NCBI GenBank assembly: GCA_026393855.1
Contig: JAPKZJ010000068.1
Coordinates: 1 to 64,000 of the forward strand
Length of the DNA stretch: 64,000 nt
Direction of reading: 5' to 3'
DNA from: Candidatus Aminicenantes bacterium
GTDB taxonomy: Bacteria; Acidobacteriota; Aminicenantia; Aminicenantales; UBA4085
Part shown: piece after piece, positions 1 to 64,000 of the stretch
Position numbering within the stretch: the first letter of the stretch is position 1
Layout of the letters: each line of letters starts with the position of its first letter
Translations under genes and position numbers: made by a program
Notes under the pieces: generated by a model
The model's database searches: none
Seen by the model: the letters and a program-made list of their open reading frames with translations, nothing else
What the model was told of the DNA's origin: nothing

Positions 1-1
1 C

Positions 2-271
2 CCCGACCTGATCGCTTCGCTCGAACAAGGCAAAGAAGAGGTCGTCCGGATCCGCTTCGAGCCGCCGGCCGACGTGGCCGTGGGCGACTACGAGCCCAAG
101 CTCAAGACCGAGTGCAGCGCCGACAACCGCAAGGTCGAGTCCGAGGACAAGATCGTCCGGGTCCACGTGGCCTCCAAGACCAACGTCCTGGGCATCGGCC
201 TGCTGGTCCTGCTCCTGGTCGGGCTGCTGGTCGGAGTCGTGGTCTTCGGCATCAAGCTGACCCGGCGGTGA
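2..271 (+). CDS. C-terminal part of a membrane-anchored NEW3-domain-like protein (5' end outside window)
   Basis: The reading frame is open from base 2 and ends at TGA 269-271, giving the last 89 residues of a larger protein. The visible part is a beta-rich stretch with alternating charged and hydrophobic residues, then one strong transmembrane helix (about the last 25 residues, rich in Leu/Val/Gly) and a short basic tail (KLTRR). This layout resembles the C-terminus of NPCBM-associated NEW3-domain membrane proteins, which are often encoded beside ABC-2 permeases. The permease array starts 23 bp downstream, so it is probably the first visible gene of that operon. The family call rests on the tail and context only. 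Confidence 0.55.
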   Translation, partial: PDLIASLEQGKEEVVRIRFEPPADVAVGDYEPKLKTECSADNRKVESEDKIVRVHVASKTNVLGIGLLVLLLVGLLVGVVVFGIKLTRR

Positions 272-294
272 AGCCCGGCCCAAAGGAGAACGCC

Positions 295-1746
295 GTGTTC
301 AAGACCATCGTCCGCAAGGAGCTGCTGGAGAACATCCTCAGCTACCGGTTCCCGATGTTCTTTCTGATCACCGCGGTCCTGATCCTCGTCTCGATCTATG
401 TCCACAGCCTGGACTATGACAAGCAGGTTCGCGACTACAGCGAACAGGTCCGGCTGGCGCAGGAGGAGCTGGGTGCCTCCCGGATGTCGGACTTGTTCAT
501 GGGGCGGATCAAGGTCCGCGGCTTCCTTCCGCCCGTCCCGCTGTCCATCCTGGCCGCCGGATTCGAGACCTCCCTGCCGAGATACTACGACTTCGACCCC
601 GAGGGGCCCAAGCCGGGACCTTCCTCGAGCGGCGAGGAATCCATCCTCTCGGTCTTTGGCCGGCTGGACTACCTCTTCATCATCCAGATGGTGGTCAGCC
701 TGATCGTGCTCCTCTTCGCCTCGGACCTCATCGCCGGAGAAAAGGAGATGGGAACCTTGCGGGCGACCCTAGCCAACAGCGTGCCGCGCCACACGGTCCT
801 GATGGGCAAGCTGACGGGCGGGTTCCTGACCGTCTGGCTCCCCTTCACCGTGGTCTTCGTCCTGGGCCTGATCGTGCTCGGCTTGCTGTCATTTCCCCTG
901 ACCTCCGGCGACTACCCGGCCCGCCTGCTGGCGGTCTTCCTGGCGACGACCGTCTTCCTGCTGGTCTATTACGCCTTGGGCCTGATGGTCTCGGCAAGCT
1001 CGGCCCGCTCCCGCACTTCGCTGGTGGCCGTTCTGCTCGTCTGGATCGTCTTCCAGCTCGTCTCGCCCCGCCTCAGCGACATGTTCGCGGCCGTCGTCCA
1101 TCCGGCCCGGACCGAGACGGTCGTCTCGATGCAGAAGTCGCTGGCCGTGAAGACGATCGACCGGGAGAGGGCGATCGCCTTAGGGACCGAGTACGTGGCC
1201 CTGTTCGGGCCGCCGCCGGCGAACAACCAGCCGGCTCCGCCCCACCCCGAGGACAAGCAGAAGGAGTATGACGCCTTCCAGGCCGATTGGGACGCCCGCG
1301 TCCGCGACCTCAAGGCCTCCCAGCTGCGCGACATCGAGGTCGCCTTTCAGCGGGAGAAGAGCCGCCAGCGCCGGCTGGCCGCCGGCTTCTCGCTCCTCTC
1401 GCCCAGCGCCGCTTTCTCGCGGCTCGTCACCGACCTCTGCGGGACCGGCGAGCTCGACCGGGCGCGCTACGACCAGTCCGTCCTGGACCACCAGCGCTCC
1501 ATGGACGCCGCCCTCTATCAGTACGTCCAGAAGCATACCCTGCTGTTTCCCACGGGCGGATCGAGCAGCTCGTCCAGCATCACCAAGATGGTCGAAATGA
1601 AGACGCTGCCGGCCTTCAACGTCCAGAAGGCCCGGCTCGGCGAGGCCTTGGCCGCCAACGCCGGCAGCCTGATCTCGCTGGCCTTCTGGCTGATCGCGCC
1701 TTTCGCCCTGGCCTATGTCCGCTTCCTGAAGTACGACGTAAGGTGA
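295..1746 (+). CDS. ABC-2 type permease, paralog 1 of a tandem array
   Basis: A 483-residue membrane protein of the NosY/COG1277 type with large extracytoplasmic loops, similar in architecture to DUF3526 permeases. The GTG start at 295 is chosen because AAAGGAG precedes it and the N-terminus then matches the other paralogs (T-I-V-R-K-E then S-Y-R-F). One helix lies near residues 20-38, a soluble loop follows to about 125, four or five helices lie between about 125 and 265 with a GEKEMGTL motif, a second loop carries an SP...CGTG motif, and a last helix ends in the shared FLKYDVR tail. It should form the membrane part of an exporter driven by a separate ATPase; the substrate is unknown. The next gene starts 4 bp after the stop. 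Confidence 0.85.
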   Translation: MFKTIVRKELLENILSYRFPMFFLITAVLILVSIYVHSLDYDKQVRDYSEQVRLAQEELGASRMSDLFMGRIKVRGFLPPVPLSILAAGFETSLPRYYDFDPEGPKPGPSSSGEESILSVFGRLDYLFIIQMVVSLIVLLFASDLIAGEKEMGTLRATLANSVPRHTVLMGKLTGGFLTVWLPFTVVFVLGLIVLGLLSFPLTSGDYPARLLAVFLATTVFLLVYYALGLMVSASSARSRTSLVAVLLVWIVFQLVSPRLSDMFAAVVHPARTETVVSMQKSLAVKTIDRERAIALGTEYVALFGPPPANNQPAPPHPEDKQKEYDAFQADWDARVRDLKASQLRDIEVAFQREKSRQRRLAAGFSLLSPSAAFSRLVTDLCGTGELDRARYDQSVLDHQRSMDAALYQYVQKHTLLFPTGGSSSSSSITKMVEMKTLPAFNVQKARLGEALAANAGSLISLAFWLIAPFALAYVRFLKYDVR

Positions 1747-1750
1747 TCCG

Positions 1751-3217
1751 ATGCTCGGAACGCTGATCCGGAAGGAAATCCACGAAGCCCTGTTGAGCTT
1801 TCGCTTCCTATTCGGGGCCCTTCTCTGCCTGGTCTTGATCCCCCTGGGCGTCTTCGTCAGCAGCAAAGAATATGAGCAACGGCGCATTACCTATCAGGAG
1901 TCGGTCCGGCTTTATACGGAGCGCACCAGAGGAGAGGTGTCCACCGCCATGCAAGCCGAAGGCTTTCGGCCGCCGTCGGCATTGGGCGTGCTGTCGCTGG
2001 GCCTGGAAGCGTTTCTACCGAACAAAGTCACGACTTCCCCGGACGGCGACTTCCGAGTGGCCAAGGAGATGGAGACCGGAAACCCGGATTCGCTCCTCTT
2101 CGGCAAAGTCGATCTGCTGTTCAACATCGGCTTCGTCCTTTCGCTCCTCGGCTTGATCTTCACCTTCAACGCCATCTCCGGCGAGAAAGAGAGCTCCGCG
2201 CTCCGCTTGATCATGACCAATGCCGTGCCCCGCTGGCAGATCATCGCGGCGAAATTAATCGGCAACGGCTTCGTGCTGATCATGCCCTTCCTCGCATCCG
2301 TTCTGATCGGAGTCTTGATCTTGAGCCTGTCGGGAGCGGGAGCCGTCTTTTCCGGGCCGTTTCTGCCGTCGCTGGCCGTCGTGATCGCCGTCTCGCTGCT
2401 GTTCATCCTGGCCATGTGCAACCTCGGGCTGCTCATCTCGACGCTGACCCATCGGTCGATCACTTCGATGATTATCGCCTTTTTCGTCTGGACGGTGCTT
2501 GTCCTCTCCTGGCCCCGCATCAGCCCGATGATCGCCACGATGCTGGCGCCGGTGAAATCGCAACAAGTCCATCTGGCCGAGAAGACGATGGTCCGCCAGG
2601 CCGCCGAGCGAGATCTGGACAGCGCCAGGCGGACGCTGTTCGATCGCATTGTCGTGAACGAGCTTGGCCTGAGCCTGGACCGGCTCAAGACCGAATCATC
2701 GCCCCGGGCGGCCAAGGCCAAAGCCGCGTTCGGGGCCGCCCGGGAAGGGCTTGAGCGCGCGTCTCAAGAGCGTCTGAGGAGCCAACTCGACAAGCTCGAC
2801 CGCGAATACATGAACCGGCAGAAAGCCCAGTCGACTCTGACCCGCAACATCTCCCGCCTTTCACCCGTGACGAGCTTCGCTTATATCGTCAGCGAGGTTT
2901 CCGGGACCGGGTCTCTGGAGATGGAGAACTTCTGGGAGAATAGTCGACGCTTCCAAGGCCAGGTCGCCGCTCGGCTCTACAGCCAACAGCGCCATGAATG
3001 GTACGGATCCGCGGCCGGGCCGGGGGCTTGGCGGGAAGACTACGATGCGCCCGGATTCGACGCCTCGAAGGAGCCTGTCCCGCAGATGATTTACCAGCCC
3101 GCGTCCTTGGACAAGGCCCTGCAGCGAGAATGGCCGGATATTCTGTTGCTCTGCCTTTTCAACCTCGTCTTTTTCGCCGCGGCGTATGTTTCGTTCTCCC
3201 GATATGACGTTCGATAA
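1751..3217 (+). CDS. ABC-2 type permease, paralog 2
   Basis: A 488-residue permease built like its upstream neighbour: N-terminal TLIRKE...SFRF motif, a first helix near residues 20-38, a soluble loop to about 120, a helix cluster with GEKESSAL, a second long charged loop with RLSPVTSF and SGTG motifs, and a last helix ending in the SRYDVR tail. The start ATG lies 4 bp after the previous stop, and the stop is followed by AAGGAGG serving the broken ATPase gene. It probably dimerises with another paralog and couples to an ABC ATPase. No residue visible here points to a substrate. Confidence 0.85.
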   Translation: MLGTLIRKEIHEALLSFRFLFGALLCLVLIPLGVFVSSKEYEQRRITYQESVRLYTERTRGEVSTAMQAEGFRPPSALGVLSLGLEAFLPNKVTTSPDGDFRVAKEMETGNPDSLLFGKVDLLFNIGFVLSLLGLIFTFNAISGEKESSALRLIMTNAVPRWQIIAAKLIGNGFVLIMPFLASVLIGVLILSLSGAGAVFSGPFLPSLAVVIAVSLLFILAMCNLGLLISTLTHRSITSMIIAFFVWTVLVLSWPRISPMIATMLAPVKSQQVHLAEKTMVRQAAERDLDSARRTLFDRIVVNELGLSLDRLKTESSPRAAKAKAAFGAAREGLERASQERLRSQLDKLDREYMNRQKAQSTLTRNISRLSPVTSFAYIVSEVSGTGSLEMENFWENSRRFQGQVAARLYSQQRHEWYGSAAGPGAWREDYDAPGFDASKEPVPQMIYQPASLDKALQREWPDILLLCLFNLVFFAAAYVSFSRYDVR

Positions 3218-3232
3218 TAAAGGAGGCTTTCC

Positions 3233-3849
3233 ATGACGACGCCAATCCCCATTCTTAAGGCCGACGACCTGTCCAAGCGCTACGAGGACGGCGTCCTGGC
3301 CCTCGACCACCTGAACCTGACCGTCCGGGCGGGCGAGGTCTACTGTCTGCTGGGCGCCAACGGCGCCGGCAAGACGACCACGATCAACCTGTTCCTGGGG
3401 TTCATCCCGCCGACGACCGGGGTCTGCACCATCAACGGCATTGACGTCAACAAGGACCCCCTGGAGGCCAAAAAGCACGTCGCTTTCGTCTCCGAGAACG
3501 TCATGCTCTATGGCAACTTCACGGCCCGCCAGAACCTGGATTTCTTCGCCAAGCTGGGCGGCAAGCCCGACTCAAGGACGCCGCGGCCATTCTGCTGGAC
3601 GAGCCGACCTCGGGCCTCGACCCCAAGGCGGCCGAGGAGTTCCAGGAGATCCTGCACGAGCTGAAGGCCGAGGGCAAGGCCATCCTGATGTCGACCCACG
3701 ATATCTTCCGGGCCAAGGAGATCGGCGACCGGGTCGGGATCATGAAGGAGGGCCGCCTGGTCATGGAGCGGACCCGCGAGGAGCTCCAGGTCGAGGATCT
3801 GGTCAAGATCTACATCGACTACATGAAGTCCGAGCCGCTGACCGCCTGA
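3233..3849 (+). pseudogene. ABC transporter ATPase with internal deletion and frameshift
   Basis: From ATG 3233 (perfect AAGGAGG ribosome site) the frame encodes a normal ABC ATPase start with Walker A GANGAGKTT (about residues 38-46) and continues to GGKPD at about 3571. The coding signal then jumps to another frame, which carries Walker B ILLDEPTSGLDP, the D-loop, the switch histidine (STHD) and a normal end at TGA 3847-3849. Compared with the intact paralog at 9734-10450, about 40 residues are missing, including the YSKGMRQ signature that contacts ATP. The protein should be inactive as it stands. A real deletion and an assembly collapse cannot be told apart here; nothing suggests a programmed frameshift, since sequence is lost. 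Confidence 0.85.
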
Positions 3850-3907
3850 GGCGGGCGCCCTCGCTCCCGCCCCGCCGCCGACGCCGCGCCCCGTTCCGGA
3901 GTCCGCC

Positions 3908-3976
3908 ATGCTGAAAACCATTCTCCGCAAGGAGCTGCTGGAGAACATCCGCCGCTACCGCCGAGTAAAATTATGA
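3908..3976 (+). pseudogene. 22-codon N-terminal stub of a deleted ABC-2 permease
   Basis: ATG 3908 starts MLKTILRKELLENIRRYR, the N-terminal signature shared by all permeases of this array, but the frame stops at TGA 3974-3976 after 22 codons. The stop overlaps the start codon of the next permease (ATGA, 3973-3976). The stub is best read as what remains of another array member after a deletion. It may still be translated and couple translation into the downstream gene. Confidence 0.7.
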
Positions 3977-5439
3977 GCGGCAAACGCGATCGCGATCACA
4001 CGTTCCGGGCGATCTTCCGCAAGGAGCTTCTCGAAGGCTTCATCACGCGGCGGTTCCTCGCCGTGCTCATCCTGTGCCTGATCGTCTTTCCCGTGGGCAG
4101 CTATATGAGCCGGCGCGACTACCAGTCCCGCCTCCAGAATTTCCAGGAGGCGCAGCGCCTCTACGAGAGCGCGAAAAAGACGGTCGGCGACATCCTCTTC
4201 AAGCCGGGCGGGGCGAAGGCGTTGCGCGCGCCGTCCGGCCTCAGCTTCCTTTCGACCGGGCTCGAGATCGTTCTGCCCGACGCGGCCGAAACCGTGGCCA
4301 AGTTCAATTCGTCCGCCGCGGAGATGCGCCTGACCAACACCCAGGGCCTCGACAACCTCTACGGCTTCTTCCACGGGCCGCTCGACTTTTCTTTCCTCGT
4401 CACCGTCGTTATGACCTTCCTGGCCTTGGCCTTCTCCTACAACGCCGTCTCGGGCGAGAAGGAGAGCGGCACGCTGGGCCTGATGCTGTCGAACTCGGTC
4501 CTGCGCTCGCGAATCGTCACGGCCAAGGCCGCGGCCCAGTTCCTGATGCTGGCCGTGCCGTTCCTGGCCGGCGTGGCGCTGAGCCTGGCGCTCGCCCCGC
4601 CCCCGGCCGCGGCGGCCGGCGCGGCCTCGCCCTGGCCGGCCGTCCTGACCGCCGTGGCGTTCTCGCTGCTGACCATCGACGTCTTCTTCAACCTGGGACT
4701 GCTCGTCTCGAGCCTGACCCGCCAGGCGGTCACGTCGATTGTCGTCCTCCTCCTCGTCTGGACGGCGCTCTTCGCCGTCGTGCCGCGGCTCAGCGTCATC
4801 GCCACGCGCCTCCTCGCCCCGGCGCCGTCGGAACAGGCCTTCGGCCAGGAAAAGTTCCGCATCCGCCTGGCCAACGAGAAGGCCTGCGAGGCCGAGGTCG
4901 ATGCGCTCATCAAGGCTAATCCCATCCCCCGGGACCGCGACACTATCGGCCTGGAATGGCAGAAATTGACCGCGGATTTCCGGGCCAAGCAGGACGCCAT
5001 CCGGGCCAAGTACCAGAGCGACCTCGCGGCCGAGATCGGCAAGGCCCGCCAGGCGTACGAACGGAAGCGCGATGCCCAGATCAAGACGTCGATGCTGGTC
5101 TCCCGGATCTCCCCGGTCAGCTGCTTCGTCCGGCCCATGGCCGAGATCGCCGGCACGGGGTGGCTCGAATACAAGCGCTTCTCCGAGGCGGTGGACCGGT
5201 TCCTGGGCGCGCTGAACGACAAGGTCTACAGCAAGAACCAGTTCACTTCGATGGAGGGCGGCGGCGTAATCCGCTTCACCGGCAAGGACACCGACCCGGC
5301 GCCGCGGATGCCCGATGTCCGCATCCCGTTCGGCGACGTGGCACGCGACGTGCTGCCGGACTTCGTCCTGCTTCTCCTCTTCAACGCGCTCTTCTTCGCG
5401 GGGGCGTTCGTCGCCTTCCTACGATACGATCCCAGGTAG
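3973..5439 (+). CDS. ABC-2 type permease, paralog 3
   Basis: A 488-residue permease with IFRKELLEG...RRF near its start, a first helix at about residues 25-43, a long soluble loop, a helix cluster with GEKESGTLG, a second charged loop with SRISPVSCF and IAGTG motifs, and a final helix ending in FLRYDPR. The ATG overlaps the stop of the 22-codon permease stub, so translation is probably coupled. Its N-terminus (MSGKRDRDHTF) is longer and more charged than in the other paralogs, so this start may have been recruited after the upstream deletion. Substrate unknown. Confidence 0.83.
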   Translation: MSGKRDRDHTFRAIFRKELLEGFITRRFLAVLILCLIVFPVGSYMSRRDYQSRLQNFQEAQRLYESAKKTVGDILFKPGGAKALRAPSGLSFLSTGLEIVLPDAAETVAKFNSSAAEMRLTNTQGLDNLYGFFHGPLDFSFLVTVVMTFLALAFSYNAVSGEKESGTLGLMLSNSVLRSRIVTAKAAAQFLMLAVPFLAGVALSLALAPPPAAAAGAASPWPAVLTAVAFSLLTIDVFFNLGLLVSSLTRQAVTSIVVLLLVWTALFAVVPRLSVIATRLLAPAPSEQAFGQEKFRIRLANEKACEAEVDALIKANPIPRDRDTIGLEWQKLTADFRAKQDAIRAKYQSDLAAEIGKARQAYERKRDAQIKTSMLVSRISPVSCFVRPMAEIAGTGWLEYKRFSEAVDRFLGALNDKVYSKNQFTSMEGGGVIRFTGKDTDPAPRMPDVRIPFGDVARDVLPDFVLLLLFNALFFAGAFVAFLRYDPR

Positions 5440-5454
5440 GGCCGAGGTGACACT

Positions 5455-6909
5455 ATGAGACATACTCCCTTCGGCACCATCTTCCGGAAAGAGCTCCTCG
5501 AAAACATCCGCAACCAGCGCTTCCTTCTGGCGTTGGGTCTGTGCGTCATCTTGATCCCGCTCGGGTTCGCCGTCCAGTACACGGACTACGCGGCTAAGGA
5601 TGCGGCCTACCGGGATGCGGTCCGGACCTTCGAGGAGGGCCACAAGATGCTGTCCGACTTCATGCAGAGCGCCTCGATGTTCCGGCCCCCGTCGCCTCTG
5701 ACCCCGCTCTCGGCCGGGGTCGAAGCGCTGCTGCCGACGTCGATCGACACTGTCGGCTCCGTCGGCGGGAACGGGCCCACGCTCGGCTATGCCAACACGG
5801 GCGGCCTCGGCGATCCCTTCCGTTTTCTCTATGGCCCGCTCGATCTGGCCACGATCGCGGCGGTCGTCCTGTCGATCCTGGCCGTGCTCTTCACCTTCAA
5901 CGGCGTGAGCGGCGAAAAGGAGCGCCGGACGCTGGCCCAGGTTTTTTCGAATTCCGTCCCGCGATCCACGCTCATCACGGCCAAGATGGGCGCGGCGTTC
6001 GTCCTGATCGCAGCCGCCTTCCTCGTCGGGCTGCTTCTCGGCGCACTGACCCTCGCCCTTCAGGGCTTCGAGGTCTGGGCCAAGACCGCCACCCTCGTTC
6101 CGTTCCTGATCGCGGCGGGGCTGTCGCTGGTATACATCTTCGTCATGGTCAATCTGGGGCTGCTCGTCTCGACGCGCTCCCGCAGCTCGCTCTCGGCCAT
6201 TGTGACCCTGGTTATGGCTTGGGTCGCCTTGTTCATGCTGGTGCCCAAGGCCGCGATCATCGCCTCCAAGGTCGCCCGGCCGGTCAAGTCGCAGCAGGTC
6301 GTGGACCTCGAAAAGGGCCAGGCCCGCGCCCAGCTGGAGAAGGAGGGCGACGGCGAGATCGACAAGCTGCGCAAGACGATGCCCGGCATCAAGGACATGA
6401 CTATAGACGCGTTCTTCAAAGCCCAGCGCGGCAAGAACCCGCTCATCGACGAGTACCAGAAGAAGCAGGACGAGATCCAGAGCTCATCCCGCGAGCGAAT
6501 CGACGCGGAGATGGCCAAGCTCGACGCCTTCTACGGGACGCAGCGCGACGGCCAAACCCGGCTGGCGCGGAATTTATCGCGGCTGTCGCCGGTCAGCTGC
6601 TTCCTCCACGGCGTCACGGAGATCGCGGGCACCGGGCTGGCCGAGGTCGGCCGGCTGAAGGAGAACAAGAGGGCGTTCGCGATCCTTCTCGAGAACGAGA
6701 TCAGCCGCAAGATGAAGATGCTCCGTTTCGGCAACTTGGACATGAGCGACTTCGACCGCGAGACGCCCGCGCCCAAGCTCGTCTATCGCGAGGGCACGCT
6801 GCGCGACGCGCTGCCGGGCGTCTGGCCGGACATGGCCCTGCTTGTGTTTTACGGCATCTTGTTCTTGGCCGGGGCCTACGTCTCGTTTCTGAAGTATGAC
6901 CTGAGGTAA
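5455..6909 (+). CDS. ABC-2 type permease, paralog 4
   Basis: A 484-residue permease. The N-terminus has TIFRKELLENI...RF, the middle has GEKERRTL within a cluster of four or five helices, the second soluble loop has LSRLSPVSCF and IAGTG, and the last helix ends FLKYDLR. It lies 15 bp after the previous stop with GAGG upstream of the ATG. The two paralogs on each side share the same order of motifs, so tandem duplication explains the array. It should work with an ABC ATPase at the cytoplasmic membrane; what it moves cannot be read from the sequence. Confidence 0.85.
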   Translation: MRHTPFGTIFRKELLENIRNQRFLLALGLCVILIPLGFAVQYTDYAAKDAAYRDAVRTFEEGHKMLSDFMQSASMFRPPSPLTPLSAGVEALLPTSIDTVGSVGGNGPTLGYANTGGLGDPFRFLYGPLDLATIAAVVLSILAVLFTFNGVSGEKERRTLAQVFSNSVPRSTLITAKMGAAFVLIAAAFLVGLLLGALTLALQGFEVWAKTATLVPFLIAAGLSLVYIFVMVNLGLLVSTRSRSSLSAIVTLVMAWVALFMLVPKAAIIASKVARPVKSQQVVDLEKGQARAQLEKEGDGEIDKLRKTMPGIKDMTIDAFFKAQRGKNPLIDEYQKKQDEIQSSSRERIDAEMAKLDAFYGTQRDGQTRLARNLSRLSPVSCFLHGVTEIAGTGLAEVGRLKENKRAFAILLENEISRKMKMLRFGNLDMSDFDRETPAPKLVYREGTLRDALPGVWPDMALLVFYGILFLAGAYVSFLKYDLR

Positions 6910-6933
6910 GAGAGGGCAAAAAGGAGACGGATC

Positions 6934-8181
6934 ATGCTCGGCACCATCGTAAGAAAAGAGATCACCGCCAACCTGCTGAGCTATAAGTTCTTCATCGTCA
7001 TCCTGCTGGCCTCGGTCCTGATCTTCACCTCGCTATTCGTCATGGGCCGCGACTACAAGGCCCGCCTGGCCGATTATCAGCTTAACCGGCCGGCGGCCGG
7101 CGATCCGACCGCCGTCAGGCCCCCGAATCCGCTCTCGATCCTGGCCAAGGGGCTGGACGAGTCCATCTCTCGCTCGATCGACATCGGAGCCACCGGCTTC
7201 AACGTCCGATCCGGCCAGAAATCCGGCAACGTCGTCTACGGGTTCTTCCCGGCCCCGGACTTCGTCTACATCGTCAAGCTGGTGATGTCGCTCGTCGCCC
7301 TGCTCTTCGGGTTCGACCAGATCAGCCGAGAGAAGGAGGACGGGACTCTCAAGCTGGCGCTGTCCAACGCCGTCTCCCGCTCCTCCCTTCTGGCCGGGAA
7401 ATGGCTGGGGAATTTCCTCAGCCTGGCCGCCCCCTTCACCCTCGTCACCGGCCTTGGCGTCGCCCTGATCGGCCTGGACCCCGCGATCCGGTTTTCGGCC
7501 GGGCATCTCGGCCGCCTGGCCGGCCTCCTCGGCTTGAGCCTTATCTACATCGCCCTGTTCCTGAGCCTGGGGTTCCTCGTCTCCGCTCTGACCCAACGCT
7601 CGGCCTCATCCCTGGTCGTCCTCCTCCTCCTCTGGGCAGGACTGGTCTTCGTCCTGCCCAACCTGGGGACGCTCGTAGCGCGCCAGATCGTCCAGATGCC
7701 ATCGACCAAGGCCTTGAGCGAGAAGCGCCAGCAGATCTGGACGAGCGAAATCCTGAAGACTTATACCCAGACGGGCGGGTGGAATCAGGAGACCTGGGAT
7801 GAACGGATCCTCAGCATGAATCGGGAGTTCGACCGCCTGGAGGAGGATTACGGCCGCCAAGCCGCGCGCCTGGTGCGGTTGAGCCAGACGATCAACCGCC
7901 TCTCGCCGGCCGCCGGCTTCGTCTACGCCGCGACGGACATCGCCGGCACGGGGATCGACGAAGATACCCGGGTCAAGGAAGACGTTGTCCGCTACAAAAA
8001 CCAGATCATCGACGACATCATCCGGAAAAAACGGCCGTTCCCGGCCTTCTCCTACCGCCCCCGCTCGGTGGGACAGGCCCTGGCCGAGGGCGGACTGATC
8101 GACATCGCCTGGCTTGTGGCAGCTGCCGTCATCGCGTTTGGCGCCGCCGCCGTTGCGTTGCGTCGCTACGACGTCCGATAA
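6934..8181 (+). CDS. ABC-2 type permease, paralog 5 (short form)
   Basis: A 415-residue permease, about 70 residues shorter than its neighbours because both soluble loops are reduced. It keeps the N-terminal TIVRKE signature, a first helix near residues 20-38, REKEDGTLKLALSNAV in the helix cluster, INRLSPAAGF and IAGTG in the second loop, and a last helix ending in RRYDVR. AAAAGGAG precedes the ATG by about 8 bp. The shorter loops suggest a different extracytoplasmic partner or role, but that is inference. Confidence 0.85.
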   Translation: MLGTIVRKEITANLLSYKFFIVILLASVLIFTSLFVMGRDYKARLADYQLNRPAAGDPTAVRPPNPLSILAKGLDESISRSIDIGATGFNVRSGQKSGNVVYGFFPAPDFVYIVKLVMSLVALLFGFDQISREKEDGTLKLALSNAVSRSSLLAGKWLGNFLSLAAPFTLVTGLGVALIGLDPAIRFSAGHLGRLAGLLGLSLIYIALFLSLGFLVSALTQRSASSLVVLLLLWAGLVFVLPNLGTLVARQIVQMPSTKALSEKRQQIWTSEILKTYTQTGGWNQETWDERILSMNREFDRLEEDYGRQAARLVRLSQTINRLSPAAGFVYAATDIAGTGIDEDTRVKEDVVRYKNQIIDDIIRKKRPFPAFSYRPRSVGQALAEGGLIDIAWLVAAAVIAFGAAAVALRRYDVR

Positions 8182-8193
8182 GAAGGAAAAGCC

Positions 8194-9627
8194 ATGTTCG
8201 CGACCATCGTCCGCAAGGAAATCCACAACCACATCCTGTCGTTCCGTTTTTTGGTCACGGCGCTTCTTCTCCTCATCGTCATCCCGGCGACGGTCCTCGT
8301 TCTAACCAACGACTACGTCCGGCAGCTGGACGATTATTCCCGCCGCCAGGTCGAGATCGAGCATTACCTTCAGCGCTACGCCCACTTCAACAGGCTCGGG
8401 AACATCATCACGCCCACCCAGCCGCCCGTCCCGTTCATGACCATGGTCCGGGGGCTGTCGGCCGACGTCGATATGAGCTCCTTCCGCAATGATCCCCTCC
8501 CGATCGTCTTCCCCTTTCTCGATCTGACGTTCATCGTGGCTATTCTTTTCAGCCTGGCCGCTCTCGTCTTCAGCTACGATTCCGTCTCCGGGGAGAGGGA
8601 GGACGGGACGTTGAAGCTGATGCTGGCCAACGGCGTACCGCGGGCCAAGATTCTGCTCGGCAAAATCGTCGGCAGCACGGCCACCCTTTTAATCCCCTTC
8701 CTGATATCGACGATCGCCGGCCTGTTCATCGTCCTCCTCAACCCGCGGGTCGGCTGGAAGGGGGCGGATTTCGGCGCCTTGGCCGTGCTCCTCGTCGGGG
8801 TCCTCCTCTACATCGGCTTGTTCGTTACGCTCGGCACCCTGATCTCCGCCCGGCACCGCTCGAGCGCGGCCTCGATCATGACCTCGCTTTTCGTCTGGGT
8901 CCTCATGGTCCTCGTCATCCCCAACTTGAGCCCCTATGCCGCTTCGTTTTTCCGGCCCGCCCCATCCCGCCTCAAGATCGAACGGGAGGTCTTCCGGCTG
9001 ACGCAGGATGAACGAGACGTGCTCGGCCGCCAGTTGGCCAAGGCCAAGACCGACGTCGTGCTCAAGGGGCGCCCCCTCCTCTCCGGAGTGGAACGGATGT
9101 CGGAAAAAGACGTCGCGGACGCGATCCGCAAGGATCCCGAGTTCGCCGCGGCCTATAGCCTTTACCGGAAGGCGAGCCAAGAAGGCTGGGACGAGGCCAA
9201 CGCCAGGCAGTCCGCCAAGGCGGAGGTCCTTCAAAAAGAGCTCGATCGCCGGGAAAAGGCCCAAACCAAGCTCGCGGTGGAGCTGTCCATGGCTTCCCCC
9301 CTGGCCGATTTTACTTATCTGGCCACCGATCTCTCCAATACCGGCATGAGGAACCAGCGCCGATTCGATACGCTCCGGCAGGGCTGGTGGCGGATCTACG
9401 GGGACTATCAGGATCGACGCCTGGAAGAGCTGAAAAAAGCGAATCCGACCGCGGATGCATGGAATATCGCCGCCGATGTCCGCGACATGCCGCGCTTCCG
9501 TTACACGGAAGAATCGCTGGCGGCCCGGCTCAAGGGCATTTTGGCTCCACTGGCCGTGCTGATGATCATGACCGTGGGGCTTTTTATCGGCGCGTTCGTC
9601 TCGTTCATCCGTTACGACGCACGCTGA
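8194..9627 (+). CDS. ABC-2 type permease, paralog 6
   Basis: A 477-residue permease, last of the + strand array. It has TIVRKEIHN...SFRF at the N-terminus, GEREDGTLKLML in the helix cluster, a second soluble loop in which the conserved segment reads SMASPLADF and SNTG (so the glycine of GTG is replaced), and a final helix ending in FIRYDAR. It starts 12 bp after the previous stop behind AGAAGGAA. The array ends here; the next intact genes run in the opposite direction. Confidence 0.85.
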   Translation: MFATIVRKEIHNHILSFRFLVTALLLLIVIPATVLVLTNDYVRQLDDYSRRQVEIEHYLQRYAHFNRLGNIITPTQPPVPFMTMVRGLSADVDMSSFRNDPLPIVFPFLDLTFIVAILFSLAALVFSYDSVSGEREDGTLKLMLANGVPRAKILLGKIVGSTATLLIPFLISTIAGLFIVLLNPRVGWKGADFGALAVLLVGVLLYIGLFVTLGTLISARHRSSAASIMTSLFVWVLMVLVIPNLSPYAASFFRPAPSRLKIEREVFRLTQDERDVLGRQLAKAKTDVVLKGRPLLSGVERMSEKDVADAIRKDPEFAAAYSLYRKASQEGWDEANARQSAKAEVLQKELDRREKAQTKLAVELSMASPLADFTYLATDLSNTGMRNQRRFDTLRQGWWRIYGDYQDRRLEELKKANPTADAWNIAADVRDMPRFRYTEESLAARLKGILAPLAVLMIMTVGLFIGAFVSFIRYDAR

Positions 9628-9633
9628 CGCGGA

Positions 9634-9733
9634 TCACTTATTATCGGCCGCGTCTAGGGCTACGGCCTCTTTGATCAACGCGGCGATCGGGAGCTTCTTG
9701 ATCGCAGCCGCCTCATAGATCTCGAAATGACGC
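9634..9733 (-). pseudogene. Possible C-terminal fragment of an unidentified protein
   Basis: On the - strand, just after the ATPase stop, a frame without a start codon reads RHFEIYEAAAIKKLPIAAL and continues for a few residues to TGA 9634-9636. The amphipathic, protein-like composition in an otherwise empty 106-bp gap suggests the tail of a deleted gene. It is short enough to be chance. Confidence 0.25.
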
Positions 9734-10450
9734 TCAGCCGTCCTGCTCGTCCATATACTGGATGTAGAGCGCGGTCAGATCCTCGCCTTCGAGCTCCGCT
9801 TTGGTCTTGAGCATGACCAGCTTGCCCCGCCTCATGAATCCGACCCGGTCGGCGATCAGCTTGGCCCGGAAAATGTCGTGGGTGGACATGAAGATCGACT
9901 TGCCCTGGTTCCGCATCTGAACCAGGAGGTTCAGGAACTCCTGCCCCGACTTGGGATCGAGGCCCGAGGTCGGCTCGTCCAGCAGGATGTTGGGCGAATC
10001 CTTGAGCAGGGCGATGGCCAGCCCCAGCTTCTGCCGCATGCCCTTGGAGTAGTTCCGGGTCCGGGCGTTGAAGGCTTCCTCCTGCAAACCCACGCTCGTG
10101 AGGACGCGGGCGAAGTCGGCCTTGGTCAGGTTGCGCTTCCCGGCCAGCTTGCAGAAGTAATCCAGGTTCTGATAGGCGGTGAAGTTGCCATAGAGCATGA
10201 CGTTTTCCGAAACGAAGGACAGATAATCCTTGGACCGGAGCGGTTCCTTGGCCACATCGATGCCCTCGACCAGAGCCTGGCCCTCGGTCGCCGGCAGGAA
10301 CCCCAGCAGGATGTTGATGGTCGTCGTTTTGCCGGCTCCGTTGGCCCCGAACATGCAGAAGATCTCGCCCGGCTCGACCTTCAGGGTCAGATGATCCACG
10401 GCCAGCTGGCCGTCCTCGTAGCGCTTGGTCAGGTTGATGGTTTCCAGCAT
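9734..10450 (-). CDS. ABC transporter ATP-binding protein (only intact ATPase of the permease array)
   Basis: A 238-residue ABC ATPase of the ABC-2 exporter (CcmA/COG1131) type. Walker A GANGAGKTT lies at about residues 35-43, the signature YSKGMRQK near 133, Walker B ILLDEPTSGLDP near 154 and the switch histidine in STHD. The start ATG 10450 is preceded by GAGAGG and leaves a 10-bp gap after the upstream permease on the same strand, so the two form an operon. The sequence is close to the broken ATPase at 3233-3849. Because that copy lacks its signature motif, this protein may power several of the array permeases. Confidence 0.93.
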   Translation of the reverse strand: MLETINLTKRYEDGQLAVDHLTLKVEPGEIFCMFGANGAGKTTTINILLGFLPATEGQALVEGIDVAKEPLRSKDYLSFVSENVMLYGNFTAYQNLDYFCKLAGKRNLTKADFARVLTSVGLQEEAFNARTRNYSKGMRQKLGLAIALLKDSPNILLDEPTSGLDPKSGQEFLNLLVQMRNQGKSIFMSTHDIFRAKLIADRVGFMRRGKLVMLKTKAELEGEDLTALYIQYMDEQDG

Positions 10451-10460
10451 GGGATGCCTC

Positions 10461-11870
10461 TCAGCGCACGTCGTATTTGAGGAACGAGACGTAGGCCCCG
10501 ACAAAGAAGATCAGGATGAGCCCGATCATGACCAGGAAGTCCGGCAGGGTCCGGGCCAGCGATTTGCCCAGCGTCTCCGGCTCGAACCTGTGCTGGGGCA
10601 TGTCCGAGAGCAAGACCTTGCCGGTCATCTCGCCCGTCTGGAAATTGATGGCCTGCATCATCTTGGGGTTGATCCACTTGGTAAAAATCGGCTTGTAGGC
10701 CCGAACCGAGGCCACGAACCGATCGTGCTCCTCGAGCCCCGTGCGGGCCAGGCTCATCGAGGAAAACATCAGGGCCGAGGCCGGCGAGATGCGGGACAGA
10801 TTCACGGCCAGCCTCTCCTGGGCCCGTTTGCGCATCTGGTAGTCGCGCTCCAGAGCGGCGTTGTTGGCATCGATCTTGCCGGTCAGCTCATTCTGGAGGT
10901 CCTCGATGTATTTCTTGAACTTCTCCTGGAAGACCTTGGGGTCCTCGCCGGGCTTGGTTTGGTTCTGCTTCATCCAATCCATGACGACCTTCTGGCTCCC
11001 CCCCTGGATTTGCTGCAGGTAAGCGTCCTTCTTGGCCGTGATCTCGTGGACCGAGGGGATGGGCCTGATCTGAGAGGCGGCCAGGACCGAGACCTTGGGG
11101 ATGATGGTGACGAAGATGACCCAGATAAAGAGCAGGATGAGAAAGCTGGTGGCGCTTTTACTGGTCCGGGCCGAGACGAACAGCCCCAGGGTGAAGAAGA
11201 CCGAGAGGTATAGAAAGAATATCAGGAACATCAGCAGCAGCCGGATCCAGTCCTCCCCGGCCATGGAGATATTGGGATAAACCAGCATGATGAGGAGGCT
11301 CAAGATAAGCGGGATGATCAGCGGAATGAGCAGGCTGATGTAGCCGCCGATGAACTTGCCCATGATCAAGCGGTCGCGAGGGACCCGGTTGGACAGCGTC
11401 AGCTTAAGCGTGCCCCGCTCCTTCTCGCCGACAATGGCATCGTAAGTGAAGAGGATGGCGAAAAGGCTCAGGACGATCTTGACGATGAAAGACAGGTCGA
11501 GGGCCCCAAAGATCGAGAAGACCGGGTTGCTCTCGTACTTGCTGTCCACCATATTGGGATCATAGGCCACGTTGACCGTGGCCACCCGCCCGACCGCCTC
11601 GCTGACGCCGCTGGCGATGGTGCTCAAAACCTGAGGCGGCCGGTTGATCTTCGTCCCCAGCCCGGCCAGGGCCTGGTAGCTGGGCTGGCTCTCCAGGTTC
11701 TTTTTGTTCAAGCCGACGGCCGCGTCGTATTCCTTCTTCTCGGCCTGGAAGTTGCTGATCCCGGTGTAGACGGACAGCAGGATCAGGACGGTGCAAAGGA
11801 GAAAGGTGAAGACGAACTTGGGGCTGGTGATCGTCTCCATGATCTCTTTCTTGATGATGTCTCTAAGCAT
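10461..11870 (-). CDS. ABC-2 type permease, paralog 7 (opposite strand)
   Basis: A 469-residue permease of the same paralog family: N-terminal DIIKKEIMETI...KFVF, GEKERGTLKLTLSNRVPR in the helix cluster, LSRISPASAL and ARTG in the second soluble loop, and a last helix ending FLKYDVR. The ATG at 11870 is chosen over an upstream in-frame start because GGGAGGG precedes it and the protein then aligns with the paralogs. It is cotranscribed with the intact ATPase 10 bp downstream. The pair looks like a complete exporter, unlike the + strand array. Confidence 0.87.
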   Translation of the reverse strand: MLRDIIKKEIMETITSPKFVFTFLLCTVLILLSVYTGISNFQAEKKEYDAAVGLNKKNLESQPSYQALAGLGTKINRPPQVLSTIASGVSEAVGRVATVNVAYDPNMVDSKYESNPVFSIFGALDLSFIVKIVLSLFAILFTYDAIVGEKERGTLKLTLSNRVPRDRLIMGKFIGGYISLLIPLIIPLILSLLIMLVYPNISMAGEDWIRLLLMFLIFFLYLSVFFTLGLFVSARTSKSATSFLILLFIWVIFVTIIPKVSVLAASQIRPIPSVHEITAKKDAYLQQIQGGSQKVVMDWMKQNQTKPGEDPKVFQEKFKKYIEDLQNELTGKIDANNAALERDYQMRKRAQERLAVNLSRISPASALMFSSMSLARTGLEEHDRFVASVRAYKPIFTKWINPKMMQAINFQTGEMTGKVLLSDMPQHRFEPETLGKSLARTLPDFLVMIGLILIFFVGAYVSFLKYDVR

Positions 11871-11977
11871 GGCGGCCCTCCCGTCGAGAATGGAACCATT
11901 ATGACCCCGGCGGGACCGCCGGCGCAAGCCGCGTCCCCCGAGGCTTTATCTTTCTATCCTACGGAATTCCGGCCTAA

Positions 11978-12073
11978 TGGTTTGTCATCGCGAGGATGAC
12001 GAAACAGCGATGTGGGGATCTGCTCGCGAAAGAGGTCCCCAGGCCTTCGCTTCGCGGGCGCTCGGGATGACAT
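11978..12073. repeat. Intergenic palindromic repeat of the GTCATCGCGAGG type
   Basis: The segment begins TGTCATCGCGAGGATGACG and ends CGCTCGGGATGACA, so its ends are inverted. Inside are GGGGATCTGCTCG and AAAGAGGTCCCC, which also pair. Such elements are common intergenic repeats in bacterial genomes. It separates two - strand transcription units and may act as a terminator; the rest of the 214-bp gap (11871-12084) shows nothing else. Confidence 0.55.
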
Positions 12074-12084
12074 CGGCCGGCCGT

Positions 12085-13161
12085 TCAGGGGGCGCGGACG
12101 GCAAGGGGGCGGACGCGGGAGGCCAGCTTGAGGGTGATCTTCGATTCGTAGTCGACGCCGTCGAAATCCTTGGACCGAAACGTCAGGACCAAGTCCTGCA
12201 CGGTCTCGACTTTGGGCGGCGGAAGGTCCTTGCGGCCCCGCTTTTTGACCAAGTCCTTGAGCAGGGAGTACAGGAAACTGACCGCGTTCAGGATATTGAA
12301 AGAGTTGGCCGGGTTCGGCTTGTCCCGATTGAGCATGTAATCGGGCTTGAAACCGAAGGGATTCTGGTTCGGCCTGATCCCCAACTGCAGGGGGACGGTC
12401 CGGATCGTCTTGCGGCTTTCCAGGACGGGCTCACCCCCGATGTAGACGATGAGGGTATATTCCAAGGGCCGGGCCGATTGCCCCGGAGGGGCCGCAACCG
12501 GCTGGGCCCGCGAGGAAGAGACCTCGATGTCGAGGTCGATCGCCCGGGTCAGGATCAAGCCTTCCGACTTGATCTCGAGCCCATAGGTATGGCGGCCCGA
12601 CGCCAGGAACAGGGCGTTGGCGTCCAGGGCGATGATGTTGAATCCGGGGTTGAAGAGGCCGGCTTTGATGACGCTGCCGTTCTCGGAAAATTTATAATAG
12701 CCGGGGTTGGCCATCTCGATGACCAGGGGCAGGATGCCCTCAGGCATGATGACGTCGTCTCCCACGCCTTTGATCAGCGAAATGCCCATGATCCAGGGAT
12801 ACTTGACGCGCCAGCTGTTGATGAACCCAATGACTTCGGACTGGGCGATCAGATCGAGAAAGACGAACCCGGAGTCGGCCGCCCGGTAAGTGTCGAAGTA
12901 CTCGACGATCCAGCGCGTCTCGGCGTTGAGGTCGCCCGTCCGGGAGGCGCAGTAGGCCAGCAAGGCGGCGGCATCGGCCTTTTCGGGTCCGGGAAAGCCG
13001 TCGATCCCCGCAGCCAGCATCTGGGCCGCCGTCCGATAGTTCTTCTCCTTGCCGATCAGCTTGGCCGCATCCTCCTTCCACTGGGCGGAGAGCGCCGGGT
13101 GGAGGGCCGCCAAGGCGGCCACGGCCAGCAGGACCCGCTTAACCGCCGTAACGGAAGACAA
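12085..13161 (-). CDS. Secreted protein of unknown function
   Basis: A 358-residue protein with a clear signal peptide (hydrophobic run LLAVAALAALHPALSA, cleavage likely before QWKEDA). The N-terminal half is helical and repeat-like, reminiscent of TPR-type helices (KNYRTAAQMLAAG, KADAAALLAYCAS); the C-terminal half is beta-rich. I do not recognise a family. The likely start is TTG 13161, which overlaps the 3' end of the TonB-like gene by 23 bp, so both are probably cotranscribed and may act together in the periplasm. Confidence 0.7.
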   Translation of the reverse strand: MSSVTAVKRVLLAVAALAALHPALSAQWKEDAAKLIGKEKNYRTAAQMLAAGIDGFPGPEKADAAALLAYCASRTGDLNAETRWIVEYFDTYRAADSGFVFLDLIAQSEVIGFINSWRVKYPWIMGISLIKGVGDDVIMPEGILPLVIEMANPGYYKFSENGSVIKAGLFNPGFNIIALDANALFLASGRHTYGLEIKSEGLILTRAIDLDIEVSSSRAQPVAAPPGQSARPLEYTLIVYIGGEPVLESRKTIRTVPLQLGIRPNQNPFGFKPDYMLNRDKPNPANSFNILNAVSFLYSLLKDLVKKRGRKDLPPPKVETVQDLVLTFRSKDFDGVDYESKITLKLASRVRPLAVRAP

Positions 13162-14131
13162 AATAGACCTCGAGGCTGGATTGGGGATAAGACGCGGGCA
13201 GGGCGGGAAACGGCCCGGATGCCAGAATGGCCCGCAGCGCGGCCTGGTCGAGGATCTCGACCTTGGTCGGCGCGTCCAGCTCGGCGCTCAAGACCTGGCC
13301 GTTCTTGGCCACCAGGACGCGGACGCCGGTCTCACCGAGCCAGCCGGATCCGGCGGAGAGAGGCAGGGCCCAGTTCTTCTGGATCTTGTTCAGGACGATC
13401 TCGGCCCACGGCTTGAAATCGATTCCGGGGAGCTTGACGACGACGGCGTCGCGGCCGGTCTGCCGCTTGGCCCGGGGGACCGCCTGTCCGACAACGGGGC
13501 CTCCCCCGCCGCCCCCTCCGGGGCCTTCACCGCGTCCGCTGGTCTTGTTCAGATCGACTTTCGAATAGTCCCGATACAGGCCGGGCGGCACAAGACTGTC
13601 CTCGATCGAGGCGGCCGACTTGGACAGGCTGATCTTGGCGTCGGCGGAGGGGTAGGCGAGCTTGAATCCGTCGCGGCCGCCGCCCGCGCCTGAACGGGCC
13701 TCACCGCCGGGCCCGGCGCCTGAAGGCTCTCCGGAGCCGACGGCGGGATTGGCGGCCGCCGTTTTGCTTCCGGTCTGGCGGGCGCCCGCGGCGGGCGGAG
13801 CGGCGGTCCGATCCGGCTGAACACCCGGGCCGATCGTGGCCGCGATCGCTTCCGATCCCGGTCGGCCGGCCGTCGGACGCGGCGAGGATCTTAGGGCCAA
13901 GGGGTAGCGAAAGATCTCCCGCGGGGCCAGGAAAGCGTCCCGGGCTTTATCGGCATAAGTGAAGATTTTGTAGTAGCCGCGGACATTGAAGGCTGCGAAG
14001 ATCAGCACGGCATGGGCGAGGACCGAGAGAAAAAAGAGCGCCGCGCGCCGGACGCGTCCGGCCTGGTCCAATGGCTGGCTCGGCTCGAAAATGGGTCGAT
14101 CTCCGTGGCAATGAAGCCGATATTGTAGCAC
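13139..14131 (-). CDS. TonB-like protein with C-terminal TonB domain
   Basis: The protein has one N-terminal transmembrane helix (AALFFLSVLAHAVLIFAAF), a long low-complexity periplasmic linker rich in Gly, Ala, Pro and Ser, and a C-terminal TonB-type domain with WAEIVLNKIQKNW, GVRVLVAKNGQV and a VYFVFRY end. It should span the periplasm and pass force or contact to an outer-membrane partner. GTG 14131 is taken as the start (330 residues); an ATG at 14221 would add 30 residues of unconvincing sequence, and neither has a strong ribosome site. No exbB/exbD is present in the window. Confidence 0.75.
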   Translation of the reverse strand: MLQYRLHCHGDRPIFEPSQPLDQAGRVRRAALFFLSVLAHAVLIFAAFNVRGYYKIFTYADKARDAFLAPREIFRYPLALRSSPRPTAGRPGSEAIAATIGPGVQPDRTAAPPAAGARQTGSKTAAANPAVGSGEPSGAGPGGEARSGAGGGRDGFKLAYPSADAKISLSKSAASIEDSLVPPGLYRDYSKVDLNKTSGRGEGPGGGGGGGPVVGQAVPRAKRQTGRDAVVVKLPGIDFKPWAEIVLNKIQKNWALPLSAGSGWLGETGVRVLVAKNGQVLSAELDAPTKVEILDQAALRAILASGPFPALPASYPQSSLEVYFVFRYGG

Positions 14132-14377
14132 AATCGAACGGTCCCCGGGACCGCTCGTAGTCCCGTCCCGCTCGGCCCTCGCCTCGGACGAGGAAAAAGC
14201 GATACGGGATAGGCGGGCCATCCGGACGCGCAATTCCGGCTTCAAGAAATAGAACGCGTAATAACCGTTTTCGTTGCGCCGGGGGTAATCCCGCCTCCCG
14301 ACTTTGACGCGGCCTCCGACCTGCGGTACACTGCCGCGTCGCTCATCGCAGATCCGCGAACGTATGGCGAGGAGAAG

Positions 14378-14406
14378 TTGACGGGAAGCCAAATATATCA
14401 TACTAT
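14378..14406 (+). promoter_or_regulatory. Sigma70-type promoter for the secreted protein at 14432
   Basis: TTGACG (14378-14383), a 17-nt spacer and TACTAT (14401-14406). The predicted start of transcription gives a short leader with GGAAAGGAG before the ATG at 14432. Confidence 0.6.
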
Positions 14407-14431
14407 TTCTATCGGAAAGGAGTTTATCAAG

Positions 14432-15463
14432 ATGAAACGCATCGGAATCGTCATCCTGGCCGGGCTCGCCGTCCTGGCCCCCGCCTTCGGAGGCGTCGTC
14501 AAAACCCAGAAAAGCACCCTGGCCTTCAAGAGCCTGGGCTCGTGGACGGCCGTGACCACGGACCGCCTGACCGCGGACCGCAAGCTGTCCGAGACCGAGA
14601 GCGAATTCAAGGGCAAGGGCCTGCTGGGCAGCCTGGCCGGCAAGACCGTCTTCCGCTCGGGCAAGACCGGCGAGCTCGTCGACCTGGCCGCCAAGACCAT
14701 CACCACGATCGACCACAAGCGCAAGGAATACACCGTGGCCTCGATCGAGAAGTTCGCCCAGGACCGCCAGGCCGCCCTGGCCGACGCCGGGCAGAAGCCC
14801 GCCGACAAGGGCCAGACGGAGTCCGACATCCGCATCGTCAAGAGCGAGTTCAAGGTCACGGACAGCGGCGAAACTAAAGCCGTCAACGGCTTCGACTGCC
14901 GCAAGTTCGAAGTCCGCTGGATCGTGGACTGGGAGAACGTCAAGACGGGCGAGAAGGGCACCGACAAGCTCGAGACGGACGTTTGGGCCACCCCCGAAAC
15001 CGCGGCCCTGAAAAGCGCCCAGGCCGAGGAGATGGCCTTCGGCAAGGCCTATCTGAAGGCCATGGGCCTGGATGCCGACAAGCTCCAGCGCGACATCCTG
15101 GGCACGGAGTGGATCGGGATCATGACCAGCCTCGATCCCATGAGCGGCGGCTCAAAGATGAAGCTCGAGCCGGGTGTGGTAGCCCGCGAAATGGCCAAGA
15201 TCAAGGGCTATCCCATCGTCATCGACGGCAAGTACTCCCCCGCCCCCAAGGCCAAGCCGGCCGAGGAGAAAGAGGAAAGCGTCAGCAGCGTCGGCGGCGC
15301 CCTGGGCAAGCTGGGCAAAGGCCTGCTGAAGAAGAAGCCCGATCCGGCCGAAGAGAACGCCCCGGCCTTGGCGTTCAAGACCGAAGTCGTGTCGCTCGAA
15401 GCGGCCGCGGTCGAGGCCGAGTCGCTGCAGGTTCCGGCCAACTACAAGAACAAGACCAAGTAA
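14432..15463 (+). CDS. Secreted protein, DUF4412-like
   Basis: A 343-residue exported protein. The signal peptide is MKRIGIVILAGLAVLAPAFG. The mature N-terminal part (residues about 30-240) has beta-strand pattern with GKTGELVDLAAKTITTID and a KRKEYTVAS segment, as in DUF4412 proteins that appear to bind or carry something outside the cytoplasm. The C-terminal 70 residues are charged and low-complexity (KAKPAEEKEE) around a glycine-rich GALGKLGKGLL segment. ATG 14432 is chosen over an upstream in-frame start because it gives a proper signal peptide and has GGAAAGGAG upstream. The gene has its own promoter and terminator, so it is monocistronic. Confidence 0.65.
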   Translation: MKRIGIVILAGLAVLAPAFGGVVKTQKSTLAFKSLGSWTAVTTDRLTADRKLSETESEFKGKGLLGSLAGKTVFRSGKTGELVDLAAKTITTIDHKRKEYTVASIEKFAQDRQAALADAGQKPADKGQTESDIRIVKSEFKVTDSGETKAVNGFDCRKFEVRWIVDWENVKTGEKGTDKLETDVWATPETAALKSAQAEEMAFGKAYLKAMGLDADKLQRDILGTEWIGIMTSLDPMSGGSKMKLEPGVVAREMAKIKGYPIVIDGKYSPAPKAKPAEEKEESVSSVGGALGKLGKGLLKKKPDPAEENAPALAFKTEVVSLEAAAVEAESLQVPANYKNKTK

Positions 15464-15484
15464 GCGGCGCGGACGTCATTCCAA

Positions 15485-15513
15485 GGGCCGGTCGGAAGAC
15501 CGGCCCTTTTTTT
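15485..15513 (+). terminator. Rho-independent terminator
   Basis: A perfect 9-bp stem (GGGCCGGTC / GACCGGCCC) with a GGAA tetraloop is followed by seven T, 21 bp after the stop of the gene ending at 15463. Confidence 0.93.
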
Positions 15514-15518
15514 GTTCA

Positions 15519-15799
15519 CCTCCCATCTTCGGGAAACGCGGCTAGGGATATCGGCCCGGCGGCTTCGGCCTCTTCTCGCCTTTTCCCACAGCTCTCTTCG
15601 GCGCCTCGGAACTGCGCATTCCAGACCGCCCGGTCCTGGAGATCACCCACTCCCATTCGATTCCGTCAGATGGTAGCGTGCTCAAACAGCCCTCGGCGGC
15701 CGTTGGCTTCCCTCAGAGAGCTATGGAAAAAGGCGCCGGCCTCGCAATTTCGCCGTTAGCCGATACCCCTAGCCGCGTTCATTTCCCGAAGTTGGGAGA
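15519..15799 (+). repeat. Palindromic MITE-like element, copy A
   Basis: The left end CTCCCATCTTCGGGAAACGC continues GGCTAGGGATATCGGC, and the right end is its inverted complement with few mismatches and a 3-4 nt gap, giving terminal inverted repeats of about 36 bp. Inner segments also pair (CCTTTTCCCACAGCTCTCT against AGAGAGCTATGGAAAAAGG). No reading frame of note lies inside. Close copies occur at 50102-50492 and 55553-55843 and a degraded one at 22235-22403. It fills the gap between two convergent genes. Confidence 0.85.
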
Positions 15800-15816
15800 T
15801 TATCCTTAGGACGGGA

Positions 15817-16377
15817 TCAGGGCCCGAATTTATTGAACCAGGCGATCTCCTCCAGCGGCTTGCGCACGCGGTCTTTGGCCGGCCGGCTGGCGGGGTAGCC
15901 CAGCGCGAACAGCGACACGATTTTGTATTTGCGGGGGATGCGGAATTCTTTGCGGGCCGCCCGCATGTTGAACCAGCCGATCCAGCACGTCCCCAGCCCC
16001 AGTTCTTCGGCCTGCAGGACGAAATGCTCACCGGCGATGCCGAGGTCGAGCATGAAGAACGGCACGCCCTGAATCTGTTTGCCGAGGCGGTTGGCCAGGA
16101 TGTCGAGCTTGGCCAGGACCAGGACCAAGACCGGGGCCTGGGCGGCGAACTGGGTCATCCGATAGATCCCGGAGAAGGCCGCCTTGGCCAGTCGATCCTT
16201 GGCCTCGGAGTCATCGACGACCAGGAATCGCCAAGTCTGGGCATTCTCGGCCGAAGGCGCCACCCGGGCCGCTTCCAGACAAGACAAGATTTTCTCCTTC
16301 TCGACCGGCGTCGGCAGGAAGCGGCGGATGCTCCGCCGTTGTTCGATCAGGGCTTGGAAGGGGGTCTTTTCGGACAT
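15817..16377 (-). CDS. Nitroreductase-family FMN protein
   Basis: A 186-residue protein of the nitroreductase fold, which uses FMN and NAD(P)H to reduce nitro compounds, quinones or similar acceptors. The N-terminal RRSIRRF motif and the APSAENAQTWRF segment are the usual FMN phosphate and isoalloxazine contacts, and GLGTCWIGWFN near residue 130 is typical of the family, as is the ALGYPA segment. ATG 16377 is chosen with GGAG about 10 bp upstream; an earlier in-frame ATG has no support. It is convergent with the DUF4412-like gene across repeat copy A. The physiological substrate is unknown. Confidence 0.85.
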   Translation of the reverse strand: MSEKTPFQALIEQRRSIRRFLPTPVEKEKILSCLEAARVAPSAENAQTWRFLVVDDSEAKDRLAKAAFSGIYRMTQFAAQAPVLVLVLAKLDILANRLGKQIQGVPFFMLDLGIAGEHFVLQAEELGLGTCWIGWFNMRAARKEFRIPRKYKIVSLFALGYPASRPAKDRVRKPLEEIAWFNKFGP

Positions 16378-16498
16378 GATCGGGTCTCCAGTCCCGCCCT
16401 CCCCCATGGGAGAGCGGCTTGAGATATATATACCAAGCCGCCCCGAACGCCAACCCTCCCTAAGTCCGCCGTCGGAAAGGCCCCCGGCCAGGACGCCA

Positions 16499-16528
16499 TT
16501 GTCGGAATCGGGCAGGCTGTGCTATGAT
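16499..16528 (+). promoter_or_regulatory. Probable promoter of the lipoprotein gene at 16585
   Basis: TTGTCG (16499-16504), an 18-nt spacer and TATGAT (16523-16528) lie 57 bp before the start codon. Confidence 0.5.
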
Positions 16529-16584
16529 TCTCAGTAGAACCCTGACAGGGTCATTTCCGTATGGAAGAGAGAGGAGGATATCTC

Positions 16585-17715
16585 ATGAAAAAAATCGCTG
16601 TTTGGACTCTCGTCCTGGCCGTCGGGCTCCTGGCCTTCGCCGCCTGCAACAAGGGCGGCGCACCGGGCGCTTCCAAATCCCAGGATATGTTGGCCTTCAT
16701 GCCCAAGAACGTCGCGGGCGTCCTGTTCATCGACGTCAACCGGGCCATGAACACCGAATTCGTCACCAAGACCCTGGCCGACCCCAAGAACGCCGCGGGC
16801 CTACAGGACTTCATCAAGAAGTCCGGGCTCGACCCGCAGAAGGACATCTCCTATGTGGCGCTGGGCATGACCGGCAGCCTCTCGGGCACTCCGTCCGGGT
16901 TCGCCATCATCAACCTCAAGTATGACAAGGCCGCGCTTCTGGCCAAGATGAAGGAGAACGAGGCCAAGTTCATCGAGGGCGAATACGAGGGCATCGCCAC
17001 CATTCAGCCGATCGAGGAACCCAAGGTCGAAGAGGCCAAGGGAGAAAAGGCCGAGGCCGCCGAAGGCAAGGACGTCGAGCCTAAAGCCGAAGAGAAGACC
17101 CCTGAGACGCCCGAGAAGCCCGAAAAGCCGATGTTGGGCGCCTTCCTGGACGCCTCCAACATCGCCGTCGGCCCGGTCGACGACGTCAAGTCCGTCATCG
17201 ACGTGTTGAAGAAGAAGGGCCCCTCGGCCAAGGACAACGTCGAGCTGGCGGCTCTGATCAAGGACGTCAACAAGACCGCCATCGCCTGGGGTGTTGTCTC
17301 CTTCAACCCCGAGGACATCAAGAAGATGATCGAATCGACGCCCATGCTCAGCTCGCTGGCGTCTCTCAAGGCCGTCACCATGCATTTCGACTACGCCAAC
17401 AAAACCCTGGACATGGCCATCCGGGCCGTCACGGCCGATGCCGGCAAGAACAAGGAAATCGCCGATATGCTGAACGGCTTCAAGTCCATGGGCGCCCTAG
17501 CCGCCGGGGAGAAGCCCGAGATCGGAGAGCTCCTGAACAAGATCGAGATCACCTCCGGCACGGACAACGTCACCATCAAGGCCCTCCTGCCCGAGGAGCT
17601 CCTGACCAAGCTGAGCAAGACGGTCGAGTCCGAGCTCAAGAACAAGGTGGGAGCCGAGGTCAAGACCGACGAAAAGCCGGCCGAAGAGAAGAAGGCCGAA
17701 GAGATCAAGAAGTAA
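16585..17715 (+). CDS. Putative lipoprotein of unknown function
   Basis: A 376-residue exported protein starting at ATG 16585 behind GAGAGGAGG. The signal peptide ends LLAFAAC, a near-lipobox whose Cys would be lipidated and is followed by KGGAPGAS. The mature part begins LAFMPKNVAGVLFIDVNRA, a pattern seen in proteins that score as DUF3352-like; this match is tentative. Residues about 150-190 form an acidic/lysine linker (KAEAAEGKDVEPKAEE), and the C-terminus ends in a charged KPAEEKKAEEIKK tail. The gene has its own promoter and a strong terminator, so it is expressed alone. Role unknown. Confidence 0.7.
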   Translation: MKKIAVWTLVLAVGLLAFAACNKGGAPGASKSQDMLAFMPKNVAGVLFIDVNRAMNTEFVTKTLADPKNAAGLQDFIKKSGLDPQKDISYVALGMTGSLSGTPSGFAIINLKYDKAALLAKMKENEAKFIEGEYEGIATIQPIEEPKVEEAKGEKAEAAEGKDVEPKAEEKTPETPEKPEKPMLGAFLDASNIAVGPVDDVKSVIDVLKKKGPSAKDNVELAALIKDVNKTAIAWGVVSFNPEDIKKMIESTPMLSSLASLKAVTMHFDYANKTLDMAIRAVTADAGKNKEIADMLNGFKSMGALAAGEKPEIGELLNKIEITSGTDNVTIKALLPEELLTKLSKTVESELKNKVGAEVKTDEKPAEEKKAEEIKK

Positions 17716-17745
17716 GCCGGACCGCCGGCGCGATCGTATTCACCG

Positions 17746-17786
17746 GCCCTAGGTCCATCCGCCCGGATGGGCCTAGGGCTTTTTTG
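17746..17786 (+). terminator. Rho-independent terminator, possibly bidirectional
   Basis: A 15-bp stem (GCCCTAGGTCCATCC / GGATGGGCCTAGGGC, one mismatch) with a GCCC loop is followed by six T, 30 bp after the lipoprotein stop. The convergent gene ends 2 bp beyond it. Confidence 0.92.
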
Positions 17787-17787
17787 T

Positions 17788-18582
17788 TTACCGGACGATC
17801 TCCATCCCCTCCCGCGTGATCCGGATGGTGGAAGGTTCCAAATTAAGGAAGCCCTTCAGGCTCTCGCTCGCCGCGTCCTTGATCACGGCGGCCGCCTTGG
17901 CGTCCCCGCCCTCGGCGGCCTGGCGGTAGGCGACGGCGAAATAGGTTCCCAGCCCGATCATCAGCTCATAGAATTTCTGCTTGTCGGGGTCGGCGATGGA
18001 CCGAAACGGGGGCGTATCCAGAGTGTGTTGGAGCGTCCGCCCAATCGCCTCTAGACCGTCGCCGTCGGGCTCGTCGCCGTCGTGGATGACGTAGTATCCG
18101 ACGCCGATAAAATAGGCGATGGCGCCGGCCACGTCGTTGATCAGCCCGGACGAAGCCGCTTCCTTCTCGTAGCCCTCGAGGCCGGCTTCAAAGACTTCGG
18201 TCAGTGCCTTTTTCTGCTCGGCGGTCGTACCCAGGCTTCCGGCCAAAGCGGGCAGGAGCAGACGCGACCGGGCCGGCTTGAATCGCGTCGCCGCCGGAGC
18301 GGCCATGGCAGGGGTCTCCGCCGCCTTTCCTTCTTTCCCAGCCAGGAGCGCTTCCATCGTCTCGGTCGACAGCCGTTCGAGCTGGGCGTCCGAATACCCC
18401 TTCTTCTTCAACAGGGCTTTGTAGGTCTGGCGGGCATTCATCTTGTCCCAGAACATCTGGTTACAGGAAGCCGAGACCGGGTTGTTGAACGTGTAGCCAT
18501 AGGAATTGGCATATTGGCCGCGGGCCGGCGCCAGAGCGGCTAACAATAAAAGGGGGATCAGGAAGCGTCGGGCGATGGACAT
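17788..18582 (-). CDS. Secreted DUF6683-like protein
   Basis: A 264-residue protein with signal peptide (LIPLLLLAALAPARGQ). The mature part includes TRFKPARSRLLLPALAGSLG, then GLEGYEKEA and a hydrophobic NDVAGAIAYFIGVGYYVIHDG segment; this order matches what I know of the DUF6683 family, a group of exported proteins without assigned function. A short helical hairpin rich in Lys (YKALLKKKGYSDAQ) precedes it. The gene stands alone, convergent with the lipoprotein gene. Function unknown. Confidence 0.65.
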   Translation of the reverse strand: MSIARRFLIPLLLLAALAPARGQYANSYGYTFNNPVSASCNQMFWDKMNARQTYKALLKKKGYSDAQLERLSTETMEALLAGKEGKAAETPAMAAPAATRFKPARSRLLLPALAGSLGTTAEQKKALTEVFEAGLEGYEKEAASSGLINDVAGAIAYFIGVGYYVIHDGDEPDGDGLEAIGRTLQHTLDTPPFRSIADPDKQKFYELMIGLGTYFAVAYRQAAEGGDAKAAAVIKDAASESLKGFLNLEPSTIRITREGMEIVR

Positions 18583-18656
18583 GGCTCTCTCCTCGGCGGG
18601 AAGGCTGCGTCGCGGCGATGGTATCCGCCGCTCAACGGGCTGTCAAGGACGGCGGG

Positions 18657-19451
18657 CTATTCCTCGAAGAGGTATTCGCGCCGGGTGAAGAGGGAGGCGG
18701 CCAAGGCTAGGGCGGCGGCCGCGATGAGGAGAAGCGTCAGGACGGAAACGACGACGGAAGTCGGCTCGAGGCGGACGAAGAGGAAGGACAGGACCCCGCC
18801 CGGGCCGGAAGTCTCGGGCTTAAGGATGGACTTGAGGTAGTGCATCACGGTCAGCTTCTGAGTCGAACCGGGGAAGTATTGGACGATCGTCTCCCAGCCG
18901 AAGCAGAAGAAGAGACCGAACAGGACGGACTTTTTGAGGGCCGCTCCGGCCAGCGTGAAGAGCGCGGTGTAGACGAGAAGGCCCAGCAGAAGGACGGCCA
19001 GTGTCTCGGCCAGGACACCCCAGGCGGCCGGATCGCCCAGGCGGTCCGAGGCGAGGATGAGGAACGAGAGAAGGACGCCCGCACCGACCAGGATGGCGGA
19101 CCAAGCGGCATAGGCTGCGTACTTGCCCAGGATGATGGCGGTCTTGGAAATCGGCCGAGTCGTCAGGTAGGTCAGGGTCTTCCCCTCCACCTCCTCCGAG
19201 CAAATCGAGGTTCCGTAGAACAGGGCCAGCACGAGAACCAGGAACTGCAGGTAGAAGGCCAGGATGACGTTGGAGAAGATCCGCACGCCGTCCGGGCCGG
19301 AGCCGGCCGCGGCCCAGCGCTGGATCTGAATGGCCAAGGCGGCCAAGACGGGCAGAGCGCCCAGGACCGCCATCAGCCGGGTGCGGCGGGCTTTGCGGCC
19401 GGCGAACCAGAAGAACGAGAAGACGGAGCGCGAGGCGGCGAAGGTCCTCAT
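18657..19451 (-). CDS. ABC-2 type permease, second pair
   Basis: A 264-residue membrane protein with about six hydrophobic helices (for example LMAVLGALPVLAALAI and FYLQFLVLVLALFYGTSI) and the E-x-E-G-K-T-L-T-Y-L segment that follows the second helix in ABC-2 permeases. The ATG overlaps the stop of the upstream ATPase (ATGA, 19448-19451), so the two are translated together. It is the last gene of a four-gene operon running from 22166. It is much shorter than the array permeases and lacks their soluble loops and YDVR tail, so it belongs to another exporter subfamily. Substrate unknown. Confidence 0.83.
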   Translation of the reverse strand: MRTFAASRSVFSFFWFAGRKARRTRLMAVLGALPVLAALAIQIQRWAAAGSGPDGVRIFSNVILAFYLQFLVLVLALFYGTSICSEEVEGKTLTYLTTRPISKTAIILGKYAAYAAWSAILVGAGVLLSFLILASDRLGDPAAWGVLAETLAVLLLGLLVYTALFTLAGAALKKSVLFGLFFCFGWETIVQYFPGSTQKLTVMHYLKSILKPETSGPGGVLSFLFVRLEPTSVVVSVLTLLLIAAAALALAASLFTRREYLFEE

Positions 19452-20371
19452 TTTCCCACCAGATAATCGAAGACGGCTTGCAGGTTGTCGTCGGGCGAGG
19501 TAATCTCGCGGATGTCCAGGCCGTTCTCCACCGCCAGCGCCGGCAGACGGGCGAACAGTCGGTCCCGGTCGCGGGTCTCTACAATGACGGTGTCGTCGCC
19601 CTCGAAGCGGAAGTCGACCAGCGAAGCCTCTCCCACCAGCCGGACGGCGAGGTCGCGCGGCCGGTCGCACTTGACGGCCACGATATGGGGATGCTTGTCG
19701 ATCAGGTCGCGCATGGCATGGATGTCGCCCTGGGCCAGGATCTTGCCTTGGTGGATGAGGATGATCTCGCGGGTCAGTGCCTCGATCTCGGGCAGGACAT
19801 GGGAGCTGACAAGAACGGTCCGGCCCTGATCGCGCATCTCCTTGATCAGCCGGATGATCTTGCGCTTGCCGAGGGGGTCGAGCCCGTTGAGGGGCTCGTC
19901 CAGGACCAGAATCTCGGGGTCGTGGGCCGTGGCCTGGGCCAGCTTGACCCGCTGGCGCATGCCCCGGCTGTAGCCCCGGATCAGACGGTCCTTGTCCTTG
20001 CTCAGGTCGACGAAGGCCAGGGCCTTCTCGGCCCGCGCCTCGGCTTCGGTTCGGCCGTAGCCGTTGAGGCGGAGGAGGCGCGACAGGAACTCCCAGCCGG
20101 TCAGGTCCTCGTAGAAGGCGTCCTGTTCGGGACAGAACCCGAAGCGGGAGAACAGGGCCGTATTGTTCCAGACCGGGCGGCCGTCGATCAGGATGCGGCC
20201 CAGGCTGGGCTTGAGCTGGCCGGTCAGCAGCTTCATGAAGGTCGACTTACCGGCCCCGTTGGGGCCCAGCAGGCCGACGATGCCCGGCTGGATCTCCAGG
20301 CTGACGTCGGACAGGCCGAGGACGTTGCCGTACCACTTGCCCAGCCCCTCGGCCCGGATAAGAGTGGTCAT
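19448..20371 (-). CDS. ABC transporter ATPase, second pair
   Basis: A 307-residue ATPase with Walker A GPNGAGKS at about residues 36-43, signature YSRGMRQRVKLAQA, Walker B ILVLDEPLNGLDP and a switch histidine in SSHVLPE. The C-terminal 80 residues form the beta-rich extension typical of exporters of the CcmA/NatA type. ATG 20371 overlaps the stop of the upstream permease (ATGA), and its own stop overlaps the next permease start. It should energise the permease encoded just downstream. Confidence 0.92.
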   Translation of the reverse strand: MTTLIRAEGLGKWYGNVLGLSDVSLEIQPGIVGLLGPNGAGKSTFMKLLTGQLKPSLGRILIDGRPVWNNTALFSRFGFCPEQDAFYEDLTGWEFLSRLLRLNGYGRTEAEARAEKALAFVDLSKDKDRLIRGYSRGMRQRVKLAQATAHDPEILVLDEPLNGLDPLGKRKIIRLIKEMRDQGRTVLVSSHVLPEIEALTREIILIHQGKILAQGDIHAMRDLIDKHPHIVAVKCDRPRDLAVRLVGEASLVDFRFEGDDTVIVETRDRDRLFARLPALAVENGLDIREITSPDDNLQAVFDYLVGK

Positions 20372-21237
20372 CGGATCACCTCGACGCTCCGGACGCGGCG
20401 GACAAGGAGCAGAGCGGCCCCCACGGAAAGGGCGGCCAGGATGAGCGCGGACACGATCCATGAGGCGTCATACGGCAGCGGAGCCCGGAAGATCGCCGCT
20501 CCGACCTGCTGCAGGTTGGCTTTGATGGATAGCCAGCAGAACTCCGGCCGGTGGAAGCTTCCGGAGAAGACGCCAAAAAAGACGTCCGAGAAGATGTAAA
20601 TCAGGAAGAGCATTATCGAGGTGAAGCGCCGGTTCTTGCCTAGCGAGGAGACGGCCAGGGTGAACAGGGTGAAGAACACGGTCAGGACGAGGGAGTAGGC
20701 CGCGACCGCCAGCGGCAGCCAGGGGTACTGGCCCAGGAAGCGCAGGCTTCCGGAGAAGATCAGCTTAAGGATGATGAATAGGGTGCCCGGGACCAGGGTC
20801 ATGAGCAGGAGGAAGAATGAGGTCACCCCCGCCTTGCCCAGCAGGTAGTCGCGTTTGCGGATGGGCCGGGCGAAATAGAGCTGCAGGCTATTGGACCGCA
20901 GGTCGTCGGCGATGAGCCCCGCCCCCGCCAAGACCATCAGCATGAGCATCATGAAGAGCAGAAAGTCGGAGGTGAAGTAGGTCCGGAAGTAGGCTGGATC
21001 GACGGCCAGCAGCTGACGGCGCCCGCCCATGGTGACCTTGAAGTTATTGATCGTCTCCGCCAAGTAGACGCCGATCGAGAAGACAACTGCCGGCATGAGC
21101 GAGACGCCGAAGGCGAACTTGAAGTTCTTCCGCTTGAATGCCAGGCGCAGGCCGAGCCGAGTGATGGCCCGCCAGGGACGATGGGTTTCCGTCGGGCGGC
21201 CCTGCCAGTGGAGATATCCCTGTTCGGCGATCGGCAT
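20368..21237 (-). CDS. ABC-2 type permease, first pair
   Basis: A 289-residue membrane protein. A soluble N-terminus (about 35 residues, ending in a basic FKRKNFKFAF segment) precedes about six helices, including AGAGLIADDLRSNSLQLYFA, the usual D-x-R/x-T-L-like region after helix 2, here with RPIRKRDYLLGK. Its ATG overlaps the stop of the upstream ATPase (TGATG) and its stop overlaps the next ATPase start, so the four genes 22166-18657 form a tightly coupled operon of two ATPase-permease pairs. They may make one heteromeric exporter; substrate unknown. Confidence 0.83.
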   Translation of the reverse strand: MPIAEQGYLHWQGRPTETHRPWRAITRLGLRLAFKRKNFKFAFGVSLMPAVVFSIGVYLAETINNFKVTMGGRRQLLAVDPAYFRTYFTSDFLLFMMLMLMVLAGAGLIADDLRSNSLQLYFARPIRKRDYLLGKAGVTSFFLLLMTLVPGTLFIILKLIFSGSLRFLGQYPWLPLAVAAYSLVLTVFFTLFTLAVSSLGKNRRFTSIMLFLIYIFSDVFFGVFSGSFHRPEFCWLSIKANLQQVGAAIFRAPLPYDASWIVSALILAALSVGAALLLVRRVRSVEVIR

Positions 21238-22166
21238 CAGTCGGCTCCCACCGTGCGCGCGAAAAGGTCCTCGAGCGAGGTCCGGCTCTGAACGAAGTGG
21301 CGGACTTGAACGCCGGTCGCGGCGGCCGCCCGGAAGACGCCGAGGCGACCGACGTCGGGCGGAACAAAAAGCTTAAACAGCCCGTCTTCGGTCTCTTCGA
21401 CCCGGCAGCGCGCGTCTCGCAACGCGGCCAGGAAGGGCTCGGCCTCGCCTTTGAGCCGCAGCTCGAACAGGCTGTAATCAACCTGTTGGAGGACCTCCAG
21501 CTCGCCCTGGGCGGCCACCCGCCCTTTATTCAGGATGACGACGGTGCTGCACGTCGCCTCGATGTCGGAGAGGATATGGGACGAAATGAGAACGTTGATA
21601 TCTTTCTTGGAGGAGATGTCTTTGATCAGGGCCAGGATCTCGTCCCGGCCGCGGGGATCCAGGTTGGAGGTCGGCTCATCCAGGAAGAGGAGCCGCGGGT
21701 CGTGGACCAAGGCTTGGGCCAGCTTGATGCGCTGTTTCATCCCGGCCGAATAGGTTTCCAGCAGCCGGTAGCGGGCTTCGCCCAACCCGACGTAAAAAAG
21801 AACGTCGTGGGCCCGCTTCATGGCTTCACCGCGGGGCATGCCGGACAGCTCCCCGAAATAGGCGGTGAAAGACACCGCGTCGAGGCCGGGGATGAGGCAA
21901 TCGTCCTCGGGCATATAGCCGACCAGCCGGCGGATGGCGAAGGGGTCGCGCCGGATGTCATGCCCGAGAACCCGGCCTTCGCCTTTGTCCGGAACCAGGA
22001 AACCCAGGAGGACGCGGAGGAGCGTGCTTTTCCCCGCCCCATTAGGTCCGAGCAAGCCGCAGGCCCCGCCACCGATCGTGAGGTCCACCCCATCCAGGGC
22101 CTGCACGGCCCCGTAGCGGAAGCGGATTCCTTTTAGCTCGATGTTTGTTTCGGCGGTCGCGGTCAC
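21237..22166 (-). CDS. ABC transporter ATPase, first pair
   Basis: A 309-residue ATPase with Walker A GPNGAGKST near residue 40, signature YSAGMKQRIKLAQA, Walker B LLFLDEPTSNLDP and SSHILSDIE. GTG 22166 is taken as the start with GAGG about 8 bp upstream. It is the first gene of the four-gene operon. The C-terminal extension is again beta-rich. The two ATPases of the operon are clearly paralogous but not recent duplicates, which fits a heterodimeric or two-exporter arrangement. Confidence 0.92.
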   Translation of the reverse strand: MTATAETNIELKGIRFRYGAVQALDGVDLTIGGGACGLLGPNGAGKSTLLRVLLGFLVPDKGEGRVLGHDIRRDPFAIRRLVGYMPEDDCLIPGLDAVSFTAYFGELSGMPRGEAMKRAHDVLFYVGLGEARYRLLETYSAGMKQRIKLAQALVHDPRLLFLDEPTSNLDPRGRDEILALIKDISSKKDINVLISSHILSDIEATCSTVVILNKGRVAAQGELEVLQQVDYSLFELRLKGEAEPFLAALRDARCRVEETEDGLFKLFVPPDVGRLGVFRAAAATGVQVRHFVQSRTSLEDLFARTVGAD

Positions 22167-22234
22167 TGGGATGATCCTCGTTCGTCATCCTAATCTACGT
22201 TTTTTCCCGGCCGGAGTTCAATCGAGAAATAAAA

Positions 22235-22403
22235 TCGAGCGTTTTCCCCATCTCCGGGGGATGGTCAAGCGTCACGGTATCCGGCCAACGGCGAAACCGC
22301 GCGGGTTTAGCGTTTTTTGCGAACCTCTTCGAGGGAACCTGGCTTTGCAGGCGCCGAGGGATGTTTGAGCACGTGAGGATCATCGGGAACGAGGTGGGAG
22401 AAC
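22235..22403 (-). repeat. Degraded, inverted copy D of the palindromic MITE-like element
   Basis: Read on the - strand, the segment has CACGTGCTCAAACATCCCTC, CGGCGCCTG, GCCAGGTTCCCTCG, GGTTTCGCCGTTGGCCG and CCCCGGAGATGGG in the same order as the right half of copies A-C. The left half is not recognisable. It lies in the 307-bp divergent gap 22167-22473; outside it I see only the promoter listed next. Confidence 0.7.
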
Positions 22404-22412
22404 CGCTATATT

Positions 22413-22440
22413 TTGTCCCGGGCCGGGGCTGGCATATAAT
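22413..22440 (+). promoter_or_regulatory. Promoter of the S9 peptidase gene
   Basis: TTGTCC (22413-22418), a 16-nt spacer and a consensus TATAAT (22435-22440), followed by GGGAGG before the ATG at 22474. Confidence 0.65.
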
Positions 22441-22473
22441 CGGGTTCCGGACTTCGAACATCGGGAGGCTCCC

Positions 22474-24510
22474 ATGAGACATCGCGCCGCCATCCTCGCC
22501 CTCGGCCTTTTCCTGGCCGCATCTCTGGCCTCGGCCCAGGCCGGCAAGCCGCTCGGTTTCGATGACTTCATCAAGATCCAGCGGGTGACCGATCCCCAGC
22601 CCTCGCCGGACGGCAAGTGGATCGCCTTCGTCGTCACCGTCATGGACAAGGAGGCCAACCGGAGCAACAGCGACGTCTGGATCGTCCCGACGGCGGGCGG
22701 CGAGCCGCGCCGGCTGACCGCAGCCCCCGGCGCCGACAATAGCCCGCGCTGGTCGCCGGACGGCAAATCCATCGCCTTCGTCTCCACGAGGTCCGGCGCC
22801 CCCCAGATCTGGAGGATCAATATGGAAGGCGGCGAAGCCTGGCAGGTCACAACCCTTTCGACCGGGGCGACTGGAATTCTCTGGTCCCCGGACGGCAAGA
22901 GCCTGGCCTTCACCTCTTCGGTCTACCCCGAAGCCAAGGACGACGAGGCCAACAAGAAGCTGGCCGACGCGGCCGAGAAGAGCAAGGTCAAGGGCCGCGT
23001 GTTTGAAACCCTCTTCTTCCGCTACTGGAACGCCTGGCGGGACGGGACGCGGAATCACGTCTTCGTGACGCCCACCGCGGGCGGCAAGGCCGTGGACGTA
23101 ACCCCGGGCGACTTCGACGCGCCGCCGATGGACTTGGGCGGGCACCTCGACTACGCCTTTTCCCCCGACAGCAAGGAGGTCGCCTTCGTCCGCAACGTCG
23201 ACCCCGATCTCAACAAGGGCATCGGCACCAACAACGATGTCTTCATCACCCCGGCCGCCGGCGGGACGATCACGGCCGTCACGACCAGCAAGGCCAACGA
23301 CAACCAGCCCAGCTATTCCCCCGACGGCAAGTATCTCGCCTACAAGGCCATGGCCCGGCCCGGATATGAATCGGACAAGCTGGACCTGATGCTCTATGAC
23401 CGCGCGATGAAGAAAGCGGTTAATCTGACCCAGAAGATCGATGTCTCGGTGGACGAGACATTCTGGGCGGCCGACGGGTCGGCCGTCTATTTCAACACCG
23501 ACGAGAAAGGCCGCAACGCGCTTTATCGAGTCGCCGCCCCGGCCGGAACGATCGAGCGGGTCATGGGCGGCCGGACGTTCTCCGGAGTAAACCTTCTGCC
23601 CGACGGCAAGACATTCATCATGCTCGACCAGGCCATGAACCGGCCGGCCGACGTCTGGGCCTACGACGCGGCGGCCAAGTCGTCGCGACGGATCACGGAC
23701 GTGAACAAGGCCTTGTTGGCCGGCCTGGAGATGAACCCGGCCGAGGAGTTCTGGTTCGAGGGCGCGGGCAAGGACCAAGTCCACGGCTTTCTGGTCAAGC
23801 CGCCCGCGTTCGACGCCGAGAAGAAATATCCCCTGGTCATGCTCATCCACGGCGGTCCGCACGGCCCCTGGAAGGACGAGTTCCACTACCGCTGGAACAC
23901 CCAGATGTACGCGGCCCGCGGCTGGGTTGTGGCCGAGATCAACTTCCACGCCTCGGGCGGCTACGGCCAGGCCTTTTCCGACGCCATCGTCGGCGACTGG
24001 GGCGGCAAGCCTTACTCGGACATTATTATTGGATTGGGATACCTGCACGGCCGCTATCCATTCATCGATATGGACCGCAACGCCGCGGCCGGCGCCTCCT
24101 ACGGCGGCTACCTGATCAATTGGATTCTGGGCCATACGGACATCTTCAAGTGTCTGATCTCGCACGACGGCGTTTTCGACCTGCGCTCGATGTGGGGCTC
24201 GACCGAGGAGCTGTGGTTCCCGGAATGGGAGCAGAAAGGCACGCCCTGGACCAACCCGGAACAGTACACCAAGTGGTCGCCCAGCTATTACGTCAAGAAT
24301 TTCAAGACGCCGACCCTGGTCATCCACAGCCAGAACGACCTGCGGGTGCCGCTGGAGCAGGGCCTCCAGCTTTTCACCTCGCTGCAGCGGATGAACGTCC
24401 CCTCGAAATTCCTCTACTTCCCGGACGAGGACCACTTCGTCAGCAAACCCCAGAACGCCGAGCTGTGGTGGAAGACCAAGCTGGACTGGCTGGCGGCCTG
24501 GCTGAAGTGA
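22474..24510 (+). CDS. S9-family serine peptidase (prolyl oligopeptidase / acylaminoacyl-peptidase type), secreted
   Basis: A 678-residue exported peptidase. A signal peptide (ALGLFLAASLASAQ) precedes a beta-propeller of WD40-like/PD40 repeats, seen as repeated SPDGK blades (residues about 40-400), and a C-terminal alpha/beta hydrolase domain. The catalytic triad is Ser542 in GASYGGY, Asp622 in QNDLRVP and His654 in DEDHFV. Such enzymes cut short peptides, often in the periplasm or outside the cell. The start ATG has GGGAGG upstream and a promoter with TATAAT. A short fragment of another gene overlaps its stop. Confidence 0.95.
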   Translation: MRHRAAILALGLFLAASLASAQAGKPLGFDDFIKIQRVTDPQPSPDGKWIAFVVTVMDKEANRSNSDVWIVPTAGGEPRRLTAAPGADNSPRWSPDGKSIAFVSTRSGAPQIWRINMEGGEAWQVTTLSTGATGILWSPDGKSLAFTSSVYPEAKDDEANKKLADAAEKSKVKGRVFETLFFRYWNAWRDGTRNHVFVTPTAGGKAVDVTPGDFDAPPMDLGGHLDYAFSPDSKEVAFVRNVDPDLNKGIGTNNDVFITPAAGGTITAVTTSKANDNQPSYSPDGKYLAYKAMARPGYESDKLDLMLYDRAMKKAVNLTQKIDVSVDETFWAADGSAVYFNTDEKGRNALYRVAAPAGTIERVMGGRTFSGVNLLPDGKTFIMLDQAMNRPADVWAYDAAAKSSRRITDVNKALLAGLEMNPAEEFWFEGAGKDQVHGFLVKPPAFDAEKKYPLVMLIHGGPHGPWKDEFHYRWNTQMYAARGWVVAEINFHASGGYGQAFSDAIVGDWGGKPYSDIIIGLGYLHGRYPFIDMDRNAAAGASYGGYLINWILGHTDIFKCLISHDGVFDLRSMWGSTEELWFPEWEQKGTPWTNPEQYTKWSPSYYVKNFKTPTLVIHSQNDLRVPLEQGLQLFTSLQRMNVPSKFLYFPDEDHFVSKPQNAELWWKTKLDWLAAWLK

Positions 24511-24680
24511 GCGGGGGCTGCGGCGACTCGATCGTTCTGCGCAATCAGGGGACCTACACCTTCCCGGTCATCAACGTAAAGGCGGCCCATGCGGGCGCCT
24601 TCGCCATCCAGGTGAACATCGTCGGCCCGAACAACCGTGTCCTGGCCTCGAAATGGACGGATTTTTCGGTTGTGAATTAA
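24507..24680 (+). pseudogene. Short ORF or C-terminal fragment overlapping the S9 peptidase stop
   Basis: GTG 24507 overlaps the peptidase TGA (GTGA), and the frame runs 57 codons: GDSIVLRNQGTYTFPVINVK, then AGAFAIQVNIVGPNNRVLA and a WTDFSVVN end. The alternating hydrophobic pattern looks like the last strands of a beta-sandwich domain, too short to fold alone. It is probably what is left of a deleted secreted protein; a genuine small protein translated by coupling is the alternative. Confidence 0.4.
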
Positions 24681-24705
24681 GGGCCGGCGGCCCCGCCCGC
24701 GCCGA

Positions 24706-25293
24706 TCAAGCCCGCGGGTAATGGCCGCGGCGTCGCAGCTCGAAGAAGCAGCGAGCGGTGGCCTCGACGTCGAGGGCCGCGTCGTGGGCGCCTTCGTAGC
24801 CCGCCTCGAAGAGGAATAGATACAGCTCCTCCAGCTTGGGCCATTTATATCCATAGGGCCCGGGGATCTTGAGAAGGTCGGTTGTCGTCTTCATCGTGCA
24901 GAGCCCGGGCCGCTCGAAGAGCCGGCTGGGCAATTCCGCCCGGATGAGCTCGGCCCCGACGACATTGCGGTCATACTCGAGATTGTGGGCGATGACGGCG
25001 TCGAAGGGCGAATCCAAGGCTCGGGCGAAAAGCCCCAGCACGTCGCCGACCGCGTTCCCTTCCGCCAGAGCCCGTTCGTGGCTGATGCCGTGGATCCGGG
25101 TCGAGTCGGGCGGGATCAGAAATCCGTCGGGCCGGACCATGCGGCATTCGGCCGCCTCGAGGCGGCCGAATGCGTCATAGACCGCCCAGGCCAGCTGGAC
25201 AAGGCGAGGCCAGCCGTCCACGTCCCGGACGGAAAGATTGCGGCGGATGGGCAGGCCGGTCGTCTCGCAGTCGAAAACAAGGAATCCGCTCAT
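24706..25293 (-). CDS. DnaQ-like (DEDDh) 3'-5' exonuclease
   Basis: A 195-residue protein of the DEDDh exonuclease superfamily. Exo I is FDCETTG (Asp8, Glu10), Exo II is AHNLEYDRNV near residue 100 with its Asp, and Exo III is HDAALDVEAT near residue 170 with the catalytic His and Asp. RIHGISHERA is the usual segment between Exo I and II. These enzymes remove nucleotides from 3' ends of DNA or RNA with two metal ions. It stands alone, not fused to a polymerase, so proofreading, RNA trimming or DNA repair are all possible. The ATG start needs no correction. Confidence 0.9.
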   Translation of the reverse strand: MSGFLVFDCETTGLPIRRNLSVRDVDGWPRLVQLAWAVYDAFGRLEAAECRMVRPDGFLIPPDSTRIHGISHERALAEGNAVGDVLGLFARALDSPFDAVIAHNLEYDRNVVGAELIRAELPSRLFERPGLCTMKTTTDLLKIPGPYGYKWPKLEELYLFLFEAGYEGAHDAALDVEATARCFFELRRRGHYPRA

Positions 25294-25366
25294 GAATTTC
25301 CGAGCCCTAATTTGTCACGCTCGGAGAAAATTGGCAAGCCAAAAAATCGGGCGACCGTGAAGCGAA

Positions 25367-25936
25367 TCAAAATTTCTTCCTGGCCAGAGCGACTTCCCCC
25401 TGAAGCGAGATCGTGACAATGAACAGGTTGTCGTACTCCGTGTCGGGAATGTCCGGAACCGGCGTTGCCCCTAAACCCTTGATGATCAAGGGCAAAGTGT
25501 TCGAATGGCCGACCACCAGGATGGACTCCCCTTTGTGTTCAAGGATCCGATCGACCAGCTCCTTGATCGATGTTTCCGCGATCCCGCCCGGGGCGGACCT
25601 GTCCGCGGTCATAGCCACGACGAGCGGCATCACACCCAGGGCTTCGGCCAGAGGGCGGGCCGTCTCTGCGGTACGCTGATATTGGGAAATAAAAATGGTC
25701 GTGACGCCGAGCGGACCCAAGAGGCGGGCCAACTCCGCCGCCCGGGCTCGGCCGGCCTCAGTCAGGGGCGGATCGTCTGGAGGCGAGGCCCGCTTCTCGG
25801 CATGCCGGACCAGATTGATCGTCGTCTCGGGAGTCTGCGACTGGGCCCATAATCCGGCGGCCGCGGCCAGGGCTATGGCGACGATCGGGATGGCAACGGA
25901 AAGCGCCCGAAGAGCGCGCTTTCGTTTTCTGTTCAT
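25367..25936 (-). CDS. Histidine phosphatase-superfamily protein, membrane-anchored or secreted
   Basis: A 189-residue protein with an N-terminal basic segment and hydrophobic helix (AIPIVAIALAAAAGLWAQS), either an uncleaved anchor or a signal peptide. The phosphatase fold has the RHG-type motif as LVRHAEK, then LTEAGRARAAELA, the SQYQRTAETA arginine motif and the second catalytic histidine in VVGHSNTLP. The RHAEK variant is common in SixA-like and phosphoglycerate mutase-like proteins. ATG 25936 is chosen because GAGG precedes it and the signal-like sequence starts there. Substrate unknown. Confidence 0.85.
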   Translation of the reverse strand: MNRKRKRALRALSVAIPIVAIALAAAAGLWAQSQTPETTINLVRHAEKRASPPDDPPLTEAGRARAAELARLLGPLGVTTIFISQYQRTAETARPLAEALGVMPLVVAMTADRSAPGGIAETSIKELVDRILEHKGESILVVGHSNTLPLIIKGLGATPVPDIPDTEYDNLFIVTISLQGEVALARKKF

Positions 25937-26115
25937 GATCGGCCTCGTTTGCTCCCGGCATCGAGAGAGCGCTCCTTTTCTCTCATTTTTCGGGCTCGAT
26001 TTCAACCTCTCGGCAACACCTCTCGGCGGCTAAGCGCCGCCGCGCGTCCGGAGCGCCGGGGCTCCGAGTCCTCCCCCGCCGGAATCCACCCGGTTGGTGG
26101 GCAGGTAGAAAACGG

Positions 26116-26144
26116 TTGACGCAGCGACGGCAGGTCGGAATAAT
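26116..26144 (+). promoter_or_regulatory. Promoter of the exonuclease III gene
   Basis: TTGACG (26116-26121), a 17-nt spacer and AATAAT (26139-26144). The 239-bp gap 25937-26175 otherwise holds two small GC-rich hairpins (near 26020-26070) and no gene. Confidence 0.55.
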
Positions 26145-26175
26145 TCCGGGGAGCGATTCCTTCCGGAGGCAATCT

Positions 26176-26928
26176 TTGAAGCTGGTTTCCTGGAACGTCA
26201 ACGGACTGCGGGCCGTCCTGCGGCGGAATTTTCTCGCCTACTTGGCCGAGGAACAGCCGGACGTGCTGTGTCTCCAGGAAACCCGGGCCGAGCCCGACGA
26301 GGTGGAGGCGCTTTGGCCCTCCGCCTATAAGATTTTTTGGAATCCGGCCCGCAAGAAAGGCTATTCCGGTACGGCCCTCTTGACCAAGCTTTCTCCCCTC
26401 CACATCGGCTTCGGGATCGGCCGGCCCGCGCACGACTCCGAGGGCCGGGTGCTGACGGCCGAGTTCGACGATTTCTTCGTGGTGAACGTCTACGTGCCCA
26501 ATTCCCAACGCGAGCTGACTCGGCTGGCGTACCGTCAACAATGGGATGCCGATTTCCTGCGGTATCTCAAGAGGCTGGAGCGGCGCAAGCCGGTCGTCTT
26601 CTGCGGCGACTTGAATGTGGCCCACACGGAGATCGACCTCGCCCATCCCAAGGCCAACGAGGGCAACCACGGCTTCACCCCCGAGGAGCGCGCCGGCTTC
26701 AGCGCTCTCATCAAGAGAGGCTTCGTGGACACCTTCCGCGAATTCGAGCCCGGCGGCGGCCATTACACTTGGTGGAGCCCGATGCCCGGTGTGCGGGCCC
26801 GGAACGTGGGATGGCGGATCGACTATTTCCTGATTTCGGCGGCGCTGCGGCCGCGCCTCAAGCGGGCGTTCATCCGAGCCGACGTGCTCGGATCGGATCA
26901 TTGCCCGGTGGGCATCGAGTTGGACTGA
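26176..26928 (+). CDS. xth: Exodeoxyribonuclease III (AP endonuclease)
   Basis: A 250-residue endonuclease/exonuclease/phosphatase-fold protein, the usual length for bacterial ExoIII. Recognised by KLVSWNVNGLRAVL at the N-terminus, DVLCLQETRA (metal-binding Glu), VVNVYVPNSQ, the CGDLNVAHTEIDL motif (Asp/Asn), TWWSP and the C-terminal WRIDYFLIS and GSDHCPVGIEL (catalytic Asp-His). It cuts DNA at abasic sites in base-excision repair. The start is TTG 26176: GGAGG lies 7 bp upstream, while the upstream ATG would add 20 unrelated residues that overlap the promoter. Confidence 0.95.
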   Translation: MKLVSWNVNGLRAVLRRNFLAYLAEEQPDVLCLQETRAEPDEVEALWPSAYKIFWNPARKKGYSGTALLTKLSPLHIGFGIGRPAHDSEGRVLTAEFDDFFVVNVYVPNSQRELTRLAYRQQWDADFLRYLKRLERRKPVVFCGDLNVAHTEIDLAHPKANEGNHGFTPEERAGFSALIKRGFVDTFREFEPGGGHYTWWSPMPGVRARNVGWRIDYFLISAALRPRLKRAFIRADVLGSDHCPVGIELD

Positions 26929-26957
26929 CTCTCGGAGTCTTCAATGCGACGGCCTGA

Positions 26958-27884
26958 TCAAAGCGGCAGGGCGACGAGCGAGAATGGATCGACCCGGGCC
27001 GAGAGAATCCGCACGCTCCAATGGAGGTGCGGCCCCGTCGAGCGCCCCGTGCTGCCGACCTCGGCGATGGCCTGCCCCTTGCGGACGGCGTCGCCGCGCT
27101 TGACCAGCAGCCGGTCGAAGTGGCAGCAGTAGGTGAACACGCCCCGGCCGTGATCGATGATGACCGTCCAGCCGGAATAATAAAGGCGGTTGGCCAGGAC
27201 GACCCGGCCCGAGTTGGGGGCCGCGGCCTTCGTCCCGCGGGGAGCGGCGATGTCGATCCCGGAATGAACCGACCCCAAGACCTTGTTATAAAGCCTCTGC
27301 TGGCCGAAGTTGGGGAACGGCTCGAACGCGGGAAGCGGCGACTGGAACGGCCCTTCGGCCAGCCAATCGGGTGAGACGCGGCCCAGGACCTCGGCCACAA
27401 GCTCACTTTCGCGGCGAATCGTCTCCAGCAGCGCCTTGGGCGGGGTGGTCATAGTCGACGACACCTGAAGATTGGTCGAGGGGAATTCCTTGGACGCCAC
27501 GACCAAGGGTATCTCCTGGAAAGCCGTCGTGCCGTCCGCGCGCTCGATCTTGACTTTTAGCGCCATCGGCTGCGCTTTCCTGCCGAGATCGATCCCCAGA
27601 AGGGCCAGGGGCGTCCCTGCACTGTCTGTGGCAGGCTCCAAAACGCGAACCTGGTCGCCCAGGGTCAGGGTGACCCGTTTGACGGCAGCATCGTCTTTCA
27701 GTCTGGCCAGAATGGCCTCGCCAGGCTGAAGGGAACGGAAGGAGAGGACGAAGGGAGCTTCGGCCGGAGCAAGCGTTTGAACCGCCGCCGAGGAAGCTCT
27801 TTCCTGAGCCGGGATCAAGCCGGCGAACGCGGCCGCAAGGAAGGCCGCAGCGATCGCCGCGGTTCGGAGGATCGACCGCCTCAT
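26958..27884 (-). CDS. M23-family (LytM) metallopeptidase, secreted
   Basis: A 308-residue exported protein with signal peptide (AAIAAAFLAAAFAGLIPAQ). The first 170 residues are a beta-rich domain, and the C-terminal 130 residues are an M23 peptidase with the zinc ligands HSGIDIAAPRG (His, Asp) and GPHLHWSV (His). It should cut peptidoglycan cross-bridges or stem peptides in the periplasm. The start ATG overlaps the stop of the D-aminoacylase gene (ATGA, 27881-27884), so the two are translated together, consistent with a joint role in cell-wall peptide turnover. Confidence 0.92.
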   Translation of the reverse strand: MRRSILRTAAIAAAFLAAAFAGLIPAQERASSAAVQTLAPAEAPFVLSFRSLQPGEAILARLKDDAAVKRVTLTLGDQVRVLEPATDSAGTPLALLGIDLGRKAQPMALKVKIERADGTTAFQEIPLVVASKEFPSTNLQVSSTMTTPPKALLETIRRESELVAEVLGRVSPDWLAEGPFQSPLPAFEPFPNFGQQRLYNKVLGSVHSGIDIAAPRGTKAAAPNSGRVVLANRLYYSGWTVIIDHGRGVFTYCCHFDRLLVKRGDAVRKGQAIAEVGSTGRSTGPHLHWSVRILSARVDPFSLVALPL

Positions 27885-29584
27885 GCCGCCCCGCCCTTGC
27901 GCAGGACGCGGCCGGGAGCCGCCCCGGTGTGCCGCCCTTCCGCGATGACGGGCCTTCCGTTGACAAGGACATGGGTGACGCCGGTGGGATATCGGTGCGG
28001 GTCTTTCCAGGTGGCGTTGTCTGCGATCGCGGCCGGGTCGAAGACGACGATGTCGGCGAAAGCGCCCGGCTTGACGATCCCGCGCCCTTCCAGCTTGAAC
28101 TTCGCGGCCGCCGCCGAGGTTATTTTCTTAACGGCCGTCTCCAAGCTGAAAAGCTTGTCCTCACGGACATATTTGCCCAGGACGCGCGGGAAGGTGCCGA
28201 AGCCGCGCGGATGGGGCTTGCCTTGAGCCAGGATTCCGTCCGTAGCCCTGACCGAGCTGTCCGATCCGATCAGGACCAGGGGATGGGCCAGGATCCGCTT
28301 CAGGTTGTCCTCGTTCATCATGAAGATGACCGTATCCACGTTGTCCCGTTCCTCCACGATCAGGTCGCGCATGAATTCATACGGCCGCTTCCCCGCCCGC
28401 TCGGCGGCCTGCAAGACATCCAAGCCCTCATAAGCTTTGTTCTTCTCGCCGACGACACCCGAGATCACCACCTTATCCCAGGAGCCGAGCTTGCGCTCGC
28501 GCTCGGCCGTATATTCGCGCAGGCGCTTGTCCAGCTTCTCGTCCTTCAGCCGGGCCAGGAACTCGTCGGTCGTGCCTTGGCGGGCCCAGGCCGGGAAATT
28601 GATGTCCAGCCCGGTCGAGCCGGCGATATAGGGGTATCGGTCGGCCGTGACATCGATCCCCTCCGCCCGGGCCCGCTCGATAAGGCCAAGAACCTCGTCG
28701 ATCTTGCCCCAATTGCGCGGAAAAGCCGTCTTCAAGTGCGAGATCTGAAGGGATGCCCCGGAAGCCCGAGCGGCAGCGATCGCCTCCTCCACCGCCTCCG
28801 CCAGGCGGTCTCCTTCGTCCCGTAGATGCGTCGCATAGACGCCGCCGCGGGCCGCCACCATCCGACAGAGGGCGATGATCTCGTCCGCCGTGGCGAAGCC
28901 GCTGGGCGTATATTCCAGCCCGGTCGAAAGTCCGAACGACCCGGCCGCCAGATCCTCGGCTAGGAGCGCTTTCATCCGTTCCATCTCCTCCGGCTTGGGC
29001 GGGCGGTCGTTGAAGCCCATAGCCGCCCCGCGCAGAGAGCCGTGGCCGGACAGGGTGGCGAAATTGAGGGCTGTGCCGCCCTTCTCCAGGCGGGCCTGCA
29101 GTCCTTTGAGGTCGCGCCAATCCACCTCCACCGCGTACTGGGCTTTGGCGTTGCTCCGGACCTCTTCCAAAACCGATTCGGCCAGGGGGAAGAGCGACGA
29201 TCCGCACTGTCCGCTGATCAGCGTCGTCACCCCTTGGCGGACGGCGCTCTCGGCCCTGGGATCGGCCATCAGGGCGAGGTCGGTGTGATCGTGGACGTCG
29301 ATGAAGCCCGGGGCGACGGCCAGCCCTTTGGCCTCGATGACGGCTCTACCCCGCGAGGCGGGAATGCGGCCGACGGCCTTGATCATTCCACCGACGAGGC
29401 CGAGATCGGCGGCCGTCGCCGGCCCGCCCAGGCCATCGTAGACGAGCCCCCCTACGATGACGAGGTCGAAAGCTTTTCCGGTCGCACAGCCCTGCAGAAG
29501 CGGACCCGCTCCGGCCAGGGAGGCGGCGGCGGCCGCCGCTCCCGTCCGACGAAGAAACTGCCTGCGGCTGATCGTTTGGGCCAT
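27881..29584 (-). CDS. N-acyl-D-amino-acid deacylase (D-aminoacylase), Tat-exported
   Basis: A 567-residue amidohydrolase. ATG 29584 is chosen because it gives a twin-arginine signal, SRRQFLRRTG, then a hydrophobic segment and LLQGC, which may be a lipobox. The metal-binding FIDVHDHTD motif follows the N-terminal beta-sandwich, with GQCGSS, LSTGLEY, YATHLRDEGD and a C-terminal GSDSSV (Asp) as usual for D-aminoacylases, which free D-amino acids from N-acyl forms. Export and coupling to an M23 peptidase suggest a periplasmic role in peptidoglycan-derived D-amino acid recovery. The exact substrate specificity is not readable from the sequence. Confidence 0.88.
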   Translation of the reverse strand: MAQTISRRQFLRRTGAAAAAASLAGAGPLLQGCATGKAFDLVIVGGLVYDGLGGPATAADLGLVGGMIKAVGRIPASRGRAVIEAKGLAVAPGFIDVHDHTDLALMADPRAESAVRQGVTTLISGQCGSSLFPLAESVLEEVRSNAKAQYAVEVDWRDLKGLQARLEKGGTALNFATLSGHGSLRGAAMGFNDRPPKPEEMERMKALLAEDLAAGSFGLSTGLEYTPSGFATADEIIALCRMVAARGGVYATHLRDEGDRLAEAVEEAIAAARASGASLQISHLKTAFPRNWGKIDEVLGLIERARAEGIDVTADRYPYIAGSTGLDINFPAWARQGTTDEFLARLKDEKLDKRLREYTAERERKLGSWDKVVISGVVGEKNKAYEGLDVLQAAERAGKRPYEFMRDLIVEERDNVDTVIFMMNEDNLKRILAHPLVLIGSDSSVRATDGILAQGKPHPRGFGTFPRVLGKYVREDKLFSLETAVKKITSAAAAKFKLEGRGIVKPGAFADIVVFDPAAIADNATWKDPHRYPTGVTHVLVNGRPVIAEGRHTGAAPGRVLRKGGAA

Positions 29585-29621
29585 GCGCGGATCTCCTTTC
29601 CAGTTCGACAACGCCGGCCGG

Positions 29622-30905
29622 TCAATCCCGTATCCGGCCATGGGACATCTCCCGCTCGATCGCCGCCAGCGTCCGCTCCGTCGCGCCCGACAGGGAGTCC
29701 AAGGTCGCCCGGGCCTTCCGCCCCATCGCCCCGGCTTCGACGGTGCCGGCCAGCTCGAACATCGCTTTCAGATCGCCGTCGGTTCGAACGATCCGCGCCC
29801 CCCCGTCGAGCACGAAGGCCTCGGCCAGGGCGGCAAAGTTGTCCATATGCGGGCCGAAAAAGATGGGCTTGCCGTAGAAGGCGGGTTCGAGCAGGTTCTG
29901 TCCGCCCCACTCGATCAGGCTGCCGCCGATGAAGGCGGCGTCGGCCAGGGCGTAGAAGCGGGCCAGTTCGCCGATGGTGTCGAGGAGCAGCACGTCCCAG
30001 GCTTCGTTCGGACGGAGGCACGATTTCCTTCGCAGCGACAGGCCCTCGACCAGGCGGTCCTTCTCGAGTCCCGCAAACTTATCGGGGTGGCGCGGCGCCA
30101 GGACGAGCCGGATCGGACGGCCGTTTCGCCGGGCGGCCCGAAATGCCTTCAGAAGGGCCTGTTCCTCGCCAGGGTGGATGGAGCCGGCGACGACAAGGAG
30201 GTCGCTCTCCGCGAGGCCGAGCGCCGCCCGGGCGGCGGCCGCTTCCTCGGGTCCGAGAAGCGGCAGGCGGACTTCGCACTTCAAGTTTCCGGCAACTTCG
30301 ATCTTCCCGACTGGGAGGCCCGCCTCGACCAGCCGCGCCCGGTCGCGCTCGGTTTGAACGAGAAATCGGGTCACGGGCTTCAGCATCCGGCGGATGAGAA
30401 TCCTAAGCTTCTTCATGCGGGCGCCGGTCCGGGTCGAGACGCGGCCGTTGACGACCAGGACGGGGAGCCGCCGGCGCTCGGCCTCACGCAGGAGGCGGGG
30501 CCAGAACTCGGATTCAGCCAGCGCCAGGCACGACGGGTCGAGGCGGCGTATCACCCGCCTGACGCTGAAGCGGAAATCCAGCGGGACGAAGAAAACGAGG
30601 TCCGCCGCGCCGAGCTTCTCCCGAGCCATCCGGTGGCCGGATTCGGTCAGGACGGAGACGGCCAGGAGCCACTCCGGATGGCGGGCCTTGATCGCAGTCG
30701 TCAGGCTCTGAAGCGACAGGACCTCGCCCACCGATACGGCATGGATCCAGAGGAGCGGACGATCCGGCGGGCGGTCGGGAAGCCTGCGCCCCAACCGCTC
30801 GGCTAACCGGAGCGGATCGCCGCGCCGCAGGCGGAGTCTCACGGCATAAGCCGGAAAGACGATCGCCAAGGCCAGCAGCAGGAGGAGCGAATACAGGGCG
30901 TACAC
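29622..30905 (-). CDS. waaA: 3-deoxy-D-manno-octulosonic acid (Kdo) transferase
   Basis: A 427-residue membrane-anchored glycosyltransferase. The first helix (LYSLLLLLALAIVFPAYA) anchors it to the inner membrane. LWIHAVSVGEV with the catalytic Glu, ESGHRMA, ALAESEFWPRLL and LVVNGRVSTRTGAR are the family landmarks in the N-terminal GT-B half; the C-terminal half has VAGSIHPGEEQ, DTIGEL and GGQNLLEPAFYGKPIFFGPHM motifs. It adds Kdo to lipid IVA in lipopolysaccharide synthesis. Start GTG 30905, ribosome site weak. Its presence, with lpxB here, shows a lipid A-based outer membrane. Confidence 0.94.
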   Translation of the reverse strand: MYALYSLLLLLALAIVFPAYAVRLRLRRGDPLRLAERLGRRLPDRPPDRPLLWIHAVSVGEVLSLQSLTTAIKARHPEWLLAVSVLTESGHRMAREKLGAADLVFFVPLDFRFSVRRVIRRLDPSCLALAESEFWPRLLREAERRRLPVLVVNGRVSTRTGARMKKLRILIRRMLKPVTRFLVQTERDRARLVEAGLPVGKIEVAGNLKCEVRLPLLGPEEAAAARAALGLAESDLLVVAGSIHPGEEQALLKAFRAARRNGRPIRLVLAPRHPDKFAGLEKDRLVEGLSLRRKSCLRPNEAWDVLLLDTIGELARFYALADAAFIGGSLIEWGGQNLLEPAFYGKPIFFGPHMDNFAALAEAFVLDGGARIVRTDGDLKAMFELAGTVEAGAMGRKARATLDSLSGATERTLAAIEREMSHGRIRD

Positions 30906-31000
30906 GGCTTCGAATATACCCGAAAGCCGTCGGGCGAGACAACCGATATAAATCCTTGCGTTCGTTGATTTCGCATGTTAAAATATATCGGAAAAAACAA

Positions 31001-31110
31001 ACCCGTTCGATACCTCGGGCTAAAGCCCGGGGTATTTATAGGGTTAGTACTGAGCGGTGCTTATAACCCCGATTTGAAAATCGGGGTTTGGCGGCGCGAA
31101 TGTATCAATA
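31001..31110 (+). repeat. Second intergenic repeat family, copy 1
   Basis: The segment contains two hairpins: ACCTCGGGCTAAAGCCCGGGG and CCCCGATTTGAAAATCGGGG. It begins CCCGTTCGATACC and ends GCGAATGTATCAATA. The same sequence occurs in opposite orientation at 42829-43004. It lies in the divergent gap between waaA and the small gene at 31140, so it is transcribed as part of a leader or sits at the promoter. Confidence 0.8.
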
Positions 31111-31139
31111 AGACTCCACATTCAAAGGATTTGATCACT

Positions 31140-31301
31140 ATGGCCGACGAAAAAGAAAAAGCCGCCAAGAACAAGAAGCTCAACAAGATGAAGGCGGCCG
31201 ATCTCGACAACAAGCTCAACGAACTGAAGACAAGCCAGGGCGGACTCCAATCCAAGTATGCCCATATGATCCTCCAGCGCAAAAAAACGCTGGGTAAATA
31301 A
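31140..31301 (+). CDS. Small basic coiled-coil protein of unknown function, upstream of rpsO
   Basis: A 53-residue protein starting at ATG 31140 with AAAGGA about 10 bp upstream. It is lysine-rich (ADEKEKAAKNKKLNKMKAAD) and mostly helical, with heptad-like LDNKLNELKTSQGGLQSKY and a basic end HMILQRKKTLGK. I do not recognise a family; the pattern is loosely like ribosomal protein L29 but lacks its conserved residues. It lies 97 bp before rpsO, in a gap that also holds the rpsO promoter. It may be an RNA- or ribosome-binding protein. Confidence 0.6.
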   Translation: MADEKEKAAKNKKLNKMKAADLDNKLNELKTSQGGLQSKYAHMILQRKKTLGK

Positions 31302-31344
31302 GCTTTCTTGTCGCCCTTAACCTTCCCCTGCGGGTCCCGGTATA

Positions 31345-31373
31345 TTGATCCGGACCCTGCTTTCTGTTAGGAT
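31345..31373 (+). promoter_or_regulatory. Promoter of rpsO-pnp
   Basis: TTGATC (31345-31350), a 17-nt spacer and TAGGAT (31368-31373), followed by TTAAAGGAGA, a strong ribosome site, before the GTG at 31399. Confidence 0.6.
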
Positions 31374-31398
31374 TATCAACGATTTAAAGGAGATACAC

Positions 31399-31665
31399 GT
31401 GCTCGCAAAAGAGAAAAAAAGCACCATCGTCGGCGCCCACAAGCGCCACCCGGAAGACACAGGGTCCACCGAAGTCCAGGTCGCGCTGCTGTCCGAACGC
31501 ATCAGCCAGCTGTCGCACCACCTGATCGCGTTCAAAAAAGACCACACCTCACGCCACGGCCTGCTGGCGCTGGTCAGCCAGCGCAAACGCCTCTTGGGCT
31601 TCCTCAAGAGGGAGGATGTCCAACGCTACGAACAGCTCATCCTCAAGCTCGGCCTGCGCAAGTAA
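31399..31665 (+). CDS. rpsO: 30S ribosomal protein S15
   Basis: An 88-residue protein, the normal length of S15. Conserved segments are HPEDTGSTEVQVALLSERI, LSHHLIAFKKDHTSRHGLL and SQRKRLLGFLKREDVQRYE, covering the helices that bind the central domain of 16S rRNA. The start is GTG 31399, with AAAGGAG 8 bp upstream; upstream in-frame residues come from the promoter region. pnp follows after 15 bp, the classical rpsO-pnp order. Confidence 0.97.
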   Translation: MLAKEKKSTIVGAHKRHPEDTGSTEVQVALLSERISQLSHHLIAFKKDHTSRHGLLALVSQRKRLLGFLKREDVQRYEQLILKLGLRK

Positions 31666-31680
31666 CGGACGCACCCAACC

Positions 31681-33867
31681 ATGTCCCATACTCTCAGTCT
31701 GGAAATCGGGAACCGCATTCTATCCATCGAAATCGGTAAAATGGGGAAACAGGCCGACGGCTCGGCCTTCGTCCGCTACGGCGACACGGTCGTGTTCGTC
31801 GCCGCCACCTCCAAGAAGGAGCCCCGCGAGGACAAGCCCTTCCTGCCCCTGGTCGTCGACTACCGCGAAGCCACCTACGCCGCCGGCAAGATTCCCGGCG
31901 GATTCTTCAAGCGCGAAGGGCGCCCCACGGAGCGCGAGATCCTGGTCAGCCGTCTCATCGACCGGCCCGTCCGCTCGCTCTTCCCCGAGGGCTACTTCAA
32001 CGAGACCCAGATCGTGGCCATGCTTCTCTCGGCCGACCTGGAGAACGAGCCCGACACCCTGGCCCTGATCGGCGCCTCGGCCGCCCTCTGCCTGTCCGAG
32101 ATTCCCTTCACCACCCCGATCGGGGCCGTTAAGATCGGCCGGCTGGAGGACCACTACGTGGTCAACCCCACCGCCAAGGAGCTCGAACAGAGCCCCCTCA
32201 ACCTGCTCGTGGTCGGCACCGAACACGGCGTCACCATGTTGGAAGCCGCCGGCCGCGAGGTCGACGAGGAGCTCATCATGGCCGCGCTCGAGGCGGCCAT
32301 GGAGCCCATCCGCCGCATCATCGCCGTCCAGAAGGAAGGCATGGCCAAGCTCGGCATCCAGAAGCGGCCCTTCACGCCCAAGCCTCTCGACGAGGCCAAG
32401 CGGGCCGAAATCGAAGCCGCCTTCGGGCCGGCCCTCAAGATCGCCATCCGGACGACGGGCAAGCTGGCCGCCGAAGCGGCCGTCTCCAAGGTCCAGGCTG
32501 ATCTCTTGGCCGGCATCCCGGAGGAGAACGAGGACGAGCGCAAATCGGCCAAGTCCCTGTTCGAAAAGCTGCAGGAAAAGATCACCCGCAAGATGATCAT
32601 CGAGGAAGGCGTCCGGGCCGACGGCCGGGCCTTCGATGAAATCCGGCCGATCACGATTGAGACCGGCTTCCTGCCCCGGACCCACGGGTCGGCCCTCTTC
32701 ACCCGGGGCGAAACCCAGGCCATGGCCACGGTCACCTTGGGCACGACCGTGGACGCCCAGCGCATCGAAGGGATGGGCGAGGAAACCCAGAAGCGGTTCA
32801 TGCTCCACTACAACTTCCCGCCCTTCTCGGTCGGCGAAGTCGGCTTTCTGCGAGGCCCCGGCCGGCGCGAGATCGGCCACGGCGCCTTGGCCGAGAAGGC
32901 CATTCTCCCCGCCATCCCGAGCGACGACACCTTCCCCTACACCATCCGGATCGTCTCCGACATCCTGGAGAGCAACGGCTCCTCCTCGATGGCCACGGTC
33001 TGCGGCGGCGTGCTGGCCCTGATGGACGCCGGCGTCCCCCTGACCATGATCCCGGCCGGCATGGCCATGGGCCTGGTCAAGGAAGGCGATCGCCATGCCG
33101 TCCTGACCGACATCGCCGGGGGCGAGGATCATTTCGGCGACATGGACTTCAAGGTCGCCGGCACGGAAAAGGGCGTCACCGCCGTCCAAGTGGACCTAAA
33201 GATCGAAGCCATCTCGCTCGACATCTGCCGCGAGACCTTGATGAAGGCCCGCGACGCCCGGCTCCGGGTTCTGCGGACTATGAAGGAAGCCCTCCCGGCC
33301 CCGCGGCCGGACATTTCCCCCTTCGCCCCGCGCATCTTTTTCATCTACGTCAACCCCGAAAAGGTCGGCGAGATCATCGGACCGGCCGGCAAGGTCATCA
33401 AGCGGATCGTGGCCGCGACCAAGGCCAAGATCGACATCGAAGAATCCGGGCGCATCGTCATCGCCAGCAACGACGTCGAGGCGGCCGAGCGGGCCAAGCA
33501 GATGATCAACGACATCACGGCCGAAGCCGAGGTGGGCAAGACCTACACCGGGCGCGTCGTCCGGATCGAGGAATACGGCGCCTTCGTCGAGATCATGCCC
33601 AATCTGGTCGGCCTGATGCACGTCTCGGAGATCAGCCACCAGCGGACTCGCAGTGTGGGCGACGTCCTCCAGCTCGGCCAGACCATCGAGGTCAAGGTCC
33701 TCAGCGTCGAGGACAACCGGATCCGGCTGAGCATGAAGGCCCTGACCGATCCGCCCGAGGGATTCGTCCCCGAAGCTGGACGGCCCGAAGGCGAGGCGGG
33801 CGGCTATCGCGGCCGTCCGTCCGGCGATCGCGGCGGAGACCGCGGCGGCCGCCGCAACCGGTATTAA
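31681..33867 (+). CDS. pnp: Polyribonucleotide nucleotidyltransferase (PNPase)
   Basis: A 728-residue phosphorolytic 3'-5' exoribonuclease. Domains in order: first RNase PH-like domain (about 10-140), helical linker (about 150-310), second, catalytic RNase PH domain (about 320-545, with FPPFSVGEVG and the GGEDHFGDMDFKVAGT active-site segment), KH domain (about 555-615, GXXG as IGPAGK) and S1 domain (about 620-695). The C-terminal tail is rich in Gly and Arg (YRGRPSGDRGGDRGGRRNRY), which may add RNA binding. Downstream of rpsO as usual. The start has no obvious ribosome site, so translation is probably coupled to rpsO. Confidence 0.97.
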   Translation: MSHTLSLEIGNRILSIEIGKMGKQADGSAFVRYGDTVVFVAATSKKEPREDKPFLPLVVDYREATYAAGKIPGGFFKREGRPTEREILVSRLIDRPVRSLFPEGYFNETQIVAMLLSADLENEPDTLALIGASAALCLSEIPFTTPIGAVKIGRLEDHYVVNPTAKELEQSPLNLLVVGTEHGVTMLEAAGREVDEELIMAALEAAMEPIRRIIAVQKEGMAKLGIQKRPFTPKPLDEAKRAEIEAAFGPALKIAIRTTGKLAAEAAVSKVQADLLAGIPEENEDERKSAKSLFEKLQEKITRKMIIEEGVRADGRAFDEIRPITIETGFLPRTHGSALFTRGETQAMATVTLGTTVDAQRIEGMGEETQKRFMLHYNFPPFSVGEVGFLRGPGRREIGHGALAEKAILPAIPSDDTFPYTIRIVSDILESNGSSSMATVCGGVLALMDAGVPLTMIPAGMAMGLVKEGDRHAVLTDIAGGEDHFGDMDFKVAGTEKGVTAVQVDLKIEAISLDICRETLMKARDARLRVLRTMKEALPAPRPDISPFAPRIFFIYVNPEKVGEIIGPAGKVIKRIVAATKAKIDIEESGRIVIASNDVEAAERAKQMINDITAEAEVGKTYTGRVVRIEEYGAFVEIMPNLVGLMHVSEISHQRTRSVGDVLQLGQTIEVKVLSVEDNRIRLSMKALTDPPEGFVPEAGRPEGEAGGYRGRPSGDRGGDRGGRRNRY

Positions 33868-33891
33868 AAACAGATCAAGGAGGCGCGCGCC

Positions 33892-34404
33892 ATGCGCAGC
33901 TTCTTCCGTCGGCGGGCGGGTTTCACCCTCGCCGAGATGACGGTGGCGGCGGCCATCCTGGCCATCCTGGCCGGGGCCGCCCTGCCGTTGGCCAAGACGG
34001 CCGTCAAGCGGGAGAAGGAGATCGAGCTGCGGCGCAGCCTGCGGGAGATTCGGGAGGCCATCGACGCCTACAAGAAGATGGCCGACGAGAAGAAGATCGA
34101 GGTCGGCGAGGCCAAGGACGGCTACCCGCTGACCCTGGATGTCCTGGTCAAGGGCGTCAAGCTTCTGGCCGCGACCCAAGCCGCCGGCCCGACGGCCGGG
34201 CGTTCCGAGGGCAAGGGCGAGGGCCGGATCATCAAGTTCCTCCGCCGCATTCCCGTCGATCCCATGACGGGGACCGCGGTTTGGGGGCTGCTTTCGTCCC
34301 AAGACCCGCCGGACGCGACGACCTGGGGCGAAGAAGATGTCTACGACGTCTACACCCGGGCCCGCGGCACGGCCATCGACGGGACCAAGTACAGGGACTG
34401 GTGA
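33892..34404 (+). CDS. Type IV pilin-like / pseudopilin protein 1
   Basis: A 170-residue prepilin. The short basic leader MRSFFRRRAG is cut before FTLAEMTV by prepilin peptidase, with Glu at position 5 of the mature protein, followed by the hydrophobic helix AAAILAILAGAALPLA. The globular part has helical repeats and the IPVDPMTGTAVWG segment shared with the next two genes, which resembles the calcium-loop region of GspG-type pseudopilins. AAGGAGG precedes the ATG. The genes form a trio with no secretion ATPase, platform protein or peptidase nearby. Confidence 0.88.
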   Translation: MRSFFRRRAGFTLAEMTVAAAILAILAGAALPLAKTAVKREKEIELRRSLREIREAIDAYKKMADEKKIEVGEAKDGYPLTLDVLVKGVKLLAATQAAGPTAGRSEGKGEGRIIKFLRRIPVDPMTGTAVWGLLSSQDPPDATTWGEEDVYDVYTRARGTAIDGTKYRDW

Positions 34405-34417
34405 TAACGGGGGACTC

Positions 34418-34810
34418 ATGCGGGAAAAAGGCTTCACCCTGATCGAGATGATCATCGTCTTTACCATGATCGGGATCCTGGTCGGCCTGGCCCTGCCCCA
34501 GTTCAAGAACGCCGCCACTAAGGCCCGCGAATCCACGCTCAAGGAAGACCTCTTCACGATCCGCAAGCTCATCAGCCAGTATTTTACCGACAAGTCCAAG
34601 TACCCCTCGTCCCTGCAGGCTCTCGTCGACGACGGCTACCTGCTCAAAAAGCCGGTCGACCCGATGACCGGCAGCGCCGACACCTGGATCGAGGTGAGGG
34701 AAGAGCCCAAGGCGGACGAGATCGAGCCTGGATACGTCCCCGGCATCACCGACGTCCACTCGGGCTCCGAACGGGTCGGCCTGGACGGAACGGCCTACAA
34801 CACCTGGTGA
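34418..34810 (+). CDS. GspG-like pseudopilin protein 2
   Basis: A 130-residue prepilin with leader MREKG and mature start FTLIEMIIVFTMIGILVGLA, keeping Glu5, then KARESTLKEDLFTIRKLISQ and KKPVDPMTGSADTW, all as in major pseudopilins (GspG) of type II-like systems. ATG 34418 is chosen because it gives a standard leader. It lies 13 bp after protein 1, and its stop overlaps the start of protein 3 (TGATG). Its length and compactness make it the best candidate for the major subunit of a pseudopilus. Confidence 0.88.
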   Translation: MREKGFTLIEMIIVFTMIGILVGLALPQFKNAATKARESTLKEDLFTIRKLISQYFTDKSKYPSSLQALVDDGYLLKKPVDPMTGSADTWIEVREEPKADEIEPGYVPGITDVHSGSERVGLDGTAYNTW

Positions 34811-35391
34811 TGAAACGCCAAGCCGGATACACCTTCATCATCCTGATGGCCATGATCACGGTCCTGGCCATCGGCCTGCTGGCCGCGGTGCCGGTCTGGA
34901 AGACCCAGATCCAGCGCGAAGCGGAGGAGGAGCTCATCTTCCGGGGGCGGCAATATGTCGAAGCCGTCCGGATCTATCAGATCAAAAACCCGGGCAAGTT
35001 CCCGGCCTCGATCGATGACCTGATCAAAGCCCGCTGCCTCCGCAAGCCTTTCCCTGATCCCATGACCCGCGACGGCAAATGGGACTTGATTCTGCAGGCC
35101 GATTCCGCATCCGGAGGAAACCAGGCTTCCTCGGGACGCGGGGCTGCCGCTCGCACCGGACAAGGGACCAGTGCGGCGGGCCGTCCCGCCGTCAACCGCA
35201 TCTTCGTGGTGCCCCAGGAATCGGTAAGGTCGGTGGAGAACGCCCGCATCCTCGGCGTGGTCAGCCGCTCGACCAAGACTTCACTGCGCATCTACAACGA
35301 CCGGGATACCTACGACGCCTGGCTGTTCTTTTACGGCCAGAGCCCGGACTCGGAGCCGGAAATCATCCGCTTCGGACGGACCGATAAATGA
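34810..35391 (+). CDS. Pseudopilin-like protein 3 without Glu5
   Basis: A 193-residue protein with leader MKRQAG and mature start YTFIILMAMITVLAIGLLAA. Position 5 of the mature form is Ile, not the Glu that pairs with the incoming subunit in most pilins. Loss of Glu5 is characteristic of tip proteins such as GspK. The rest includes EEELIFRGRQYVEAVRIYQ and FPDPMTRDGKWDLI, shared with the trio, and a Gly/Ser/Ala-rich insert. ATG 34810 overlaps the previous stop; GTG 34807 is an alternative. lpxB starts within its stop (ATGA). Confidence 0.8.
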   Translation: MKRQAGYTFIILMAMITVLAIGLLAAVPVWKTQIQREAEEELIFRGRQYVEAVRIYQIKNPGKFPASIDDLIKARCLRKPFPDPMTRDGKWDLILQADSASGGNQASSGRGAAARTGQGTSAAGRPAVNRIFVVPQESVRSVENARILGVVSRSTKTSLRIYNDRDTYDAWLFFYGQSPDSEPEIIRFGRTDK

Positions 35392-36548
35392 GCGGTCCGT
35401 CGATCTTCATCGTCGCCGGCGAGAAATCGGGCGACAACTACGGCGCGGCCCTTCTCACGGCCTTCCGGGCCGGTCATCCGGAGACCACGGCCTTCGGGGT
35501 CGGGGGCTCGGCCCTGCAGGCCGCGGGCCTCGAGCGGCTCTACCCGATGGAGGACCTGGCCCTGATGGGCCTGGCCGAGATCGTCGGCCACCTGCCCCGC
35601 TTGCGCCGACTCTTCCGTTCTCTGGAAGCGGAAGTCCGCCGCCGGCGGCCCGACGCGGCGGTCCTCATCGATTCGCCCGATTTCAATCTCCGGCTGGCGG
35701 CCCGCTTGAAGAAGCTGGGCGTCCCGGTGCTCTACTATGTCAGCCCCACGATTTGGGCCTGGCGGCCGGGGCGGATCAAGACGATCCGCCGCAACATCGC
35801 TAGGATGATGCTTATCTTTCCGTTCGAAGAGAAGATCTACGCCGAGGCGGGCGTGCCAGCCCGATTCATCGGCCACCCCCTGCTCGAGCGCGTCCGGACG
35901 GAAAAAGGCCGCGACGAAGTCCGGGCCGGCCTGGGGGTCGAGCCGGGCCGCCCCCTTGTCGCCCTCCTGCCGGGCAGCCGCCGGGGCGAAGTGGCCCGCC
36001 ACATGCCGACGCTGATGGAGGCCGTGCCGCGGATCGCGGCGGCCACGGGCGCCCGCTTCGCGTTGATCAAAGCCGAAGACCTGGACGAGGGCTTCCTGCG
36101 CAGCTTCATCCCCCCCTCTCTGGTCGGGCTGACCGTCGTCGACCGGTCGCCTTACGACGCCATCGCCGCCTCCGATCTCGCTCTCTCGGCCTGCGGCACC
36201 GCCAACCTGGAGGCCGCCCTGCTCGGCGTTCCCCTGATCGCCTTCTACAAGGTCTCCCCCCTGACCTATTTGCTCGGCGTCAAGCTCATCCGCATCCGGC
36301 TCTTCAGCATCGTCAACATCCTGGCCGGGGAGCCGCTCGTGCCAGAGCTCATCCAGAAGGACTTCACGGCGGCCCGCCTGGCCGATGCGGCGATCGAATG
36401 GCTGGGGTCCGCGGAGCGCAGGGACCGGATGAAAGTCCGCTTCGCCGACATCCGAGCCGGCCTGGGCGGACGGCCGGCCTCCCTCAATGCGGCTCGGGAA
36501 TTATCGGATCTCCTGAAACAGACGAAGCGCGAAGCCCCGCCCGTCTGA
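35388..36548 (+). CDS. lpxB: Lipid-A-disaccharide synthase
   Basis: A 386-residue GT-B glycosyltransferase that joins UDP-2,3-diacylglucosamine and lipid X in lipid A synthesis at the inner membrane. Landmarks are IVAGEKSGDNYGA at the N-terminus, GVGGSALQAAGLE, LMGLAEIVGHLPR, IDSPDFNLRLA, YYVSPTIWAWRPGRI, FIGHPLL, LLPGSRRGEVARH and the C-terminal ACGTANLEAALLGVP segment that holds the UDP-sugar. The ATG overlaps the stop of the pseudopilin gene (ATGA). Convergent with the nucleotidyltransferase gene, with only 3 bp between stops. Confidence 0.96.
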   Translation: MSGPSIFIVAGEKSGDNYGAALLTAFRAGHPETTAFGVGGSALQAAGLERLYPMEDLALMGLAEIVGHLPRLRRLFRSLEAEVRRRRPDAAVLIDSPDFNLRLAARLKKLGVPVLYYVSPTIWAWRPGRIKTIRRNIARMMLIFPFEEKIYAEAGVPARFIGHPLLERVRTEKGRDEVRAGLGVEPGRPLVALLPGSRRGEVARHMPTLMEAVPRIAAATGARFALIKAEDLDEGFLRSFIPPSLVGLTVVDRSPYDAIAASDLALSACGTANLEAALLGVPLIAFYKVSPLTYLLGVKLIRIRLFSIVNILAGEPLVPELIQKDFTAARLADAAIEWLGSAERRDRMKVRFADIRAGLGGRPASLNAARELSDLLKQTKREAPPV

Positions 36549-36551
36549 GGC

Positions 36552-37295
36552 TCAGCGGGTTCGCGGCAGTTGGGGCAGGATATCCCGTTCGGCCCGCCGG
36601 AAATCGTCGATGGTGTCGATCTCGATGGCCAGCGCGTCGCCGATGTCGACGGCCATGATCGTGCCCCCGGCGTCGATCATGGCCTGGAAGGCGGCTTCGT
36701 AAAAGACGTTGACCTGGCCCTCGGCCACGACCTTGCGCTCCATGGCCGCGAACAGCCGTTCCATGGCGGCAGGAGAGAAAACCTCGATCCCGATCGATTC
36801 CCCCGCGGCCAAGTCCGGCGGCACATGCTTGCCGATCATCCGCACATGCATGAGGTCGTCGACCTCGACCTTGATCTCCTCCTCCCCCAGCTCGCGCCCG
36901 GTCTTGACGGCCAGCCCGGCCGGAGCGTCCGCCCCCAGCACGGCCGGAAGAACGGAGGGGTCGAAGAGGATGTCGCTGTCGAGAAGCACCATACCTTCCC
37001 GCCGGACCGCTTCGCGGGCCAGCCAGAGGGAGTAGATGTTATTGGTGGAGGCGTAAACGTCATTGCGGATGAAGGTCGTCTTCAAGCCGGCATGATTCGC
37101 CCCGACATAGCGGCGGATCTGGTCTTCCAGGTAGCCCGTGACGATGACGATGTCGCGGATGCCAGCCGCGGCCAGGTTGTCGAGGGTTCGGCCAAGCAGA
37201 GTGCTGCCGCCGAGCGGAAGCAGGCATTTCGGCGTGGCGTCGGTCAGCGGCCGCAGCCGCGAGGCGATCCCGGCGGCCAGGATGACGCCCTTCAT
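36552..37295 (-). CDS. Nucleotidyltransferase of the phosphocholine cytidylyltransferase (LicC)-like type
   Basis: A 247-residue GT-A-fold nucleotidyltransferase: MKGVILAAGIASRLRPLTD with the nucleotide loop, PKCLLPLGG, IVIVTGYLEDQI, the metal-binding LLDSDILFDP and a C-terminal AIEIDTIDDFRRAERD. The family activates sugar phosphates or alcohol phosphates; NDVYASTNNIYSLWLAREA is characteristic of the LicC/IPCT-like group, which makes CDP-choline or CDP-inositol. Its ATG overlaps the stop of the CDP-alcohol phosphotransferase gene (ATGA), which strongly suggests that it makes the CDP-alcohol used by that enzyme. No second domain is fused. Confidence 0.85.
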   Translation of the reverse strand: MKGVILAAGIASRLRPLTDATPKCLLPLGGSTLLGRTLDNLAAAGIRDIVIVTGYLEDQIRRYVGANHAGLKTTFIRNDVYASTNNIYSLWLAREAVRREGMVLLDSDILFDPSVLPAVLGADAPAGLAVKTGRELGEEEIKVEVDDLMHVRMIGKHVPPDLAAGESIGIEVFSPAAMERLFAAMERKVVAEGQVNVFYEAAFQAMIDAGGTIMAVDIGDALAIEIDTIDDFRRAERDILPQLPRTR

Positions 37296-38176
37296 TCGAT
37301 CGAGCTCCCCTCCAGGTGGATGTCGATTCGGGCCTGGATGAGAAACAGCACGGCGGCGGCGACATTGAGGACCACGATCATCATCCAGAAATAGATGTCC
37401 ATCCGGCCAAATAGGATGGCGGCAATCAGGAGGACGATTTGGGTGGTGGATCCAAGAAACGTCCAGCCGCGCATGATGGCCTTGTTGGCGGTCCGGAAAT
37501 CAGCCGCCGCGACCCGGCGAAAGGGGCTGTCCGGCTGCCAGCGCATAGTCAGCCGCCGCTGCAGCTCCAAATAGCCCAGATAGAAGCTGATGAACGAGCG
37601 GCGGATCGAATGCCGACCCGAAGCGCGCAGGCCTTCCCTTTCGACCTTAAAGCTATGGTAATCCTCGTTCTCGTATGCGGGGAAGCCGTTGACCACGTTG
37701 AGGAAGCGGTTGCGGTAGTAATCGATGAGCATGGAGTGGAAGACGTTGCTGGCCACGGCGGCCGCCATCAGGAGCCACCAGCGGCCGTCCTTCCAGCCCT
37801 CCGGCTGCAGGCCCATGGCGACGCCGAGGTAGACCGCGAATCCGGTGATGTAGTCCACCAGGCCGTCCAGCAGCCGGCCCATCCGGGTGCCGTTCTTCTT
37901 CAATCGGGCCAGCTGGCCGTCGGCGCAATCCAGGATGACCGACCCGGCGTAGAGCAGGGCGCCGGCGATGACAACATCACGATTGCCGAGCCCGAAGCAT
38001 ACCCCGGCCGCGACACCCACCGAAATCGAGAAGAGGGTGATCTGGTTGGGCGTGGTCTTGGTCCTGTAGATGGCCTTGACCAGGAGATACGCCAGCGGCC
38101 GGAAGAGATAGAGATCGAAAATCTCCTCGACCTCAACCATCTTGAGGGACCGTTTGAAGTCCGCAAATAGGCTCAC
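37292..38176 (-). CDS. CDP-alcohol phosphatidyltransferase-family membrane protein
   Basis: A 294-residue membrane enzyme. The complete signature D-x2-D-G-x2-A-R-x8-G-x3-D-x3-D is present as Asp83, Asp86-Gly87, Ala90-Arg91, Gly100, Asp104 and Asp108. About six helices follow, with a soluble segment around residues 160-230. Such enzymes transfer a phospho-alcohol between a CDP-alcohol and a lipid or polyol. Start GTG 38176 overlaps the stop of the aminotransferase-like gene (GTGA), and its stop overlaps the nucleotidyltransferase start. The three genes are therefore translated as a unit. Confidence 0.92.
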   Translation of the reverse strand: MSLFADFKRSLKMVEVEEIFDLYLFRPLAYLLVKAIYRTKTTPNQITLFSISVGVAAGVCFGLGNRDVVIAGALLYAGSVILDCADGQLARLKKNGTRMGRLLDGLVDYITGFAVYLGVAMGLQPEGWKDGRWWLLMAAAVASNVFHSMLIDYYRNRFLNVVNGFPAYENEDYHSFKVEREGLRASGRHSIRRSFISFYLGYLELQRRLTMRWQPDSPFRRVAAADFRTANKAIMRGWTFLGSTTQIVLLIAAILFGRMDIYFWMMIVVLNVAAAVLFLIQARIDIHLEGSSIE

Positions 38177-39225
38177 CGCAGTCTCTTCTCCGCGGCGAAG
38201 GCGGCCAGGGCGGCGGCCAGGGCCTGATTCTGTTCGCGGGTGCCGATGGTGATCCGGACGCAGTAGTCCAGGAACGGCTCGTTCTTGAAGAACTTGATGA
38301 TCAGGCCTCGCTTGGTCAGGTCGTCTTTGAGGGCGTCTTTTTGGGCGGGCGGGATGTCCGCCAGGATGAAGTTGGCGTTGGACCGATAGGCCTTGAAACC
38401 GGGGATGCGGTTGATCTCCCGGTAGAGCATCTCCTTGTCCTCGATCATCCGGGCGCTGATGCCATTGTAATATTCGGGCGAGTCGAGGGCGGCCAAGGCC
38501 AGCCGTTCGGAAAGCCTGTTGTAGCCCAAATAGCGGGCGCTGAACTGGGCCAGCTGGGTCAGGCCGCGGCCCATGAAGGCATAGCCGATGCGGATCCCGG
38601 CCATGGCGAAGAACTTGGAGAAGGTCCGGATGATGATCAGGTTGGGGAAGTCGTTGATCAACTCCTTGACATAGTTGGTCCGGGTGCCGCCGAAGCCCCA
38701 ATAGGCCTCGTCCAGCACCACAATGCTGCCGACGAGCTCGTGCAGGACCCGGCGCAGGTCGGCCGTTTCGAGCGAGTTGCCGGTCGGATTGTTGGGTGAG
38801 CTGATCAGGACGACCCGGGGGCCGTGTTGGCGGGCCAGGCGGAGCAGCCCGTCCACGTCGTAGACGAACGAGTCGGGACCCGGGAGCATGGGGTACTCGA
38901 CCGTGAACCCGCCCTTCTCGGCAGCGATGGCCTTGTAGTACCACCAGGAGTGGGTCGGGATCATGATCGTGTCGCCCTTGGCCAGGTAGCAGTGGACGGT
39001 CTGCTTCAGAAGATCCTCCCCGCCGTAGCCGAGCAGGACGATGGATTCGGGGACACCGTATTCCTTGGCCAGCCGCTCCGACAGGGAGCTCTTGACGCCG
39101 CGGGCGAAATCCTTGGAATACCAGCTCATCTGCTCGAGAGTGGCGGTCCGGAGGACTTCGTAGCAAGCCGGAGCCGGGCCGTAGTTGTTCTCGTTGCGGT
39201 CCAGATAGATAATGTCTTGGGCCAA
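38173..39225 (-). CDS. PLP enzyme of the HisC/CobD fold (aminotransferase or phospho-amino-acid decarboxylase)
   Basis: A 350-residue fold-type I PLP enzyme of the class I/II aminotransferase group. YLDRNENNYGP opens it, SPNNPTG lies at 143-149, DEAYWGFGG at 172-180 and the PLP lysine is Lys204 in RTFSKFFAMAGIRIGY. HisC and the L-threonine-phosphate decarboxylase CobD share this pattern. No other histidine or cobalamin genes are near. It starts a three-gene unit with a CDP-alcohol phosphotransferase and a nucleotidyltransferase, so decarboxylation of a phospho-amino acid to an amino-alcohol phosphate is a reasonable hypothesis. Start TTG 39225 has GGGAGAGAG upstream. Confidence 0.85.
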   Translation of the reverse strand: MAQDIIYLDRNENNYGPAPACYEVLRTATLEQMSWYSKDFARGVKSSLSERLAKEYGVPESIVLLGYGGEDLLKQTVHCYLAKGDTIMIPTHSWWYYKAIAAEKGGFTVEYPMLPGPDSFVYDVDGLLRLARQHGPRVVLISSPNNPTGNSLETADLRRVLHELVGSIVVLDEAYWGFGGTRTNYVKELINDFPNLIIIRTFSKFFAMAGIRIGYAFMGRGLTQLAQFSARYLGYNRLSERLALAALDSPEYYNGISARMIEDKEMLYREINRIPGFKAYRSNANFILADIPPAQKDALKDDLTKRGLIIKFFKNEPFLDYCVRITIGTREQNQALAAALAAFAAEKRLR

Positions 39226-39342
39226 GTTCTCTCTCCCTCGGGGTTGGGTTCACAGGGCTCGCGCCCGACAATCGGCGCGGCCAAGCGGGAAATTATACCC
39301 CTTCGCCGGGAGAGGGTCAACGCGCCGACGGCCGCCTTGGCC

Positions 39343-39798
39343 TCAACGGCGCGGCAGGGCGAAATCCAACCGGTCGAAAAGCTTGAGCTTGAATTCCGCG
39401 GCTATCCCCGCCTTGAGCTCCAGGACATAGAGCCCCGGCCGGGCCGGGGTCGTGGAGGGGCAGGGATCGCGGGGGCAAGGTTGGACGTCGGCGGCGATAT
39501 GAACGATCCGGTGGTCGCGATCAAGCCAGACCATGTCCAGCGCCACCAAGGTGTTTTTCATCCAGAACGAGTGGATGCCCTCGGTGTCGAAGACAAAGAG
39601 CATGCCTTGGTCGGGCCCTATCCGGGGCCGGCCCATCAGGCCGCGGGCCCGCTGGGCCTCGGTAGCGGCCAGCTCGGCGGTGATCGAGCGCCCGTCGGGC
39701 ATATAGACCTTCAGGAACTCAGGGCCGTTTTGGGCAGAGAAGACAGGCGCGGCAACGGCCAGGGCGGCCAAGACGATCAGGGCCGGTATCTTTTTCAC
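39343..39798 (-). CDS. Secreted DUF192 protein
   Basis: A 151-residue protein with signal peptide ([20 protein letters not shown]) and a single DUF192 domain: [53 protein letters not shown] and the [15 protein letters not shown] segment. The function of the family is not established. GTG 39798 overlaps the pcm stop (GTGA), with AAGGAGG inside the last codons of pcm. Exported DUF192 proteins are common and often appear near cell-envelope or stress genes; no more can be said. Confidence 0.9.
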
Positions 39799-40445
39799 GC
39801 GGGACCTCCTTGGATCATGGGCACGAAGCGGACCGGGATCAGGATGCGTTCCTCGAAGCCGCCTGCCCGCCTCCGGATCAGGACGAGATCTTGGTGGGCC
39901 GAGCCGACGGGAAGGATGAGACGGCCGCCCGGGGCGAGCTGGTCGCGGAGCGCCGGCGGCACGGCGGCCGGCGCGGCCGCCGCCAGGATGGCGTCGAAAG
40001 GCGCCTCTTCCGGCCAGCCGCCGGATCCGTCGCCCTCCCGGAACCGGACGTTTCGGTATCCCAGTCCCCCGAGGACACCGCGGGCCCGCTCCAGAAGAGG
40101 GCCGACCGTCTCGATGGTGAAGACTTCGGCCGCCAACTCGGCCAGCACGGCCGTCTGGTAGCCGGAGCCGGTCCCGATCTCCAGGACGCGTTCGTTCCCG
40201 GTTAGGCCCAAGGCTTCGGACATATAGGCCACGATGTAGGGTTGGGAGATCGTCTGCCCATAGCCGATGGGCAGAGGCTCGTCGGCATAGGCCGCGCCGC
40301 GCGTAGCTTCAAGGACGCATTCGTGACGGGGGACTTTCCTCATCGCGGCCAGAACGCGCGGGTCGGCGATGCCCCGGGCCTCGATCTGGTCCGAGACCAT
40401 AGCCTCGCGGCGGTCGGCCCATTCCTGATCTACGGAGCGGCTCAT
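39795..40445 (-). CDS. pcm: Protein-L-isoaspartate O-methyltransferase
   Basis: A 216-residue SAM-dependent methyltransferase that repairs isoaspartyl residues. Family segments include [48 protein letters not shown] and the SAM-binding [32 protein letters not shown] and [12 protein letters not shown] complete the fold. It lies 13 bp after proS and overlaps the DUF192 gene, so proS-pcm-DUF192 is one transcription unit. Length and motifs are normal. Confidence 0.95.
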
Positions 40446-40458
40446 GAGCCGTGGAGCT

Positions 40459-41913
40459 TCAGTACGCCCGGGCGAAGAGGGCCGTGGCCTGGCCCGGCTG
40501 GCCGCAACAGATGCAGCCCCCCGTCACGGGAACGCCGTCCAGGGCCAACGGGATGACCCGGATCGTGGCCATGGTTTCGGTCTTAATCTTGTCTTCGCAG
40601 GCCTCGCCGCCGCACCAGGGGGCCTGGATGAAGCCGCGCTTGGACTCCAGGACTTCCTTGAACTCTTCATAGTTGGACGCGGTTCGGGTATTCGCGGCCA
40701 CGAACTCGCGGGCCTGGCTCAAAAGGGTCGCCTGGATCTCGTCGAGCAGGACCGGTAGGCGCGTCGACAGAGCGTCCAGGCTGACGAACTCTTTGCTCTT
40801 GAGATCGCGCCGGACAAGCACGGCCTGGCCGGACTTGACGTCGCGGGGGCCGATCTCGATCCGCACCGGGACGCCCCGCATCTCGTATTCGGAATACTTC
40901 CAGCCCGGGGTGAATTCCTCCCTGGCATCCAGGTCGACCCGGAATCCGGCCGCCCGCAGCGTATCCCGGACATTCTGGGCGACCGGCAGGACGGTGTCCT
41001 TCCAGTTCGCGGCCGGAATGGGGACGATGACCGCCTGGATCGGCGCGATCCGGGGCGGCAGGCGCAACCCGGAGTCGTCGCCGTGGGCCATGATCAGGGC
41101 CCCGATCGTCCGGGTGGTCATGCCCCAGGAGGTCTGCCAGACGTATTGGATCGTCTGATTGCGATCCTCGAACTTGATGTCGAAAGCCTTGGAGAAATGC
41201 TGGCCCAGGTTGTGCGAAGTGCCCATCTGGAGGGCCTTGCCGTCCGACATGAGCGCCTCGATGGCGTAGGTCATGCTGGCTCCGGCGAACTTCTCACGCA
41301 GGGTCTTGCGCCCGGCGATGACCGGGACGGCCAGCTCGGTCTCACAGAATTCCTTATACATGTCCAGAATCTTCAGGGTTTCGGCTTCCCCCTCTTCGGC
41401 CGTTTCATGGCAGGTATGGCCTTCCTGCCAGAGGAACTCGGTCGTCCGCAGGAACGGCCGAGTGACCTTCTCCCAGCGGACGATGTTGGCCCACTGGTTG
41501 TAGAGGACGGGCAGGTCGCGCCAGGATTTGATCCATTTGGAGTACATGAACCCGATGATGGCCTCCGAGGTCGGGCGGACGGCCAGCTTTTCTTCCAGCT
41601 CTTCCTTGCCGCCGATCGTGACCCAGGCCACTTCGGGCGAGAAGCCCTTGACGTGTTCGGCTTCCTTCTGCAGGAAGCTTTCGGGGATGAACAGCGGGAA
41701 ATAGGCATTGACGTGGCCCGTGTCCTTGATCCGGCGGTCCAGTAAGCGCTGGATGTTCTCCCAGACGGCGTAGCCGTACGGGCGGATGACCATCATCCCC
41801 TTCATCGGGGTGTAATCGGCCAACTCGGCTTTCTGAACGACCTCGAGGTACCAGCGGGAAAAATCCTCTGTTTTCGGGGTAATTTGGCGGACCAAACGCT
41901 CGTCTTTGCTCAT
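40459..41913 (-). CDS. proS: Prolyl-tRNA synthetase, type 3 (archaeal/eukaryal-like)
   Basis: A 484-residue class II synthetase without the editing insertion of the E. coli enzyme, hence the short type 3 form. Landmarks are [20 protein letters not shown], motif 2 [17 protein letters not shown], motif 3 with [17 protein letters not shown], the anticodon-binding domain (about 285-400), and a C-terminal zinc domain with CGGEACEDK and CICCGQ, ending in Ala-Tyr as usual for this form. ATG 41913 is chosen with GGAG 11 bp upstream. A consensus promoter with a palindrome in its spacer lies upstream. Confidence 0.96.
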
Positions 41914-41943
41914 GGAGGGCTCCAAGGAGGAAAATGCTCGGTC

Positions 41944-41972
41944 ATTCTAGACCCGGCCGGCCGGGTTGTCAA
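41944..41972 (-). promoter_or_regulatory. proS promoter with a perfect 16-bp palindrome in the spacer
   Basis: On the - strand, TTGACA (41967-41972), a 17-nt spacer and TAGAAT (41944-41949). The spacer is almost filled by the perfect palindrome ACCCGGCCGGCCGGGT (41951-41966), a plausible operator. About 85 bp further upstream a similar GTATAGAATGACA block occurs. Confidence 0.75.
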
Positions 41973-42103
41973 CCAAGCCAGGGGGGGAGGGCCTGGAAAC
42001 GGTTTTTCACCCTTTTCATCACCCTTGGGGGTGATTGACCACCCGGGAGGGTCATGTCATTCTATACCCGCCAAGGAAGTAAAGGATCTTAGAGGAACTC
42101 GAG

Positions 42104-42463
42104 ATGATGAAAAAATGGCCCGCGGACGAGGCCTCCGACCTGACTGAAGGAGAGAGAGGGTTCAGCTTCCCCCTCCCCACCCAGGTCGAGGGCACGAACG
42201 CCAGAGGGCTGGAGTTCAGCGAAGGCACCGTCCTGACGTTTATCAACCACCAGGGATCGACCTTCAGCCTTAAAAGCCCGGTGGCCATCGGGGCCCGCCT
42301 GAAGCTGGTCATCGACCTGCCGGAGAAGCTGGCCGAAGATAAGAGCCTCAAGCTCGCAATCAAGGGCCGGGTGGTCATGGTCGAAATGAAGCGGAATCCG
42401 GCCGCCGGCCAAAAAGTGACCGTTCACTTTGACAGCCGCTACATCATCAAGCCGGATGCCTGA
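42104..42463 (+). CDS. PilZ-like domain protein (degenerate), first of three
   Basis: A 119-residue single-domain protein with beta-barrel-like pattern: FSFPLPTQVEGTNARGL, then TFINHQGSTFSLKSPVAIGA and the strands LKLVIDLPEK and KLAIKGRVVMVEMKR. The order of strands matches the canonical PilZ protein at 43792, but the c-di-GMP motifs are lost: the RxxxR position reads ERGFS and the N-x-S-x-x-G position reads INHQGS. It may therefore not bind c-di-GMP. ATG 42104 has GAGGAAC upstream; the next gene starts 7 bp after the stop. Confidence 0.6.
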   Translation: MMKKWPADEASDLTEGERGFSFPLPTQVEGTNARGLEFSEGTVLTFINHQGSTFSLKSPVAIGARLKLVIDLPEKLAEDKSLKLAIKGRVVMVEMKRNPAAGQKVTVHFDSRYIIKPDA

Positions 42464-42470
42464 GGACCGC

Positions 42471-42800
42471 ATGGACAAACGCGAACGAGCCTTCGAGCTC
42501 GATCTGCCGACCGTAGTCAGAGGCCGCGACGCCAGGGCGGAGGACTTCGTCGAGCCGGCCCGTTTGGCCTCGGTCAGCGCCGAGGAAGCCCGGTTATGGC
42601 TGAAATCGGCGGTGGAGCCGGGAGCCAAGCTCCTGTTCTCCATGGCCGTGCCGAGGACGACGTTCCTGGGCTCGTCGTTCCGCCTGTCCCTCTCGGGCAC
42701 CGTCCTGGACATCCATCCGTGCCCCTCGGCGGGCCGTCCCGAGCGGCTCGTCAGCCTGCGGCTCAATCCCGGCTTTCGCGTCACCCCCAACACCGCCTGA
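42471..42800 (+). CDS. PilZ-like domain protein (degenerate), second of three
   Basis: A 109-residue protein, paralogous in pattern to the preceding one: RERAFELDLPTVVRGRDAR, then LASVSAEEARLWLKSAVEPG and strands KLLFSMAVP and FRLSLSGTVLDIH. ERAFE stands at the PilZ arginine motif and SVSAEEA at the N-x-S-x-x-G motif, so neither c-di-GMP motif is intact. ATG 42471 follows GAGGACC and lies 7 bp after the previous stop; the two genes form a pair ahead of a LuxR-type regulator. Function unknown. Confidence 0.55.
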   Translation: MDKRERAFELDLPTVVRGRDARAEDFVEPARLASVSAEEARLWLKSAVEPGAKLLFSMAVPRTTFLGSSFRLSLSGTVLDIHPCPSAGRPERLVSLRLNPGFRVTPNTA

Positions 42801-42828
42801 GGCGGCGTTTCGCCCCTTCTCTCACCGG

Positions 42829-43004
42829 TTCGATACATTTGCGGCGCCGAATCCCAGTTTTCAAATCGGGTTTATAAGCGCCGCTCAGCATTAACCCCAT
42901 AAGTACCCCGGACTCGGCTTCCGCCCCGGCGGTTCGACGACGGGGTTGCAGTCCTCCCTCGCGAAGCGAATGAGGACGGGCCGAAGCCCGGGGTATCGAG
43001 CGGG
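42829..43004 (-). repeat. Second intergenic repeat family, copy 2 (inverted, with insert)
   Basis: Read on the - strand it follows copy 1 (31001-31110): CCCGCTCGATACC, the AATCCCAGTTTTCAAATCGGG hairpin arm on the + strand, CGCCGCTCAG and GGCGCCGCAAATGTATCGAA. In place of the short TAAA loop it has about 66 extra bases enclosed by a longer stem (TACCCCGGACTCGGCTTC / GAAGCCCGGGGTA). It ends just before the promoter of the LuxR-type gene. Confidence 0.8.
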
Positions 43005-43008
43005 TTTA

Positions 43009-43037
43009 TTGACACGCCCGGGGTGTTCGAATACGAT
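43009..43037 (+). promoter_or_regulatory. Promoter of the LuxR-type regulator
   Basis: TTGACA (43009-43014), a 17-nt spacer and TACGAT (43032-43037). The -35 hexamer starts 4 bp after the end of the repeat copy. Confidence 0.7.
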
Positions 43038-43073
43038 ACAGTCAGATGATCGAACTCCCATGAAGGGGCCTGT

Positions 43074-43766
43074 ATGAACAAAAAGAAACCCACTCCCGCC
43101 GTCGCGGCCGCCAGCGTCAAGGTTTTGGTTTATTGCCCCTCCGACCTGATTCTGTCCGGAATCCTCAAGGCCATCGAGGCCGATCCCGAGATCGAAGTCG
43201 TCAACGTCGAAAAGACGACTATCGATTCGCTCATGCAGACGCTCCGCCTGCTCAAGCCGAATGTCGTCCTCTTCGCCAGTATCGAAACCCTGCCCAATAT
43301 GCGCGAGATCTGCAAGGCCATCCGGGAGGCCTCCAAGGACCCAATCAAAACCCAGATGCTCATCCTGGGCAACATCCCGTCGCACGAGGAGATCGTCGGC
43401 CTCATCAACGTCGGGGCCCGGGGCTATTTCGACCTCAACGATCAGGCCCATCAGTTGCCCGAGGCCATCCGGGTGATCGCCCGGGGCGAGATCTGGCTGC
43501 CGCGGGACAAGATGAGCAGCATCATGGACCGCATCATCGCCGTCGTCGGCCGCGACATGAAGGAAAAGACCCTCGACCAGCTCACTCCGACCGAGTTCCA
43601 GGTGCTGAAGCTCATCGGCCAGGGCCGGAGCAACGACGAGATCGCGGCAACCCTGTTCATCAGCAAAAACACCGTCCGCTCCCATATCAAGAGCATCTAC
43701 GCCAAGCTGGACACCCACAGCCGCCTTCAGTTGGCTCTCTACGCCATCAACTCGGCTTTGTTTTAA
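43074..43766 (+). CDS. LuxR/NarL-family regulator with a degenerate receiver domain
   Basis: A 230-residue two-domain regulator. The N-terminal domain (about 15-135) follows the NarL receiver pattern, but the acidic pocket reads VLVYCPSDLIL and the phospho-acceptor position reads VVLFASIETLP, so the usual Asp residues are absent and phosphorylation is unlikely. The C-terminal HTH (about 165-228) is intact: LTPTEFQVLKLIGQGRSNDE, IAATLFISKNTVRSHIKSIY and AKLDTHSRLQLALYA. AAGGGG precedes the ATG. It sits between two degenerate PilZ-like genes and a canonical PilZ gene, so control by protein contact or ligand is more likely than by a kinase. Confidence 0.88.
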   Translation: MNKKKPTPAVAAASVKVLVYCPSDLILSGILKAIEADPEIEVVNVEKTTIDSLMQTLRLLKPNVVLFASIETLPNMREICKAIREASKDPIKTQMLILGNIPSHEEIVGLINVGARGYFDLNDQAHQLPEAIRVIARGEIWLPRDKMSSIMDRIIAVVGRDMKEKTLDQLTPTEFQVLKLIGQGRSNDEIAATLFISKNTVRSHIKSIYAKLDTHSRLQLALYAINSALF

Positions 43767-43791
43767 TCCCATCCGACAAGGGAAATGCCCC

Positions 43792-44199
43792 ATGACGAAA
43801 ACCGCAGCCAAGAGCAAGCCCCGGAAACGCCAGACCGCCGCCGCAGCCGCCGCCGCAGCCGCCGCCGCCGAACTGAACCGCCGCCGCGAATGGCGGTTCT
43901 ACCTGCCCCTGCGGGCCGTCGTCGAGGGCCGCCTGCCCCAGGGCAAGAAATTCAAGGAAGAGGCCACCCTGGAGAACATCAGCTCGACCGGGGCGTACCT
44001 TTGCCTGGACTCCGGCGTGATTGTCGGGTCTAAAATCCACCTGGTGATCGAGATTCCGCCCAAGGCCACCGACGGCAAGAAGGTCAAGCTCCGCATCGGC
44101 GGCCTGACCATCCGCCTGGAGAAGCCCGACAAAAAAGCTAAGAAACAGGGCGTCGCCGTCCGTTTCGACAAAGACTTTGAGTTCGAAGCCAAGTCCTAA
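43792..44199 (+). CDS. PilZ-domain protein (canonical motifs)
   Basis: A 135-residue protein with a basic, alanine-rich N-terminus (KSKPRKRQT then a run of 12 Ala) and one PilZ domain. The c-di-GMP motifs are intact: arginines in RRREWRFYLPLRAVVEG and N-x-S-x-x-G as ENISSTGAYLCL, followed by the strands IHLVIEIPP and VKLRIGGLTIRLE. It should bind c-di-GMP and change contact with a partner. It lies 25 bp after the LuxR-type gene and 10 bp before coaE. A response regulator with a GGDEF domain is encoded at 57169. Confidence 0.88.
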   Translation: MTKTAAKSKPRKRQTAAAAAAAAAAAELNRRREWRFYLPLRAVVEGRLPQGKKFKEEATLENISSTGAYLCLDSGVIVGSKIHLVIEIPPKATDGKKVKLRIGGLTIRLEKPDKKAKKQGVAVRFDKDFEFEAKS

Positions 44200-44209
44200 A
44201 CGAACCGTC

Positions 44210-44830
44210 ATGCTGCGAGTCGGCCTGACCGGCGGCATCGCCTGCGGCAAAACCGTCGTCGCTTCCGTCTTCGAATGCCGGGGCGCGTATCTCCACCGGG
44301 CCGACCAGGCCTCCCATCGTCTGATGAATCCCGGCGGGCCCGCCTGGACCGCGGTCAGGGATCGTTTCGGAGCCCGCATTGTCCGCACCGACGGGACCAT
44401 CGACCGCAAGGTCTTGGGAGCGGTCGTCTTCCGGGACGCCAAAGCCCGGCGCGACTTGGAAAAAATCCTGCACCCCCTGGTCCTTGCGGACCTGCGGGCC
44501 GCCGCCGCCAAGGCCGAGACGAGCGGCGGCGTCCGCATTTTCGTCTCGGAAGCGGCCTTGATCTACGAGACGGGGTTGGAGAATTTCTTCGATCGGGTGG
44601 TCGTGGTCAAGTGCGATCGCCGGACGCAGACCAAGCGGCTCATGGAGCGGGACGGCCTGACCAAGGCCGAGGCCGAGCGCCGACTGGCGGCGCAGATGGA
44701 TCCCGCGGCAAAAGCCCGCCGGGCCGATTACGTGATCAATACTTCGGGCGCCTTGGAAGAGACCCTGGCCCGGGCCGAAGCGGTATACACGCTTCTCTTG
44801 GACGAGTCCGCCTCCGCTAAACGAAAATAA
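44210..44830 (+). CDS. coaE: Dephospho-CoA kinase
   Basis: A 206-residue P-loop kinase for the last step of coenzyme A synthesis. ATG 44210 is chosen because the protein then starts MLRVGLTGGIACGKTVVASV, with the Walker A loop GGIACGKT. The CoA-binding region has RADQASHRLMNPGGPAW and LEKILHPLV, and the lid has RRTQTKRLMERDGLTKAEAE. DYVINTSGALEET closes the fold. It may be cotranscribed with the PilZ gene 10 bp upstream, although the roles are unrelated. Confidence 0.94.
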   Translation: MLRVGLTGGIACGKTVVASVFECRGAYLHRADQASHRLMNPGGPAWTAVRDRFGARIVRTDGTIDRKVLGAVVFRDAKARRDLEKILHPLVLADLRAAAAKAETSGGVRIFVSEAALIYETGLENFFDRVVVVKCDRRTQTKRLMERDGLTKAEAERRLAAQMDPAAKARRADYVINTSGALEETLARAEAVYTLLLDESASAKRK

Positions 44831-44899
44831 TCCCGAGTAGCCGGATCATATTTCCTTTAGCTTTTCTCGTTTGTCTAATTCTCAAGTTCTTCAGAAATG

Positions 44900-44998
44900 G
44901 CTGTTTTCTTAAATTGGGCGAAGAGCATGGGGGTGAGCGCCGATGCGGTCGCTTCGCAGTCCTCGTAACGACCGGCGCCTCGCCCGTCGTCGCGAGGG
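44900..44998 (+). repeat. Element-end remnant plus REP-like hairpin (copy 1)
   Basis: AAATTGGGCGAAG matches the right end of palindromic element copy C and is followed, after a spacer, by the hairpin CCTCGTAACGAC ... GTCGTCGCGAGG (44961-44997). The same order occurs at 55834-55944. It lies in the 456-bp gap 44831-45286. Upstream of it the gap is AT-rich without a gene. Confidence 0.7.
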
Positions 44999-45015
44999 CG
45001 GAAATTTCGCCCAAG

Positions 45016-45097
45016 CGGAGCCGCATTCCAATTTCTCTTATTGGTCTTACCCCTCCTGCCTCCCCTATAACAGGGGAGGATTCGTCATGCGGCTCCG
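45016..45097 (+). repeat. Nested inverted repeat with inner hairpin
   Basis: A perfect 11-bp outer inverted repeat, CGGAGCCGCAT (45016-45026) and ATGCGGCTCCG (45087-45097), encloses an inner hairpin with 8-bp stem CCTCCCCT / AGGGGAGG (45059-45079). The remaining 190 bp to the next gene shows nothing clear. It may be a structured RNA, a terminator for the convergent genes or a decayed element. Confidence 0.6.
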
Positions 45098-45286
45098 AAA
45101 GGTGCGGCCCGGAAAGAGGCCGGCCGGTGAGGATGTCTGAGTGGACCGTACAAAGACCGTAAAATCAATGCGGGACGCGAGTTCCGAGCCGCCGAGAAAA
45201 ACGAGACGCCACGGCGCAAAAATTTCCGCCATAGCGAACCCCCTTGTCTCGAGCCTTGAATCAAGGGTTCTTGCGTAAGTATCGGC

Positions 45287-46237
45287 TTAGGACTTTGATT
45301 CCTTGAGAGCGGCCGCGAGCAGCGGGATGAGAATCTCGTGCGGGCCGACAAAGTAATAGCCTTTCCCCTTCTTCCCCAGCGGCCGCTTGGTCACGTTCTC
45401 GGACGGCCGGTAGTGGCGCATGAAATCGAAGACGGCGGTGGAAAAGCCGTCCAGCTTGTGGCCTTTGTTACGGACCAAGGAGACGGCCTTGAGAAAGACT
45501 TCGGGCAGGAGGACGGCCGATCCGACGTTGAGGTAGACGCCGCCGCCGTTCATCTCTTTCACCAGCCCGGCCAGGCGGAAGAAATCCCGCAGCGAGGCCT
45601 GGCCGATGGCCTCGCCGCTGGCCTGGGGATGGACATGGATGATATCGGTCCCGATGGCCACATGGACGGTGACCGGGATCTTCAAGCGGGCCGCGGTGCC
45701 CAGCAGGCTCGAGTCGCGATGGGGAAACTTCGATCCGGCGATCATCCGGCCGACGGATTCGCCGAGCCCCAGCCCCGCCGCGGCGCCCGACCGGATGGCC
45801 ACGTTCAAAAGCTCGCCGGTCTCCTTGGCCATGCCGAAGCGGCCGTCGCGGATGCGGGCTTCGACATCCTCGGAGGTGCGGCCGGCGAAGGCGATTTCGA
45901 AGTCATGAATGATGCCGGCGCCGTTGAGGGCCAGCCCGGACACCCATCCCTCCCGCATCAAGTCCAGGATGATCGGGCTCAATCCGACCTTGATGACGTG
46001 AGCTCCCATGCCCCACACCAACGGCTTGCCCCGGTCGCGCCCGGCCCGGCAGGCCGCCACGAAAGCCCGAAAGTCCGCCGCCGCCAAGAAGCCCGGCAGG
46101 GACTCAAAGAATTCGGCGACGGACGCGCCCGGCGCCAGGGGGCGGGCAAAATCAGCCAGGCCGACCTTGCTGGGCCGGGAGCGGAGGGGGTAGGTGCGGA
46201 TGCCGTCTGGAGTCAGGGGGCGGACGATACGGGCCAT
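45287..46237 (-). CDS. Conserved protein, distantly deoxyhypusine-synthase-like
   Basis: A 316-residue cytosolic protein starting at ATG 46237 behind GGAGGAA. Conserved-looking segments are VWGMGAHVIKVGLSPIILDL, LNGAGIIHDFEIAFAG, TSEDVEARIRDGRFGMAKET, HVAIGTDIIHVHP and GGGVYLNVGSAVLLPEVFLK. Glycine-rich turns after strands indicate a Rossmann-like NAD-binding fold, and the order of the segments distantly recalls deoxyhypusine synthase, although the catalytic lysine region is not evident. Bacteria lack eIF5A, so another amine or nucleotide substrate is likely. The gene is 53 bp downstream of the HU gene on the same strand. Confidence 0.6.
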   Translation of the reverse strand: MARIVRPLTPDGIRTYPLRSRPSKVGLADFARPLAPGASVAEFFESLPGFLAAADFRAFVAACRAGRDRGKPLVWGMGAHVIKVGLSPIILDLMREGWVSGLALNGAGIIHDFEIAFAGRTSEDVEARIRDGRFGMAKETGELLNVAIRSGAAAGLGLGESVGRMIAGSKFPHRDSSLLGTAARLKIPVTVHVAIGTDIIHVHPQASGEAIGQASLRDFFRLAGLVKEMNGGGVYLNVGSAVLLPEVFLKAVSLVRNKGHKLDGFSTAVFDFMRHYRPSENVTKRPLGKKGKGYYFVGPHEILIPLLAAALKESKS

Positions 46238-46290
46238 GGGATATTCCTCCGGCGTATCGGGAAGAGGCGGAGCCTCGGGACAGGACCCGG

Positions 46291-46566
46291 TCATTCGGAC
46301 GGGATGTTCTTCAGCTCCTGGCCGCAACGGAACTTGATACGCTTGCCTTCGGTGATGTGGATCTGCTTCTTGCGGCGGATATCGCGGCCGTAGCCGGTCT
46401 TCTTGGCCATGACCTTGAAACTGCCGAAGCCCCGGATCTCGACCTTTTCCTTCTTGGCCAAGGCGTCCTTGAGGGCATCGAGAATGGCTTCCACAATCAG
46501 AAGGGATTTCGCCGCATTGAAGCTGGACTTCTTCTCGATGGCCAGGGCTATATCGTTCTTGATCAT
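46291..46566 (-). CDS. HU/IHF-family DNA-binding protein
   Basis: A 91-residue nucleoid protein, the usual HU length. MIKNDIALAIEKKSSFNAAK starts the dimerising helices, and VEIRGFGSFKVMAKKTGYGR, DIRRKKQIHI and KRIKFRCGQELKNI form the beta-arm body; the arm tip is basic. It bends DNA and organises the nucleoid or assists recombination and replication. ATG 46566 has CAGGAG upstream and a consensus promoter (TTGACA) faces it. Whether it is HU or IHF-like cannot be decided. Confidence 0.94.
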   Translation of the reverse strand: MIKNDIALAIEKKSSFNAAKSLLIVEAILDALKDALAKKEKVEIRGFGSFKVMAKKTGYGRDIRRKKQIHITEGKRIKFRCGQELKNIPSE

Positions 46567-46591
46567 TGAAATCTCCTGCGTGGAAAGCCTT

Positions 46592-46620
46592 ACTTTAGTT
46601 TTTCGCCCCCCAAATGTCAA
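46592..46620 (-). promoter_or_regulatory. Promoter of the HU-family gene
   Basis: On the - strand, TTGACA (46615-46620), a 17-nt spacer and TAAAGT (46592-46597), 26 bp before the ATG. Confidence 0.75.
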
Positions 46621-46638
46621 GACTCCCGCTCGGCTCGG

Positions 46639-46667
46639 TTGACTTCCGCTAATGCCCTTTCTATAAT
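46639..46667 (+). promoter_or_regulatory. Promoter of the SPOR-lnt-prfB operon
   Basis: TTGACT (46639-46644), a 17-nt spacer and a consensus TATAAT (46662-46667). It is back to back with the HU promoter, 18 bp apart. Confidence 0.8.
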
Positions 46668-46704
46668 GGAATCAGCGTGAAGACATCCGAGCAAGAACAC
46701 TGAC

Positions 46705-47388
46705 ATGGCCAAGCGCGGGCGTGAACTGCAGTTCGCCACCCACCAGCTGGTAGGGGTCTTTCTGGGCCTGATCGCGCTGTGCGCTTTCGTCTTCCTCTTG
46801 GGCATCTCCATGGGCAGCAAAAAGACGTCCCTGGCCGCCAAGGCTGGGGAGAAAACAGCCAAACCGGCCATACCCGCCGGAACGATCCAGTCCGAGCTCG
46901 ACGCCCATGCGCGCAGCGCCGGTCCCGAAGCCAAGCCCGGCGCGATCGTGCCGAAGGCCGACCCCCCGGCTGTGAAATCGGGGGCCGCCGCTCCCGCATC
47001 CGGCCCCGGCGAGAAGCCGGCCGTTAAGCCTTCTGATAAGCCTGCCGATAAGCCCGAGAACAAGCCCCTGGATAAACCGGCCGCCAAAACGACCGCGCCT
47101 TCGGCCGAGGTCAAGAAGCCGGCTCAAGCGCCCGCCGTCACGGCCGGCGTATGGTACGTCCAAGTCGCCGCCGTCGACGAGAGGGCCGCGGCCGAATCGG
47201 TCGCCCGCAAGCTGGAGAAAGACGGCTTTCCGACTCTCGTGCTGGATCCGTTGGCCCGGGACAAGAGGACGGTCTATCGCGTCCGCGTCGGTCCCTACGA
47301 AAACAAGGCCGAGGCCGACAAGGCCAGGATCAAGCTGGCCGAAGCGGCCAAAAAGAAGAACGCCGACTATTTCCTGGTCAAGGGCTGA
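46705..47388 (+). CDS. SPOR-domain membrane protein
   Basis: A 227-residue protein. A short basic N-terminus is followed by one transmembrane helix (LVGVFLGLIALCAFVFLLGI), a periplasmic linker rich in Lys, Pro and Ala (about 45-145) with repeated KPADKP-like units, and a C-terminal SPOR domain (about 148-227) with WYVQVAAVDERAAAESVARK, YRVRVGPYENKAEADKA and a DYFLVKG end. SPOR domains bind denuded peptidoglycan glycan strands, often at division sites. First gene of an operon with lnt and prfB. No strong ribosome site is seen. Confidence 0.9.
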   Translation: MAKRGRELQFATHQLVGVFLGLIALCAFVFLLGISMGSKKTSLAAKAGEKTAKPAIPAGTIQSELDAHARSAGPEAKPGAIVPKADPPAVKSGAAAPASGPGEKPAVKPSDKPADKPENKPLDKPAAKTTAPSAEVKKPAQAPAVTAGVWYVQVAAVDERAAAESVARKLEKDGFPTLVLDPLARDKRTVYRVRVGPYENKAEADKARIKLAEAAKKKNADYFLVKG

Positions 47389-47420
47389 CCGGTCTTCCGC
47401 CGGCGTTGAGGCCATCCCGC

Positions 47421-48958
47421 ATGACGAACGATCCCAAATCCGGCCGGCTGGCGGTGATTGACCTGCTCGGCGCGGCGGCCTCGGGAGCGCTGACCGCCCT
47501 CGCCTTCCCCAAGCTCAACCTGATGTTCTTCGCCTGGATCTCGCTCCTGCCGCTGCTCTTCCTGCTGGTCAAAGCCCGGCCGCGCCAGGGCCTGGTTCTG
47601 GGCTGGGTTGCGGGCGCTTTTTTCTATGGCCTTCTCCTCTACTGGATTCCCAACGTCCCGGCCCACTACGGGAATCTTCCGATCGTCGTCAGCCTGCTCG
47701 TCTATCTGCTTCTCATCCTGCTCCTGGCATCGACTTGGGCCCTCTTCGGCCTCGGATTTGCGATCCTCCGCCGCCGGCTGGGTGAAACCGCGTTCTTCGT
47801 CGCGCCGTTTCTCTGGGTCGCCCTGGAGTACGGCGTCACCCATGTCCTGACGGGCTTCCCTTGGGGCCTTCTGGGCTTGAGCCAATATAAAAACACGGCC
47901 TTCATCCAGGTCGCCGCGGTCACGGGCGTCTATGGGGTGTCGTTCCTCCTGGTCATGTTCCAATCCTTGTTCGCCGGTTCCATCACCCATATGAAACGCC
48001 TGCCGTTCGCCTTCGGCACGATCGCCCTAGCCGCCGTGCATGTGGCGGGATTTCTGGGCCAGGCCAAGGTCGTGCCCGGCCCCCAGACATTCCGGGCCGC
48101 GGTCATCCAGGGCAACGTCTCGCCGGACATGGATTGGAACGGCGCCGGGGCCGATAAGATCATGGCTCTCTTCGAGGAGCACATGGATCTGACCCGGCAG
48201 GCCCGTGACCAGGGCGCCAAGCTCATCGTCTGGCCCGAGCTGTCCGTACCCCTGTGCTTCAGCTGCGACGATTCCTTTCATGACCGGCTCGAGGCCATCC
48301 TGACCAGGTTCGTCCGGGAATCGGGCGCGAGCCTACTGCTGGGCACCATCGAGACGTCGGGCGAACCCGACGCGCGGCGATTTTACAACTCGGCTCTCCA
48401 ATTATCGCCGGACCGGGCCGTTTCCAAATACGCCAAGATGCACCTCGTGCCCTTTGGGGAATACATCCCCTATCGCCCGATCTTCGGGTTCGTCGAGCGG
48501 CTGGCTCCGGCGGTCGGCGCCCTGACGCCCGGCCGAGGGCGGACGCTGCACTCCTTCCGCGACATCCCCTACGGATCGCCGATCTGCTACGAGATCGCCT
48601 TCCCAGACGAGGTCCGCCGCTTCGTCAAGAACGGGGCCCGTTTCCTGGTCACCATCACTAACGACGGCTGGTACGGAGCCACATCGGCCCCCTACCAGCA
48701 CTTCGCCCAGGCCGTCTTTCGGGCCGTGGAGAATCGCCGCTTCGTCCTGCGCGCCGCCACGACCGGAGTCAGCGGCATCATCGACCCCTTCGGCCGGGTC
48801 GTAGCCCAGAGCGAAGTCGGCGTTCGGACTTTCCTGGCCGGCGACGTGACGCCGCAGACCGAGACCACCTTCTATTCCCGCTACGGAGACGCCTTCTCCG
48901 TCGCCTCCGTGGCGATTGCGGGCCTTTCCCTAATCCTAGCCCTCATCAAGAGACGCCC

Positions 48959-48962
<4 letters not shown>
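47421..48962 (+). CDS. lnt: Apolipoprotein N-acyltransferase
   Basis: A 513-residue inner-membrane enzyme that adds the third acyl chain to lipoproteins. About six N-terminal helices (residues 10-215) precede a nitrilase-like domain, and a last helix lies at the C-terminus. The catalytic triad is Glu273 in WPELS, Lys339 in YAKMHLVPFGEYIP and Cys389 in SPICYEIAFP; spacing is as in E. coli. ATG 47421 is chosen because upstream residues belong to the overlapping frame of the SPOR gene. prfB starts within its stop (ATGA). Confidence 0.95.
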
Positions 48963-50089
<1,127 letters not shown>

Positions 50090-50101
50090 TTATTCAGGTC
50101 T

Positions 50102-50492
50102 TCTCCCATCTCCGGGAAACGCAGTCCGGGGTATTGGCCCGGCGGCTTCGGGCTCTTCTCGCCTTTTCCCACAGCTCGTCTCGGCACATGCAGCCGAAGG
50201 CGCTAACCGGCTCCCTCCTTGGAAGGAGGGGCTGGGGAGGTGATATCAATAAAATCAAAAGTGTTCGGCGCCTTCGGAATTAAGGATCTTACGGAACTGC
50301 GCATTCGAGATCATCCGGTCTTGGAGATCACCCACTCCGTTTCGATTTCGTTAAATAGTCGCATGCTCAAACAGCCCTCGGCGCCTGGCCAGAGCCAGGT
50401 TCCCTCAGAGAGTTGTGGAAAAAGGCGCCGCCCTCGCAATTTCGCCGTTGGCCAATACCCCTAACCGCGCTTATTTCCCGGAGATGGGAGAA
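50102..50492 (+). repeat. Palindromic MITE-like element, copy B, with nested insertion
   Basis: Terminal inverted repeats TCTCCCATCTCCGGGAAACG (left) and its inverted complement at the right end, with the same interior as copies A and C. About 110 extra bases lie between CTCGGCACATG and GGAACTGCGCATT. They are bounded by CCGAAGGCGC / GCGCCTTCGG and contain the perfect palindrome CCCTCCTTGGAAGGAGGG (50213-50230). The right end overlaps the last codons of mazG. The element fills the convergent prfB-mazG gap. Confidence 0.85.
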
Positions 50493-51307
50493 GCACCTTT
50501 TTTAATTTCCTCCCAGACGGCGTCCATCTCGGCCGGCGTGGCGTCGCGGAGCGCCCGGCCGCGGGCGGCGAAATCCTTCTGAAGCTCCAGGAACCGGGCC
50601 ATGAACTTGGCGTTGGCCCGGCGCAGGACGAGCTCGGGGTTGGCCTTCGCCAGGCGGGCGGCCTGGGCCAGGGCGAACAGGGCGTCCCCGATCTCCTCCT
50701 CGATCTCGCCGCTTCGGCCGCCGGCCAGAGCGGCGTCGATCTCGTCCAGCTCCTCCCGGACCTTGGCCAGGGCATCGCCGGCGGCCGGCCAATCGAAGGC
50801 TTCGTGGGCGGCCCGCTGGCCGATCTGAAAGGCCCGCAGCAGCGAGGGCGCCGATTCCGGGATGCCCTCGAACGGCGAAGTCCGGTTCTTCTCTTTGCGC
50901 TTTTCCCGGTTCCAGACAACGAGGACCCCGGCGGCGTCCTGCACCGGCGGGCCGCCGAAGACGTGGGGATGGCGGCGGATCAGCTTCTCGTTGATGCCGT
51001 CCAGGGCTGCGGCGGCGTCAAAGTCCCCTTTCTCCTCGAAGATCCGGGCCAGGAAGACGACCTCCATCAGGACATCCCCCAACTCCTCGGCCAGGGCCTT
51101 GGGATCGCCCTGGTCCAAGGAGTCGACGGCCTCGTAGACTTCCTCCAGGAAATAGCCGGCGATGGACTTGGCGTCCTGTTCCCGATCCCAGGGGCATCCG
51201 CCGGGGCCGCGCAAAGCCGCCAGGATATCGACCAGGCGCTGAAACTTGGGGCCGGCGCCTTCGCCGGGATTCCGTGTTACGATGTTTTCTCGTTCCCTGA
51301 CTTCCAT
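50471..51307 (-). CDS. mazG: Nucleoside triphosphate pyrophosphohydrolase MazG
   Basis: A 278-residue protein with two all-alpha MazG domains. The first has GGCPWDREQDAKSIAGYFLE, EEVYEAVDSLDQGD and EELGDVLMEVVFLARI, the second has EELDEIDAALAGG and EEEIGDALFALAQAARLAK, each with the E-E-x-x-E and E-x-x-D metal ligands. It hydrolyses NTPs to NMP and pyrophosphate, limiting abnormal nucleotides or (p)ppGpp effects. ATG 51307 is the best start. Its last residues, ASPISGK, and the stop codon come from the terminal inverted repeat of element copy B. Confidence 0.93.
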   Translation of the reverse strand: MEVRERENIVTRNPGEGAGPKFQRLVDILAALRGPGGCPWDREQDAKSIAGYFLEEVYEAVDSLDQGDPKALAEELGDVLMEVVFLARIFEEKGDFDAAAALDGINEKLIRRHPHVFGGPPVQDAAGVLVVWNREKRKEKNRTSPFEGIPESAPSLLRAFQIGQRAAHEAFDWPAAGDALAKVREELDEIDAALAGGRSGEIEEEIGDALFALAQAARLAKANPELVLRRANAKFMARFLELQKDFAARGRALRDATPAEMDAVWEEIKKGASPISGK

Positions 51308-51416
51308 GGTCCATCTTTTAGCATACCTTCGGTCCCCGGCCAAGCCGCCGCCGAGATCGCTTCTGGACGCGGCCCGGTTCTTCGTGTACGAGGACCCCGT
51401 TAAGGGCGGTTCCGAC

Positions 51417-51575
51417 ATGAACCTCGAATACGCCAAACGGATGATCGACCTTTTGGACCTGCTCAAGGACCGGACCCAGGGCCGGCTGCGGCCTGCGGAA
51501 TTCGACTTCCTCGATGGCTGCCTGTCGGAGCTGAAGCTCCATTACGTGCAGAAGGCGGAGATTCTCAAGGTCTGA
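51417..51575 (+). CDS. Small helical protein of unknown function
   Basis: A 52-residue acidic, helical protein: NLEYAKRMIDLLDLLKDRTQ, then RLRPAEFDFLDGCLSELKLH and YVQKAEILKV. I do not recognise it. Codon use and composition resemble genes nearby. The ribosome site (GGGCGG) is weak. It is 13 bp before ribF and may be cotranscribed with it. The region 51308-51416 upstream shows no clear promoter. Confidence 0.5.
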   Translation: MNLEYAKRMIDLLDLLKDRTQGRLRPAEFDFLDGCLSELKLHYVQKAEILKV

Positions 51576-51588
51576 GCGGACGCCCGGC

Positions 51589-52527
51589 ATGCGCATTTTC
51601 CGCTCGTTGGCCGCCATCCCCCCTTCCAAGCCGCCCTTGGCCGCGGCCATCGGCAACTTCGACGGCCTTCACCTCGGCCACCGCCGGATCATCGACCGGC
51701 TCAAGGCCGCGGCCGCCCGACGAGGACTCCCGGCGGCCGCGGTGACCTTCGCTCCGCACCCGGAGAAGGTCTTCGGCCCCCACCGGCTCTGCATGCTGCA
51801 AACCCTCGACCAGCGCCTCGAAGGCTTGGCCAACCTCGGCTTGGATGCGGTCGTGATCGTGCCGTTCAGCCTGGAGTTCGCCCGCCGCCCCGGCGAGGAA
51901 TTCGTCCGGGAAACCCTGATCTCCGGAATCAACGCCCGGGTCGTGGTGGTCGGCGCGGATTTCCGGTTCGGCCCCGATCGCTCGGCCGCCGTGGCCGACC
52001 TCCGCCGCTGGGGGCGGCGGGACGGCCTGGCCGTGCGGACCATCCCCCATGTCAAACGAGCCGGGCGGATCGTCCGCTCCAGCCGGATCCGCGATCTCCT
52101 GATGAGTGGGAGAATCGAGATGGCCAACGCCCTGCTCGGCCGCCCCTACGCCGTCGAAGGCGACGTCGTCGCAGGCGCCCGGCGGGGCCGCCGCATCGGC
52201 TTCCCCACCGCCAACCTGATCACCCCCAACGAGCTCATCCCTCGGGGCGTGTTCGTTTCCGTCCTAACCTCGGACGAGCGGGTCTTCCCCTCGGTCACCA
52301 GCGTGGGCGTGCGCCCGACCTTCCACGGCCACGAGGTCACCATCGAGACGCATATCCTGGACTTTCATGGCGACCTCTACGGAGTCGGAGTCCGGCTGGC
52401 CTTCCTGAGCAAGCTCCGCGACGAAGCCCGCTATCCCGACGCCGAGTCCTTGCGAGCCCAGATCGCCCGCGACGCGGAGGCGGCCAGGGGTTATTTCCGC
52501 CGCCGGGTTCTGGGCCAGGGCATTTGA
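51589..52527 (+). CDS. ribF: Bifunctional riboflavin kinase / FAD synthetase
   Basis: A 312-residue enzyme that makes FMN and then FAD. The N-terminal adenylyltransferase domain has AAIGNFDGLHLGHRRII, FAPHPEKVF, VVVVGADFRFGPDRS and VRSSRIRDLLMSGRI (the ISSSRIR-type motif). The C-terminal kinase domain begins near residue 185 with GRRIGFPTANL, the PTAN motif, then GVFVSVL and the ETHILDFHGDLYG segment. The length is normal for a full two-domain RibF. It lies just before pyrR with a 43-bp gap. Confidence 0.95.
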   Translation: MRIFRSLAAIPPSKPPLAAAIGNFDGLHLGHRRIIDRLKAAAARRGLPAAAVTFAPHPEKVFGPHRLCMLQTLDQRLEGLANLGLDAVVIVPFSLEFARRPGEEFVRETLISGINARVVVVGADFRFGPDRSAAVADLRRWGRRDGLAVRTIPHVKRAGRIVRSSRIRDLLMSGRIEMANALLGRPYAVEGDVVAGARRGRRIGFPTANLITPNELIPRGVFVSVLTSDERVFPSVTSVGVRPTFHGHEVTIETHILDFHGDLYGVGVRLAFLSKLRDEARYPDAESLRAQIARDAEAARGYFRRRVLGQGI

Positions 52528-52570
52528 GGCCAAACCCCGTTCAATGATATAAATAACGCTGGAGACCGAG

Positions 52571-53164
52571 TTGAAAGAAAAAATCAAAGCCGCCATCATG
52601 GATGCGGCAAAAATTCGCCGGGTTCTGTTCCGCCTGGCCACGGAAATCCTGGAGCGCAACCGCGACCTCAAGAACCTGGTCATCGTCGGCATCCCGACTC
52701 GGGGCCTTCCCCTGGCCCGCCGTCTCGCGGGCCTGATCCGGGACATGGAAGGAGTGGAGATCCCCGTGGCGGCCCTGGACATCTCCCCCTACCGCGACGA
52801 CCGGAGCGCGTCTCATCCCGTTCCGGCCGCCGGCCGGAGCGTTCTGCCCTTCCCGATCGCCCGCAAGAACGTCATCCTGGTGGACGACGTCCTATTCACA
52901 GGCCGGACCATCCGGGCGGCCATGGATTCGCTCTTCGACATCGGCCGGGCCGAAACGATCCAGCTCCTCGTCCTCATCGATCGCGGCCATCGGGAGCTGC
53001 CCATCCGGGCCGATTATGTGGGCAAAGTCCTGCCCACCTCCCGCCGCGAGATCGTACAGGTGCGGCTTCGGGAGACGGACAAGAGCGACGAGGTCCTGAT
53101 CGCCGAGCCGGTCGCCCTGAGCCGGCCGGCGGCGCGGCAACGGGCAAGGATGCCGCGGCCTTGA
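52571..53164 (+). CDS. pyrR: Pyrimidine operon regulator PyrR / uracil phosphoribosyltransferase
   Basis: A 197-residue type I phosphoribosyltransferase. The PRPP-binding motif is VILVDDVLFTGRTIRAAMDS, preceded by LVIVGIPTRGLPLARRL and followed by LVLIDRGHRELPIRADYVGK, the usual PyrR order. In many bacteria PyrR binds pyr mRNA and controls attenuation in response to UMP. No clear attenuator lies in the 43-bp gap upstream. Start TTG 52571 has GGAG upstream. The stop overlaps the pyrC start (TTGA). The last 15 residues (RPAARQRARMPRP) are an unusual basic tail. Confidence 0.92.
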   Translation: MKEKIKAAIMDAAKIRRVLFRLATEILERNRDLKNLVIVGIPTRGLPLARRLAGLIRDMEGVEIPVAALDISPYRDDRSASHPVPAAGRSVLPFPIARKNVILVDDVLFTGRTIRAAMDSLFDIGRAETIQLLVLIDRGHRELPIRADYVGKVLPTSRREIVQVRLRETDKSDEVLIAEPVALSRPAARQRARMPRP

Positions 53165-54447
53165 AGCTCCTCGTCCGAGGCGGCCGGGTCGTCGACCCGG
53201 GAACCGCCGTCGACGGTTGCCGCGATGTCCTGATCGAAGACGGCCGCATCGTCGCGGTCGAACCCCGGATCGAGGCCGGGGAAGCCCTCCTGATCGACGC
53301 CTCCGGGCTCGTCGTCGCCCCCGGGTTCATCGATATGCACGTCCACTTGCGCGAGCCCGGCCAAGAGCACAAAGAGACGATCGAGACGGGGGCTTGGGCG
53401 GCGGCCGCCGGAGGATTCACCTCGATCTGCGCCATGCCCAACACGAATCCGGTCAACGATCGCCCCGAGATCACCAGGCTGATTCTGGCCCGGGCGGCCG
53501 GCAAAGCCGTTGTCAACGTTTTCCCCATCGCCGCCATGACGCTGGGGCTTCGGGGAATGGAGCTCGTCGATATGGCCGCCCTGGCAGCCGCCGGGGCCGT
53601 GGCCTTCTCCGACGACGGCCGCTGCCTCCAAAACGCCGCCCTGATGCGGAGGGCCATGGAAACCGCCCGCGGCCTGGGGAAGCCGATCACGGACCATTGC
53701 GAAGACGCCTCCCTGGCCGGATCCGGAGTCATGCACGAGGGGCCTTGGGCGGCCCGCCTCGGCTTGTCGGGAATCCCGGCCGCCGCCGAGGACGTCATGG
53801 TCGCGCGGGACGCCATCCTGGCCGAGGCCCTGGGCGCGCCCGTCCACATCGCCCACTTGAGTACGGCCGGATCGGTCCGGATCGTGCGCCAGGCCAAGCG
53901 GCGGGGCGTCCCGATCACCGCCGAGGCGACCCCCCATCATCTGACCCTGACCGACGCCGCCCTCGAGACCGGGGACGCCCGCTTCAAGATGAACCCGCCG
54001 CTTCGCGGCGAGGAGGACGTGGCGGCGCTCCTCGAGGCCGTGGCGGACGGGACGATCGACGTCCTCGCCACCGACCACGCGCCCCACACGACGGCCGAGA
54101 AAGCGGTTGGGATCGCCGCCGCCCCATTCGGCATCGTCGGCCTTGAGACGGCGGTCCCGCTCCTGCTCGACCGTCTCGTCGGCCGGAACCTGATCGGCCT
54201 GGCCCGTTTCGTGGCCCTCTGGTCGACCCGACCGGCCGAGATCCTCGGCCTCCGGAACAAAGGCCGCCTGTCCGCCGGCGCCGACGCCGACCTGACGATC
54301 CTCGATCTGGACCGTTCCGTCGTCGTCGATTCCGGCGCTTTCCATTCCAAGAGCCGCAACACGCCGTTCGACGGCTGGGCCCTGCGGGGCGCCGCCGTCC
54401 GGACGATCGTGGGCGGACATCCCGTTTTCCCAAAGGAACAGCCATGA
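53161..54447 (+). CDS. pyrC: Dihydroorotase (class I)
   Basis: A 428-residue amidohydrolase that closes carbamoyl-aspartate to dihydroorotate in UMP synthesis. The metal ligands include His60 and His62 in DMHVHLREPG; GGFTSICAMPNTNP, AFSDDG, TDHCEDA, HIAHLSTAGSV, EATPHHLTL and the catalytic Asp in LATDHAPH follow in the expected order. Start TTG 53161 overlaps pyrR, and the stop overlaps rnc (ATGA). Aspartate carbamoyltransferase (pyrB), which usually lies between pyrR and pyrC, is absent here. Confidence 0.95.
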   Translation: MKLLVRGGRVVDPGTAVDGCRDVLIEDGRIVAVEPRIEAGEALLIDASGLVVAPGFIDMHVHLREPGQEHKETIETGAWAAAAGGFTSICAMPNTNPVNDRPEITRLILARAAGKAVVNVFPIAAMTLGLRGMELVDMAALAAAGAVAFSDDGRCLQNAALMRRAMETARGLGKPITDHCEDASLAGSGVMHEGPWAARLGLSGIPAAAEDVMVARDAILAEALGAPVHIAHLSTAGSVRIVRQAKRRGVPITAEATPHHLTLTDAALETGDARFKMNPPLRGEEDVAALLEAVADGTIDVLATDHAPHTTAEKAVGIAAAPFGIVGLETAVPLLLDRLVGRNLIGLARFVALWSTRPAEILGLRNKGRLSAGADADLTILDLDRSVVVDSGAFHSKSRNTPFDGWALRGAAVRTIVGGHPVFPKEQP

Positions 54448-55547
54448 GAATCTTCGGAAAGCCAAAAGCCAAGCCGTCGCCGGCCGAACCCGGCCTGCCC
54501 CCCGCACCCTCGACGCTCCCGGATCCTCCCAAGCCGGAACCCAATCCCGCTACGCCCCGCATTCAGTCAGGGCCGCGCCCGGAGCTCTCGGGCCGGCAAC
54601 GGAGTCAGCAAGGCCAACCCCACCCCCAGGGACAATCCCAGGGCCGGGGGGGGAGGAGTCCGCAGCGAAACCAGTCGGGCGGTCAACCCCGGCCTCGACG
54701 GCGGGGAAAATCGCCCCAAGGGCAGCGGCCGCCGCAGGCCCTGCCCGAAAACCCCGTCCAGGCTAAGCCCGCGCCGCCGCCGCCCGCGGCGCGCCCGCCC
54801 CGCCAGGCTCCGGTGCCTCGGACCACCCCGTTTGAAGAGCAGATCCATTATTTCTTCCGGAGCAAAGACCTTCGCGAGCAGGCCCTGACCCACAGCTCCT
54901 ATGCCTACGAGAACCAGGGTCAATGCCGCGACAACGAGCTGCTCGAGTTCCTGGGTGACTCGGTCATCGGGCTCATCACGGCCGATTACTTCTTCTCCAA
55001 CTACCGCGACACTACCGAGGGCGACCTGTCCAAGCTGAAGTCGTCCGCCTCGTCCACGGTCGCCTTGGCCGAGTTCGCCAAGCAGATCCACCTCGACAAT
55101 CATATCCGGCTGGGCCGGGGCGAGGAGCGCAGCGGCGGCCGCCACAAGTCGAACATCCTGGCCGACGTCTTCGAAGCCGTGATCGGGGCCATCTACCTGG
55201 ACGGCGGATTCGAGGCCGCCCGCTACTTCTTCCTGCCTCTGATCGAGTCGACCTTCCAAAAAGTTCAGACGATCGGTTACACCGTCGACAATTACAAGTC
55301 CGCGCTCCAGGAATACCTCCAGAAGGAGGACCTTCCCTCGCCCAGCTACAAAGTGGTCTCCTGCACCGGCCCCGACCATGACCGGGTCTTCACCGTCGAG
55401 GTTTTCGCCAACCGGACCTCGCTGGCCAAGGCCAAGGGGGCGTCCCGGAAAGCGGCCGAGCAGAAAGCCGCCGAGACCGCCTTGAAAAGCTTCCTGGGAC
55501 GAAAAATCAAGTCGCTGACCCCGGAGACGTTCATCGTCGAGAAATAA
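54444..55547 (+). CDS. rnc: Ribonuclease III with a long disordered N-terminal extension
   Basis: A 367-residue protein; most bacterial RNase III proteins have about 225-250. Residues 1 to about 128 are low-complexity, rich in Pro, Gln, Arg, Gly and Ser (GQPHPQGQSQGRGGRSPQR), likely disordered and nucleic-acid binding. The catalytic domain (about 129-285) has LTHSSYAYEN, the signature NELLEFLGDSVIGL and ILADVFEAVIGAIYLDGG, with metal-binding Glu and Asp. The C-terminal dsRNA-binding domain (about 292-360) has SALQEYLQKEDLPSPSYKVV and ASRKAAEQKAAETAL. ATG 54444 overlaps the pyrC stop; no alternative internal start has a ribosome site. Confidence 0.93.
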   Translation: MRIFGKPKAKPSPAEPGLPPAPSTLPDPPKPEPNPATPRIQSGPRPELSGRQRSQQGQPHPQGQSQGRGGRSPQRNQSGGQPRPRRRGKSPQGQRPPQALPENPVQAKPAPPPPAARPPRQAPVPRTTPFEEQIHYFFRSKDLREQALTHSSYAYENQGQCRDNELLEFLGDSVIGLITADYFFSNYRDTTEGDLSKLKSSASSTVALAEFAKQIHLDNHIRLGRGEERSGGRHKSNILADVFEAVIGAIYLDGGFEAARYFFLPLIESTFQKVQTIGYTVDNYKSALQEYLQKEDLPSPSYKVVSCTGPDHDRVFTVEVFANRTSLAKAKGASRKAAEQKAAETALKSFLGRKIKSLTPETFIVEK

Positions 55548-55552
55548 ATTCA

Positions 55553-55843
55553 TCGCCCAATTCCGCGGAGGGCAGTTCGGAGTATCGACCCGGCGGCTTC
55601 GGGCTCTTCTCGCCTTTTCCCACAGCTCCCCTCGGCGCCTCGGAACTGCGCATTCAAGATCGTCCGGTCTTATAGACCGCCCACTCCATTTCGATTCCGT
55701 TAGATGGTCGCGTGCTCAAACAGCCCTCGGCGCCTGGCCGGAGCCAGGTTCCCTCGGGGAGTTATGGAAAAAGGCGCCGCCCTCGCGATTTCGCCGTTGG
55801 CCGATACCCCGAACCGCCCGAGTCTCCCCGGAATTGGGCGAAG
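55553..55843 (+). repeat. Palindromic MITE-like element, copy C
   Basis: Same interior as copies A and B (GGCTTCGGGCTCTTCTCGCC, CAAACAGCCCTCGGCGCCTG, TGGAAAAAGGCGCC, TTTCGCCGTTGGCCG). The terminal inverted repeats have drifted together: CGCCCAATTCCGCGGAG at the left and CTCCCCGGAATTGGGCG at the right. It starts 6 bp after the rnc stop and lies between convergent genes. Confidence 0.85.
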
Positions 55844-55892
55844 ATACGAAAAATACGGGGGCATCGACGTCGGCAAAAAAGCGCCCGGGGGC

Positions 55893-55944
55893 AGTCGTTT
55901 CGTAGTCCTCGTAACGACCAGCGCTTTGCCTGTCGTCGCGAGGG
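55893..55944 (+). repeat. REP-like hairpin, copy 2
   Basis: GTCGTTTCGTAGT precedes the hairpin CCTCGTAACGAC ... GTCGTCGCGAGG (55907-55943), matching 44947-44998. It abuts the stop codon of the - strand AI-2E transporter gene and could form the 3' end of its mRNA. Confidence 0.75.
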
Positions 55945-56964
55945 CTATTTGCTCAGCAGGGCGTCCAGAAACCGGAGGTTCGGGAAGCTGCTGCAGACGA
56001 TCTTGAGCACGGCCATGATGGGCACGGCCAGGATCATCCCCGGGATGCCCCACATCCAACCCATGAAGAACAGGGACAGCAGGATGCCCAGGGGACTGAG
56101 CCCCAGCCCCTGGCCCATCAGGCGCGGCTCGATGACCATGCCCATGACGGCATCGATCAAGGTCATGATGACCAGGATCCAAAAGGCCCTCCAGAAGCTC
56201 GAGAACTGGACCATCGCGATCAGGAAGGGCAGCACTTTGGCGATGAAAGAACCGATGTTGGGGATGTAGTTGAGCAGAAAGGTGATGAACCCGAAGGCGA
56301 TGGCGAAATCCACCCCGAAGATCATCAGGAGCAGGGTCGTGATCAGGCCCGAGGCGATGCTGATCGCCGTCTTGATGGCCAGGTATTTCTGGACCCGGCT
56401 GTCGATCTGGTCAATGATGGCCGCGAGCTGGGCGCCGCGATGGGGCGAAAAGGAGCGATGGATCTTCTCGTTCAATCGGCCGCGACCGGCCAACATGAAG
56501 ATCAGGAAAATGAGGACGAGGAAGAAGGTCGAGAGGAACGACAGGAACGTCCCCAGCGAGGACAGGGCCATCGAGCCCAGCTTCTCGACGTTCATGCTCT
56601 TGAGCCAAACCAAGGGATCCCAGCGGGTCGAAGTCAAATGGAGGTTTTGCTGCAGGGCAGCGACCATATCGGTGAATTTTTGGCCGTATTTGGGGATTTC
56701 GGAAGCGAAGCTCTTGCCGCTCTCGTAGAACAGCACCCCCATCAGATAGAGGAGGAGGGCGGTGACCAGCAGGATGATGCCGACGGCGACGCCGCGGGAG
56801 ACCTTCCAGCGCGTCAACAGATCGAGCACCGGCGAGAGCACAAAATAGATGAACAAGGCCAGGACGAACGGGATGAGAAAGGACTTGGCCAGCCGCAGGA
56901 AGCCCCCGATGAGAAAGATCGATAGCAGGATGCTGGCGAAGGTCAGCGATTTGTTCTTGTCCAC
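55945..56964 (-). CDS. AI-2E family (PerM/TqsA-like) transporter
   Basis: A 339-residue membrane protein with about seven helices and a soluble segment after the third (residues about 75-145). Family features are SFLIPFVLALFIYFVLSPVL, the GFITFLLNYIPNIGSF motif, the IEPRLMGQGLGLSPLGILLS segment and GIPGMILAVPIMAV near the end. Members export autoinducer 2 or other solutes, and some act as sodium/proton antiporters, so the substrate is open. Start GTG 56964. A promoter-like TTTACA, 17-nt spacer, TTAATA lies just upstream. Confidence 0.92.
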   Translation of the reverse strand: MDKNKSLTFASILLSIFLIGGFLRLAKSFLIPFVLALFIYFVLSPVLDLLTRWKVSRGVAVGIILLVTALLLYLMGVLFYESGKSFASEIPKYGQKFTDMVAALQQNLHLTSTRWDPLVWLKSMNVEKLGSMALSSLGTFLSFLSTFFLVLIFLIFMLAGRGRLNEKIHRSFSPHRGAQLAAIIDQIDSRVQKYLAIKTAISIASGLITTLLLMIFGVDFAIAFGFITFLLNYIPNIGSFIAKVLPFLIAMVQFSSFWRAFWILVIMTLIDAVMGMVIEPRLMGQGLGLSPLGILLSLFFMGWMWGIPGMILAVPIMAVLKIVCSSFPNLRFLDALLSK

Positions 56965-57053
56965 AAAGCTATATTAAGCCATACCGAAGGTCCTTGTAAA
57001 TCGATCGTTACGGGGGGGGGGGCCATCCCCCGCGAATTCACCCTTCGAGGGGA

Positions 57054-57082
57054 TTGACCTCGCCGGAGTTCTTAGAGAGAAT
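57054..57082 (+). promoter_or_regulatory. Promoter of the REC-GGDEF gene
   Basis: TTGACC (57054-57059), a 17-nt spacer and GAGAAT (57077-57082). Upstream at 57011-57022 lies a run of about 12 G. Confidence 0.45.
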
Positions 57083-57168
57083 GACTCAACGAAGATCATC
57101 TCTTCCCGAGGCCGCCCTCCAGCGAGGGATGGTTCAGCGCGAGTCGTTCGAAAACAAGGAGGGTCCTC

Positions 57169-58146
57169 ATGACTCCCAAAGCGTCTGCCCCGCCGCACAT
57201 CCTGATCGCCGATGACGACCCGGTATCCTCCCGGATCATGATCAAGTCGCTTGAAAGCTGGGGCTTGGAGACCGTGTCCACGCGCAACGGCGGCGAAGCT
57301 TGGCAGGCCTTGCAGGACCCGAAGATCCGGATGGCCTTGCTGGACTGGGAAATGCCGGAAGCGGACGGCCCCGAGCTTTGCCGGCGAGTCCGGGCGGCGG
57401 CCGGCAAGCATTACACCTACATCATCCTGCTGACCTCACGGGATAAATCCGAGGATATCATTGCCGGCTTGGAAGCGGGCGCGGACGACTATATGGTCAA
57501 GCCGATCAAATTCCAGGAGCTGAAGGCTCGCCTGCAGACCGGGCGCCGCATCATCGAGCTGGAGGACAAGCTCCTGCAAAGCCAAAAGCGCCTCTTCGAC
57601 CTGGCCACCAAGGACGGGCTGACCAAGCTTTGGAACCGGAGGACGATCCTGCAGTTCCTGGAGGAGGTGTTGTCCCAGGGCGAGCGGGAGGGCCAGCCGA
57701 CCAGCCTGATCATGATGGACGTCGACAACTTCAAGACCATCAACGACACTTGTGGACATCAGGCCGGCGACAAAGTCCTGGCCGCGCTCGCCTCCCGTCT
57801 TCAGAAACAAGTCCGGCCCTACGATCGGATCGGCCGCTACGGCGGAGACGAAATCCTGATCGTCCTGCCCAACTGCCGGCTGTCCCACACGGCTGGGATC
57901 GCCGAGCGCCTGCGCCGGGACTGTATCCGGAAGCCGGCCAAGTTCAACGGGCAAGCGCTGGGGTTCACCCTGTCAATCGGGGTTTCATCCAGCGAGAACC
58001 GGACCCGGCCGACGGCCGACCGGCTCATCCAGGCTGGCGATCTGGCTCTCTACGAGGCCAAGCGCCTCGGTCGCGACCGGGTGGTCCGCTCCGAACCCGC
58101 CCCACCGCGTCGAAAAGGAATCTCCCGTGGCACCGGCAAGGCCTGA
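57169..58146 (+). CDS. Response regulator with GGDEF diguanylate cyclase domain
   Basis: A 325-residue protein. The receiver domain (about 10-125) is complete: acidic pair in LIADDDP, phospho-acceptor Asp59 in LLDWEMPE, the Thr of LLTSRD and Lys of MVKPIK. A helical linker joins it to the GGDEF domain (about 150-310) with the active site GGDEI at 225-229 and a canonical product-inhibition site RPYD five residues before it. It should make c-di-GMP when phosphorylated and be inhibited by c-di-GMP. A PleD/WspR-like architecture. The HPt gene overlaps its 3' end by 20 bp. Confidence 0.95.
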   Translation: MTPKASAPPHILIADDDPVSSRIMIKSLESWGLETVSTRNGGEAWQALQDPKIRMALLDWEMPEADGPELCRRVRAAAGKHYTYIILLTSRDKSEDIIAGLEAGADDYMVKPIKFQELKARLQTGRRIIELEDKLLQSQKRLFDLATKDGLTKLWNRRTILQFLEEVLSQGEREGQPTSLIMMDVDNFKTINDTCGHQAGDKVLAALASRLQKQVRPYDRIGRYGGDEILIVLPNCRLSHTAGIAERLRRDCIRKPAKFNGQALGFTLSIGVSSSENRTRPTADRLIQAGDLALYEAKRLGRDRVVRSEPAPPRRKGISRGTGKA

Positions 58147-58474
58147 TCGCACTCTCCCCCTCGACCGGGCCGAAGCGCTGGAGCGGATCGGCGGCGACGA
58201 GGCTTTTCTGGACGAGCTTCTGGCTCTTTACGACGAGGAATACGCAGCCAAATCGGCCGCCATCACATCCGCCCTCGAAGCGGGCGACTTGGATCAGGTC
58301 CGTTCCCTGGGCCACGGCTTGAAAGGGGCTTCGGCCAACCTTAGCCTGCCGGGATTGCGGGAAGCGGCCCAGGCTATCGAAACCGCCGGCCGGGAAAAGA
58401 ACGGCCCGGCTGCCGGCACGGCCCTGCAACGGCTGGAAGAGGAATACAAGGCCTTAAAGGCCTTTCTGGGCTAA
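58127..58474 (+). CDS. HPt (histidine phosphotransfer) domain protein
   Basis: A 115-residue single-domain protein, all helical. The phospho-accepting His63 lies in SLGHGLKGASANLSLPGL, the standard HPt motif, preceded by FLDELLALYDEEYAAKSAAI. It starts at GTG 58127 inside the REC-GGDEF gene, so both are translated together. It can pass phosphate to or from the receiver of that protein; the hybrid kinase that feeds it is not in the window. Convergent with the DUF6599 gene, 6 bp between stops. Confidence 0.92.
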   Translation: MAPARPDRTLPLDRAEALERIGGDEAFLDELLALYDEEYAAKSAAITSALEAGDLDQVRSLGHGLKGASANLSLPGLREAAQAIETAGREKNGPAAGTALQRLEEEYKALKAFLG

Positions 58475-58480
58475 GCCGGC

Positions 58481-59365
58481 CTACTTCCCAGCCAACCCCG
58501 CCTCCAGCCCGGCGGCCGTTTGATCGCCCGCCGCTTTATCGGCGTCTTTGACTTTCATCGTCCCGAAAAGAAAGCGGCCCGATTGCCCGACGGTCATGTT
58601 ATCGAGGTAAGGGTCCTTGAACTTGGCCGGAGAGGAGGTCGGAGAAACGGCCGCCTTGGCCAGGTAACGCTTCAACAGCGTCGCCGCTTCGCCCTCCGAA
58701 GCCGTCTCGATGATAAAGGCGTCGAATGCCCCGCCTGCGGTCTTATAAGAGGCAACCAGGCCGTTTTTCATGAATTCCAGGCCCAGGAAGCTCTTCAGGA
58801 TGAACTTCTCGCTGTTGGCGATGCGCCCCTCGGCCGGGAAAGCCTTGAGGACGGCCGGAAATGCGCCCGGGTCGCCGATCTTGCGGAGGATCTCGGCCGC
58901 GAATGCCCGCAGGACGGGTTCGGTCTTCTCGCCGGCGTCGTAGGCCATCAGCTTGACGTAATACTTCCCGGCCAGAAAGTTGAGCGTCCCCTCCTCGAGG
59001 TAGCCCTGGACGCCGATCGGCAGAAAACGGCTCTCCGCAAAGCGCTCGGTCGTATAGATGCCGAAGGCGTTGAGCGGACGGCCCATGTCGTAGACGTCGA
59101 CGCTAAGGGTGGCCTTCCCGCCGTCCTGCTTGAACTGGCCCACGGCGGCGTCGATCATGTCATAGTTGATGAAGGCTTCAGCCGCCCCGTCGATGTATTC
59201 GAAAAGCGATTCGGGCCCGTATAGCTTCGGCTCCTCGGAGAACGACCAGCCGGGGATGCGGGGCAGGAGGTCGAGCGTCTTTAAGGCCCCGCCGGCGATG
59301 GCGACAACGGACAATACGGCCAGCGCCAGGCTGATGGCGCTAAGCGTATACTTGGAATGTTTCAT
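58481..59365 (-). CDS. Secreted DUF6599-like protein
   Basis: A 294-residue exported protein with signal peptide or anchor (SLALAVLSVVAIAGGALKTL). Recognisable segments are LYGPESLFEYIDGAAEAFIN, SVDVYDMGRPLNAFGIYTTE, YLEEGTLNFLAGKYYVKLMA and FDAFIIETASEGEAATLLKR, the order I associate with DUF6599. The family has no known function; its members are often next to DUF362 genes, as here, where the DUF362 gene is divergent. A consensus-spaced promoter lies 34 bp upstream of the start. Confidence 0.72.
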   Translation of the reverse strand: MKHSKYTLSAISLALAVLSVVAIAGGALKTLDLLPRIPGWSFSEEPKLYGPESLFEYIDGAAEAFINYDMIDAAVGQFKQDGGKATLSVDVYDMGRPLNAFGIYTTERFAESRFLPIGVQGYLEEGTLNFLAGKYYVKLMAYDAGEKTEPVLRAFAAEILRKIGDPGAFPAVLKAFPAEGRIANSEKFILKSFLGLEFMKNGLVASYKTAGGAFDAFIIETASEGEAATLLKRYLAKAAVSPTSSPAKFKDPYLDNMTVGQSGRFLFGTMKVKDADKAAGDQTAAGLEAGLAGK

Positions 59366-59398
59366 TTTCTCGCTCCTCGGATCGATCAGCCGTCTTCT

Positions 59399-59427
59399 AT
59401 GATACGGGTCCTTGCTGCTTATGACAA
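59399..59427 (-). promoter_or_regulatory. Promoter of the DUF6599-like gene
   Basis: On the - strand, TTGTCA (59422-59427), a 17-nt spacer and TATCAT (59399-59404). Confidence 0.7.
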
Positions 59428-59446
59428 GCCGGCGATTGAGCGGTTG

Positions 59447-59475
59447 TTGACTTCGCCCGCCGCGGGGGCTACCTT
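59447..59475 (+). promoter_or_regulatory. Promoter of the DUF362 gene, possibly leaderless
   Basis: TTGACT (59447-59452), a 17-nt spacer and TACCTT (59470-59475). The ATG at 59483 begins 7 bp after the -10 box, about where transcription should start, and has no ribosome site. Confidence 0.5.
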
Positions 59476-59482
59476 GATATGC

Positions 59483-60379
59483 ATGGCCGCTCCGATGGTC
59501 GTCGTTGTCCGGGCGCCCGGAGTGCTCTCGTCCGACGGGATGGTCAGGCCCGCCTCTCTCGTCGCCATGTTCGAGCGAGGCCTAAGCCGGCTGACCGGCC
59601 AGACGGGAGCGGCGGCCGGATTGGCCGCCCTTTTCGTCCCGACCGACCGGGTCGGGATCAAGATCAACGGTATCGCCGGCCGGCGGCTGACATCCCCGCC
59701 CGAGGTGACCCTCCCCCTGGCCCGTCTGCTTGTCCGGGCCGGGCTCCCCGATCAAGCCGTCACCATCTGGGACCGGACGAACCGTGAGCTGCGCGAGGCC
59801 GGCTACCGACTCAGCAACTCGGGCTCCGAATTTCGCGTTTACGGCACGGACACGGTCGGCGCCGGTTACGGAGCCGAACCCCTGGAACACCGTTCGATCG
59901 CCGGGCGGTTCTCCGCCATCCAGACGGAGATGGTGACGGCCTCGATCAGCTTCGCCGTCCTCAAGGACCACGGCCTGGCCGGGCTCACGGCCGGGATGAA
60001 GAACTATTTCGGCGCCATCCACAACCCCAACAAATACCATGACGACGGCTGCGACCCATTCGTCGCCGATCTCGTCGACGCCCCGCCTATCCGTTCCAAG
60101 CACCGGCTGACCGTCCTGGACGCCCTGACCGTCCAATTCAACCGAGGGCCGTCGTTCCACGCCAAATGGGCCGATCGGAGCGAGACCCTTGTCTTCGGGA
60201 CCGACCCTGTAGCCGTGGACGCGGTGGGCCTGCGGATCGTAGCCGGCCTTCGGCAAGCCAAGGGCCTGCCGAGCCTCGAGGAGGACGGCCGCCCCGCGCG
60301 CTACCTGGCTTCGGCCGAGCGGCTCGGCCTGGGCGCCTCCTCATTGGCGGCAATCCGGGTCGTCGAGGAGTCGGCCTGA
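59483..60379 (+). CDS. DUF362-domain protein
   Basis: A 298-residue protein. The start at ATG 59483 gives MAAPMVVVVRAPGVLSSDG, the usual DUF362 opening; an upstream in-frame ATG at 59357 would lie ahead of the gene's own promoter and inside the divergent gene. Family segments include VGIKINGIAGRRLTSPPEV, WDRTNRELREAGYRL, FAVLKDHGLAGLTAGMKNYF, GAIHNPNKYHDDGCDPFVAD and TDPVAVDAVGLRIV. No ferredoxin-type Cys cluster is present, so this is the short form. The function of the family is not established. Its stop overlaps the radical SAM start (TGATG). Confidence 0.88.
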   Translation: MAAPMVVVVRAPGVLSSDGMVRPASLVAMFERGLSRLTGQTGAAAGLAALFVPTDRVGIKINGIAGRRLTSPPEVTLPLARLLVRAGLPDQAVTIWDRTNRELREAGYRLSNSGSEFRVYGTDTVGAGYGAEPLEHRSIAGRFSAIQTEMVTASISFAVLKDHGLAGLTAGMKNYFGAIHNPNKYHDDGCDPFVADLVDAPPIRSKHRLTVLDALTVQFNRGPSFHAKWADRSETLVFGTDPVAVDAVGLRIVAGLRQAKGLPSLEEDGRPARYLASAERLGLGASSLAAIRVVEESA

Positions 60380-61500
60380 TGCGGCGAAGGGGCTTTCTCC
60401 GGGGGGCGGCGGGCGCCGGCTTGGCCCTCGGCAGCGGAGCGGGCCGCGTCCTTGCCGACGCCTATTCGTTCGGCCAGACGCCCAATCTCTCCAAGGTCGA
60501 AGCCCGCTATTACAAGAAGCTGCCGGACCGCGAAATCGAATGCGAGCTTTGCCCGCGCCGCTGCCGCTTGGGCGACAAGGAGCGCGGCTACTGCGGCGTG
60601 CGGGAGAACGACGGGGGGACTTACTATTCGCTCGTCTACGGCAAGGTCTGCGCTCTCCATGTCGACCCGATCGAGAAGAAGCCGTTCTTCCACGTCCTGC
60701 CCAAAACGAACGCCCTATCGCTGGCCACGGCCGGCTGCAACGTCAACTGCAGGTTTTGCCAGAATTGGGAGATCTCCCAATCCCGGCCGGAGCAGGTCGA
60801 CGCGGCGGACCTTCCGCCGCGGGCGGCGGCCGAGACGGCCCTGCGATACGGATGCCCGTCGATCGCCTTCACCTACTCGGAGCCGACGGTCTACTACGAA
60901 TACATGGCGGACACGGCGGTCGAGGCCCGCCGGCTGGGGTTGAAGAGCGTCGTCGTCACCGGAGGGCACATCAACCCCGAGCCGCTGCGGGCCTTGACGG
61001 AAAAAGTGGACGCGATCAAGATCGACCTCAAGGCTTTCCGAAAGGATTTCTATAAGACCTATGTCCGGGGAGATCTGGCGCCGGTGATGGAGGCCATTCG
61101 AACGGTCCGCAAGAGCGGGATCTGGCTGGAGATCGTTTACCTCGTCATCCCGACACTCAACGACGGCGAGTCCGAGATCCGGGACATGACACGCTGGATC
61201 CTGGGCGAGATCGGGCCGGACGTGCCGCTTCATTTCACGCGTTTCCAGCCGATGTATCTGCTCAAGAACCTGCCCCCGACTCCCGTCTCGACGCTGGAAG
61301 CGGCCCGTCGCACCGCCCTGGCCGAGGGGCTTCGCTTCGTCTACCTCGGCAATGTCCCTGGACACGAGGGGGAGAACACCTACTGCCCGAAGTGCCGGAC
61401 GGCGATCATCGAGCGTTCCGGCTATGAGATCAAAGCCGTCCATCTCAAGGGGGGCGCTTGCCCGATCTGCCGAACGCCGATCCCCGGGCTGTGGACCTGA
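60379..61500 (+). CDS. AmmeMemoRadiSam-type radical SAM enzyme with Tat signal
   Basis: A 373-residue protein. It opens with a twin-arginine signal (RRRGFLRGAAGAGLALGSGA), unusual for a radical SAM enzyme. A four-Cys segment CELCPRRCRLGDKERGYCGV precedes the radical SAM cluster Cys120, Cys124 and Cys127 (AGCNVNCRFCQNW). FTYSEPTVYYEYM, VVVTGGHINPEPL and IKIDLKAFRKDFYK are typical of the PflA-like AmrS group. The C-terminus has two CxxC knuckles ([15 protein letters not shown]). The partner AMMECR1 and Memo proteins are not encoded here. Translated with DUF362; the next gene starts inside it. Confidence 0.92.
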   Translation: MRRRGFLRGAAGAGLALGSGAGRVLADAYSFGQTPNLSKVEARYYKKLPDREIECELCPRRCRLGDKERGYCGVRENDGGTYYSLVYGKVCALHVDPIEKKPFFHVLPKTNALSLATAGCNVNCRFCQNWEISQSRPEQVDAADLPPRAAAETALRYGCPSIAFTYSEPTVYYEYMADTAVEARRLGLKSVVVTGGHINPEPLRALTEKVDAIKIDLKAFRKDFYKTYVRGDLAPVMEAIRTVRKSGIWLEIVYLVIPTLNDGESEIRDMTRWILGEIGPDVPLHFTRFQPMYLLKNLPPTPVSTLEAARRTALAEGLRFVYLGNVPGHEGENTYCPKCRTAIIERSGYEIKAVHLKGGACPICRTPIPGLWT

Positions 61501-63632
61501 AGCTTCAGCCCGCCGCCGCCCGGCTGGGATTTCTGGCCTCCGCCTGGCAGATCCTCCTGCTGCGGGAATTCGCCGCCCAGTTCTACGGCTCCGAGCTATC
61601 GTTCGGGTTCGTTTTGGCATTCTGGCTGCTCTGGGGCGGGTTGGGCAGCCGATCTGGCGGCGGCCGCCGTCCGGGGTGCGCCTCGGCCGAAAATCTCCTG
61701 CTGGCCGCTCTCTTCGGCGCGCCGATCGGATTCGCCATGCTGCGCCTATCGGGGCCGGCCTTGGGCCTGCTGCCCGGCGAAGTGACCGGCTTCGGACCGA
61801 TCCTGATTTTCGCCGCGGCCGCGACGGGACCGATGAATTTCTTCCTCGGAGCGGCCTTCGCCCGGGCCGCGTCCTCCGGGAGCTCGGCCGGCGCTTACTT
61901 CTGGGAGTCGGCCGGCGCCGCGGCGGGCGCGGCGGTTTCCTACGCCATCCTGCTTCCCTTCCTTTCGACCGGGGCGGCCTTGGCCGCCGTCGGAATCATC
62001 GGCGTCCTCGCTTCGCGGCTCGACGGACCCAAGGCGCGCCGCGGCCTGGTCTTGGCCGCGGCCGCGGGATGGAGCCTACTGCCGGCCGTCCTCGACGCCC
62101 CCGGACAAGTCCTTCACTGGCGCCCTTTCGAACTGGTCCTGACGACGGACGGCCGCTACGGCCGAGTCCAGGTCATCCGGGCCGCCGGGGAAGTGACCGT
62201 CTATGAGAACGGGCTCAAATCTTTCACTGCCGGGGACAAGGCCGCGGGCGAGGAGGCGGCCGGATTCGCGCTCCTGCAGCGTCCCCGAACAGGCCGCGTC
62301 CTCCTTCTCGGCAACGGCTTCGCCGGCTTGGCCGCCGAAGTCCTGCGTTATGGGCCGGAAGCCGTCGAAATCGTCGAGACCGATCCGACTTTGTTCCAAT
62401 CCGTGAAGCGTTTCCTGCCCCCGGAGGATATCGCCGCCCTGGCCGATCCGCGCATCGTCCTGACGATCGCGGACGGCCGGGCGTACTTGAGCCGCCAAAG
62501 CCCCGGGTTCGACGTCATCCTCATCGGCTTGCCCGACCCCGCCTCCGCCCAGATCAATCGCTTCTACTCGTCCGAATTCTTCCGCCTGGCGGCCGGCCGC
62601 CTCAAGCCCGGAGGGGTAATCTCCTTCCGCGCCGCGGCGGCGGAGAACTATGTCAGCCCGGTCCTGGCGCGATATCTCGGCACCCACGAGGCGACGCTCA
62701 AGACAGCCTTCTCCCGCGTCGAGGTCGTCCCAGGCGCCTCGGCCGTCTTTCTGGCCTCCCAGGGCCCGCTGACTCTCGATCCGGACCAGCTGGCCGACGA
62801 GCTTGAACGAAGGGGGGTGGAGACGGCGTCCTTCAATCGGGGCTTTCTTCGAGCCCGGCTGCACCCGCTGCGCCGCGAGCGCCTGCGGACGGCCCTGGCC
62901 GCCGCAGACGCCGCTATCAACTCGGACGACCGGCCGATCGGCTTCCTGTACCAAACCGGCTTGTGGAGCGCCCAAAAGCGCGGGCCGGACGCGGCTTTGC
63001 TGAACTTCCTCGCCTCCACCCGCCCGCTCGTGCTTCTTCTGGCCGCCTTCCTGCCGCTCCTTGCCGCGATGGCCGTCTCGCTGGTGCGCTCCCGACGGCG
63101 GGCCCGAACGCCGCCCGCCTATCCGTTCGCAGTGATCGGTCTGACGACAATGGCCGTGGAAATTCTCCTCCTCATCCGCTACCAGACCCTATATGGCGGA
63201 CTCTATGGCCGCGTCGCGCTCCTGCTCGGGTTGTTCATGGCCGGCACGGCAACGGGCGCTTGGCTGGCGGCTCGGCGCCGGACAGCCGGTCCGCTGGATA
63301 TTCTCATCCCTCCCATTTCCTCCTTCGCGCTCCTCGGCCTTTCCGCCTGGGGCTGGGACAAAGCGCTGGGCCCTATCTTGTTCGCCGGCCTATTCCCGAT
63401 CTGGGGATGTTGGGGAGGATATCTCTTCGCCGCCTTGAGCCGGGCTCGTCCGGCCCCGGCCGAAAAAGCCGGCCGCGGCTATGCTGCCGATCTATTGGGG
63501 GCGTTTGCGGGTTCGCTCGTCCTGGCGGCGATTCTCCTGCCGCTCCTCGGACTCGACCGGCTGTTCGCCGCCCTGGCGGGCGTCAACCTCGCCCTTCTCG
63601 CCGCTTTGGCCTTGGACAGGCGCTTCCATTGA
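61458..63632 (+). CDS. Membrane protein with spermidine-synthase-like domain
   Basis: A 724-residue protein in three parts: an N-terminal block of about seven helices (residues 20-210), a soluble Rossmann methyltransferase-like domain of the spermidine synthase fold (about 220-470; [59 protein letters not shown]) and a C-terminal block of about seven helices (about 510-720). Such fusions are usually annotated as membrane spermidine synthases, but a polyamine substrate is not shown. TTG 61458 is chosen because AAGGGGGG precedes it; GTG 61491 is an alternative. It overlaps the radical SAM gene by 43 bp. Confidence 0.85.
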
Positions 63633-63643
63633 TCCCGGCTTCC

Positions 63644-63672
63644 TTGTGAGGGCGCAGGTTCTATCCTATAAT
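63644..63672 (+). promoter_or_regulatory. Promoter of the MoxR gene, possibly leaderless
   Basis: TTGTGA (63644-63649), a 17-nt spacer and a consensus TATAAT (63667-63672). The ATG at 63682 is only 10 bp after the -10 box and lacks a ribosome site. Confidence 0.75.
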
Positions 63673-63681
63673 CCGGTTCTC

Positions 63682-64000
63682 ATGGCCCCTAATGCCGCCG
63701 AAACTCTGATCGCCAGCATCCGCCGCGTCTTCATCGGCGAGGAAGCCACGGTCCGGCTGGCCGTGACCGCTCTGCTGGCCCGTGGACATCTGTTGATCGA
63801 GGACGTCCCCGGCATCGGCAAAACCCTTCTCGGGATCGCCCTGGCTCGGTCGATCGACGCGTCTTTCAAGCGCATCCAGTTCACCAACGACCTCCTGCCC
63901 TCGGACATCCTCGGCCTATCAATCTATGACGCCAAGACCGGGGCCTTCGACTTCAAGCCCGGCCCCATCTTCAACCAGATCATCCTGGCCGACGAGATCA
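63682..64000 (+). CDS. MoxR-family AAA+ ATPase (3' end outside window)
   Basis: The first 106 residues of a MoxR ATPase: [20 protein letters not shown], then the Walker A region [20 protein letters not shown], the [20 protein letters not shown] segment and [15 protein letters not shown], the Walker B strand, at which the window ends. MoxR proteins act as chaperones for metal-cofactor or von Willebrand-domain proteins encoded beside them; the following genes are not visible. The ATG has no ribosome site, but the frame and the family start fit, and the promoter implies a leader of a few bases at most. Confidence 0.93.

Follow-up and report, generated by a model that had tools for sequence, protein, structure and literature searches.

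An ISL3-type MITE family of Candidatus Aminicenantes carrying a putative structured RNA core conserved across an order

The common view of bacterial MITEs is that they are remains of insertion sequences (ISs), with an interior of little meaning and a short evolutionary life. The repeats described here resemble ERIC, BIME/REP, Nezha, and other bacterial MITEs in being intergenic, hairpin-forming, noncoding, and apparently mobilized in trans, but their ends are different, no sequence relation to those families was found, and their core is common to more than one end family. With ISL3-family insertion sequences (PF01610) they have in common terminal repeats beginning GGWTC and an 8-bp AT-rich target duplication, whereas they contain no transposase gene and none of the ISL3 elements examined is the source of their interior. 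Like HEARO RNA (RF02033) and the IscB omega RNA, the interior described below resembles a long, structured RNA that a mobile element carries, in many cases without the protein, but it has no covariance-model match to them and no nuclease gene nearby. The RUP and BOX repeats of Streptococcus pneumoniae are small, have paired terminal repeats and target-site duplications (TSDs), depend on a transposase acting in trans (IS630-Spn1 for RUP), form strong RNA folds, and are over-represented between convergent genes (PMC3049150). In all of this they are like the Aminicenantes element; however, RUP and BOX are confined to S. pneumoniae and close streptococci (PMC3049150), whereas the Aminicenantes core is found in 30 of an order's 35 genera, contains invariant loops, and is joined to several unrelated sets of ends. 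Our literature search found no paper on Aminicenantes repeats or RNAs.

The window, that is, the whole stretch of DNA analyzed, comprises 64 kb of contig C68 from a 3.68-Mb Candidatus Aminicenantes MAG that is 95% complete. It contains three full-length palindromic elements, copies A, B, and C, which are mutually homologous (84 to 89% identity in blocks), each with long terminal inverted repeats (TIRs) and a fold over its whole length, in agreement with the preliminary description. The fold of copy A spans the entire element at -142.7 kcal/mol (z = -9.25), a value equaled by 0 of 200 dinucleotide shuffles. The elements as first delimited are real, but their true ends lie about 4 to 8 bp further out, because the ISL3-type terminus (GGWTC...) had been left out. 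The extra length of copy B comes from a nested 108-bp repeat, and the degraded fourth copy reported from a divergent gap is indeed a truncated one, here called D. The features are as follows.

15488 to 15512, plus strand: hairpin and T-run resembling an intrinsic terminator, belonging to the upstream gene and beside the left end of copy A (sequence GGCCGGTCGGAAGACCGGCCCTTTTTTT)
15513 to 15805, minus strand (the core strand): copy A, whole element, ends placed by match to the ISL3 TIR GGWTCWTCTCCC
15514 to 15555, plus strand: left TIR of copy A, pairing with 15759 to 15805 (self-match 85%; fold)
15565 to 15743, minus strand: conserved structured core of copy A (covariance model R1, 147.4 bits)
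15759 to 15805, minus strand: right TIR of copy A (self-match; TIR end motif)
15817 to 16377, minus strand: nitroreductase gene, right neighbor of copy A (Pfam)
22243 to 22398, plus strand: truncated copy D, without its right half, between divergent genes (nhmmer 79 bits; R1 48 bits)
48959 to 50089, plus strand: peptide chain release factor gene (PCRF and RF-1 domains), left neighbor of copy B (Pfam)
50097 to 50497, minus strand: copy B, whole element including the nested repeat (empty site G002 C39:13846-13866)
50148 to 50435, minus strand: core of copy B, broken by the nested repeat (R1, 118 bits)
50186 to 50293, strand not assigned: nested repeat inside copy B, CCCTCCTTGGAAGGAGGGG... family (sequence comparison)
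50471 to 51307, minus strand: MazG-type pyrophosphohydrolase gene, right neighbor of copy B, its 3' end overlapping the end of the element (Pfam)
54444 to 55547, plus strand: ribonuclease III gene, left neighbor of copy C, its stop codon abutting the element (Pfam)
55539 to 55546, strand not assigned: left TSD of copy C, GAGAAATA (7 of 8 bases identical to 55848 to 55855)
55547 to 55847, minus strand: copy C, whole element (empty site G002 C39:19026-19058)
55599 to 55784, minus strand: core of copy C (R1, 151.6 bits, E 9e-58)
55848 to 55855, strand not assigned: right TSD of copy C, GAAAAATA (sequence)
55945 to 56964, minus strand: AI-2E family transporter gene, right neighbor of copy C (Pfam)

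Within the window, copies A, B, and C each lie between convergent genes, as originally noted; a clear TSD is lacking at copies A and B.

The source genome holds about 60 copies of the element. Sequence searches with copy A and with one of its arms each return more than 40 matching places, and a profile search returns at least 62 merged places, a few of them weak; these counts cover 0.86 Mb plus fetched loci and are lower bounds. Many contigs of MAGs end inside element copies. The TIR end motif GGWTCWTCTCCC, allowing at most one mismatch, occurs 54 times genome-wide compared with 0 times for a reversed control pattern, so the TIR ends are not a product of chance. ISL3 transposons of relatives carry the same terminal repeats as the window copies (GGWTCATCTCCC), the MITE ends being identical to these complete ISL3 ends over the first 12 to 13 bases. 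Such PF01610 elements are present in genomes G041 (L131, GGATCATCTCCCATTTAGTTGG), G064 (L179, with an exact 8-bp TSD, ACATTTAA), and G005, which belongs to the same family as the source genome (L182, TCATCTCCCGATTAGTTGG). A second ISL3 lineage (G035, G047, and G042) has the ends GGTTCTCTTCCATWTTGTGTGGGT, which are also the ends of the MITEs in G041 (isolate 8_1_Jan_SF_Bin49, same loci); the transposases of G035 and G047, the two of this lineage that were aligned, are about 30% identical to the first lineage. Across the order, ISL3 transposases occur in 22 of 94 genomes. A PF01610 search found none in the source genome or in G002, a species of the same genus, which together hold more than 60 element copies, and no pair of TIR ends in the source genome faces each other at IS length, as a complete element would require.

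Insertion has left its traces at both ends of the copies. Among 40 copies of the source genome, the 8-bp flanks are identical at a fraction of 0.619, compared with 0.385 for permuted pairs and 0.519 for the best of 2000 permutations, with an excess that peaks at exactly 8 bp. These flanks are 87% A+T, whereas the window is 36% A+T. In G002, the syntenic stretch presents clean empty sites for copies B and C, with 19 and 31 bp where the source genome has about 410 and 400 bp. The empty sites and the 8-bp duplications therefore establish insertion; which transposase acted we infer. Short, intergenic, multicopy, and without a transposase gene, with the TIRs of a complete ISL3 element, 8-bp TSDs, and empty sites in relatives, the repeats are nonautonomous ISL3-family elements (MITEs). 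An ISL3 transposase supplied in trans and now absent from the MAG would have moved them; mobilization in trans, or by an ISL3 partner since lost from the genome, is our inference from this pattern. The preliminary description had proposed such mobilization in trans and had suggested looking for, among other things, TSDs and an autonomous IS with the same ends. The TSDs are there, as is the IS in the three relatives named above, but not in the source genome itself.

The interior includes a feature missed by the preliminary description, a strand-asymmetric core of about 190 nt that is conserved across the order and has invariant loop motifs. Oriented copies have in common the motifs GAGGGAA... 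and TGTTTGAGCACG, a variable arm of about 58 nt, and the motifs TGCGSAGTTNC and GGCG..AAA. We aligned 34 core sequences (alignment A2), which have 37 invariant columns despite a mean identity of 62%; TTTAG / GTTAAAAA, TGTTTGAGCACG, and TGCGSAGTTNC are invariant or nearly so in all of them. The alignment supports 40 base pairs, 29 of which show double compensatory changes, with 298 double-change cells compared with 92.7 ± 10.7 in shuffled alignments and 52 to 89 in slid controls, and with 91.6% of cells paired compared with 40 to 45% in slid structures, although these pair counts lean towards the structure since it was derived from the same sequences as the alignment. In a small internal hairpin (columns 76 to 79 with 88 to 91), all four pairs covary. 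After control for composition, the core strand folds better than its complement (mean z of -5.9 versus -4.3; 25 of the 34 sequences), which points to an RNA from one strand. Among pairs common to both strands, GU exceeds AC weakly, by 50 to 36, or by 26 to 9 in the trimmed core. Covariation beyond chance thus coincides with conserved loops, the combination by which a structured RNA is recognized. Judged from these sequence comparisons, the element probably encodes the core as a structured RNA, which selection on the proliferating lineage preserves. It would act as a folded RNA when transcribed, would not be required by the transposase chemistry, and would be retained by selection on the proliferating element; a possible benefit is that it makes insertions tolerable, as a compact RNA or a transcript 3' end, or that it binds a factor.

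With covariance model R1, built on this core, matches are found in 54 of the 94 genomes of the order Aminicenantales, representing 30 of its 35 genera, with up to at least 27 per genome among the matches listed. Outside the order, R1 gives one weak match among 396 genomes sampled from the phylum; this lone match (G455 C26:44345-44437, 25 bits, E 3e-7) belongs to a different family within the phylum. When GTDB genomes were scanned with a core pattern, 49 stretches matched, all but two of them from Aminicenantes or from the Acidobacteriota-labeled MAG STD1_136, which shares loci with G002; the two matches in rumen Clostridia are chance-like and fall inside coding-like sequence. Neither the element nor the core has a credible match in Rfam at gathering or permissive thresholds, candidates such as MIR396, STnc470, and RAGATH-28 scoring far below cut-off, and the exact 21-base core pattern is absent from IMG/VR. 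We also rejected the core as a remnant of an ISL3 element, as nine ISL3 loci gave no real core match. No protein recurs beside the copies, where only spurious frames of the element itself do so. The 19-mer at the tip of the short-loop core, TGTYTGAGCGAAGCGAGTT (L254 to L258), is not diagnostic, because it occurs in many unrelated phage contexts: it is present in 60 IMG/VR viral contigs (L293 to L352) in 27 distinct unrelated contexts, apparently far above chance, and appears to be a widespread small hairpin.

The same core is joined to unrelated transposon ends, even within one genome. In G030, five cores are 86 to 97% identical; L255 and L258 bear the second ISL3 end set, L254 has an AAGCATCTCC end, and L257 has TTGTCCCAAAGTGACGTGAT, and flank identity between these end types is 52 to 59%, which is background. 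The variable arm, about 58 nt long in the source genome, is reduced to a GAA-type loop in G030. Copies in RS_12_32 end in AGGTTTTGGGGGATAG. Two end sets are matched to a transposase; those of other genomes, such as TTGTCCCAAAGTGACGTGAT and AGGTTTTGGGGGATAG, have no match among the transposases examined. Core-bearing elements with such unmatched ends include L257 in G030, L088 and its relatives, and L264 to L268 in G006. Automatic flank pairing for end sets in all genomes was noisy and is used here only where the sequence is clear. The ends may have been either swapped or fast-evolving. Some copies have no core: in L155:11357-11484, L056, and L034 it has been deleted between short direct repeats, and the 118-bp copy in L155 retains a perfect 8-bp TSD. 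A copy can therefore persist without the core, which is dispensable once insertion has occurred, if not before. Perhaps it is not needed to transpose either, although slippage after insertion could also produce coreless copies.

We raise only tentatively, as more doubtful than probable, the idea that the core represents a new Aminicenantales-specific class of functional RNA that spreads by taking on ends from several unrelated transposons instead of being inherited along with a single one; if so, selection would act on the RNA as its unit, with the transposon ends as interchangeable vehicles. What the comparison does present is one MITE interior kept across 30 genera, with compensatory changes and invariant loops, while the transposon ends differ. 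Whether folded bacterial repeats have any role is an old question that can now be tested directly, since a specific RNA is predicted, its strand is known, and each genome would have dozens of copies.

The location of the copies relative to genes was analyzed with our own simple codon-scored caller, trained on each genome (0.86 Mb for the source genome). Fifty-three copies of this genome have two callable neighbors: 19 are between convergent, 28 between tandem, and 6 between divergent genes, compared with 8.0, 25.3, and 19.7 expected from AT-rich intergenic 8-mers (p = 4e-6). Copies lie a median of 15.5 bp from a stop codon, compared with 151 bp for background AT-rich sites, and 95 bp from a start codon, compared with 91 bp. 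From these distances and this split we conclude that the pattern is one of 3' ends with convergent enrichment, and not a convergent rule. The convergent location seen in the window thus extends to the genome as a 2.4-fold enrichment that is not exclusive, and it is reversed in two other families of the order, with 8 of 16 copies in G059 and 5 of 5 in G013 between divergent genes. We consider an insertion preference, combined with selection against insertions into promoters and operons, enough to explain the orientation pattern. In this GC-rich genome most AT-rich targets would be intergenic, and any copies that entered promoters or operons would be lost, leaving survivors just after stop codons and hence over-represented between convergent genes. 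The BOX, RUP, and SPRITE repeats of pneumococcus show the same convergent excess and have been read as tolerated parasites (PMC3049150). The orientation pattern that gave rise to the first question is accordingly an ordinary one, like that of other bacterial repeats.

Of the three readings of convergence offered initially, insertion bias and selection against other sites together fit these data; the third holds that the hairpin and its AT-rich flanks are kept as a two-way transcription terminator, ending transcription of both convergent genes. A stable hairpin, AT-rich TSD flanks, and copies that hug stop codons would suit that role, and several convergent copies leave less than 30 bp of other intergenic DNA and hence no room for another terminator. 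Yet copies are not confined to convergent pairs, where only the 19 of 53 lie, and the mostly divergent copies of G059 and G013 argue against a general two-way terminator, as does the lack of a consistent relation between the core strand and the direction of tandem genes. Invariant asymmetric loops would not be needed for termination, copy A adjoins an existing terminator, and the two TSDs of a copy, being identical, cannot supply a T-run for each direction. We find this role distinctly unlikely; it may apply locally but is not the conserved one.

Covariation could also arise without an RNA function, if replication switches template from one arm to the other and so maintains their complementarity. 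Mutation by quasi-palindrome correction is well established, and strong covariation of the outer arms is seen even inside a single genome (27 outer pairs with 63 double-change cells), so that arm-to-arm correction could account for part of the outer-stem covariation. Such correction should, however, erase asymmetric internal loops, and it does not readily explain the three (nearly) invariant loop motifs, the covarying small internal hairpin, or a fold that favors one strand beyond composition; as the source of the whole signal, neutral upkeep of the palindrome seems unlikely. In its general habit, a multicopy RNA that is large, structured, and stand-alone and is borne on transposon ends also recalls HEARO, and the core might have served an RNA-guided nuclease system (HEARO or omega-RNA type) as guide or scaffold before the protein gene was lost. 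That origin is very improbable given that the HEARO model RF02033 has no match in six genomes at E values up to 10, four permissive Rfam scans give no match, no IscB-type RRXRR domain (PF14239) scores above cut-off, and no protein recurs beside the copies. An ISL3-type MITE with a core that would act as a folded RNA kept by selection is the account we favor, with a probability of roughly 0.8.

The window and the element copies contain further repeats. A second family, of the CCCTCGCGGGGACTGTCGAAGCGACGTCC...GCGAAGCGC type, occurs in the window at 44945 to 44999 and 55891 to 55945; these repeats stand alone or are nested at the same spots in many element copies (for example, L024, L025, and L028). 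The repeat nested in copy B (50186 to 50293) belongs to a third, CCCTCCTTGGAAGGAGGGGCTGGGGAGGTG family, is nested in other element copies as well, and in G002 (C157:12920-13212) is repeated in tandem as three units, each about 96 bp long. At 112 to 9627, the window carries related tandem genes with repeated segments (repeat families D5, D6, D8, and D10), probably a run of duplicated membrane or ABC-type genes.

Follow-up and report, generated by a model that had tools for sequence, protein, structure and literature searches.

Three overlapping genes of a Candidatus Aminicenantes bacterium encode a PLP enzyme, a CDP-alcohol phosphotransferase (CDP-AP), and a LicC/PntC-like nucleotidyltransferase (NTP), and this trio probably forms a head-group operon in which the PLP enzyme and the LicC-like enzyme make a CDP-amino-alcohol that is passed to a lipid. 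Ethanolamine is the favoured head group, and serinol is its live rival. For the full assignment (ethanolamine from phosphoserine as the reaction, CDP-ethanolamine as the donor, and diacylglycerol as the acceptor, all of which we infer), we put the probability slightly short of even. The window, i.e., the whole analysed stretch of 64,000 nucleotides of contig JAPKZJ010000068.1, belongs to a 3.7-Mb draft genome of 144 contigs that is 95% complete (G000). The initial annotation had proposed a path from the PLP enzyme through an amino-alcohol phosphate and a CDP-amino-alcohol to a lipid. This logic is supported except for the exact decarboxylase step, and it is backed by (i) conservation of the operon; (ii) fusion of the PLP enzyme and NTP in close relatives; (iii) a single CDP-AP lineage that is interchangeably accompanied by either supply; and (iv) the finding that phosphatidylserine decarboxylase (Psd), a PssA-type CDP-AP, and histidinol dehydrogenase (HisD) were not found in G000. 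These observations were computed here together with the gene set and its motifs.

The trio lies on the minus strand and is transcribed in the order PLP enzyme, CDP-AP, NTP. The HisC/CobD-superfamily PLP enzyme (350 residues; positions 38,173–39,225), the proposed source of the amino-alcohol phosphate, starts at a TTG codon behind the sequence gggagag. The CDP-AP (294 residues; 37,292–38,176), which would place the head group on a lipid, starts at a GTG codon, and the CTP-type NTP (247 residues; 36,552–37,295), the candidate maker of the CDP-amino-alcohol, starts at an ATG codon. The 4-bp overlaps reported initially are read directly in the sequence: GTGA (38,173–38,176) spans the PLP stop and the CDP-AP start, and ATGA (37,292–37,295) spans the CDP-AP stop and the NTP start. 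Elsewhere in the window, between pnp and lpxB (33,892–35,391), 3 successive short genes encode prepilin-like N-termini (GFTLAEM, GFTLIEM, and GYTFIIL); these genes also occur in the relatives' loci L165 and L169.

The CDP-AP carries the complete D-x2-DG-x2-AR-x8-G-x3-D-x3-D motif (DCADGQLARLKKNGTRMGRLLDGLVD), as had been noted earlier, and passes the Pfam profile PF01066 (2.5e-13). The catalytic residues D83, D86, G87, A90, R91, G100, and D104 are invariant across 31 homologues, and the protein is a member of the lipid head-group enzyme family. Its closest fold is AF2299, and in profile comparison it resembles inositol-type synthases. The NTP passes PF12804 and PF00483; its top PDB match is LicC (1jyk, 1e-17), which agrees with its earlier description as LicC-like, followed by PntC (6pd1, 1e-13), and it retains the catalytic residues of the LicC/PntC family.

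The resemblance of the NTP to PntC and LicC and that of the CDP-AP to inositol-type synthases could also point to a phosphonolipid or to an inositol or sugar head group, and a CDP-inositol route with an NTP, a CDP-AP, and Kennedy-like logic has been proposed in Bacteroidetes (Heaver 2022; PMC9246714). However, that route uses an inositol phosphate synthase and no PLP enzyme, and an inositol or sugar route would leave the PLP enzyme of the trio without a role; moreover, G000 has separate PIPS-like (inositol-phosphate-synthase-like) and DIPPS-like CDP-APs on its contigs C71 and C108. In the phosphonate tailoring of Treponema denticola, PntC-AEPT joins a LicC-like cytidylyltransferase to a PLP enzyme (PMC6697681), but there the PLP component is an AEP transaminase of class V, and the pathway requires PEP mutase. 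No match to PEP mutase (PF13714) was found in G000, and the phosphonolipid version was rejected for that reason. We therefore regard these head groups, taken together, as highly improbable.

The PLP enzyme had been described as HisC/CobD-like. Its place in the superfamily is upheld (PF00155, 5e-40), but it is nearer to HisC than to CobD and falls below both curated cut-offs, with 237.5 bits against the hisC profile TIGR01141 (cut-off 276.55) and 138.2 bits against the cobD profile TIGR01140 (cut-off 290.55). The closest folds to its AlphaFold model (pLDDT 93) are those of HisC, which thus ranks first by both sequence profile and fold; on this predicted model, the fold searches favour HisC over CobD and do not decide the reaction. 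In the phylogeny, the trio PLP enzymes form their own deep clade (100/100) on a long stem, which on the best tree lies outside the clade of CobD, PDB 6oux, and the fused proteins (described below), whereas a placement inside that clade was not rejected (p-AU 0.153). The invariant residues of the trio PLP family include K204 (the PLP lysine), D172, Y175, N146, R212, K311, and R324, and the motifs RNExN and SWWYY are signatures particular to it. The motifs W-[NS]-[IV]-N and G-[FLV]-[DE], common to CobD, 6oux, and the fused proteins, are absent, and at their places the family has YLGYNRLSE and KFF/KFM-NE. A lysine at the position of HisC R322 was dropped as a diagnostic because HisC 3euc also has a lysine there. 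Given the separate clade and the scores nearer to HisC than to CobD, the decarboxylation of phosphoserine or phosphothreonine by this enzyme is unsupported in the form first put forward. On another contig of G000 (C117, 319–1,147), a class I/II aminotransferase gene is apparently split over two frames.

The trio PLP enzyme is the sole HisC-like protein of G000, which has no other good HisC. The initial annotation had named a firm grouping with HisC in a genome lacking another hisC as a circumstance that would speak against a head-group pathway, and the lack of another HisC suits a reading in which the enzyme is HisC and its neighbours are unrelated. Yet no match to HisD (PF00815) was found in G000 or in its relatives G001, G002, and G005, so that the enzyme has no histidine pathway to serve; a HisC function was rejected on this basis. 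The score below the hisC cut-off and the conservation across phyla of the operon with the NTP also tell against histidine biosynthesis, which is strongly disfavoured and has, in our judgement, a nearly negligible probability.

The comparison within the window's family, for which 12 genomes were examined, revealed that the supply enzymes are exchanged in front of a constant transferase. All 12 genomes have a CDP-AP ortholog (48–71% identity to that of the window). Four of them (G000, G001, G002, and G005) have a separate PLP enzyme and NTP, and the other 8 have a fused NTP-PLP protein of ~610 residues; each genome has exactly one supply type, and none has both. The syntenic place of the trio is taken in G004 by the fused gene and the adjacent CDP-AP gene, beside lpxB and a DUF192-like gene, and in G006 and G009 both genes lie within one block with proS, pcm, and a DUF192-like gene. 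The family CDP-APs fall into one clade (100/98), and the carriers of both supply types are intermixed within it; a single clade of trio carriers was rejected on this tree (p-AU 0.0077). Species branching could not be read clearly from the proS tree (p-AU 0.263), and the number of module swaps therefore rests on the CDP-AP tree. That one CDP-AP lineage is served by both supplies argues that the CDP-alcohol they deliver is identical or almost so. The residues R13, K23, D108, E200, E225, and D227 are invariant over the separate and fused NTP forms, and the substrate-side motifs differ between them.

The fused PLP domain points to the identity of this alcohol. Among solved structures, it scored 154 bits with 6oux, 93 with CobD, and 90 with HisC, and in the phylogeny it groups with 6oux (100/99) and then with CobD (100/98). 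The structure 6oux, titled "threonine phosphate decarboxylase-like enzyme," is what we take to be SMUL_1544 of Sulfurospirillum, a serine-phosphate decarboxylase. SMUL_1544, a distant CobD homologue of norcobamide synthesis, was proposed to make ethanolamine phosphate (PMC4585668), and Cj1436 of the Campylobacter jejuni capsule pathway yields ethanolamine phosphate by decarboxylation of serine phosphate (PMC12409886). The grouping with 6oux, combined with the chemistry of Cj1436, makes ethanolamine the favoured head group. Both systems resemble the trio in having a PLP enzyme proposed or shown to yield ethanolamine phosphate; they differ in that their product goes to the cobamide loop or to a capsule amide and that of the trio would go to a lipid, and in that the fused relative groups with 6oux and the PLP enzyme of the window does not.

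An aminopropanol head group would arise if the PLP enzyme, like CobD, decarboxylated L-threonine-O-3-phosphate and the resulting aminopropanol phosphate were placed on the lipid. The two enzymes share a superfamily, and CobD is the textbook precedent for threonine-phosphate decarboxylation. Against this, the CobD score of the trio enzyme is far under the cut-off (138 versus 291 bits), the swap partner, the fused PLP domain, groups closer to 6oux than to CobD, and we know of no aminopropanol phospholipid; we consider aminopropanol improbable.

In the ethanolamine reading, the PLP enzyme would decarboxylate O-phospho-L-serine to ethanolamine phosphate, the LicC/PntC-like enzyme would, as its family suggests, join this product with CTP to form CDP-ethanolamine, and the CDP-AP would move phosphoethanolamine to a lipid, most likely diacylglycerol, which would yield phosphatidylethanolamine (PE) without phosphatidylserine. 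The whole would be a Kennedy-like head-group operon supplied by central metabolism. It would share with the CDP-ethanolamine branch of the eukaryotic Kennedy pathway a CTP-activated alcohol phosphate followed by CDP-AP transfer to lipid, and a CDP-AP with an intact motif does lie inside the same operon. It differs in that the phospho-alcohol would come from the PLP enzyme instead of ethanolamine kinase, which is not encoded in the trio operon, in that CTP activation would fall to a LicC/COG1213-type cytidylyltransferase, and in that the CDP-AP resembles AF2299/PIPS more than CEPT1. Our literature searches, which covered open-access papers, found no description of the trio; the parts of this phosphatidylserine-independent, PLP-fed route are of known kinds, and their combination was not found described there. 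If this reading is correct, de novo synthesis of an aminophospholipid in some bacteria starts from a soluble phosphate and bypasses phosphatidylserine, the supply has been assembled in at least two versions before one membrane transferase, and genomes in which Psd is not found gain a testable aminophospholipid route.

The usual route to PE, whose presence was part of the second circumstance that the initial annotation had named against the pathway, was not found in G000. No match to Psd (PF02666) was obtained in G000, G001, G002, or G005, and Psd is absent from 11 of the 12 family genomes, although for G000, a 95%-complete draft, the absence is not proof. G000 has 5 CDP-APs, namely that of the trio, PgsA, a ClsA/PgsA-like protein, and the PIPS-like and DIPPS-like proteins; none of the 5 is of the PssA type (the PssA search was confined to CDP-APs). 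The DIPPS-like gene of G000 is accompanied by a second nucleotidyltransferase gene and no PLP enzyme gene (L164, 5,389–6,780, on C108); the same pair occurs in G004 (L177, 5,773–7,981, on C25), where a short-chain dehydrogenase gene adjoins it.

Beyond the family, 80 related loci from several phyla were located through the nucleotidyltransferase. In about 70 of them, the PLP gene lies at most 1.2 kb from the NTP gene, and 23, from Aminicenantes, Ignavibacteria, Calditrichota, and some Bacteroidota, have the order PLP enzyme, CDP-AP, NTP. The arrangement of the trio is thus not due to chance. Psd is present in 21 of the 23 trio genomes searched, nearly all of which are outside the window's family; the trio product is therefore not needed there as the sole PE source, and a general replacement of Psd by the trio was rejected. 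The initial suggestion of a route that operates instead of phosphatidylserine decarboxylation accordingly agrees with G000 but fails outside the family. Of the 34 genomes with the PLP-NTP pair, 2 have a 6oux-type NTP/PLP set in addition, which suggests two products there. In the ignavibacterial genome G022, which holds a window-type trio and Psd, a second kind of trio (L191, 637–3,244) lines up a separate NTP, a PLP enzyme of the 6oux/CobD type, and a CDP-AP that resembles PssA/archaetidylserine synthase.

The coexistence of the two sets and the frequent presence of Psd suggest a product other than ethanolamine, for which serinol is a candidate: the HisC-like PLP enzyme would transaminate dihydroxyacetone phosphate (DHAP) to serinol phosphate, the NTP would form CDP-serinol, and the CDP-AP would make a serinol phospholipid. 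In the substrate of HisC, the keto carbon is next to CH2-OPO3, and DHAP has the same geometry; this fits an enzyme whose nearest relative by score and fold is HisC. On the other side, one CDP-AP lineage works with either the PLP enzyme and NTP or the 6oux-type fused protein, in exact complementarity in 12 of 12 genomes, and to our knowledge no natural serinol glycerophospholipid is known. A precedent for the reaction is Cj1437, the neighbour of Cj1436 in C. jejuni, a DHAP aminotransferase that yields serinol phosphate (PMC12409886); like the trio enzyme in the serinol reading, it is a PLP enzyme that acts on a C3 phosphate, in its case for surface polymer synthesis, and the likeness concerns the described reaction only. 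We regard serinol as unlikely but as a serious contender. A lower, though still appreciable, probability is given to the more specific version in which the trio makes CDP-serinol from DHAP for an undescribed serinol phospholipid and close relatives swapped to an ethanolamine lipid by exchanging the supply enzymes only.

Behind the PLP-NTP pair, gut Bacteroidota often have LicD (PF04991) and in some cases a CDP-glycerol-type transferase (PF04464, Glyphos_transf), and in some Prevotella a diverged CDP-AP stands beside the pair. One supply pair before three kinds of transferase is as expected of a CDP-small-alcohol donor. The pair before LicD resembles the Lic pathway (LicA-LicC-LicD) through its LicC-like NTP, with the PLP enzyme in the place of the choline kinase LicA; the ethanolamine reading, if correct, would also offer functions for the pair in the many gut Bacteroidota loci in which it precedes LicD. 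The use of the pair with LicD or Glyphos_transf, and the Psd of most trio genomes outside the family, which provides another way to PE, would also suit transfer of the same CDP-amino-alcohol to ceramide, a glycolipid, or another alcohol instead of diacylglycerol. However, none of the 3 Kbl/BioF-like enzymes checked in G000 reached the cut-off for serine palmitoyltransferase, and the CDP-AP is of the lipid head-group family; we assign such an acceptor a small probability. One surface-glycan-like cluster (L059, 921–7,632) contains a fused NTP-PLP gene, a separate PLP-NTP pair, LicD, and CDP-glycerol-type transferases. In the Prevotella loci L090 (4,901–8,924) and L091 (4,919–8,771), the PLP enzyme, NTP, and diverged CDP-AP are followed in the row by a multi-pass membrane protein that resembles the membrane part of YbhN/lysyl-PG synthase.
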